This document shows positions 1 to 23,625 of a DNA stretch of 23,625 nucleotides, one piece after another; position 1 is the stretch's first letter; every line of letters begins with the position of its first letter. Both the position numbers and the translations under genes were made by a program. The notes under the pieces were generated by a model. It was given only the letters and a program-made list of their open reading frames with translations. It ran no database searches and was not told the DNA's origin. The DNA comes from a virus. The stretch covers positions 1 through 23,625 of the IMG/VR virus record IMGVR_UViG_3300017593_001363. One strand, given 5' to 3'.

Positions 1-1406
1 CTATCCTCAACCTCCTTTAGCGCAACCCTTGCTTTCCCTAATACCTCCTTAAGGGATTTATAAGCTTTTCCTAAACCAAATAACGCAGCTGTAGCTGCTC
101 CGACTATGATTGGAATTCCTACGATTGGGCCAGCGAAAGAAAGAAGAGCAGCAGTAACAACAGGTAAGATCTTAATTAATTTACCAAGAGGACTCAGCAG
201 GAGTGAAAGAGCACCTAAGGCTGCTGTAGCTATTGGACCCCATAGAACTAGTTTCGCTAAAGTCTTCTTTGACTCGTCTGAAACTCTTGACATTGCGATA
301 GCAATTGCAGAAAGTTTGTTTGCCCACTCAGTAAATGTTGGGATTAAAATGTCGCCTAACGCTCGCGCTAAAGCTGCGAAACTCTGCTTCAATCTTTTAA
401 TAGAAAAGTCTAGTGTCCCTATCTGTTTTTCTAGAGCAATTTGAGTCATTCCCGCCGAATGTAATGCTAGTTGATAATCGTAAGCAAAACCAGCTGTATC
501 TTGTAATGCTGCTGCCATACCTCTTAAGGCTCTTACGTTCGGGAAAATTTTCGCTACCAACTCGGGTTGCAGAGATGCTAACTCCATCATAACACCGCTT
601 AGACCTTTAGTCCGTAGAGTAGTTGTATTTAACTCTATACCTAGTTTTTCCGCAGCTTCTTTCGCCTGCTTCGAAGGCTTTAAAAAGGTACGCAATAAGG
701 AATTGATAGAAGTCATTGTAATTTTAGCGGGCATACCGGCTCTTGTTATAGTAGAAATCGCTGCAGATAACTCTTCGATATCAGTTCCAGTTAAAGCAGC
801 CGTCGCGGCCACTCTACCAATAGAAGGAGCTAGTTCAGCAAAGGTTATTCGTCCACGCTTAACTGTTGAAAACAAAACGTCAGAAACTTTAGTCGCCTCA
901 GATGCAGCCATTTGGTATGACATTAAGATGGTGACTATTGCAGATGTTGCAGTACCGGTATCAGTAACTCCAGCAATTGCAGCTCTCGACGCTTGTTCTA
1001 AAACGCCCAGAGCATCCGCGGCAGGTATTGTAGCAGATAAAATATCATATAAACCTTTGCTTAAAGACTCCGTTGAATCTCCGAACTGTATTGACATTTC
1101 GCTTAATCTATCCCTAAACTCACCCATGTACTTATCCGTATCATCAACCATCGTAGAAACTTGAGCTAACTGTTTTTGAAACGCGATAGACGAGTCGACA
1201 AGCTTTTTAAGTGCCATAGTGCCTGCGATACCAACACCTACCATTACAATACCCATAGTACGCCATCTAAGAGAAACCGCTTCCAGCACACTACCAGTCT
1301 TCGTCGCAAATGTCGACATTTGCCTGCCTAACGTAGCGATACTCGAAGATGCCTGGGTAATATCCGATCTCCAAGCTATTGTTAAATCACCTAAGTTCGC
1401 AGCCAT
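1..1406 (-). CDS. Tail tape measure protein, N-terminal part (gene runs past the window start)
   Basis: I translated this frame by hand because it has no stop codon inside the window. It opens with MAANLGDLTIAW at the ATG at 1406 and stays open for 468 codons to base 1. The tape measure protein sets tail length and is packed inside the tail tube. Residues 55 to 250 read like the TP901-type tape measure core: alternating Ala/Ser/Thr-rich helices, with stretches such as VSTMVDDTDKYMGEF, FGDSTESLSKGLYDILSA and GRITFAELAPSIGRVAA. Further on are hydrophobic helices around LWGPIATAALGALSLLL and IVGAATAALFGLGKAY, as is usual for this family. The ATG overlaps the stop of the upstream chaperone frame (TAATG), so the two are translationally coupled. 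The position after two small chaperone genes is the canonical one. Confidence 0.93.
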   Translation of the reverse strand, partial: MAANLGDLTIAWRSDITQASSSIATLGRQMSTFATKTGSVLEAVSLRWRTMGIVMVGVGIAGTMALKKLVDSSIAFQKQLAQVSTMVDDTDKYMGEFRDRLSEMSIQFGDSTESLSKGLYDILSATIPAADALGVLEQASRAAIAGVTDTGTATSAIVTILMSYQMAASEATKVSDVLFSTVKRGRITFAELAPSIGRVAATAALTGTDIEELSAAISTITRAGMPAKITMTSINSLLRTFLKPSKQAKEAAEKLGIELNTTTLRTKGLSGVMMELASLQPELVAKIFPNVRALRGMAAALQDTAGFAYDYQLALHSAGMTQIALEKQIGTLDFSIKRLKQSFAALARALGDILIPTFTEWANKLSAIAIAMSRVSDESKKTLAKLVLWGPIATAALGALSLLLSPLGKLIKILPVVTAALLSFAGPIVGIPIIVGAATAALFGLGKAYKSLKEVLGKARVALKEVED

Positions 1407-1615
1407 TATTTACCCTTCTTAAATTCGATTGGAAGTCCTTTGCTTGCTAACTGCTTAAGCTTAGCTAAATTACTGTCAGCAGAAACTTCTACACCTCTCC
1501 CTTTCTGCCTTTTACTTAATCTCACTCCCGCCTTCAAAATAGCCTCAACTTCCTCCTCACTAAACTCTTCAAATACTTGACGTGGTGAAAAGCCTTTTTT
1601 AACAAAATAGAGCAT
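1406..1615 (-). CDS. Tail assembly chaperone, second frame (gpT-like)
   Basis: This is a 69-residue acidic/basic helical protein beginning MLYFVKKGFSPRQVFEEFSEEEV. It lies exactly where the T part of the lambda G/GT tail chaperone pair is found, between the first chaperone and the tape measure gene. Its own ATG has a poor ribosome site: the nearest purine-rich stretch, AAGGTGG, is about 13 bases upstream. The frame is open well upstream of the ATG and overlaps the end of the first chaperone gene, reading GEGGLAEI before the Met. That suggests it is made mainly as a -1 frameshift extension of the 139-aa protein rather than from its own start. Independent initiation is not excluded. No sequence motif names the family; the call rests on position and frame arrangement. 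Confidence 0.7.
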   Translation of the reverse strand: MLYFVKKGFSPRQVFEEFSEEEVEAILKAGVRLSKRQKGRGVEVSADSNLAKLKQLASKGLPIEFKKGK

Positions 1616-1623
1616 TATTTCGG

Positions 1624-2043
1624 CTAGTCCACCTTCCCCAGACTTAGCTCTTCCTTTTTCCCTACTAAACCTGACAGCTTTTTCGAAATAGATTTGAAAA
1701 AAGGGGTTAGAAGCTCCACTATAGAATCTAAATCCATATTTGTTTCAACCCAATCTTTATCCTTCTCCGTCAATACCATGCACATCTCAGTCACAACATC
1801 TGGTGCTTTTTCTATTAGTTCGGGTAGGAAGTTAAGTACATCATTAACGGTAAGCTTAGCAAAGTCGATATTCTTAATAGCATCTAACTCTTGAATCAAT
1901 TTCGAAATGTGTCTTGAGATAGAAATCTGTTTACGCCAGTTCACCCTAGGTACAGTGAACTCTTCTCCACTAACTAACTCTAACTTTTGAGGACTTGGAA
2001 CGAAGATCTCTGCCTCATTCTTAACATCTTTCTTATTAACCAT
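1624..2043 (-). CDS. Tail assembly chaperone, first frame (gpG-like)
   Basis: This 139-residue protein sits between the major tail protein and the tape measure gene, the canonical place of the tail assembly chaperone that coats the tape measure protein before tube polymerisation. It starts with a basic/acidic N-terminus. Residues 25 to 45 (EEFTVPRVNWRKQISISRHI) resemble the opening of such chaperones, and the remainder is helical (FLPELIEKAPDVVTEMCMVL, then SIVELLTPFFKSISKKL). The start is ATG with AGGAGGT seven bases upstream. It ends in a Lys/Glu-rich tail that contains the candidate slip sites. The identification comes from context and general character; no catalytic motif is expected. Confidence 0.75.
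   Translation of the reverse strand: MVNKKDVKNEAEIFVPSPQKLELVSGEEFTVPRVNWRKQISISRHISKLIQELDAIKNIDFAKLTVNDVLNFLPELIEKAPDVVTEMCMVLTEKDKDWVETNMDLDSIVELLTPFFKSISKKLSGLVGKKEELSLGKVD
1633..1660 (-). other. Candidate -1 ribosomal frameshift region for the tail chaperone pair
   Basis: Near the end of the 139-aa frame are two candidate slip sites in the correct phase: G-AAA-AAG (1660 to 1654) and G-GGG-AAG (1639 to 1633). The first allows the A-site tRNA to re-pair fully, the second the P-site tRNA. Neither is a perfect X-XXY-YYZ heptamer. Slipping back one base at either reads without a stop into the 69-aa frame. Lambda and most siphophages make their G/GT chaperones this way. Confidence 0.5.
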
Positions 2044-2086
2044 CTTTACCTCCTATGGGTATATAATATACGTATAAAATATTGCT

Positions 2087-2103
2087 AGGAGTCTTTTACT
2101 CCT
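2087..2103 (-). other. Short intergenic hairpin between major tail and chaperone genes
   Basis: The 73-base gap 2044 to 2116 holds one inverted repeat: on the minus strand AGGAGT, loop AAAAG, ACTCCT. It is followed by an AU-rich stretch (AGCAATATTTTAT) rather than a clean U-run. It could be a weak terminator or an RNA processing or stability hairpin that lowers chaperone expression relative to the abundant tail protein. A TATTAT-containing AT-rich stretch follows it, but no convincing -35 box is seen. Confidence 0.35.
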
Positions 2104-2116
2104 CTATCTAACTTCT

Positions 2117-2566
2117 CTACGAAATTATAGTAAGTTTGAACAACTGTGAACCAGCAACTAGCGACTCACCAGCCCAGTTGACACTAGTCATTAACGCGTT
2201 GAACGTGAATGAGAACTCATGCGGATCATCAGTAAACGGGAAGGTTAACTCCCCACCTGACCTCGCCTTCCAAATATCTAGCTCCACTGTTGCCCCGTCT
2301 GGTCGTCTATGATACAATCTTAGTGCGACCTCCTTAGTTGTCGTTAAACCTCCAAACTCCAACTGCGTTGTACCTGTTAAACTAGCTCCGCCTAACGCAT
2401 AATCGAAATTAGTGAGATTCCATTCTATACCTGTGATTGTCAAAACCCCAGCCTCGCCTGTAACATATGACTTTACTAGCGTTGCAGGTGAACCTTGCAT
2501 AATATCCACCATCGTTCTAGTTACCGCGAAACTAGCTCCACTCCTTACAGCCCCGACATCGACACT
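2117..2566 (-). CDS. Major tail (tube) protein, exon 3 of an intron-split gene starting at 3524
   Basis: This exon encodes 149 residues plus stop of the siphoviral tail tube protein, from SVDVGAVRSGASF to the end. The segment VDVGAVRSGASFAVTRTMVD followed by a QGSPATLVKSYVTGE stretch matches the usual tube-protein pattern of a GG/DVGAV turn, a beta hairpin and a VTGE strand. The protein would lack a start if read alone: the GTG at 2569 has no ribosome site, since what precedes it is the P9 hairpin of a group I intron. Joining exon 1 (3524 to 3518), exon 2 (3264 to 3227) and this exon gives a 164-residue protein beginning MAYNFSLGPCTLLLG, then SVDVGAV, the expected spacing for the family. Exon joins were set by reading frame and P1 pairing and are predictions. 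Confidence 0.85.
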   Translation of the reverse strand, partial: SVDVGAVRSGASFAVTRTMVDIMQGSPATLVKSYVTGEAGVLTITGIEWNLTNFDYALGGASLTGTTQLEFGGLTTTKEVALRLYHRRPDGATVELDIWKARSGGELTFPFTDDPHEFSFTFNALMTSVNWAGESLVAGSQLFKLTIIS

Positions 2567-3226
2567 CACGTAATCTTAGTTTTTCAACTAAGCGTGGACT
2601 ATCCCTTTATCCGGGGCAATTACTTGTAACATGCCTCGGATAATCCGCATCTTACGACCCAGCAACTTTTTTAAAAGTTGAAGTGAGTCGTCGTCTAAAG
2701 GACTCTTGAAGTGCTCTTTCATAAACTCTTGACCCATCCTTCCATGTAACCGAGCGTGTTCTGACAGAGTCATAACTGCTAAGTTACACCGCCTACAATT
2801 AAATGGATTCCCATCGATATGATGAACTACTTCCTTCTTCTTCATAGGTCTACCCAAAACTCTCTCTGCAACTAACTTATGCACTCCACAGTAGTCTTGC
2901 TCTTCGTTTCTCCTACCATTCTTAGATGCTTTAGGATAGAAGTTTATAACTCCCCCTGAATTCCTATGCTTCTGGACATGAGCCCATTTAACAATATCCA
3001 AATCTTGTCTATCTACTAATAGCTCAAATCTTCCGTGCTTCGGCGAATCAATTACACGCACTTCAAAGTCTCCCCTAGAAAAGTCTCTGCAGGACCTTCG
3101 GTCTCTCGACCTCGATCCCTCAGGATTACCATACCCTTTCAGGCTTAGGCTTCCCTGACCGAGCGGATTTTTCACCTGCCTATTACTAGGCAGGGGCCCA
3201 ATTTTCTTAGGCGTCGTCCCTGCTAC
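2567..3226 (-). ncRNA. Group I intron B, ORF-bearing, in the major tail protein gene
   Basis: This is about 660 nt of self-splicing intron. P1: the exon end TTGGGT (3232 to 3227) pairs with internal guide GCCTAA (3212 to 3207), with the diagnostic U.G at the splice site. P2: CCTGCCTA-GTAA-TAGGCAGG (3194 to 3175). The P4-P6 region includes AATCCTGAG and the GGTC-GAGA-GACC hairpin. The 5' strand of P7 is in GCAGAGACT near 3090. The HNH gene fills the loop between the two P7 strands. The 3' strand of P7 is in GGATAGTCC near 2605. P9: CTTAGTT-GAAA-AACTAAG (2592 to 2575). The 3' splice site is taken as GTG|AGT, which ends in G and keeps phase 0. GAG|TGT is a second option. The intron itself is clear; the exact 3' end is less sure. 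Confidence 0.88.
2588..3061 (-). CDS. HNH homing endonuclease encoded inside group I intron B
   Basis: This 157-residue protein should cut the intronless allele of the tail gene to spread the intron. Its C-terminal half has the HNH core: HKLVAERVLG, then VVHHIDGNPFNCRRCNLAVM and SEHARLHGR, as in I-HmuI-type phage enzymes. The N-terminal half (HGRFELLVDRQDLDIVKWAHV) is the usual recognition segment of this group. I chose the GTG at 3061, preceded by GGGGAGA, because everything further upstream in this open frame is intron core and exon 2. A start at 3238 would translate P1 to P7. The TAG stop lies inside the P9 stem, so gene and ribozyme overlap by a few bases. Length is close to known intron HNH enzymes (about 170 aa). 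Confidence 0.9.
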   Translation of the reverse strand: MRVIDSPKHGRFELLVDRQDLDIVKWAHVQKHRNSGGVINFYPKASKNGRRNEEQDYCGVHKLVAERVLGRPMKKKEVVHHIDGNPFNCRRCNLAVMTLSEHARLHGRMGQEFMKEHFKSPLDDDSLQLLKKLLGRKMRIIRGMLQVIAPDKGIVHA

Positions 3227-3264
3227 ACCCAATAACAAGGTGCATGGACCTAAACTGAAGTTAT
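3227..3264 (-). other. Exon 2 of the major tail protein gene (38 nt)
   Basis: This short exon lies between the two introns and completes residues 3 to 15 of the tail protein (Y/NFSLGPCTLLLG). The NFSLGPC segment is typical of the N-terminal strand of siphoviral tail tube proteins. An in-frame TGA just upstream (within intron A) shows that the region before 3265 cannot be coding in this frame. Boundaries are predicted. Confidence 0.7.
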
Positions 3265-3517
3265 CCGTTGTGTACGTTGGTCAGTTTGTTACACCGCTTT
3301 AAGCAGGAGCAGGTCATTTCTGCCTACTTCTCTATGTCGCCACAGAGCTCAGACTATCTCTTCATCCTATTACTAGGAGCTACCCGTATAGTCGTTGCAC
3401 CTTCCCTAATGTTAAGGGCTTGGCTCAGGATTGTCTCACTATCATGAGAGTTCCCCTGAATTTGAGTAGTTTGCTGTTTATCATTACTGATAAATGACGC
3501 AGCCAACACCACGTTGT
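3265..3517 (-). ncRNA. Group I intron A, compact and ORF-less, in the major tail protein gene
   Basis: This intron of about 253 nt has a core very like the cyanobacterial tRNA-Leu (Anabaena) intron: TCAGGGGAAC, then GACAATCCTGAGCCAAGCC, then GGGAAGGTGCAACGACTA and GATAGTC. Visible stems are P2 TTTATCA-GTAA-TGATAAA (3494 to 3477), P8 TCCTA-GTAA-TAGGA (about 3378 to 3365), P9 CTCTGTG-GCGA-CATAGAG (3347 to 3330), and a further stem AAGTAGG with CCTGCTT (3329 to 3301). All three capped stems end in GNRA loops. The guide GTGTTGG (3509 to 3503) can pair with exon end TTGGCAT through several wobbles. The splice CAT|...|AT keeps the frame and gives MAYNFSLGPC. The class is sure; the ends are the best reading-frame-consistent choice. 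Confidence 0.88.
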
Positions 3518-3524
3518 ATGCCAA
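3518..3524 (-). other. Exon 1 of the major tail protein gene (7 nt, TTG start)
   Basis: The predicted start is TTG at 3524, six bases after the strong ribosome site GGGGGTG (3537 to 3531). Only TTG GCA T is exonic; ligation to exon 2 gives TTG GCA TAT AAC TTC (MAYNF). The nearby GTG at 3533 is part of the ribosome site and has no spacing. Unspliced message would read about 50 codons into intron A before a stop. Confidence 0.62.
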
Positions 3525-3540
3525 GTTACTCACCCCCTTT

Positions 3541-3819
3541 TCATCTTAAATTTTGTTTCCCATACTTCTCCTTCAAATACTCCTCATAATCCGGATCTGC
3601 TAACACATTAACTTTTGAACAACGTCTGCAAATATGCCACACGCTTCCTCCACTAATTGATACTACGAAGTCTTTATACTTCAACCGTAGCTGGTTCGTA
3701 TTCTCATCTACATATCCTAACAGGAAGTGGCAGTTATCGCAGAACCACTGTTTATCTTTTGACTTAAAGCCTCTTGGACCTTCTTGTATTGGAGTCTTAG
3801 CCCCTTCTTGCTTATCCAC
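3541..3819 (-). CDS. Com-like zinc finger protein
   Basis: This is a 92-residue protein with four cysteines in two CxxC pairs: C27-D-N-C30 in the QWFCDNCHFLLG stretch, and C64-R-R-C67 in WHICRRCSKVNVL. The spacing and the flanking LG and N-x-L residues are those of the small Com-type zinc fingers of phages; Mu Com is an RNA-binding translational activator. I chose the GTG at 3819 because AAGGAGGT lies directly before it (3831 to 3824), overlapping the end of the tail terminator gene. The longer frame back to 3873 has no ribosome site. A Lys/Glu-rich C-tail follows the finger. No mom-like target gene is visible, so the actual role here is unknown. RNA binding or a structural role in tail joining are both possible. 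Confidence 0.7.
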   Translation of the reverse strand: MDKQEGAKTPIQEGPRGFKSKDKQWFCDNCHFLLGYVDENTNQLRLKYKDFVVSISGGSVWHICRRCSKVNVLADPDYEEYLKEKYGKQNLR

Positions 3820-3829
3820 TTTTACCTCC

Positions 3830-4219
3830 TTATATTTCAATAATTTTTGCTGAGAAATTACCAACTCTTGCATACCACTTAGAAACTGGGTCGTAGTAGT
3901 CGATAGGTGAGAAGTCGAGCCTAAAGACTACTCTAATATTAGAATCAGTAAATCGCTTAGTATGTAAAACATTTCTAATTGCCTCAAATACCTTTTGGGC
4001 CTCGTAATAATTCTTTATACTCCAAGCCCAAATCTTAGCAGTATCATCGATGAATGGGATATTCGGGTCGAAACTTCCCCCGCCGATAGTGAAGTTTGCG
4101 CAAGATGGTATAGGATCTTTAACAGAGGCTAACTCACCCTCGTAAAACCTACTACCGATCAACTCCTGTACTGTACTATCATTGATAACATTAATACGTA
4201 AAATTGATTGTACTGACAT
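3830..4219 (-). CDS. Tail terminator / minor tail protein (HK97 gp11-like)
   Basis: This 129-residue protein lies directly after the gp10-like gene and before the tail tube gene, the position of the tail terminator that caps the tube and joins it to the head. The sequence fits the small alpha/beta terminator fold: an N-terminal helix, FIDDTAKIWAWSI as a core strand, the helix NYYEAQKVFEAIRNVLHTK, and the closing strands VVFRLDFSP and YARVGNFSAKIIEI. The start ATG is preceded by GAGGTAACTT. Assignment is from gene order plus this general shape; no diagnostic residues exist for the family. Confidence 0.65.
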   Translation of the reverse strand: MSVQSILRINVINDSTVQELIGSRFYEGELASVKDPIPSCANFTIGGGSFDPNIPFIDDTAKIWAWSIKNYYEAQKVFEAIRNVLHTKRFTDSNIRVVFRLDFSPIDYYDPVSKWYARVGNFSAKIIEI

Positions 4220-4222
4220 AAG

Positions 4223-4993
4223 TTACCTCATTAAATAAGAGGAGGCAGCTCTTGATATTTTCGCATTAACCAACGCTGTTGCCATCTTTGGCTCAACCCC
4301 TTTAATCATGAGTCCTCCTACAATCGGACCTGTTATAACTTTATGGTACATCCGTTTACTAATACCCAGGTACTTACCGTTACAAAAAACCTCAGCAGTA
4401 CGCCCCACACGAGCAGCGTTATACATTTTAGATGTTACCGCTGTTGCACCGGGTAGCACTTTTGAAATCCATTTCATAAGTCGAGCAGCCTTATATAAAT
4501 CTGTAATTATAGCCCACTTTTTAGCCTCTTCAAAACCTGAGGCTACTAAATCAGGAAACATCGGTCTCACTATCTTTAAGCTTTCACCCATAAAATCCCT
4601 GCCGATCATCCGAGGTGTACCAAACAATACCGCTCGAGCATAAGGACAACCAGTCGCTTTCGTCTCATCTATACCGATCCAAGACATTAATCGAAACCCT
4701 GTCCTCTTAAATCCTTTCCTTATTGAGCCTAATAATCTATGAGTTTGTGTATGAACTAACCAAGGCCTTTCCGGATGAGGATTATGCGGATTCATAACAG
4801 AGTATGGATGACCTAATTTAGCTAGAGCTTTCAAAGAGTGACAAGTTGCGCTAATGTTGAACTTTACTTCTTTCTCTAAAACATCTGCAGCCTCTTGCAC
4901 ACGTAAAGCAGTAGTTGCCTGTAACGCTCCTTCAAAAGCAGCTATCTTCCATATCGTATTGCCGATACCAGTCATTGAACTCCCTAACTCCAC
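4223..4993 (-). CDS. HK97 gp10-like head-tail/tail completion protein with C-terminal extension
   Basis: This is a 256-residue protein with a GTG start overlapping the previous stop (TAGTG) and GGGAGG five bases upstream. The N-terminal 150 residues resemble the gp10-like tail component family: a helix with VQEAADVLEKEVK, a basic segment, then LLGSIRKG, YARAVLFGTPRMIGRDFMGES. The last stretch corresponds to the family's Y-A-x-x-x-E-x-G-T-x-x-x-x-x-R-P-F signature. Residues 165 to 256 are an extra Ala/Gly-rich region (VLPGATAVTSKMYNAARVG, GPIVGGLMIKGVEPKMATAL) not usual in gp10. It has amphipathic or membrane-like helices and its role is unknown. It is followed at once by the terminator gene, as in HK97-type modules. 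Confidence 0.68.
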   Translation of the reverse strand: MELGSSMTGIGNTIWKIAAFEGALQATTALRVQEAADVLEKEVKFNISATCHSLKALAKLGHPYSVMNPHNPHPERPWLVHTQTHRLLGSIRKGFKRTGFRLMSWIGIDETKATGCPYARAVLFGTPRMIGRDFMGESLKIVRPMFPDLVASGFEEAKKWAIITDLYKAARLMKWISKVLPGATAVTSKMYNAARVGRTAEVFCNGKYLGISKRMYHKVITGPIVGGLMIKGVEPKMATALVNAKISRAASSYLMR

Positions 4994-7338
4994 TAAGGCC
5001 TCCCTAACCTTCTCCTACCTACTATAACAGCATCTTGAATATAATCTTTTACCCCATCCAACACGTTGTCGATTATTTCTCTTATTGCAGAACCTGGTGG
5101 CGACAACTTTTGAGCCTCTATTAACCAACCTTTACCTTGCCTCATTAATAACAATCCGAGCTCCTTCTTAGCTAACACAAATTTCGGATTCAGTTTACAA
5201 GCCTTCTCTAGGTATTCAATCCCTTTCTTAGGCATACCCTCATTAACGTAGTGCAGCGCTAGATTAAAGTAAGGTCTTGCATCCTTTGGATTATCCTGCA
5301 TCTGTAATTTGTTCAACCTCTCATATCTCTGTAACTTCTTCTCCACCTCTTCATCCGACTTCAAATATCCTAGATGGTCTATCATAGTGAGTGCTTCTTT
5401 TAGTTTAAATTTTCTTTTTCCACTTGTGACAGACTCCTCTATAGTTTCATGACACCTACCGGTATAATAAATATCTGGGTCTCTTCTGAACAACCTGAAT
5501 GACTGAGATAACGTAAACATGTTGTTCTTTTGTATATTCCTCACGCGGAATGAATAAGCATCTGCCCCCATTTCCATCATTTTAAAGATAGCAGGCCAGT
5601 TGCCAACCTTTTCATCCGGATCTAATTGCATACACCATTTGGTTGTACACTTGCTTAAAACAAAGTTCCTAGCTCTCGAAAAATCATCATTCATATCAAA
5701 ATCGAAGATCCTAGCCCCAAATCTTTTCAAAACCTCCTTCGTGTTATCTTTCGTCCTTGAATCGACTCCTACAAACATTTCATCGAAATACTGACTATTA
5801 ATATTTAAAAATTCCTCGAGACTCTCCCCCTCATCTCTAACAATCATAACTAATCCCAACGAGTTATCTTCCACCCACGGGTACAGCTCGAGAGATGACT
5901 CATCAATGAAATGAGAGTAGTCGCCAGCACCTCCGACTAACCTCGGATCTTTATCCTTATCTATTTTTACATAATAATTGTATTTTTCTCGACACAACTC
6001 AGGTGTACAATACCCATAATGTTTAAATCTGAGCGGGCAATAAGTATAAGCGTAAGACAAGTCAACAGGGGCAACAATGTGTAAACCCCCTTTGTACGTC
6101 TGAGCAATTTTTTGATTGGGTCTATTTTTGAACATTCTTATACCGGCTAACCTACCGAAAATTCCGTCTCCTCTAATATTTGTTTCCCCTCTCCAAAACG
6201 TTGCAATCTTAAAAGAATAAGCAGCAATACTTGGATCCTTAGGATTCATCAACCTTTCAACATATTTCCTAGTAAACCTCTCCTCAGGTACCTCATCTCC
6301 GTCCACCATAATAAACCAGTCTGCCTTCTCTTGTTTACCCCATTTTAGTAGTTCTGTTCTGTCACGGTACTCATCAAATGGTCTCTTGTAAGACCTACAT
6401 TTAACTTTCGGGAATTTTTTAGCAATAGACAACGTCTTATCAGTTGAACCATCATCTAATAGCAAAATCTCATCGCAGAACCTGCTGCACGCTTTAAGCG
6501 ACTCACCTATCCACTCCTCCTCATTTTTAACTCTGTAAAGAGCAACGAGCTTATTCTTATTCTTTCTCCTCTCAATATACTTTTCCATATACTTCTTCCT
6601 ATTTTTCAACCCACGCCTCATATAACTTAAGGCCGGCATATCCAACGTTTTGGAACCGAAGTGATGGACAAAAGTATCCCCGCAAACTACAGCTTTATAT
6701 CCTAATTCTAAAGCATCTAACACAAACGAGTTATCTTCAAATCCGCCAGGATTAAATCTCTCGTCAAATCCGCCTACTTTATCGTAGATCTCCCTCGTTA
6801 ATAACATACAGAAACCAGATAAGAAATGAACTGATGTCCATCTACCAACATTTTGTATATGATATTCCTCCGCAAACCTATCTAAACTTTCAAGCGAATA
6901 ACTAGCACCTCTAGCGACTTGATAACCTGAGGCGTAATTAGAAACAGGTCCAACTATCGCCACATTGTCTGCATTTTGTCTTCTGCCGAATTGCTTCATA
7001 CATCTTAAAAGTTGAGTTAACCAAAGTGGGGTAGTAATCACATCATTATTTAGAAGCATAATATATTTTCCCTTACTTACTTTTACCCCATCGTTAACTG
7101 ACCTCACGAAGCCTTGTCTTGATACATGATGTACAACCTCTGTCACAAATGGCTTCTCCTTTTTCAATGTTTCAAAGACAGCGCCGGAGCTATCTGTTGA
7201 ACCATCGTTTATTAAGACAACCTCATACGTGTCAGGCTTCGTATTTCTCTCAACCGATGCAATACACTGAACAGTATACTGCAGGTTATTGTAAGCCGGG
7301 ATTACTATAGTTGTTTCAGGCGTCTGCGCCTCTACCAT
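4993..7338 (-). CDS. Three-domain glycosyltransferase (GT2 x3) with TPR-like tail
   Basis: This 781-residue protein has three consecutive GT-A family 2 type domains. Domain 1 (8 to 250): TTIVIPAYNN, LINDGSTD, the metal-binding NND at 97 to 99, and GGFEDNSFVLDALELGYK. Domain 2 (264 to 480): LVALYRVKNEEEWIGESL, LLLDDGSTDKT, DGDE at 346 to 349. Domain 3 (495 to 660): LGLVMIVRDEGESLEEFL, GVDSRTKDNT, DPDEK at 573 to 577, closing with HETIEESV. Residues 668 to 745 look like two TPR repeats (ARPYFNLALHYVNEGMPKKG, then CKLNPKFVLAKKELGLLLM). All DxD-type motifs look intact. No signal peptide or membrane segment is seen, so it acts in the cytoplasm, perhaps on virion proteins or a soluble glycan. The ATG overlaps the previous gene and has ATAGGAGG upstream. 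Confidence 0.9.
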   Translation of the reverse strand: MVEAQTPETTIVIPAYNNLQYTVQCIASVERNTKPDTYEVVLINDGSTDSSGAVFETLKKEKPFVTEVVHHVSRQGFVRSVNDGVKVSKGKYIMLLNNDVITTPLWLTQLLRCMKQFGRRQNADNVAIVGPVSNYASGYQVARGASYSLESLDRFAEEYHIQNVGRWTSVHFLSGFCMLLTREIYDKVGGFDERFNPGGFEDNSFVLDALELGYKAVVCGDTFVHHFGSKTLDMPALSYMRRGLKNRKKYMEKYIERRKNKNKLVALYRVKNEEEWIGESLKACSRFCDEILLLDDGSTDKTLSIAKKFPKVKCRSYKRPFDEYRDRTELLKWGKQEKADWFIMVDGDEVPEERFTRKYVERLMNPKDPSIAAYSFKIATFWRGETNIRGDGIFGRLAGIRMFKNRPNQKIAQTYKGGLHIVAPVDLSYAYTYCPLRFKHYGYCTPELCREKYNYYVKIDKDKDPRLVGGAGDYSHFIDESSLELYPWVEDNSLGLVMIVRDEGESLEEFLNINSQYFDEMFVGVDSRTKDNTKEVLKRFGARIFDFDMNDDFSRARNFVLSKCTTKWCMQLDPDEKVGNWPAIFKMMEMGADAYSFRVRNIQKNNMFTLSQSFRLFRRDPDIYYTGRCHETIEESVTSGKRKFKLKEALTMIDHLGYLKSDEEVEKKLQRYERLNKLQMQDNPKDARPYFNLALHYVNEGMPKKGIEYLEKACKLNPKFVLAKKELGLLLMRQGKGWLIEAQKLSPPGSAIREIIDNVLDGVKDYIQDAVIVGRRRLGRP

Positions 7339-7778
7339 CTTAGGCCTCCTATATTAAATTTTTCTATTGGAATCATTTTATAAGTTGATTGTAATCTCCA
7401 CATCTCAAAAAGTGAAGTTATTTTTTCTCCCTCTTTAATCTTCTTAACAGCGCGCAGCAGTAAATCTCTACTCGATCTCATACAGTGAACATCTTTTCCG
7501 ATTCTAAAACAAATAATGAAAGTCTGAACCTCTTTAAACCTTTCCATTAAACTTGCACAAGATAAAGATAGATCTAACAAACATAGGGCGACGAATGCAG
7601 AGCTAACTAAACCTATTTTCATTGGATCTATCATTAAATATAAGATATATCCATCCCCTTTAAATAAGCTTTTAAGAGGATAACCGTATCCAGTTAGAGG
7701 TATAGAAGCTTTTATTACTTGATCAGCTTCTTCCTTTCTCTTTATCACAATTTCCTCTCTTGTTAAAACATCCATCAA
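7332..7778 (-). CDS. Hypothetical protein in the head-tail module
   Basis: I do not recognise this 148-residue protein. It begins MMDVLTREEIVIKRKEEAD with AGGAGGT upstream and overlaps the stop of the head closure gene by four bases. It overlaps the start of the triple glycosyltransferase gene by seven, so it is translated as part of the structural operon. The middle has a hydrophobic stretch (MKIGLVSSAFVALCLLDLSLSCASL, about residues 53 to 77) that could be a buried helix or a membrane segment, followed by FIICFRIGKDVHCMRSSRDLL and an amphipathic helix. Five cysteine or methionine-rich spots do not form a zinc pattern. Its place suggests a small tail or head-tail protein. Confidence 0.6.
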   Translation of the reverse strand: MMDVLTREEIVIKRKEEADQVIKASIPLTGYGYPLKSLFKGDGYILYLMIDPMKIGLVSSAFVALCLLDLSLSCASLMERFKEVQTFIICFRIGKDVHCMRSSRDLLLRAVKKIKEGEKITSLFEMWRLQSTYKMIPIEKFNIGGLRW

Positions 7779-8359
7779 GCTACCTCCTTATCCACTACGC
7801 AATCATAATGATGAATACCATCATAACCATATCTTGCGATAGGGGGCTGTGTAATCCAGCGATCATCTCCATCAACTATTATATCATTCCCTATAATGTC
7901 ATTCTCTAAGTAAACTAACTTAGTCTTACCAGTCTCAATCAGCCCTGGTGTTTCAACTCCTAACGCAGCTTGCTCCCTAATAAATCTGACCTTTAAATTT
8001 GACTTCACTAACCTTTCCGTTAACACTGGTTGACCTTGAGGAGTGCAAGCTTGTACCTTTAAGGTTCCTGCTGTGAACCCCGTGGTCGTGATACCAGTAA
8101 TAGATGAGTAAATATTCGTCGATTGTCTAAAACCATCTACTGTAAAAGCGAATGTTTCAGGTGTCGAAGCTCCGGAAACTAATCCTGTAATTGTAATCGA
8201 ACCTGTTCCTGACATACCATCTACAGTTAAAAACATGCAGCTCTCGCTACTAGGTTGAGTCGTTAAAGACATAGATGTAGTTATTGTAGTAGCTGCTAAA
8301 AGCACATCACTTCTCCTTCTAACATTAACAGTTTTATTCAACAATCCTTCAAAACTAAT
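7775..8359 (-). CDS. Head closure / head-tail adaptor protein with beta-rich insertion; probable ATT start
   Basis: With the start at ATT 8359 the protein is 194 residues and opens MSFEGLLNKTVNVRRRSDV, a typical beginning of head closure proteins (LLNKT...xRR). The end is also typical: LKVRFIREQAALGVETPG, then YLENDIIGNDIIVDGDDRWI and YDGIHHYDCVVDKEV. Between residues 20 and 115 lies a Ser/Thr/Gly-rich beta segment (VDGMSGTGSITITGLVSG, FAFTVDGFRQSTNIYSSITG) not normal for the family; it looks like an Ig-like insertion that may project from the neck. A TTG start at 8344 would remove SFEGL and has a weaker ribosome site, whereas ATT has GGAGG with 7-base spacing. It follows the gp6-like connector, as expected. 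Confidence 0.68.
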   Translation of the reverse strand: MSFEGLLNKTVNVRRRSDVLLAATTITTSMSLTTQPSSESCMFLTVDGMSGTGSITITGLVSGASTPETFAFTVDGFRQSTNIYSSITGITTTGFTAGTLKVQACTPQGQPVLTERLVKSNLKVRFIREQAALGVETPGLIETGKTKLVYLENDIIGNDIIVDGDDRWITQPPIARYGYDGIHHYDCVVDKEVA

Positions 8360-8365
8360 TTGACT

Positions 8366-8373
8366 ACCTCCTC
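8366..8373 (-). promoter_or_regulatory. Strong ribosome binding site that argues for an ATT start codon
   Basis: The minus-strand sequence GAGGAGGT ends seven bases before ATT at 8359. It has no ATG, GTG or TTG within a usable distance in any frame except TTG codons 17 or more bases away. The ATT frame yields the family-like opening SFEGLLNKT. Confidence 0.55.
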
Positions 8374-8392
8374 AATGCTAGGAACGCTCATT

Positions 8393-8944
8393 TTATACAA
8401 CATCAGCGACATACAAGTCTAACGTCTTCCTAACACTTTCAAAGCATTCCTCCCTTATGTTCGGAATTGTATAAGAGTAATCACCTATCTTTTCTCTTTC
8501 GAACGCCCCCTTTCCTCTCCTGTTATATGTCGCGTCTATTAACTCTAGAGCCGCTAACTCTATATCAGCAGGTACCGTCGTCAAACCCGCTGTATACGTA
8601 ATCGTGACACTTCCTACCCCTTTGGTAAACCAATGCCCCTCTGTATTCAGTACAACCTCACCATGACTATACACCGTATAACATGATGTAGCTACAAGAG
8701 AGGGAGACTGGACAGAGTTATCAGTCATAGCAATAACTGAGGTTAAGTTAGGATGACTAACAACAATCCTATCTTGGTGATCGGTAACTACATCAAACGT
8801 TTCGTTATAAGTTACGGAAGAAAAAGTTCTTTTACAGTAGCTCTGAATTCTCTTGCTGACACCGTTAATAATAGTGTTTAAGATTTCAGTTGCACCTGTT
8901 ACCCCTAAATACGTTTGAGCTGTAGTTAAAGCAACTAAACCCAT
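8393..8944 (-). CDS. Head-tail connector protein (HK97 gp6-like)
   Basis: This 183-residue protein fits the gp6-type connector that forms the ring under the portal. The N-terminal helices LTTAQTYLGVTGATEILNTIINGVSKRIQSYCKRTF match the family pattern of a short-lived helix pair ending in an aromatic/basic turn. A beta-rich middle follows (VVTDHQDRIVVSHPNLTSV, VTITYTAGLTTVPADIELAALELIDATYNRRGKG). The final stretch, a xAGxxxVPxDIxxAxxxLxxxxYxRRG element, is the clearest family feature. Its ATG overlaps the stop of the upstream small basic protein (TAATG). It lies between capsid genes and the head closure gene. Confidence 0.82.
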   Translation of the reverse strand: MGLVALTTAQTYLGVTGATEILNTIINGVSKRIQSYCKRTFSSVTYNETFDVVTDHQDRIVVSHPNLTSVIAMTDNSVQSPSLVATSCYTVYSHGEVVLNTEGHWFTKGVGSVTITYTAGLTTVPADIELAALELIDATYNRRGKGAFEREKIGDYSYTIPNIREECFESVRKTLDLYVADVV

Positions 8945-9222
8945 TATTTACTCCTTCTCTTCTCCCTTTTTCTCCTGATCCTTCGTCTCAGTTTCAACCT
9001 TTCCTCTCTACTAACCTCTTTTACGTTACCGTATCTTTTCTTCTTTGGCGGAGCTAAAGTAAAACCTTCAGCTAATAGTGACCGCATCGCTGTCACCGTC
9101 CTGCATGTTGCGACTCCGTTCACAACTTCAACATTTTCCGAATATGTAGGGATTATATAATGCTTATTAAAGTCTCTTAGATTTCTCCTCTTATATTGAG
9201 GGGAGTGGAGTATGTAAGGCAT
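8944..9222 (-). CDS. Small basic protein of the head module, unknown
   Basis: This 92-residue protein starts at ATG 9222 with AAGGAGGT upstream. The N-terminal 55 residues (YILHSPQYKRRNLRDFN, VEVVNGVATCRTVTAMRSLLAEGF) look like a small folded structural domain: the V-x-V-x-x-G-V-A-x-x-x-T pattern ending in LLAEGF is common in short phage head proteins of unknown role. The last 35 residues are almost all charged (REERLKLRRRIRRKREKRR) and could bind DNA or RNA, or the inside of the capsid. It is coupled to the connector gene by a TAATG overlap. Confidence 0.65.
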   Translation of the reverse strand: MPYILHSPQYKRRNLRDFNKHYIIPTYSENVEVVNGVATCRTVTAMRSLLAEGFTLAPPKKKRYGNVKEVSREERLKLRRRIRRKREKRRSK

Positions 9223-9244
9223 TTAGTTACCTCCTTAATGATGC

Positions 9245-9406
9245 TTATGAACCTAACGAAAACAGAAAGCATCCTATCCCGAATACTATCGGGAACACCT
9301 TCATCAATAGCGCGTAGATAGGCTCCCGCATCTTTATTTCAGCAATTGTCGAAGCTAATACCCCTCCGACACCAATACTCATTACGATTATCCCAGCAAT
9401 TTCCAT
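9245..9406 (-). CDS. 53-aa two-helix membrane protein in the capsid module
   Basis: This small frame reads MEIAGIIVMSIGVGGVLAST and so on, ending FPIVFGIGCFLFSLGS. It starts at ATG 9406 with GGAGAGG immediately upstream and fills the gap between the decoration-like protein and the small basic protein, so it is very likely a real gene. Two hydrophobic helices (about residues 3 to 21 and 33 to 52) flank a short charged loop (AEIKMREP). It is too short and too far from lysis genes to call a holin with any assurance; a membrane peptide or an inner virion protein are alternatives. Confidence 0.7.
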   Translation of the reverse strand: MEIAGIIVMSIGVGGVLASTIAEIKMREPIYALLMKVFPIVFGIGCFLFSLGS

Positions 9407-9418
9407 TATCCTCTCCTG

Positions 9419-9928
9419 TTACCTAAGCTCGTATCTAAGCGTTAAGACGCCCCCATCGCCTGCAGTCGTTAGCGTTTGTGCGACTACTTGAGCATAAATA
9501 AACTCTCCTGCATCTACGTTTAGATTTTCAGTGGTAGTAGTAAGCGCTAAAGTACAAGCGATGTTACTAGTTGTACCGTCTAAGTCAAACGTTGAAGACT
9601 CTAGAAGATTCGTAGATGTGTTACCTGCAGTATCATAGTAGCCTACCGCTAGAGTAATAGTATTCTCTCCCGGATCAGGCGCCGTAACAAATCCTATGCG
9701 TATATCTTTTACTGTAATATCTTCACTCACAGCTAAGATGCCTTGATTGTGAGTAGATAAAGGTGATGTCCCAGTTGCTACGATAGGAACGCTTACGCAG
9801 TACCCTGCCTTATTATCTGCAATATCAGCTTGAGCTTCCGACATCATCGTGCCAAGCTTAACATCGTGTAGCGGACCACAAGCTCTGTTAAGCTTGTTAG
9901 TTTCACTACTATTTATCGTAAACGACAT
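9419..9928 (-). CDS. Probable capsid decoration protein
   Basis: This is a 169-residue, Thr/Ser/Ala/Gly-rich protein lying directly after the major capsid gene. It starts at ATG 9928 with GGAGGTG nine bases upstream. Nearly all of it looks like alternating beta strands (ITVKDIRIGFVTA, NTITLAVGYYDTAGN, FIYAQVVAQTL, GGVLTLRYELR), as in trimeric or Ig-like capsid decoration proteins. The N-terminal segment has MMSEAQADIADNKAGYCVSVPIVATGTSPLSTHN. There is no enzymatic motif. The role is inferred from composition and position. Confidence 0.6.
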   Translation of the reverse strand: MSFTINSSETNKLNRACGPLHDVKLGTMMSEAQADIADNKAGYCVSVPIVATGTSPLSTHNQGILAVSEDITVKDIRIGFVTAPDPGENTITLAVGYYDTAGNTSTNLLESSTFDLDGTTSNIACTLALTTTTENLNVDAGEFIYAQVVAQTLTTAGDGGVLTLRYELR

Positions 9929-9987
9929 TTTAATTCACCTCCGATCGAACTTTGAGAATTAGGCATTTATTACCTCTAACACTGATA

Positions 9988-10959
9988 TTAAGGCATAACA
10001 CCTTTCAATCTAGCGCAATACAAAGGATTCTTCAGCACGAAACACTCATCGCAATAGATTTCGAACTCGTCATACTGAGACGTGGTCTTTGCTAGAGGCT
10101 TGACAGTTACTGGAGTCCTTTCCGCGACGAAGAAGTTTTCCTTGTCGACTGCATAGATTGAACTACAAGTGGTCGTGATACTATCTGAAGGACTCACTAG
10201 ACAAGTCTCAGCATCAGATATGTTGGAGCTAACAAAGATTGGAATACCGTTGTAAGTAGGAAGTCTAAATCCTCCTTTAACTTCAACGACATTAACCCAC
10301 CTTTGATTTACCTGCATCAAACCTTGCAGAATTCGGCGGGTCTTTTTGCTCATTATCAGCATATCTGGCATTCCCTTACACTTGTCGATCAACTCATCTA
10401 CCATCTCAAGCGTTAACGATGTACCGCCATCTGTACCCGACCAAATGACCTGAGAGGCGCTGTCATACATGTCTAGCAACTCCGCCAAACCACTCGGACC
10501 TTTACCGGCTTCGCAACGACCACCCATCGTACCGCTAGAAGAACCGCTGACCATCGCGTAATCTTCAGCATTTCGGAAATCGATCGACCTATCCTCGATC
10601 TCTTGCGCTAATACGTTTATGTAACCCCTGCTCTCTGCTTGTAGTACCCTTGTAACTCTTCCTTTTGCGAACAGAGTAGCATAAGGTACTTCAACCAACG
10701 TATAGGAACTTTGATCTATGAAGCCGGTTCCAGTTGTCGTAGTAGTTTCACCGATCCAGTGATAATACGTCTCGCCAGCTGCAGTTCTCCTATGAAATCT
10801 ATATGCAAAACCTGTACCTTTTCGTCGTGGGATATTTTGGCGTAGTGGATTGTTATAGTCGATCATCTGTGCGATTACTTTGTCAATAGCCGGCTCTTCC
10901 AACAAGCGAATCGTTCCACCTGCCGAAGCGGATTGTAACGCTTTTCTTATATCAACCAT
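9988..10959 (-). CDS. Major capsid protein (HK97 fold)
   Basis: This 323-residue protein forms the icosahedral shell. It follows a scaffold-like gene and a protease gene, as HK97-fold capsid proteins do. Features that fit are the N-arm helix IDKVIAQMIDYNNPLRQNIP, the E-loop region with TYYHWIGETTTTTGTG, the spine helix RVTRVLQAESRGYINVLAQEIEDRSIDFRNAEDYAMVSG, the P-domain helix LEMVDELIDKC with MLIMSKKTRRILQGLM, and the closing YNGIPIFVSSNI. Residues 13 to 26 (AGGTIRLLEEPAID) recur almost exactly in the 967-aa ligase protein. The cysteines near the C-terminus (EIYCDECFVL) are unusual for a capsid protein. The ATG has AAGGAGGTGAG upstream. Confidence 0.88.
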   Translation of the reverse strand: MVDIRKALQSASAGGTIRLLEEPAIDKVIAQMIDYNNPLRQNIPRRKGTGFAYRFHRRTAAGETYYHWIGETTTTTGTGFIDQSSYTLVEVPYATLFAKGRVTRVLQAESRGYINVLAQEIEDRSIDFRNAEDYAMVSGSSSGTMGGRCEAGKGPSGLAELLDMYDSASQVIWSGTDGGTSLTLEMVDELIDKCKGMPDMLIMSKKTRRILQGLMQVNQRWVNVVEVKGGFRLPTYNGIPIFVSSNISDAETCLVSPSDSITTTCSSIYAVDKENFFVAERTPVTVKPLAKTTSQYDEFEIYCDECFVLKNPLYCARLKGVMP

Positions 10960-10974
10960 TGTTATCTCACCTCC

Positions 10975-12216
10975 TTATAACAATTTTTCAACTTTGCCGA
11001 GGAGCATCTCTAATCTATCCTTTGGGTTAGCTTCTTTCCACTCCTCAGACTTCTGTAACTTCTCAACCTCCCCTTCTCTAGTCTCTCCCTCACCTGTTAA
11101 TCCCTTACGGATTGGAATACTTTCTAGTTTCTCCTCAAGTACCTTAACAGACTTTACTAGCTCAGCAACATCCTTCTTGACTCCTTCTACTTCTGTTGCT
11201 TTTTTCTCAACCTTCTCTAAAATCTCAAGGAACTTAGGATCCAACTCATCAAGTTTTTTACTAGTTGGTGCGGGATAAGGGTAGGTACCTCCTATTACCT
11301 TTGACAACATTGACTTCACCTTCTGGAAAGCCTTTTTCGTATCGCCTTTAGAAGCTTTAATCATACCATCCAGCGTCGAAAAGATGGTTTTGAAAGATCC
11401 AGCTTCAATGCCCGGGTATTTTTCACCAGGTGGCGGATACTTCTTCTCAGCCTCTTTCTCCTCCTCAGTATCAACAGTCACTCTAACTTTCGCTTTCTCA
11501 ACTTCCTCACCCGACTTCTTCAACTTTAGTTTACAGGCTGCTGCAGCTTCTTTCATACTCTTCCCAGCTTTCCTCTGCTCTCCAATACATTTAGACCATG
11601 CCGACTTTTCCTCATCTGTAAGACCTAAAGTATCAGCGATCAGCTCAACTACATTTTCCTCATCTGATTTTGCTGTCTTCTTCTTTTTCCATTCTGCCAC
11701 GCACTCCTTCATGGACTTACCACCACGCATACACGTTCCCATAAACTTTGTATAAGCACTCTTCTCCTCCTCCTCTAACCCAACTGCGTCGGCTATCGCA
11801 TTCAACTTTTCGTCAAGGTCTTCCTTCTCCACAGGGGCACCTTCAGTCTCCGTGATTATCTCATCTAACTCATCTTTTGGAACGACTTCCATCTCATTCA
11901 CCTCCTTACTTAAGTTTCTAGTATTACTTCCTTTCATCTTAGCCCCGCATTTCGGGCAAGTAAGTTCAGCGCAAGGTTTGCTTTCACCTTCTCCCTTACG
12001 TTCATGTTTCATCGTATATCCACAACTGGGGCAGACGCAATATTTCGCTCCGCCTATACCTTGTCTTTCACCGCCAACACCGACCCCCTCACCTAAAGCT
12101 TTCTCTTTCCTTTTCATTATAATGAACCTCCTATTAATAGCAGGACTATCTACTAATCCAACAGAATCGACATTAATGCCAAATAATTTATGTTTCACCT
12201 TCTTCCTATCTGCCAC
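10975..12216 (-). CDS. Scaffold-like protein with zinc ribbon and internal repeats
   Basis: This is a 413-residue, highly charged protein directly upstream of the capsid gene. The N-terminus (FGINVDSVGLVDSPAINRRF) is the opening seen in many phage protease/scaffold proteins (V-x-x-V-x-L-V-D-x-P-A). Residues 58 to 95 carry a zinc ribbon: CVCPSCGYT, then PCAELTCPKCG. Residues 135 to 230 hold two copies of a motif: AVGLEEEEKSAYTKFM with GGKSMKECVAEWK, and TLGLTDEEKSAWSKCI with AGKSMKEAAAACK. The C-terminal 100 residues are Lys/Glu-rich and probably coiled coil (EVEGVKKDVAELVKSVKVLEEKL), as in scaffolds. I prefer GTG at 12216 (ADRKK) because AGGTGG lies five bases ahead; a start at 12225 would consume that site. 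Confidence 0.72.
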   Translation of the reverse strand: MADRKKVKHKLFGINVDSVGLVDSPAINRRFIIMKRKEKALGEGVGVGGERQGIGGAKYCVCPSCGYTMKHERKGEGESKPCAELTCPKCGAKMKGSNTRNLSKEVNEMEVVPKDELDEIITETEGAPVEKEDLDEKLNAIADAVGLEEEEKSAYTKFMGTCMRGGKSMKECVAEWKKKKTAKSDEENVVELIADTLGLTDEEKSAWSKCIGEQRKAGKSMKEAAAACKLKLKKSGEEVEKAKVRVTVDTEEEKEAEKKYPPPGEKYPGIEAGSFKTIFSTLDGMIKASKGDTKKAFQKVKSMLSKVIGGTYPYPAPTSKKLDELDPKFLEILEKVEKKATEVEGVKKDVAELVKSVKVLEEKLESIPIRKGLTGEGETREGEVEKLQKSEEWKEANPKDRLEMLLGKVEKLL

Positions 12217-12234
12217 AATCACCACCTCACTTTT

Positions 12235-12262
12235 ATTATATGATATAATAGCAAAAGGTCAA
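12235..12262 (-). promoter_or_regulatory. Sigma70/sigmaA-type promoter for the scaffold and capsid genes
   Basis: In the only free gap of this block, the minus strand reads TTGACC (12262 to 12257), a 16-base spacer, then a perfect TATAAT (12240 to 12235). Transcription would start near 12228, leaving a leader of about a dozen bases with the AGGTGG ribosome site. The most abundant virion protein genes follow, so an extra promoter here makes sense. Confidence 0.72.
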
Positions 12263-12271
12263 GCGGTCGTA

Positions 12272-14044
12272 TTATGCTTCCGCCCTAAAAGCACTCCCTT
12301 TTATACTATAACCTGTAAGCTCCCCACTTTCGATCTTATCCCTTAGCGCCTTAGACTTTATTAAAGTACCTAAGATCCAACTACCCTTTCTAACTTTCTG
12401 ATTTTCCCAATTAAAATCTATCGGAGCTATATACGACTCAACAACATAACAATCCTTTGATATAAACCAATGATTAATATCAATCTTTCTTGATTCTATT
12501 AGAAACTTATGAGCAGCCCTTTCTATTTCCTCCGCTGTCTCCGAATCCCCTTGCAAATCTACTACGTCCGGTTCTAACACAACCCCATATACAATCCCTT
12601 TCTTCTTATCATATTTCGCAATAGGAACGTATAAATCTAAAGACTTAGTGGTAGGGGTTGCTGACCTCTCAAACAACCACATATTCATTCTAGGGTCTTC
12701 CTTCTTAAACGTAAACAACCCCTTCAACTTCTTCCCCTTAACTTCAACTTTCTTAAATTCACTAGAATCCTCTAAAATTCGACATTCTCCTTCATCTGTA
12801 ACTATTATCATTGATGGAGTATTTTTCGACGGATTTAACCGTGTTTTTGGCCGAATATCGACCTTCTCTCTTAAACCTAGACTCATATCTTCCTTGTATT
12901 TATGTGGCTCCCAGATAGCAGTAACGCTTTCATTGACTAAAGGGTCTCTTTCTAAAACAAAGTGAAATAACTTTTCTTCTCCGACATCGCAGTTAAAATG
13001 ATATTCCTTCGTCGTCGGTCCGAATCTAATACTAATAGGTCCGCGCCAGGTCTGCTCCTGTATTGTGAATTTACCCTTTCCTGCCATCTTAAGCAGTGAA
13101 TACTTAACTATTTCATCCCTCAAACGCTTAGCCTCTTTAATATCTTTCGCCTTCCAGTACTGATGACTTACAGGTATTTCTTTACGTACACTCTTTGGTA
13201 AACAAGAGAAACCTAAGGGCCCAATCCACCCTTTCTCAACAGCATCTTTTGACAAAACATATGGCGTCTGGTTGATTGGCTGAATGCATAACCAAAAAGT
13301 ACGAGCCCTTGCCGGTAACGGTTTACCCTCGGGTAATATTTCATCCTTTTCAATTTGTGATAACTGCTTATTTATTTTTGACTCATTCACCTCAAGATAA
13401 GTTTCTACTGCCTCATCTGACATTTTAGCGATAGAGGGGGCAATCGACCTAGGTAGCTGTCTGAAAACAAGTCTACCTTTAATTTTACCATTCTTATAGA
13501 AGTACTCGTGGCTATATGCTTTCTGTGAGCCGTATTCTACTAAACCTTTATCAACAATTATCATCACCCCAGGATGCTCTTTCGTTGCACCAGGTGACCC
13601 CGCAGGTATAACTCCCTCGTGGGTTAGCCATTCAACCGGCTCAGAAGATTTTGTAGTAGCGTACAAGTTCGCTCTTCTAACTCCACCTCTGGTTCTCCTC
13701 TCTTTAAACTTACCTGTCTTCCAGTTAATCTTCCAAATGTCCTTCTTAGCTAGTGCACGTGCCTGAGCTAGCGTTGTTACATCTTCCTTTATTTTACCAG
13801 GCATTAAGGAGCTAATCGTCCATCCGACAAGAAACCTCTCAACAGCCTTTTCAACTTTTGCCACCCATTTATCTCCAACTTTCTTATATTTCATTTTAAA
13901 ACGTGTCCAAGCAATAGCACCAGGATACTTCGAACCTTTATCTCTAGCCTCGTCGAAATACCTAGCCCAAATATTTACCTGGGCTAGGGTAAGCCCTGCT
14001 GTCCTTAACGCTTTTGGAACCTCTGATAGCTTATCGTATGGCAT
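12272..14044 (-). CDS. Prohead protease fusion: ChaB-like, LigD phosphoesterase-like (x2) and XkdF protease domains
   Basis: This is a 590-residue protein. Residues 1 to 65 are ChaB-like (PYDKLSEVPKALR, then AIAWTRFKMKYKKVGDKW). Residues 68 to 198 match the later part of the LigD 3'-phosphoesterase domain: FLVGWTI, WLTHEGVIPAGSPG, VMIIVDKGLVEYG, GKIKGRLVFRQL. The first strands and His/Asp/Arg motif are missing here but occur at the end of the 967-aa protein. Residues 325 to 460 are a second, weaker copy (FTIQEQTWRG, SMIIVTDEGECRI, GKKLKGLFTFK). Residues 474 to 590 are the XkdF/S78_2 putative prohead protease domain (IVYGVVLEPDVVDLQGD, INHW, VVESYIAPIDF, GELTGYSIKGSA). The protease would mature the capsid before packaging. 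Start ATG with GGGGTGAT upstream. Confidence 0.85.
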   Translation of the reverse strand: MPYDKLSEVPKALRTAGLTLAQVNIWARYFDEARDKGSKYPGAIAWTRFKMKYKKVGDKWVAKVEKAVERFLVGWTISSLMPGKIKEDVTTLAQARALAKKDIWKINWKTGKFKERRTRGGVRRANLYATTKSSEPVEWLTHEGVIPAGSPGATKEHPGVMIIVDKGLVEYGSQKAYSHEYFYKNGKIKGRLVFRQLPRSIAPSIAKMSDEAVETYLEVNESKINKQLSQIEKDEILPEGKPLPARARTFWLCIQPINQTPYVLSKDAVEKGWIGPLGFSCLPKSVRKEIPVSHQYWKAKDIKEAKRLRDEIVKYSLLKMAGKGKFTIQEQTWRGPISIRFGPTTKEYHFNCDVGEEKLFHFVLERDPLVNESVTAIWEPHKYKEDMSLGLREKVDIRPKTRLNPSKNTPSMIIVTDEGECRILEDSSEFKKVEVKGKKLKGLFTFKKEDPRMNMWLFERSATPTTKSLDLYVPIAKYDKKKGIVYGVVLEPDVVDLQGDSETAEEIERAAHKFLIESRKIDINHWFISKDCYVVESYIAPIDFNWENQKVRKGSWILGTLIKSKALRDKIESGELTGYSIKGSAFRAEA

Positions 14045-14078
14045 TTATATCACCCCTTCATCCTGCATGTACTTAAAA

Positions 14079-14861
14079 TCATTTTAAATACTCTGGTAAC
14101 AATCTACTTAAAACATCAGGGTCATTTTTATGTTTTTCAAACCTATTCCTAATTTTCTCCTCAGTAACATGTATATGTTGAATAGTAGCCCCAGTCCTAA
14201 TCTGTCTAGGACTCAGTCTCGCTTTCCTACCGTATATCTGTCTTTCTATAGCGATATCTAAATCTACGTTTGCCCAATGAGCTCCCCAAAAATGCTCCTT
14301 CGCCTCTCTAATATGAGTCCCCTCAATATTAGTATGAAAGCCTGGATTCCACTCGATACCCGCCTCAGGCCTAACGATCACCGGCTTACAATAAGTCCAA
14401 TTCGGATGCGAAGTAAGATCCGGGTCACCATGCACTCTTTGCGTCAGCACAGGCCTGCTGACATCAAGATCTTCATCTGTAACGTGTTTGTACACCTGGA
14501 ACATTTTAGCACGAACCATATTAAAACTGTTTTGCTTTGCTAAGAACTCCTTTGCTGAATTGTAACCTCTAGGAGGAAAAATAAATTCGTCAGAATCTAT
14601 CGCGTACACCCAGTCGAACTTATTTGCCAGGGTTTTAACAAACTCATTAACGTGGTCTACTTTCAGATAATCATCGAACCCCTCAGGAAAACAGAAATCG
14701 ATTATCTCAACGTTATCGTAATTCTCGCAAATCGACCTAGTGTTATCACCTGTATCAACATCTAAAAATAAAAAGATCTTGTCTACATAACTGTATAACT
14801 TAAGAAAGAACGGGGCCAAATCCTCCTCGTTATACCAATGTGTAACAATTGCTATTTTCAT
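14079..14861 (-). CDS. Glycosyltransferase, family 2-like
   Basis: This is a protein of about 260 residues with a GT-A fold start KIAIVTHWYNEEDLAPFFL, the segment KIFLFLDVDTGDNTRSI, and a DxD metal site in DWVYAIDSDEFIFPP. Later come Trp/His-rich acceptor-side motifs (GFHTNIEGTHIREAKEHFWGAHW) seen in the Glyco_tranf_2_4 type. I prefer ATG 14861 (MKIAIV) because its TG overlaps the methyltransferase stop and GGGTG sits eight bases before it; ATG 14873 adds four residues. It is the last gene of the radical SAM-methyltransferase-glycosyltransferase cassette. Substrate unknown. Confidence 0.85.
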   Translation of the reverse strand: MKIAIVTHWYNEEDLAPFFLKLYSYVDKIFLFLDVDTGDNTRSICENYDNVEIIDFCFPEGFDDYLKVDHVNEFVKTLANKFDWVYAIDSDEFIFPPRGYNSAKEFLAKQNSFNMVRAKMFQVYKHVTDEDLDVSRPVLTQRVHGDPDLTSHPNWTYCKPVIVRPEAGIEWNPGFHTNIEGTHIREAKEHFWGAHWANVDLDIAIERQIYGRKARLSPRQIRTGATIQHIHVTEEKIRNRFEKHKNDPDVLSRLLPEYLK

Positions 14862-15382
14862 AAATACACCCATACTAAAACTCTAACTGGTCCGTGTATC
14901 TCTTTAAAAGTTTCATCTACCGCTTGTTTAACTCCGCCGTAAACTCCGCCATAATCGTGGAAAGCAATAATACTGTGCGGTTGTAACTTACTCCGACACA
15001 ATTCAGTATCCCTTTTTACATCTTCATATGTATGCATCCCATCTATAAAGGCAAAATCAAATATAGGATCGAGCTTCGGTATAACATCTGCAGACTTACC
15101 AATGTGATATATTATATTATCCCAACCTTCAATATTCGCCTTAAACTTATCCAGCGTTGTAAACTTACCCATCTGTGTCTGACCATTAGCGCTAGCTCTA
15201 AAAGTATCTACAGTGTGAACAACCTTTGCAACTTCTGCCAAACACAGAGTACTTTTCCCTAAAAAGCTGCCTATTTCTAAACACGTTCTACCCCTCGCAA
15301 GCTCTTGTAACTTTGCAACCTCTGATACTCCTAAAAAACATGTGCAGTAGCCACTTATATCGGCCCAGTGCTTCTTACCCAT
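14858..15382 (-). CDS. Class I SAM-dependent methyltransferase (Methyltransf_24 type)
   Basis: This 174-residue protein has motif I in CLEIGSFLGKSTLCLAE (about 34 to 50), the acidic end of strand 2 in VVHTVDTF (D59), and the post-I core FDFAFIDGMHTYEDVKRD (D114). The closing SIIAFHDYGGVYGGVKQAVDE is typical of O-methyltransferases that act on sugars (CmcI/Methyltransf_24 group). No target recognition domain for DNA is present, so nucleic acid methylation is less likely. Its ATG overlaps the radical SAM stop, with GGAGG seven bases upstream, and its own stop overlaps the glycosyltransferase start, so the three genes are one translational unit. Confidence 0.87.
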   Translation of the reverse strand: MGKKHWADISGYCTCFLGVSEVAKLQELARGRTCLEIGSFLGKSTLCLAEVAKVVHTVDTFRASANGQTQMGKFTTLDKFKANIEGWDNIIYHIGKSADVIPKLDPIFDFAFIDGMHTYEDVKRDTELCRSKLQPHSIIAFHDYGGVYGGVKQAVDETFKEIHGPVRVLVWVYL

Positions 15383-16247
15383 CTCTATACCTCCATCCGT
15401 GCACCATATCTGCTCTCATATCTCCCCGGTAGTTACCCGGATCCCAACTCCATTTTAACTTCTCTAACTCTTCGATAGTAAATTTCTTCTCAACTAATTC
15501 CACATCCTCCTTAGACAAACGTCTCAACTTATGCTTCTTAAATATTTCCAAAAGATGAGCTGAGAACTTTTCTTTCTTAACAGAGAGAGGTTCCCTTTTC
15601 ATTGGAACTGCTGCCCCGCACAAACCACAATACCTTTTAACTTGATCTTGAAAGTCTTCAGGCTTTTTATTCCACCAACCCTTTTTAATCGGATAGCCAC
15701 CCGGGCCATCTAAAAGGCTATCGAGAGCTCCCGCGACCTCACAAAAAAAGCACCCCTTCGGAGTTATCGTTGGACACCAAGTTCTTTGGAGCCAGCAATT
15801 ATTGATTAGTTCTTTTCTATATTCTATATCCTCCACGACATCATCTGCAGCAACTGTTATCGGTTGGTGTAAGCAAACTTCCTTCTGATACTCATCATGT
15901 TCATTATACGCAACAAATCCAAAAGTCTCATCTATTAACTCCTTATACCCATCGTATTTCGTAGAACCAGAAGACCACAATCCTACCTTCTCTCGCGGAA
16001 CCTCTTTTTGTAAAATCAAACATATCTCTTCAAACTGAGGATGCAGAGTTGGTTCACCTCCGATTATTCCTATCTGTTTAGGCCAACCTTCCAGAGACTC
16101 AAGAGCTTTACGGAAAGTATCTATACTCATATTGAACTTTTGGTCCGGTCTCAGGTGCCTAATATACCTGGTACAATAAGCGCACCTCTGTCCACAAACA
16201 TTAGTTACATCGATCTGGCATAGCCATGCATCGTATATAGGTTTCAT
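15375..16247 (-). CDS. Radical SAM protein with extra C-terminal cysteines
   Basis: This 290-residue protein has the 4Fe-4S motif CxxxCxxC at C18, C22 and C25 (VCGQRCAYCTRY) and the GGEP motif at 63 to 66 (IIGGEPTLHP). This part of the AdoMet radical fold is complete. Further cysteines at 151, 158, 166, 169, 207 and 210 (CPTITPKGCFFCE, YCGLCG) could hold an auxiliary cluster as in SPASM-type enzymes. The tail is rich in Trp/Arg/Lys. AGGAGG precedes the ATG. The substrate is unknown; with the methyltransferase and glycosyltransferase downstream, a role in making or modifying a sugar or a virion peptide is the simplest guess. Confidence 0.9.
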   Translation of the reverse strand: MKPIYDAWLCQIDVTNVCGQRCAYCTRYIRHLRPDQKFNMSIDTFRKALESLEGWPKQIGIIGGEPTLHPQFEEICLILQKEVPREKVGLWSSGSTKYDGYKELIDETFGFVAYNEHDEYQKEVCLHQPITVAADDVVEDIEYRKELINNCWLQRTWCPTITPKGCFFCEVAGALDSLLDGPGGYPIKKGWWNKKPEDFQDQVKRYCGLCGAAVPMKREPLSVKKEKFSAHLLEIFKKHKLRRLSKEDVELVEKKFTIEELEKLKWSWDPGNYRGDMRADMVHGWRYRDG

Positions 16248-16255
16248 ATAACCTC

Positions 16256-19159
16256 CTATTCATTTTCATTTCTTAAATCGTTGTGGGCGCTCTTCCTTAT
16301 AAAGTGGATCTGTATAACATACCTATAATCCTTTTCCTCAGGGGGCAAATGCATATAAGGATCCTGCTTCAAAAAATACCTACCATCTTTTTCAACAAAC
16401 CTAAAATCAGTATTTAAATTATTTTGTTCGAAAAACTCAACTATAGACTTTTCAACTTCAATAAAGTCCGGTACCTCTCCAACTAATACCTCAGTACCAT
16501 CCTTTTTTAACGGAATACCATATATGTTAACTTTTTCAACTAACAATCCAGACTCCCTTCCTATCTTTAAAGCTGATGCAAAGGAGTCGGGAGCTGCATC
16601 AGATGCTCTGTACTCATAAAACGCAGGTTCGTAAAACTCCAACTTATGCAACCCGGTCCGCGGATCAGTATAGTAATTGACAGTATGAAACTTAACAGTT
16701 ATTATACCACCTATTGGTACTTTAACTTTCGTATTGAAACAGCGGCCGACCTTAGTATACTTCTTACCTTTCACTTCAACCACAGTTTTAGGGTCGACTC
16801 TATCCTGTGATGTAAATGAGAGTGCGTAGTCGTAGTTATATACGCCTTTTGTTTTAGTTTCCGTTGCCTTCCAAACTATACCGTGAACCTCTGCCATAGT
16901 TTTTAGCTTAAACACCTCATTTGTAGAACCGGTCAGAGTATACCTCATATCTACTTTCTTTACCATGGCCCCTTCACTACCGATAGCACTAGCACATTTA
17001 CGCAGAGCAGCCTCCAACTTTTTAACAGTATTGCAGAAGAATGAAGGTGAAAGATTCAAGTGACTTGTCTTAAAAGAGGGTTTATCTAATGTTGATTGCA
17101 GGAACTTCAAACTTTTCAATCTCTTCAACCTATCACTATAAGGATTCTTATGAATATCCCCATCGTAATATTGCATATCGAAACAATTAGCTACAATTCC
17201 ACTATCGTCTATTGGCTCTTTAGACTTTGGATTTAAGTGGCCAGCGACAACCTCTCTAGGCTGGTGCACTCCCCCCCTCCACCATTCAATTTCGCAATCC
17301 AAAATGACAGCATGCATCCCAACTAGTTTCTTCACATCCGCTTTTAATGAGGGTAATCTAGATGTATAATCCTCACCTTGATCACTAAAAACTTTAAACC
17401 TGCCTTCTCCGTCCCAATGCAACTGCGAGTGTATGCCATCATATTTCTTTTGGGTTATTACCGGGGGAATTTCGGTCCCTAACTCTTCCTTCTTTGCTAA
17501 ATCCTTCAAAAACTCAACCATAGCTTCAACACTGTATTTCTCACCTTTGCGGTATCCCATTAGTGGCGAAATGGAGGTCTTTTGAGGATAGAAAAATCTA
17601 AATAGTACGACTTTATCCTCCTTTTTAGATGCTTCTGCCTTTGCTTTTGCTTCGGCAGATACTGCTTTACTCAACTCTCTTTTAATCCTATCCCTAATAT
17701 CTGGGTTTGTATTATCTTTCCATTTTTCTCCGACTGCTCCGCCCTCAACTCTCTTAATTTCATTAATATCGCTGAAGTTCCTCCTATCATGCTCACTATT
17801 CACCCACTTTCTAAGACAATCCTTACAAAACCACGCCCTTGCCATTCCCTCTGCCCAAAGGACCTCGTACTCAGGAGGCTTATCACACATCATACATTTA
17901 TCTTTACGGTAATTTACTTTTTCAACGCTCCTCTTGAAATCCTTACAGGCTGGGTCACTTGCGTTTACCTTCTTATTCTTCAAAGTGCACTTACCATCCT
18001 TAAAGTATTTACAATTACCACAAACCTTATCGTCAATAACAGGCTCCTCTAATATTCTAATTGTACCACCTGCTGGGCCTGTAGTTAACTGCTTGCTCTT
18101 ATAAAACTCTTTTGCGAATTCAGGCTCGTTCATCTCCTCAAACTGCAAAGGGTTTCTTGGAACTAGGCATAAATCATAAGCAGGTAAGTTTTTCCAGTTG
18201 GGACCATATCGCGTCCCATGCCATTCAACATCATTCTTAGCTGTGCCAAATCTATCTCTAAACAACCGGTCCACCTTCAACCGTAACTCTTTATCTAATA
18301 CTAGTATCAACCTATTCCCATCTTCCTCTGCTCTCGCGATAATATCCATATCATTTGGTTCTCTATCTTTTGCATAAACTTTGCTGCCGGAGACTGAGAT
18401 GAACTTAGGTATCCACACAATAGACGGAAGCTTAATTTTAGCTAAGTCCATTTGTTCAAGAGTTGATTTCCTCAATAGATACTCTTCCTTATTTTCAAAC
18501 TTACCTATCGCGTCCTCAATTAACTTCTTCTTTTCAGAATACAAACACCCGATAACTTCCTTCCCTTTCAACAACTCTCGCAGCCTATCCACAAAAAGCT
18601 CCCTTGATTCTTCGTTGAGAAGGTTAGGTGGAAAATCGTATTTAAATTCTGGTGCTAACGAATCTGCGTATCTAATTAAAACGACAGGTTCAGAAACGAT
18701 TAAGGGTTGATAATCAGGGTATTTTAAAAATAGCTTTTGGAAGGAGCCTCTATGAACTACAGATAGAGGGATTGGTTTTGTTTTCGCACAAGGAACCAAT
18801 AAAACTTTCCTTACCCCTTTCAACCAACTTCTCATGAAATTAAAATACCAATCATACGCGTGAAAGGCAGCAACGCCATCTTCCGCCTTTCTAACTTTAG
18901 GTGGACTAAAGCCACCCGGGACTAACGACTTCTTAAAACGCCGGGCTGCTCTGTCCAACGGATTATCTTTCAAGTCTAAATCTATACCCCTTTCCTTTAA
19001 CTTAGCGCTAATCAGATAATGTATCCTAATAATATCTTGGTTAGTAAAGTTAGTAGTCTTATTGTATAACTGGTGACAACGGTGATGCAATTGTAATAGT
19101 TGAGCTTTAGTCTCATTATCGAGCTTGGATGGATGTTCTAAAATTTCTTCAAATTCCAC
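16256..19159 (-). CDS. Multidomain protein with ATP-dependent DNA ligase core
   Basis: This is a 967-residue protein. Residues 115 to 205 (VRKVLLVPCAKTKP, LIVSEPVVLIRYADS) resemble the DUF5591-like fold seen with archaeosine enzymes. Residues 245 to 335 look like a nucleotidyltransferase (SVSGSKVYAK with NDMDII). Two zinc units follow: 380 to 408 (CGNCKYF, GKCTL, PACKDF) and 422 to 448 (CMMCD, FCKDC). Residues 515 to 850 are the ligase core: motif I KYDG with lysine 572, motif III DCE at 621 to 623, motif IV SEGAMVKK near 728, motif V KLK at 751 to 753, then an OB-fold-like part. The C-terminus (RYVIQIHFIRKSAHNDLRNE) is the start of a LigD phosphoesterase domain and then stops. It should seal DNA nicks. 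Residues 363 to 376 repeat a capsid protein peptide. Confidence 0.88.
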   Translation of the reverse strand: MEFEEILEHPSKLDNETKAQLLQLHHRCHQLYNKTTNFTNQDIIRIHYLISAKLKERGIDLDLKDNPLDRAARRFKKSLVPGGFSPPKVRKAEDGVAAFHAYDWYFNFMRSWLKGVRKVLLVPCAKTKPIPLSVVHRGSFQKLFLKYPDYQPLIVSEPVVLIRYADSLAPEFKYDFPPNLLNEESRELFVDRLRELLKGKEVIGCLYSEKKKLIEDAIGKFENKEEYLLRKSTLEQMDLAKIKLPSIVWIPKFISVSGSKVYAKDREPNDMDIIARAEEDGNRLILVLDKELRLKVDRLFRDRFGTAKNDVEWHGTRYGPNWKNLPAYDLCLVPRNPLQFEEMNEPEFAKEFYKSKQLTTGPAGGTIRILEEPVIDDKVCGNCKYFKDGKCTLKNKKVNASDPACKDFKRSVEKVNYRKDKCMMCDKPPEYEVLWAEGMARAWFCKDCLRKWVNSEHDRRNFSDINEIKRVEGGAVGEKWKDNTNPDIRDRIKRELSKAVSAEAKAKAEASKKEDKVVLFRFFYPQKTSISPLMGYRKGEKYSVEAMVEFLKDLAKKEELGTEIPPVITQKKYDGIHSQLHWDGEGRFKVFSDQGEDYTSRLPSLKADVKKLVGMHAVILDCEIEWWRGGVHQPREVVAGHLNPKSKEPIDDSGIVANCFDMQYYDGDIHKNPYSDRLKRLKSLKFLQSTLDKPSFKTSHLNLSPSFFCNTVKKLEAALRKCASAIGSEGAMVKKVDMRYTLTGSTNEVFKLKTMAEVHGIVWKATETKTKGVYNYDYALSFTSQDRVDPKTVVEVKGKKYTKVGRCFNTKVKVPIGGIITVKFHTVNYYTDPRTGLHKLEFYEPAFYEYRASDAAPDSFASALKIGRESGLLVEKVNIYGIPLKKDGTEVLVGEVPDFIEVEKSIVEFFEQNNLNTDFRFVEKDGRYFLKQDPYMHLPPEEKDYRYVIQIHFIRKSAHNDLRNENE

Positions 19160-19893
19160 TAGTCATCCCACCCTTTCAGAACCACGGATACCTCGTTAAT
19201 ATCGCCTGCGCTTAACTCCGCCATCTGGGCTTTAAATTGCGCTGAACCATCCCCCAGTAAATGTATCGGAGTTCTCCAGTCTAAAAACTCTACCTTCTTA
19301 GATACATAATCGACTACTCTGAAATCTCCACACCAAGTCCTAACAGCACCAGCTTTCGCATTTCTCGACTCGTCGAAAGGAAACATGACTATACTTGTTA
19401 AGTAACTGTTTCGACCACTAGCTGGAGTATGCCAACTGCCACACGCCTGAACAAGAAATACATCACCTGTATTACCTGCAACCTCAGTAAAGTCCAGAGT
19501 AATCCCATCCGTCAGTGCTACTGCACTAGTTGCAGTCCCTCCGTCCGTATAACTGCTCCACACTCGCCCAAAAAATGTCTTCTTCCTCCATTCGAAATGA
19601 GACACATCAACCCCACCAGCAGTAGTTATCTTAACCTCATATAGTGAATTCATATCACCTGTGAACCCAGTGTAAGCAGAAGTTGTGAGTGTACCCGCAT
19701 CCGCTGTAACTGCAACTGGACTATAAATCTTGTTCAAGGTCTGGTATGCAGTTCCGAAATTACCTCCGTATTCAGCTTTGGTAATATATACAGATTCAAC
19801 CCAGTTCTTATCATACCTCGACATCTTCTCCCTATAAGTTCTAGTTAAAGCTTCCCCAACAAAATCTTTTAATAAATCCATTACGTACGTCAT
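19159..19893 (-). CDS. Probable virion structural protein, beta-rich
   Basis: This is a protein of about 244 residues with a helical N-terminus (YVMDLLKDFVGEALTRTYREKMSRYDKNW) followed by a Thr/Gly/Ser-rich beta region (VAVTADAGTLTTSAYTG, ALTDGITLDFTEVAGN, VFLVQACGSWHTP). I prefer ATG 19893, preceded by GGGGGTGA, over the TTG at 19917, which has no site. The YEVKIT, GITLDFTE and AGNTGDVFLV rhythm is of the type found in phage fibre, decoration or neck proteins. It overlaps the ligase protein by one base. Its position between accessory genes and the ligase gene is unusual for a tail protein. Function not recognised. Confidence 0.6.
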   Translation of the reverse strand: MTYVMDLLKDFVGEALTRTYREKMSRYDKNWVESVYITKAEYGGNFGTAYQTLNKIYSPVAVTADAGTLTTSAYTGFTGDMNSLYEVKITTAGGVDVSHFEWRKKTFFGRVWSSYTDGGTATSAVALTDGITLDFTEVAGNTGDVFLVQACGSWHTPASGRNSYLTSIVMFPFDESRNAKAGAVRTWCGDFRVVDYVSKKVEFLDWRTPIHLLGDGSAQFKAQMAELSAGDINEVSVVLKGWDD

Positions 19894-19904
19894 TATTTCA
19901 CCCC

Positions 19905-20243
19905 CTACTCCAAACAAATTTGAATATGACAGTGTTCCGGATACGCAAAATGTTCTTTATCAACAGCGACCACTCTTCTACATTCTTTATTTTTAATTAA
20001 CGCTCTTGCAACTGATAACCCTAACCACTCGTACCTTTGGACTATTTCTTTTATACACTTGCACGCATGGTGGTAAGGTTTACCCACGCCGACAACCAAC
20101 AATCTCATTTTATATTGTCTTTTATTTAAGTCTTCGCATACAACAATTCCCTCTTTATCACAATAGTACCACTTAGTTAAATGTTTAAAATTACAAAAGG
20201 GACACAGGTACTTCACGTTGTGTAAATCTTCAAATTCCTCCAT
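19905..20243 (-). CDS. Hypothetical Cys/His-rich protein
   Basis: I do not recognise this 112-residue protein. It has a likely zinc finger at the start (YLCPFCNFKHLTKWYYCDKEG) with CxxC, then a second Cys/His cluster (HHACKCIKEIVQRYE) and a His/Cys-rich end (YPEHCHIQICLE). The middle strand MRLLVVGVGKPYHH is Rossmann-like but short. It overlaps the glycosyltransferase-like gene by 31 bases and starts at ATG with GGAG six bases upstream. A metal-binding accessory protein is the most that can be said. Confidence 0.6.
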   Translation of the reverse strand: MEEFEDLHNVKYLCPFCNFKHLTKWYYCDKEGIVVCEDLNKRQYKMRLLVVGVGKPYHHACKCIKEIVQRYEWLGLSVARALIKNKECRRVVAVDKEHFAYPEHCHIQICLE

Positions 20244-20800
20244 TTTAACTCCAACCTCTTTCTATCTTTTATATACGAGGGAGGCTCAACTCCCCACTCA
20301 CCACCCCAGTGGCTTGCATCTCCTCCTATAACGTACACACCTAAACCTCTATCTAAACATTGCAAGCAAAAATCTGCTCCGTAACAGTGCCAATTAAATG
20401 TCTTATCATCGAACTTCAATCCGTTCCTTTTATCGACAATAATACAACATTCATCTAACGTCTGAACAGGGTATGGAAAGTTAAAGTTAGAATAATGACA
20501 CCAACATCTCCTTCCGATACTAGTCATCCCGACTATTCCCAAAGCCCCCCAGCTCTCTATTAACTCCAGCTGTTCAAAGAACCCCTGCCAAAAATCTTTA
20601 CCAAAGATCACATCAGGATGCACGCATATAACGATATCATTTTTAGCAGCTTCTAATCCAAAGTTAAGGGCGGAGGCCATCGAGTGCCACATTCTATTCT
20701 CGTAATTCTCCAACGCCACTAAATCAGTCCCCTTTGGTAAAAAGGGTGTCGGGTCTCCTCTATTATGTTTAACAACTACTGCTGAGATATTAGGTCTCAC
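20213..20800 (-). CDS. Glycosyltransferase-like protein (GT-A fold)
   Basis: This 195-residue protein starts at GTG 20800, overlaps the portal stop and has AAGGAG ten bases upstream. It has the layout of a small GT2-like enzyme: ISAVVVKHNRG as the first strand, SALNFGLEAAKNDIVICVHPDVIF with the DxD position read as HPDV, then GALGIVGMTSIGRR and ADFCLQCLDRGLGVYVIGGDASHWGG as the acceptor half. The pattern A-x-N-x-G-x-x-A-x-x-D-I-x-x-x-x-H-x-D is common in phage and capsule glycosyltransferases. It is shorter than usual and lacks the long C-terminal helices, so substrate and activity are uncertain. Confidence 0.72.
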   Translation of the reverse strand: MRPNISAVVVKHNRGDPTPFLPKGTDLVALENYENRMWHSMASALNFGLEAAKNDIVICVHPDVIFGKDFWQGFFEQLELIESWGALGIVGMTSIGRRCWCHYSNFNFPYPVQTLDECCIIVDKRNGLKFDDKTFNWHCYGADFCLQCLDRGLGVYVIGGDASHWGGEWGVEPPSYIKDRKRLELKWRNLKIYTT

Positions 20801-22124
20801 TTACTTTAAACTCCTTATTATCCAGCTTTGGAGCTTTTTCTTTATGCCCATCGTCTTGACTCCCCGTTACACCTTCCTCTTTCAAATCTTTTACGAATAT
20901 CAAATCCTTACCTATAACCATAAAGGCATCGTCACCACCGTCTATGGCCTCTTTCCCTTTTTCTGCTCTAACCTCATTTATCGTTTTTATTCCAGTTTTA
21001 ACATAACGGGAGGCTGCCCTTGATTCAGCTTCTTCATCTTCGTACATCTTGCGTATAAAGTGGATCTGTAATTCAGGGTAACCAGATGCCTCTAATATGT
21101 CTTTGTTAATATAGGTGGTGAGCATATTAATAAGAGGTATCAGCATCCGGTTCTCCGCAATGCGTAACTGGAATAGAGCTGTGCTACGGTTTACATCACT
21201 GACAGCGCCGTACTCAATCGGTTGGAGTCCAAAATTCCTAAAAATAACTCTTTCGATAGATCTACGTAATTCATCTAATTGCATCTCTCTATTTGCTCTC
21301 TTAAAATCGATCCACTCAACTCCCGTGGTCCCATAAACGATATTCATCTCTCGCTTACTTCTCTCACCCCTTCTCTCTCTAAACCTTGCTTGAGCTCTTT
21401 TGTACGCTTCTTTCCCGATCATACCTAAGTTTAAAATACCAGGTGGTATCTCATCCATTGTAAATGAATCTGCCACCTGTTCATTCGCAAATAGTAATGA
21501 GGCAACTTCGTCAACAATCGACTCGATTATAGGCTGTCCGTACGGCGACTTTGTATTCGGATACATCATTAAATATATAATTTCGTCTTTATCAAACTCA
21601 ACCGCCTTGTCAACCCCCCAATATTGCTGATAGCCTATCAAAACTCCATGCTTTTCCTGATCTATTATAGGTCTAAACGTTGAACCGTCCCTGGCGTATA
21701 TCTCTAACAACTTCTTTTTATTAGCCGCTGAATATACTTTCTCTATTACCCCAGCATCGTATACCAAGACGTCAGTTAAAACTTTAGCCAATAATTGCCT
21801 AAATGTCTCATCATTTGCATTAGGATTGTTAAAAAACTCTACAACCTCTCTTATTCTTTTATCCGACGTAGTCATACCAGGTTTGGGTAAAAACTCATAA
21901 TCATGTGAGGTTACTGACCTAACATTGTAGTCAACTGCAGCTCTAACTGCTGACGACCTAATATAGCAATCCCATAACTCAGTCCAAGTTAAACGGGAGG
22001 GTCGAGTGGCGACTTTCTCATATCCTCTCGCGTAAGATTCAAAACCCTTAGGCTCCTTCAGCCTCTGAACTTCCTCCTTTAACTCCTTAACCGCTCTCTT
22101 ATTGAAGATGTCTGGCAATTTCAT
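20790..22124 (-). CDS. Portal protein (HK97-type)
   Basis: This 444-residue protein forms the ring through which DNA enters the head. The order fits the family: an N-terminal coiled segment, the clip and stem region with AAVDYNVRSVTSHDYEFLP, a long wing (DVLVYDAGVIEKVYSA, DEIIYLMMYPNTKSPYGQPIIES), the crown helices (FRERRGERSKREMNIVYGTTG), and GLQPIEYGAVSDVNRSTALFQ, the most conserved portal stretch. The C-terminal 50 residues are charged and probably disordered (EEGVTGSQDDGHKEK). ATG with GAGGAG eight bases upstream. Residues reading QIHFIRK are encoded by a 17-base string also found at the end of the ligase gene. Confidence 0.9.
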   Translation of the reverse strand: MKLPDIFNKRAVKELKEEVQRLKEPKGFESYARGYEKVATRPSRLTWTELWDCYIRSSAVRAAVDYNVRSVTSHDYEFLPKPGMTTSDKRIREVVEFFNNPNANDETFRQLLAKVLTDVLVYDAGVIEKVYSAANKKKLLEIYARDGSTFRPIIDQEKHGVLIGYQQYWGVDKAVEFDKDEIIYLMMYPNTKSPYGQPIIESIVDEVASLLFANEQVADSFTMDEIPPGILNLGMIGKEAYKRAQARFRERRGERSKREMNIVYGTTGVEWIDFKRANREMQLDELRRSIERVIFRNFGLQPIEYGAVSDVNRSTALFQLRIAENRMLIPLINMLTTYINKDILEASGYPELQIHFIRKMYEDEEAESRAASRYVKTGIKTINEVRAEKGKEAIDGGDDAFMVIGKDLIFVKDLKEEGVTGSQDDGHKEKAPKLDNKEFKVSET

Positions 22125-22182
22125 CCAAAATCTCCTCTATAACAGCAATTGCTAAGAATATAAACATTATTATAAGTATCAC
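22099..22182 (-). CDS. Possible 27-aa hydrophobic peptide between terminase and portal
   Basis: A GTG at 22182 overlaps the terminase stop (TAGTG) and has GGAGGTG within the end of terminase. It opens a 27-codon frame of pure membrane character (ILIIMFIFLAIAVIEEIL, then DEIARHLQ) that runs 26 bases into the portal gene. Coupling and ribosome site are good, but the frame is short and the portal site GAGGAG lies inside it. It could be a real small membrane peptide or chance. Confidence 0.35.
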   Translation of the reverse strand: MILIIMFIFLAIAVIEEILDEIARHLQ

Positions 22183-23471
22183 TAATACACCTCCACTGTA
22201 TCAAAACCAGCGAACATAGACTCTGTCGTCTGCCTATAAGCTTCCCTGGCAAACAACATTGCCATTACTGTATCATCATATTTACCAATTGGATATGATG
22301 CTAATTCTGACAACCAGTTACATATGGGACAAGCACAGTTTGCCGGATGCTCCCTTCCGCCCATAGGTACTTTCCACATACCTTTATCCATCTCTATAGC
22401 AATTGAAGGTAACCCTAAAGATATATCCGCCTTATTCAACCCTGTCGTATACGTTAACACAGGTATATTCATACCCAACGCTTCCATCCACTGAATCAAT
22501 GATTGCTGGTACCCATTGTTCTCAACGCAAAATATCGGCTTATCTATTGCAAACACTGTTTTAATCATATTTGCAGTCTGAGGTGAAGACCATCTACCTC
22601 TATATATTTTTAACGGATATTTAATATTCGCTTCTACCCCTATTTCAAACAACACTGTGTAGGCACCTGTCTCGCTAAGTGCCAAATCGACGCCTACAAA
22701 CTTTTCCATCTTATCAAACATCTTATTCGTCGGCTCTATATCCTTCTCTTTTATTTTCCTAATTATACTTTCAGGAAACATTGTCTCGGACTCGGTAAAA
22801 GCTATGTTTCTAAAATTTCTATCATAGGCCCTCTTCCCAATCAAGACCTCCCTCTCTTTTAACTTCTCAGATGGCCATTTCTCCCTCCAAACTGGTTCAT
22901 AATTCTCCCCTACCGCAAACTCTAATACTGACCATAATTCATTCTTCTTCAACTGATGGGTTAAATCATCTGCATGTAAAGGTGTTCCTATATACACTGC
23001 TCTCCCATCCGGTCCTAACAAGTTCATCCACACCTCGTCAAAGGCATCTTTTATTGCTGGTCTCAAAGCTGGCACCTTAATTGTATTCCTATACGAGTGT
23101 ATATCGTCGAAGAAGATGTGAGTCGCCCTGCCCCCCATACCTGTTGATAGTATGCCGACTCCCTCAACTGACGGGTCATGATCTTGAATATCTCTCCTAA
23201 CAGTTAGGGCAGATTTTGACCAGGTGTCAGCAGTCTCATCCGGTACCAAACCAGGAAACACTCGTCTTAACTTCTTATTCTTAGTCAAATGGTCTCGGAT
23301 CGCCTTAACTCTCTTACGCGCAACTCCGTCGGACGAGCTAATAATCTTTATCTTTGCATTCCGGTTATTCCCTAACGTGAATAGTATCCTTCCTAAAATT
23401 TGGCTGGTCTTCCCATGAAAACGAGGAAATATTATTTCTGCAAATTGGTGGGCGTCGATGTGAGCTTGCAT
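22182..23471 (-). CDS. terL: Terminase large subunit, main reading frame
   Basis: This 429-residue frame holds the packaging ATPase and nuclease. Walker A is FPRFHGKTS (15 to 23), Walker B IFFDDI (119 to 124), the coupling motif IGTP (161 to 164). The RNase H-like nuclease has acidic residues at VDLA (D262), CVENNG (E317) and YDDT (D399/D400). A HxxxCxCxxC unit (375 to 384, HPANCACPIC) probably binds zinc. The ATG at 23471 lies inside the protein: the normal terminase N-terminus (NTFMEYTFKDSETGSPF) is in the frame just upstream, and this frame continues it as QASIHKR. With only this frame the N-terminal adenine-binding region would be missing. No ribosome site suits the ATG. Confidence 0.93.
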   Translation of the reverse strand: MQAHIDAHQFAEIIFPRFHGKTSQILGRILFTLGNNRNAKIKIISSSDGVARKRVKAIRDHLTKNKKLRRVFPGLVPDETADTWSKSALTVRRDIQDHDPSVEGVGILSTGMGGRATHIFFDDIHSYRNTIKVPALRPAIKDAFDEVWMNLLGPDGRAVYIGTPLHADDLTHQLKKNELWSVLEFAVGENYEPVWREKWPSEKLKEREVLIGKRAYDRNFRNIAFTESETMFPESIIRKIKEKDIEPTNKMFDKMEKFVGVDLALSETGAYTVLFEIGVEANIKYPLKIYRGRWSSPQTANMIKTVFAIDKPIFCVENNGYQQSLIQWMEALGMNIPVLTYTTGLNKADISLGLPSIAIEMDKGMWKVPMGGREHPANCACPICNWLSELASYPIGKYDDTVMAMLFAREAYRQTTESMFAGFDTVEVY

Positions 23472-23475
23472 CCTT

Positions 23476-23607
23476 TTATGGATTGATGCCTGAGAAAAAA
23501 GGGGAACCTGTCTCGCTATCCTTAAATGTATATTCCATGAAAGTATTTATATCAGTACGAGAGAGACGAGCCTTTTTTTCCTCTTTTAACTCTTTTATGT
23601 CCATCAT
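23476..23607 (-). pseudogene. N-terminal part of the terminase in another reading frame
   Basis: From ATG 23607 the frame reads MMDIKELKEEKKARLSRTDI, then NTFMEYTFKDSETGSPF, which is the expected start of a large terminase, and ends at TAA 23476 after FSGINP. Dropping one T from the T6 run (23495 to 23500) would join it to the main frame as GSPFSQASIHKR. The causes could be a homopolymer sequencing error, a true mutation, or +1 frameshifting. No ribosome site precedes the ATG and the frame is open to the window edge, so the true start may lie outside. Confidence 0.75.
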
Positions 23608-23613
23608 AACTAT

Positions 23614-23622
23614 ATTATAACA
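23614..23622 (-). promoter_or_regulatory. Possible extended -10 promoter element before the terminase
   Basis: The minus strand reads TGTTATAAT, a TGn plus perfect TATAAT. The -35 position is beyond the window. Transcription would start almost on the ATG at 23607, giving little or no leader, so it is either a leaderless start or a chance AT-rich match. Confidence 0.3.
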
Positions 23623-23625
23623 TAT

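What the first reader, a model, noticed from the sequence alone, without database searches (positions are those of the whole stretch)
14044..16310. A LigD-type phosphoesterase domain is split between two proteins by a three-gene cassette
The 967-aa protein ends with RYVIQIHFIRKSAHNDLRNE, which matches the N-terminal strand and His/His/Asp/Arg motif of LigD phosphoesterase domains (known pattern F-V-I-Q-x-H-x5-H-Y-D-L-R), then stops. The missing remainder (FLVGWTI, HEGVIPAGSPG, VMIIVDKGLVEYG, KIKGRLVFRQL) is found in the 590-aa protein after a ChaB-like domain. Between them lie radical SAM, methyltransferase and glycosyltransferase genes. The simplest history is insertion of the cassette into one giant gene. 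Neither polypeptide has the full domain, so it either reassembles from two chains or is dead.
Basis: partly seen in the sequence, partly recalled or inferred. Interest (0 to 1): 0.83.

Follow-up and report, generated by a model that had tools for sequence, protein, structure and literature searches.

The report
Viral repair-domain gene split by cassette
In this virus a sugar-modification gene cassette, together with the front end of a capsid-protease gene, has been inserted into one very long gene and cut a small DNA-repair-type domain in two at a surface hairpin; every relative examined keeps that domain in one protein, and whether the two halves still come together to work is not known.

Summary
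The 967-aa ligase protein (16256-19159, minus) ends in the first two strands of a LigD-type 3'-phosphoesterase (PE) domain; the rest of that domain starts at residue ~70 of the 590-aa protein (12272-14044, minus). Radical-SAM, methyltransferase and glycosyltransferase genes lie between. The split is real, derived and so far unique: all 38 other viral contigs matching the first-half motif continue through the second half in one frame, and in about 70 assessable relatives none is broken there. L091 carries one 1274-aa protein collinear with both window proteins. The break maps to the turn between strands 2 and 3 of the modelled PE barrel, so almost nothing is missing. The insert is larger than stated: it includes the ChaB-like N-terminus of the 590-aa protein, which in L118 (related head genes) opens the capsid-protease gene directly behind a sugar/radical-SAM cassette. 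Function is undecided. The tail keeps all five active-site residues of that hairpin and the other half is conserved at the family median, favouring reassembly from two chains; but the tail has lost two near-invariant residues, and the whole family lacks two catalytic residues of LigD. Split enzymes made by insertion are known in phages; this is a new variant.

The parts
16256..19159 (-). 967-aa protein: NTase-like region + ATP-dependent DNA ligase domain + first two strands of PE
   Evidence: DNA_ligase_A_M 7.2e-20 at residues 566-753; NTase-like region 244-358 shared with relatives; collinear with L091
16259..16324 (-). PE strands 1-2 (RYVIQIHFIRKSAHNDLRNENE, residues 946-967) carrying Q950, H952, H959, D961, R963
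   Evidence: motif alignment to 43 relatives; strands E25-35 and E37-45 in the model of L010
16234..16258 (-). left junction: stop TAG overlapping AGGAGG ribosome-binding site and start of the radical-SAM gene
   Evidence: sequence; no Rfam element in 13500-16700
15375..16247 (-). radical-SAM protein, 290 aa (cassette gene 1)
   Evidence: Radical_SAM 1.8e-10; relatives L096 and L097 in other viruses' structural regions next to glycosyltransferase-like (and, in L096, methyltransferase) genes
14858..15382 (-). methyltransferase, 174 aa (cassette gene 2)
   Evidence: Methyltransf_24 7.6e-18
14079..14873 (-). family-2 glycosyltransferase, 264 aa (cassette gene 3)
   Evidence: Glyco_tranf_2_4 1.1e-7
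12272..14044 (-). 590-aa protein: ChaB-like helices + rest of PE + second PE-like domain + XkdF protease
   Evidence: Peptidase_S78_2 2e-30 at 475-587; AF2 model
13838..14044 (-). ChaB-like helical N-terminus (residues 1-69), part of the insert
   Evidence: best and only significant hit among 13,770 ORFs is the N-terminus of the L118 capsid protease, 39% over 75 aa, E 0.0013
13445..13837 (-). remaining strands of PE (residues ~70-200)
   Evidence: family profile; leave-one-out score 186 bits, above 24 of 43 relatives
12659..13081 (-). second PE-like domain (residues ~322-462), active-site motif lost in the window
   Evidence: profile match of this part to 3P43; intact motif in L034 and L079
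12284..12622 (-). XkdF-type capsid protease domain (residues 475-587)

Best explanation
Step 1 (shown, about 0.93): the ancestor had one giant late gene between the portal and major-capsid genes, coding for NTase - DNA ligase - PE - second PE-like domain - XkdF protease. A segment made of a sugar-modification cassette (radical SAM, methyltransferase, glycosyltransferase) plus the ChaB-like 5' end of a capsid-protease gene was inserted into it, probably by illegitimate recombination (route inferred). It landed in the turn between PE strands 2 and 3, giving two genes with no strand deleted. Step 2 (inferred, about 0.5): the two products, made from one operon, still assemble the PE barrel. The C-terminal hairpin of the ligase protein brings the metal ligands, and the protease protein brings the rest of the barrel, so the broken domain tethers ligase and protease non-covalently. 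What the PE then does (3'-end trimming, or only binding DNA ends) is unknown, because the family lacks LigD's His84/Tyr88. The confidence given is for steps 1 and 2 together.
For: Unsplit relatives: ANMV-1 has one 866-aa protein matching 967-aa residues 530-962 and 590-aa residues 73-461 back to back. A scan with a pattern made only from the first-half motif gave 38 other contigs, all open through the second half in frame; the window alone stops 2 codons after it. A second, independent pattern scan gives the same: 0 splits in about 70 assessable loci. L091: one 1274-aa protein collinear with 967-aa residues 10-59, 506-877, 885-965 and 590-aa residues 39-583. The window nests among unsplit proteins (clade support 91/90). 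Break site: the model of L010 (pLDDT about 95 here) has strands 25-35, 37-45, turn 46-51, strand 52-57; the break falls in the turn. Origin of the insert: L118, with related portal and MCP, has glycosyltransferases and a radical-SAM gene directly before a protease that starts with the same MPY...ChaB-like domain; GT+MT+rSAM occur together in L096. Reassembly: all five active-site residues of the hairpin kept, and PE second half conserved at the family median. Precedent: the split nrdA of phage Aeh1 is fully functional (PMC2988022).
Against: The tail scores fourth lowest of 44: it has Ile954 where 41/43 relatives have Arg, Arg955 where 43/43 have Gly, and Asn964 where nearly all have a hydrophobic residue. 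The 590-aa model alone has a shortened strand at the break and a broken long strand, but no co-fold could be run. A recent split would also look conserved. No relative shares the split, so its persistence is untested.
Confidence: 0.5

Rival explanations
1. The fission is real but the PE is dead: the hairpin tail and the open barrel are remnants of a recent insertion, tolerated because PE activity was dispensable or already lost in this family; ligase and protease work as separate proteins.
For: Ile954, Arg955 and polar Asn964 at otherwise conserved positions of the tail. The H84-equivalent is Glu in 20 of 24 relatives scored and the Y88-equivalent is Trp in 24 of 24, so classical PE activity is doubtful anyway. 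The second PE-like domain of the window has already lost its motif. Other viruses with related head genes have a stand-alone protease without ligase or PE.
Against: PE second half still conserved at the family median; all five active-site residues on the hairpin intact.
Confidence: 0.4
2. The half-domains have taken a different role: the hairpin is now just a C-terminal tail or tether and the open barrel only a DNA- or protein-binding platform.
For: Non-catalytic look of the family's active site; ChaB-like helices fused in front of the barrel.
Against: No positive evidence; a beta barrel missing two strands is unlikely to be stable alone (inference).
Confidence: 0.07
3. Artefact: the junctions come from a chimeric assembly or the contig is an unusual minority molecule.
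For: Metagenomic record, no relative with the same arrangement, no reads available.
Against: Both halves occur exactly once and complement each other to within a few residues of a hairpin turn, both junctions have ribosome-binding sites, GC content is even across the region, and the cassette-plus-protease order recurs in L118.
Confidence: 0.03

Closest known systems
Split nrdA of phage Aeh1, gene 60/39 of T4, 43A/43B of Aeromonas phage 25 (PMC2988022)
   Same: An insertion cuts one phage enzyme gene into two; for nrdA and 43A/43B the pieces are shown to work together
   Different: There the insert is a homing endonuclease gene (or, for gene 43, possibly an untranslated intercistronic sequence); here it is a sugar-modification cassette plus the front of a protease gene, and function of the split product is untested
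LigD 3'-phosphoesterase domain (PDB 3N9B, 3P43, 3P4H; reviewed in PMC8656161)
   Same: Same fold; Gln40, His42, His48, Asp50, Arg52 equivalents present on the hairpin
   Different: H-x6-H spacing instead of H-x5-H; His84 and Tyr88 equivalents replaced; tandem second PE-like domain; fused to a capsid protease; in the window split in two chains
ATP-dependent DNA ligase protein of ANMV-1 virus (AJP62006, KP703175; virus described in PMC4372165)
   Same: NTase - ligase - PE - second PE-like domain in one polypeptide
   Different: Unsplit, and without the XkdF protease
XkdF / Peptidase_S78_2 capsid maturation protease
   Same: C-terminal domain of the 590-aa protein, located before the scaffold-like and major capsid genes
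   Different: Carries most of a PE domain, a second PE-like domain and a ChaB-like N-terminus
Polyvalent proteins of phages (PMC5512222)
   Same: Many enzymatic domains strung in one phage polypeptide
   Different: That paper's main text does not mention XkdF or LigD, and its 'ligase' hits concern RNA ligases; injection of the present proteins is not shown

Membership tests
LigD 3'-phosphoesterase (PE) superfamily | Fold: PE beta barrel | tested here: met
   Top five PDB matches of the L010 model and top six of the 590-aa model are PE structures (in the latter the match may rest on the second PE-like domain); profile hits 3P43 and 3P4H
LigD 3'-phosphoesterase (PE) superfamily | Metal triad His42, His48, Asp50, plus Gln40 and Arg52 | tested here: met
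   Window H952, H959, D961, Q950, R963, on the ligase chain; spacing one residue longer than in LigD
LigD 3'-phosphoesterase (PE) superfamily | His84 and Tyr88 (phosphate contacts) | tested here: not met
   Window has Glu135 and Trp139; relatives Glu in 20/24 and Trp in 24/24. It is a homologue by fold and sequence; classical PE activity should not be claimed
LigD 3'-phosphoesterase (PE) superfamily | Complete domain in one polypeptide | tested here: not met
   Split between 967-aa and 590-aa proteins; unsplit in all assessable relatives
ATP-dependent DNA ligase | Adenylation domain with KxDG motif | tested here: met
   PF01068 7.2e-20; KYDG in the protein sequence
XkdF / Peptidase_S78_2 protease | Profile match above the curated cut-off | tested here: met
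   105.8 bits against a cut-off of 24
ChaB | Profile match above the curated cut-off | tested here: not met
   15 bits against a cut-off of 27; only 'ChaB-like'
Split enzyme made by insertion, functional in trans (as Aeh1 NrdA) | Unsplit homologues and a foreign insert | tested here: met
Split enzyme made by insertion, functional in trans (as Aeh1 NrdA) | Pieces assemble and are active | not testable with these tools
   Needs co-fold or biochemistry
Split intein / trans-spliced intron | Intein halves at the chain ends, or intron RNA at the junctions | tested here: not met
   Chain ends NENE* and MPYDKLSE show no intein motifs by eye; no Rfam match at E<=1 in 13500-16700

The most novel reading that the evidence does not exclude
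The split PE is a composite active site that forms only when the ligase protein and the protease protein meet, for example inside the procapsid, so that DNA-end processing or ligase recruitment is coupled to capsid maturation and ended by the protease.
Probability: 0.1. Interest if true: 0.75.

Novelty: new variant of a known kind. Interest (0 to 1): 0.5.

Why it matters
It is a clean natural case of a small single domain cut at a hairpin turn by an insertion unrelated to homing endonucleases, with unsplit relatives as controls, so whether natural fission keeps function can be tested directly. It also opens a little-described family of viral giants that join DNA ligase, PE-type domains, sometimes DNA methyltransferases, and the capsid protease in one chain, and that collect inteins and inserted genes.

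Tried and rejected
The search for related loci with the two window proteins, the terminase, and a two-sequence alignment found nothing, because the virus is far from its relatives; hand-made degenerate motifs solved this. Split intein: rejected, no intein motifs at the chain ends. Group I intron spliced across the gap: rejected, no Rfam match there even at E<=1. Target-site duplication or flanking repeats: none at the junctions. A 14-nt repeat with one mismatch (13844-13857 / 16445-16458) touches the right junction but is at the noise level of that table. Idea that the split is ancestral and fusion derived: rejected, single-chain PE is universal in assessable relatives and in LigD. Idea that the ChaB-like segment is unique to the window: rejected after L118 was found. 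Viral structure library search: nothing useful. Plasmid and E. coli collections were not searched.

Full report
WHAT IS THERE. The window is a 23.6-kb virus record carrying a tailed-virus head module on the minus strand: terminase, portal, 967-aa protein, radical SAM, methyltransferase, glycosyltransferase, 590-aa protein, a scaffold-like protein, major capsid protein. The finding's sequences and coordinates are right, except that the 967-aa protein ends ...DLRNENE, two residues later than quoted. Its ligase domain is solid (PF01068, 7.2e-20) and the 590-aa protein ends in an XkdF protease (2e-30). The LigD PE assignment is too weak to rest on Pfam (E 0.064) or NCBIfam (0.0075). A profile of relatives hits the solved PE domains 3P43 (E 3.9e-8) and 3P4H (1.1e-5), and predicted structures match PE structures first.

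THE SPLIT IS REAL AND DERIVED. ANMV-1 virus (PMC4372165) has one 866-aa protein: 967-aa residues 530-962 match its 151-510 and 590-aa residues 73-461 match its 520-863. A DNA motif from the linker after PE found 50 viral contigs, 48 of them with relatives. A second motif, made only from the first-half strand and blind to what follows, found 38 other contigs, several near-duplicates of each other: in all 38 the frame stays open through the second half, while the window stops 2 codons after the motif. In all, about 70 loci could be judged and none is broken there. Relatives do break this protein, but between domains: ligase | PE in L009, L011, L049, L059; PE | second PE in L007, L031, L034, L079. 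L091 has one 1274-aa protein collinear with both window proteins, from the helical N-terminus to the protease. In a tree of PE second halves the window lies in a clade (91/90) with L009, L072, L076, L080, L091 and L093, all with unbroken PE.

WHERE IT BREAKS. In the AlphaFold2 model of the L010 PE-PE' region (mean pLDDT 83, about 95 here) strands run 25-35 and 37-45, then a turn 46-51, then strand 52-57. The window's first chain ends at the end of strand 2 and the second resumes at strand 3: DLR-NENE | RF-LVGWTI against DLR-FETDDY-LVGWTI in L013. The turn may be slightly altered but no strand is lost. In the model of the 590-aa protein the matching strand shrinks to three residues, and the long strand 144-159 of the intact domain appears as 159-161 plus 168-175.

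WHAT WAS INSERTED. Not just three genes. Residues 1-69 of the 590-aa protein have no counterpart in front of PE in relatives. Their only significant match among 13,770 ORFs is the N-terminus of the 558-aa capsid protease of L118 (39% over 75 aa, E 0.0013, same MPY start). L118 is related by portal and major capsid protein, and directly before that protease it has glycosyltransferase-like genes and a B12-binding radical-SAM gene. Relatives of the window's own radical-SAM protein lie in structural regions of two other viruses, next to a glycosyltransferase-like gene and, in L096, a Methyltransf_24 gene. So the inserted block looks like a travelling sugar cassette together with the start of a protease gene, an order that occurs elsewhere. 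No intron RNA, intein motif or flanking repeat marks the junctions, so illegitimate recombination is the likely route (inference).

DOES IT STILL WORK? For: the tail keeps Q950, H952, H959, D961 and R963; it scores +42.8 bits against the relatives' motif where shuffles give -38.6 +/- 9.5; and the other half scores above 24 of 43 relatives in a leave-one-out test. Against: the tail is fourth lowest of 44, with Ile for Arg (41/43 in relatives), Arg for Gly (43/43) and Asn for a hydrophobic residue; Asn964 may come from the insert. LigD needs His84 and Tyr88 as well (PMC8656161); in this family these are mostly Glu and, in all rows scored, Trp, so classical activity is doubtful with or without a split. 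I put reassembly at about 0.5 and a dead remnant at about 0.4. Precedent for functional split enzymes in phages is firm (PMC2988022).

NOVELTY. The principle (gene fission by insertion) is known. The target (a PE domain with the metal ligands on one chain and the rest of the barrel on another), the insert (sugar cassette plus protease start) and the linkage of ligase to capsid protease were not found described in the material searched. It is therefore filed as a new variant of a known kind.

Noticed in passing
window 3330-3520 (-), ORF 2588-3238 (-): Group I intron (RF00028, 91 bits) followed by an ORF with an HNH-like motif: a likely homing intron in the downstream structural genes.
   Followed up: no
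L021 (IMGVR_UViG_3300013103_001392): Intein with LAGLIDADG_3 homing endonuclease inserted in the PE motif itself, just before the Ser of S-x-H-x-D-L-R.
   Followed up: partly
L027 and L048: Probable further inteins in the same protein: L027 at GAQK|CMNGKTELIV inside PE; L048 has a LAGLIDADG_2 match in front of the ligase part.
   Followed up: partly
L007, L031: About 40-aa insertion in the loop between PE strands 1 and 2, at the place of the L021 intein.
   Followed up: no
L020, L029, L021: D12-class N6-adenine methyltransferase domain fused in frame inside the ligase-PE protein; in L034 a separate DNA methyltransferase-like gene lies between PE and the second PE.
   Followed up: partly
window 4993-7338 (-): 781-aa protein with three glycosyltransferase-2 stretches and TPR is a conserved gene of this virus lineage (L100, L101, L105, L106, L109, L111, L114 at E 1e-136 to 1e-155).
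   Followed up: no
L067 1688-2752: Methanosarcinales relative whose PE motif reads SVHLYFLLQ: metal Asp and Arg lost, unlike its near neighbour L059.
   Followed up: no
L118 2748-8177: Five consecutive sugar-related-looking genes (incl. an RGP-family protein and a B12-binding radical SAM) between portal and capsid protease.
   Followed up: partly

Follow-up and report, generated by a model that had tools for sequence, protein, structure and literature searches.

Why would a virus encode a DNA ligase in the middle of its head genes? The question is raised by a 23,625-nt stretch of viral DNA (the window), in which a 967-aa ligase ORF (16256..19159; ORF list, Pfam, PHROG and family profiles) begins with a GTG codon that overlaps the stop of the gene before it. 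All structural genes of the window, as well as the polyprotein domains mapped below, lie on the minus strand. The initial annotation had placed the ORF between portal and capsid genes and this was borne out, with the portal gene at 20790..22124 (Pfam E 1.3e-23, PHROG E 5.7e-36) on one side and the major capsid gene at 9988..10959 (PHROG E 5.5e-15) on the other. The terminase large subunit (22182..23471, PHROG E 3e-44) and a head-tail adaptor (8393-8944, Pfam/PHROG scan) were also found.

Profiles, structure superposition and motif alignment all placed the catalytic and OB domains of an ATP-dependent DNA ligase at aa 540-865 (16565..17542). Pfam DNA_ligase_A_M matched aa 566-753 with E 7e-20, far above cut-off, and the PHROG family 'ATP-dependent DNA ligase' matched the 967-aa protein with E 3e-22. 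The ligase motifs K572-Y-D-G, E623, S728-E-G, K734 and K751 were found, the alignment putting the nucleophile K572 at 17444-17446. Six nucleotidyl-transfer residues (K572, D574, E623, E729, K734 and K751) were identical in 35/35 aligned sequences, which argues that the motif set already noticed in the initial annotation did not arise by chance. The reading DCE in motif III, which had been regarded as unusual, was rejected as a special feature: position 622 varies among the 35 aligned sequences (A in 17/35, C in 6/35, G in 5/35) and only E623 is fixed. The predicted domain had a pLDDT of at least about 90 across most of aa 540-860 and matched human DNA ligase 1 in superposition over 312 residues (Z 25.6, 2.9 A). 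By sequence, the closest solved relatives were archaeal/eukaryotic ligase-1 types, LigD ligases trailing by a wide margin. On profiles, alignment and model, the ORF securely carries a genuine ATP-dependent DNA ligase domain.

The ORF had also been described as a ligase polyprotein, with a nucleotidyltransferase (NTase)-like region and two zinc units. The ligase, NTase and zinc units stood, but the ORF is only one half of the polyprotein, its partner being a 590-aa ORF at 12272..14044; LigD-type PE domains, an XkdF protease, a gene-splitting cassette and a wider family had been missed. The ligase ORF contains, in order, N-terminal helices, a DUF5591-like domain, the NTase, the zinc units, the ligase and the start of a first PE domain (PE1). 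This start is formed by the last 35 residues (aa 933-967, 16259..16363; family PE1 profile E 3e-5), ending YVIQIHFIRKSAHNDLRNENE. They carry the motif QIHFIRKSAHNDLR, with equivalents of Gln40, His42, His48, Asp50 and Arg52 of LigD PE. In relatives the beginning of PE1 reads, for example, VVQHHFRGKS.HxDLR and is followed by L.GWTL. In the window the continuation was found in the 590-aa ORF from residue 65 (VERFLVGWTI...), the remainder of PE1 from 'RFLVGWTI' onward occupying aa 65-202 (13439..13852) by profile and by match to the virus ANMV-1. This second half of the polyprotein (Pfam, PHROG and profiles) has a ChaB-like start, its first ~64 residues bearing a weak resemblance to ChaB (E 0.04), and the PE1 remainder is followed by PE2 and XkdF.

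The two PE1 halves are separated by an inserted cassette of three Pfam-assigned genes on the same strand (14079..16247): a radical SAM gene (15375-16247), a class I methyltransferase gene (14858-15382) and a glycosyltransferase gene (14079-14873). The unsplit polyprotein is seen in ANMV-1 (KP703175, our locus L002), a virus of anaerobic methane-oxidising archaea, whose 866-aa 'ATP-dependent DNA ligase' (AJP62006.1) reads NTase-ligase-PE-PE. The ligase ORF (residues 530-962) and the 590-aa ORF (residues 75-426) gave adjacent matches in this one protein, the latter with 27.6% identity. In ANMV-1, as in relatives that have both domains in one ORF, ligase and PE are not separated by genes of the cassette type. 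These comparisons indicate that 16256-19159 and 12272-14044 are two halves of one polyprotein, split here by the cassette. In ANMV-1, too, the NTase-ligase-PE-PE protein comes directly after the portal gene (1913-3193, annotated 'MutT-like phage hydrolase'; PHROG E 2e-30), but it is unsplit, without a detected XkdF and without the DUF5591-like and zinc parts. The 1166-aa Cys-rich protein that follows the ANMV-1 ligase (5868-9368) has a MuF-type head domain at its end (E 2.5e-5). The text of the ANMV-1 paper does not mention the ligase.

When the PE1 family profile was compared with the PDB, LigD PE structures came first (3p43, 1.4e-4; 3p4h, 1.9e-4), followed by weaker matches to 3n9b and 2lj6, and the matches covered both sides of the domain. 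LigD_N was essentially the sole relevant Pfam family matched by PE1 members (13/30, E up to 0.05, best 6e-5). The metal triad His42/His48/Asp50 and Arg52 are about 95-97% conserved and Gln40 is conserved in 86%; in the window the metal motif, located where the ligase ORF ends, reads QIH..AHNDLR. His84 and Tyr88 of LigD have no counterparts, Q/E and W standing at these positions in the sequence alignment. P. aeruginosa LigD cannot do without either residue (PMC8656161, which also describes the roles of other PE residues), so the chemistry of PE1 may differ from that of LigD.

PE2 lies at about aa 245-460 of the 590-aa ORF (12665..13312). Its LigD-PE fold comes from the predicted PE-XkdF part of a relative, L006 (mean pLDDT 81), in which PE2 superposed on the LigD-type PE 3p43 with Z 16.0 (1.9 A, 117 residues), the first unrelated match having Z 4.3. 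PE2 filled the structure-search list for this model, and PE1 was assigned by sequence. We conclude that two PE domains stand in tandem, PE1 by profile and PE2 by model. The PE2 metal site is degenerate, the triad being lost in most members, the window included; L008, L009 and L017 keep an HH...EH[WY]D motif. With PE1 cut into two polypeptides and PE2 without its metal motif, only the ligase half appears plainly intact in the window. The sole exact direct repeat of at least 15 bases in the window, TACAGATCCACTTTATA (at 16314 and 21070), has one copy in the portal gene and one in the PE motif, where the ligase ORF departs from the family (HFIRKS vs HFRGKS).

By profile, the 590-aa ORF ends in an XkdF head maturation protease at aa 471-588 (12281..12634; Pfam PF14550 E 2e-30, PHROG E 2.6e-38). 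His525 and Ser580 were invariant in 18 aligned members. Like other XkdF (Peptidase_S78_2) proteases, the domain combines an invariant His/Ser pair with a slot between the portal gene and the scaffold and capsid genes. Unlike the XkdF of phage K5, which is short (157-codon) and stand-alone, it is part of a polyprotein. The protease is followed by a scaffold-like protein (10975..12225). Related ORFs occur in 33 loci and mostly stand between those for the protease and the capsid protein; both ends of the relative in L014 match PHROG head maturation protease families. The stand-alone protease of phage K5 (L113, 4762-5232) carries the annotation 'DNA methyltransferase', as do the XkdF proteins of numerous Pseudomonas phages.

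In the N-terminal part of the ligase ORF, the DUF5591-like domain (aa 117-229, 18473..18811) is a weak assignment to Pfam PF17884, with E 1.8e-4 for the fragment, under the curated cut-off, and 0.0032 for the whole protein. It is followed by a Pol-beta-like NTase (aa 232-348, 18116..18466; G258/D270/D272 and D329), defined by a family profile conserved over 41 ORFs. In most relatives this domain adjoins the ligase, and G258, D270 and D272 are invariant or nearly so. Its fold was predicted with moderate confidence only, and Pfam, PHROG and PDB sequence searches gave no significant match. By its conserved G...DxD motif it is a Pol-beta-type NTase, and it could serve in gap filling or protein nucleotidylation. 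Two Cys-rich zinc units were recognised in the sequence at about aa 380-450 (17810..18022). The second (about 17810-17900) recurs in L018, L020, L041, L088 and L096 at varying positions of the polyprotein, in the form CMxxC...PExDVLWADGxGRAWFCK.

A peptide at aa 356-385 (18005..18094; KxLxxxxAGGTIRxLEEPxID) is common to the ligase ORF and the N-arm of the capsid protein of the same virus (9988-10959; blastp E 4e-4). The many synonymous differences between the two DNA copies suggest that the similarity is kept at the protein level, and the peptide might mark a shared processing site or serve in docking to the capsid. It was not found in the polyproteins of other loci and is thus a lead rather than a rule.

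Viral and genome collections were scanned for further members; after removal of duplicates we had 61 loci, including the window and ANMV-1, whose domains were scored with our own profiles. Alignment queries were needed, since scanning viral contigs with one protein at a time (967-aa, 590-aa or L025) returned nothing beyond the query itself. Ligase and PE1 were each present in 55 loci and XkdF in 31. NTase and ligase shared an ORF in 45 cases, ligase and PE1 in 35, and PE1 and XkdF in 28; ligase and XkdF were joined in one ORF in 20 loci. XkdF was undetected in 30/61 loci, ANMV-1 included, several of which are truncated. In the window, as in quite a few of the other loci, the ligase is encoded in one ORF and the PE/protease in another. 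Omnitrophota were rejected as host: only 1/384 genomes matched, probably through a stray viral contig.

Within shared ORFs the domain order is NTase, ligase, PE1, PE2, XkdF; the one rearranged locus is L041, where a ligase-PE1 ORF is followed by an NTase-XkdF ORF. Where flanks were available, the gene order was TerL-portal-(MuF)-[NTase-ligase-PE-PE-XkdF]-scaffold-capsid, except in ANMV-1, which has its terminase gene downstream and on the opposite strand. Portal or capsid genes were independently supported by PHROG in ANMV-1, L004, L008, L018, L019, L029, L033 and L042.

Several polyproteins carry additional domains. Uracil-DNA glycosylase (UDG) was detected by Pfam in L025, L037 and 4/30 further members; in L025, L037 and relatives (L023-L027) the UDG-like domain sits between ligase and PE, which suggests a base-excision-repair set in this subgroup. 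D12 methylase was found in L019, L020, L041 and 4/30 further members, C5 methylase in L014, a metallo-beta-lactamase fold in L009 and 4/30 further members, and a 2H domain in L018 and L037. Inteins are inserted immediately after the ligase KYDG in L040/L085 and inside PE1 in L019 (9284-14410), a placement typical of functional sites. No DNA ligase other than the head-located one was found in any of 16 viral records, many of which are incomplete; a second, replicative ligase of ATP or NAD type was sought there and rejected, and no Ku was found in the same records.

The family shares with LigD of bacterial NHEJ, and with archaeal PE proteins, the union of ligase and PE in one protein, the PE fold and the Mn-binding triad. 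It differs from LigD in a ligase domain nearest archaeal/eukaryotic DNA ligase 1, in a Pol-beta-type NTase instead of an AEP polymerase, in tandem PE domains without His84/Tyr88 equivalents, in the lack of a detected Ku and in fusion to a head protease; in the scanned polyproteins Pfam reported no AEP polymerase domain. We rejected a Ku-dependent LigD NHEJ system, as Ku was not found in the 16 viral records, of which many are incomplete. The misfit extends to ligase lineage, polymerase type, Ku and the two PE residues, and we regard the protein as LigD-like rather than as a LigD NHEJ protein.

A parallel in architecture is offered by the polyvalent proteins of phages (Iyer et al. 2017, PMC5512222), which occur in virion gene contexts, carry any assemblin-like peptidase always at the C-terminus and include phage P1 DdrB, cited there as a case that is processed and packaged in the head. 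The polyproteins described here are likewise large, multidomain and encoded in a late/virion gene context, with Pol-beta NTase and 2H domains and, as in some polyvalent proteins, a C-terminal assemblin-like peptidase. The NTase of other polyvalent proteins has been proposed to modify proteins (PMC5512222). Here the NTase-ligase-PE-PE core is constant, whereas the extras of polyvalent proteins are shuffled. By domain assignment, several unrelated catalytic domains are found in one protein encoded with virion genes, as in the definition of the polyvalent type, and the fit is complete save for packaging in the virion, which we infer. The terms DNA ligase and LigD are absent from the main text of PMC5512222. 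In the literature searched we found no published LigD-like core in polyvalent proteins and no description of XkdF together with LigD.

In phages of the T4 and HK97 types, the head protease is shut inside the prohead, which is also where it works. We consider it probable, at roughly 60%, that a head-maturation-protease polyprotein of polyvalent type carries DNA end-healing and sealing enzymes along with the genome. The polyprotein would be made late, together with the head genes, and its protease end and the neighbouring scaffold would bring it into the prohead, where XkdF would cut it as the head matures. Once released, the ligase and PE enzymes would stay with the packaged DNA and, if active, work there or on entry, PE cleaning 3' ends and the ligase sealing what may be nicks or gaps before viral gene expression. 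Packaging with the genome is favoured by the C-terminal protease layout, as in PMC5512222, in combination with an end-healing and sealing core. It is further supported by the ligase-protease fusion in 20 loci, synteny, the added DNA-repair/modification domains, the inteins, the capsid-like peptide and the finding of no other ligase in the 16 viral records; the altered PE active site, the broken PE1 of the window and its PE2 without metal motif, an NTase that could modify proteins and the 30/61 loci in which XkdF went undetected count against it. The interpretation in the initial annotation is partly supported: its late, head-associated and possibly virion-carried ligase gains strength from the head-protease slot and the fusion, and the enzyme may repair nicks during packaging, as also proposed there, or act on ejected DNA. 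More tentatively, and at a little under even odds, tailed viruses, some of them at least archaeal, would carry within the capsid a DNA repair kit that processes itself (NTase, ligase, 3'-end healing and, in some lineages, UDG) as N-terminal cargo of the head protease, mending or closing the genome before viral gene expression.

Compared with circularisation and counter-defence, the simplest alternative is a late cytoplasmic ligase that would close nicks and gaps in concatemers once these are replicated and ahead of packaging; its fusion would serve co-expression only, and the protein would stay out of the virion. As the only ligase found in each of the 16 viral records, the enzyme may serve replication too, and the separate ligase and PE/protease ORFs of the window and many relatives agree with this. 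A covalent bond to the head protease in 20 loci and the fixed place in the head operon, away from replication genes, speak against it, and we hold it rather unlikely. NHEJ-assisted circularisation occurs in some mycobacteriophages, and a delivered LigD-like ligase and PE might similarly join the ends of a linear genome after ejection. The LigD-like pairing and a domain order conserved over 55 loci are in keeping with such a module. It seems improbable to us, given that Ku was not found in the 16 records, that Pfam reported no AEP domain in the polyproteins scanned and that UDG and methylase additions favour repair or protection over end joining alone.

Conflict-type domains such as methylase and 2H in these polyproteins, and the polyvalent-protein concept itself (PMC5512222), would suit a role in counter-defence, with the enzymes repairing or masking nicks and ends from host nucleases that attack incoming DNA, and the NTase modifying a host protein. 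The constant core is nevertheless one of DNA end healing and sealing, which makes this explanation an unlikely one. We know of no defence target for these polyproteins. That the ligase and PE folds are mere DNA-binding parts of a head protease or scaffold would explain why the PE2 metal motif is gone in most members; since all ligase nucleotidyl-transfer residues are identical in 35/35 sequences and the PE1 metal triad is about 95% conserved, we think this very improbable.

Returning to packaging with the genome, the presence of a ligase among capsid genes is explained, across this virus group, by its place in one large protein with PE and a capsid-maturing protease, and a small repair kit may be packed into the virion. 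If the enzymes travel in the virion, this would, to our knowledge, be the first case of tailed viruses carrying a module for healing and sealing DNA ends. The head protease would then act as an address label, and reading the fusion partners of head proteases would be a general rule for finding virion cargo. How viruses protect their genomes when long outside cells would become testable, and many unannotated proteins of 1000-1770 aa from uncultivated viruses would gain a likely function.

The head/tail operon of the window is interspersed with genes for radical SAM and methyltransferase proteins and for several glycosyltransferases, found within the cassette (14079-16247) as well as at 20213-20800 and 4993-7338. 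The 781-aa protein at 4993-7338 resembles two glycosyltransferase modules with a repeat region. These scattered genes might encode modifiers of the virion or of the host surface.
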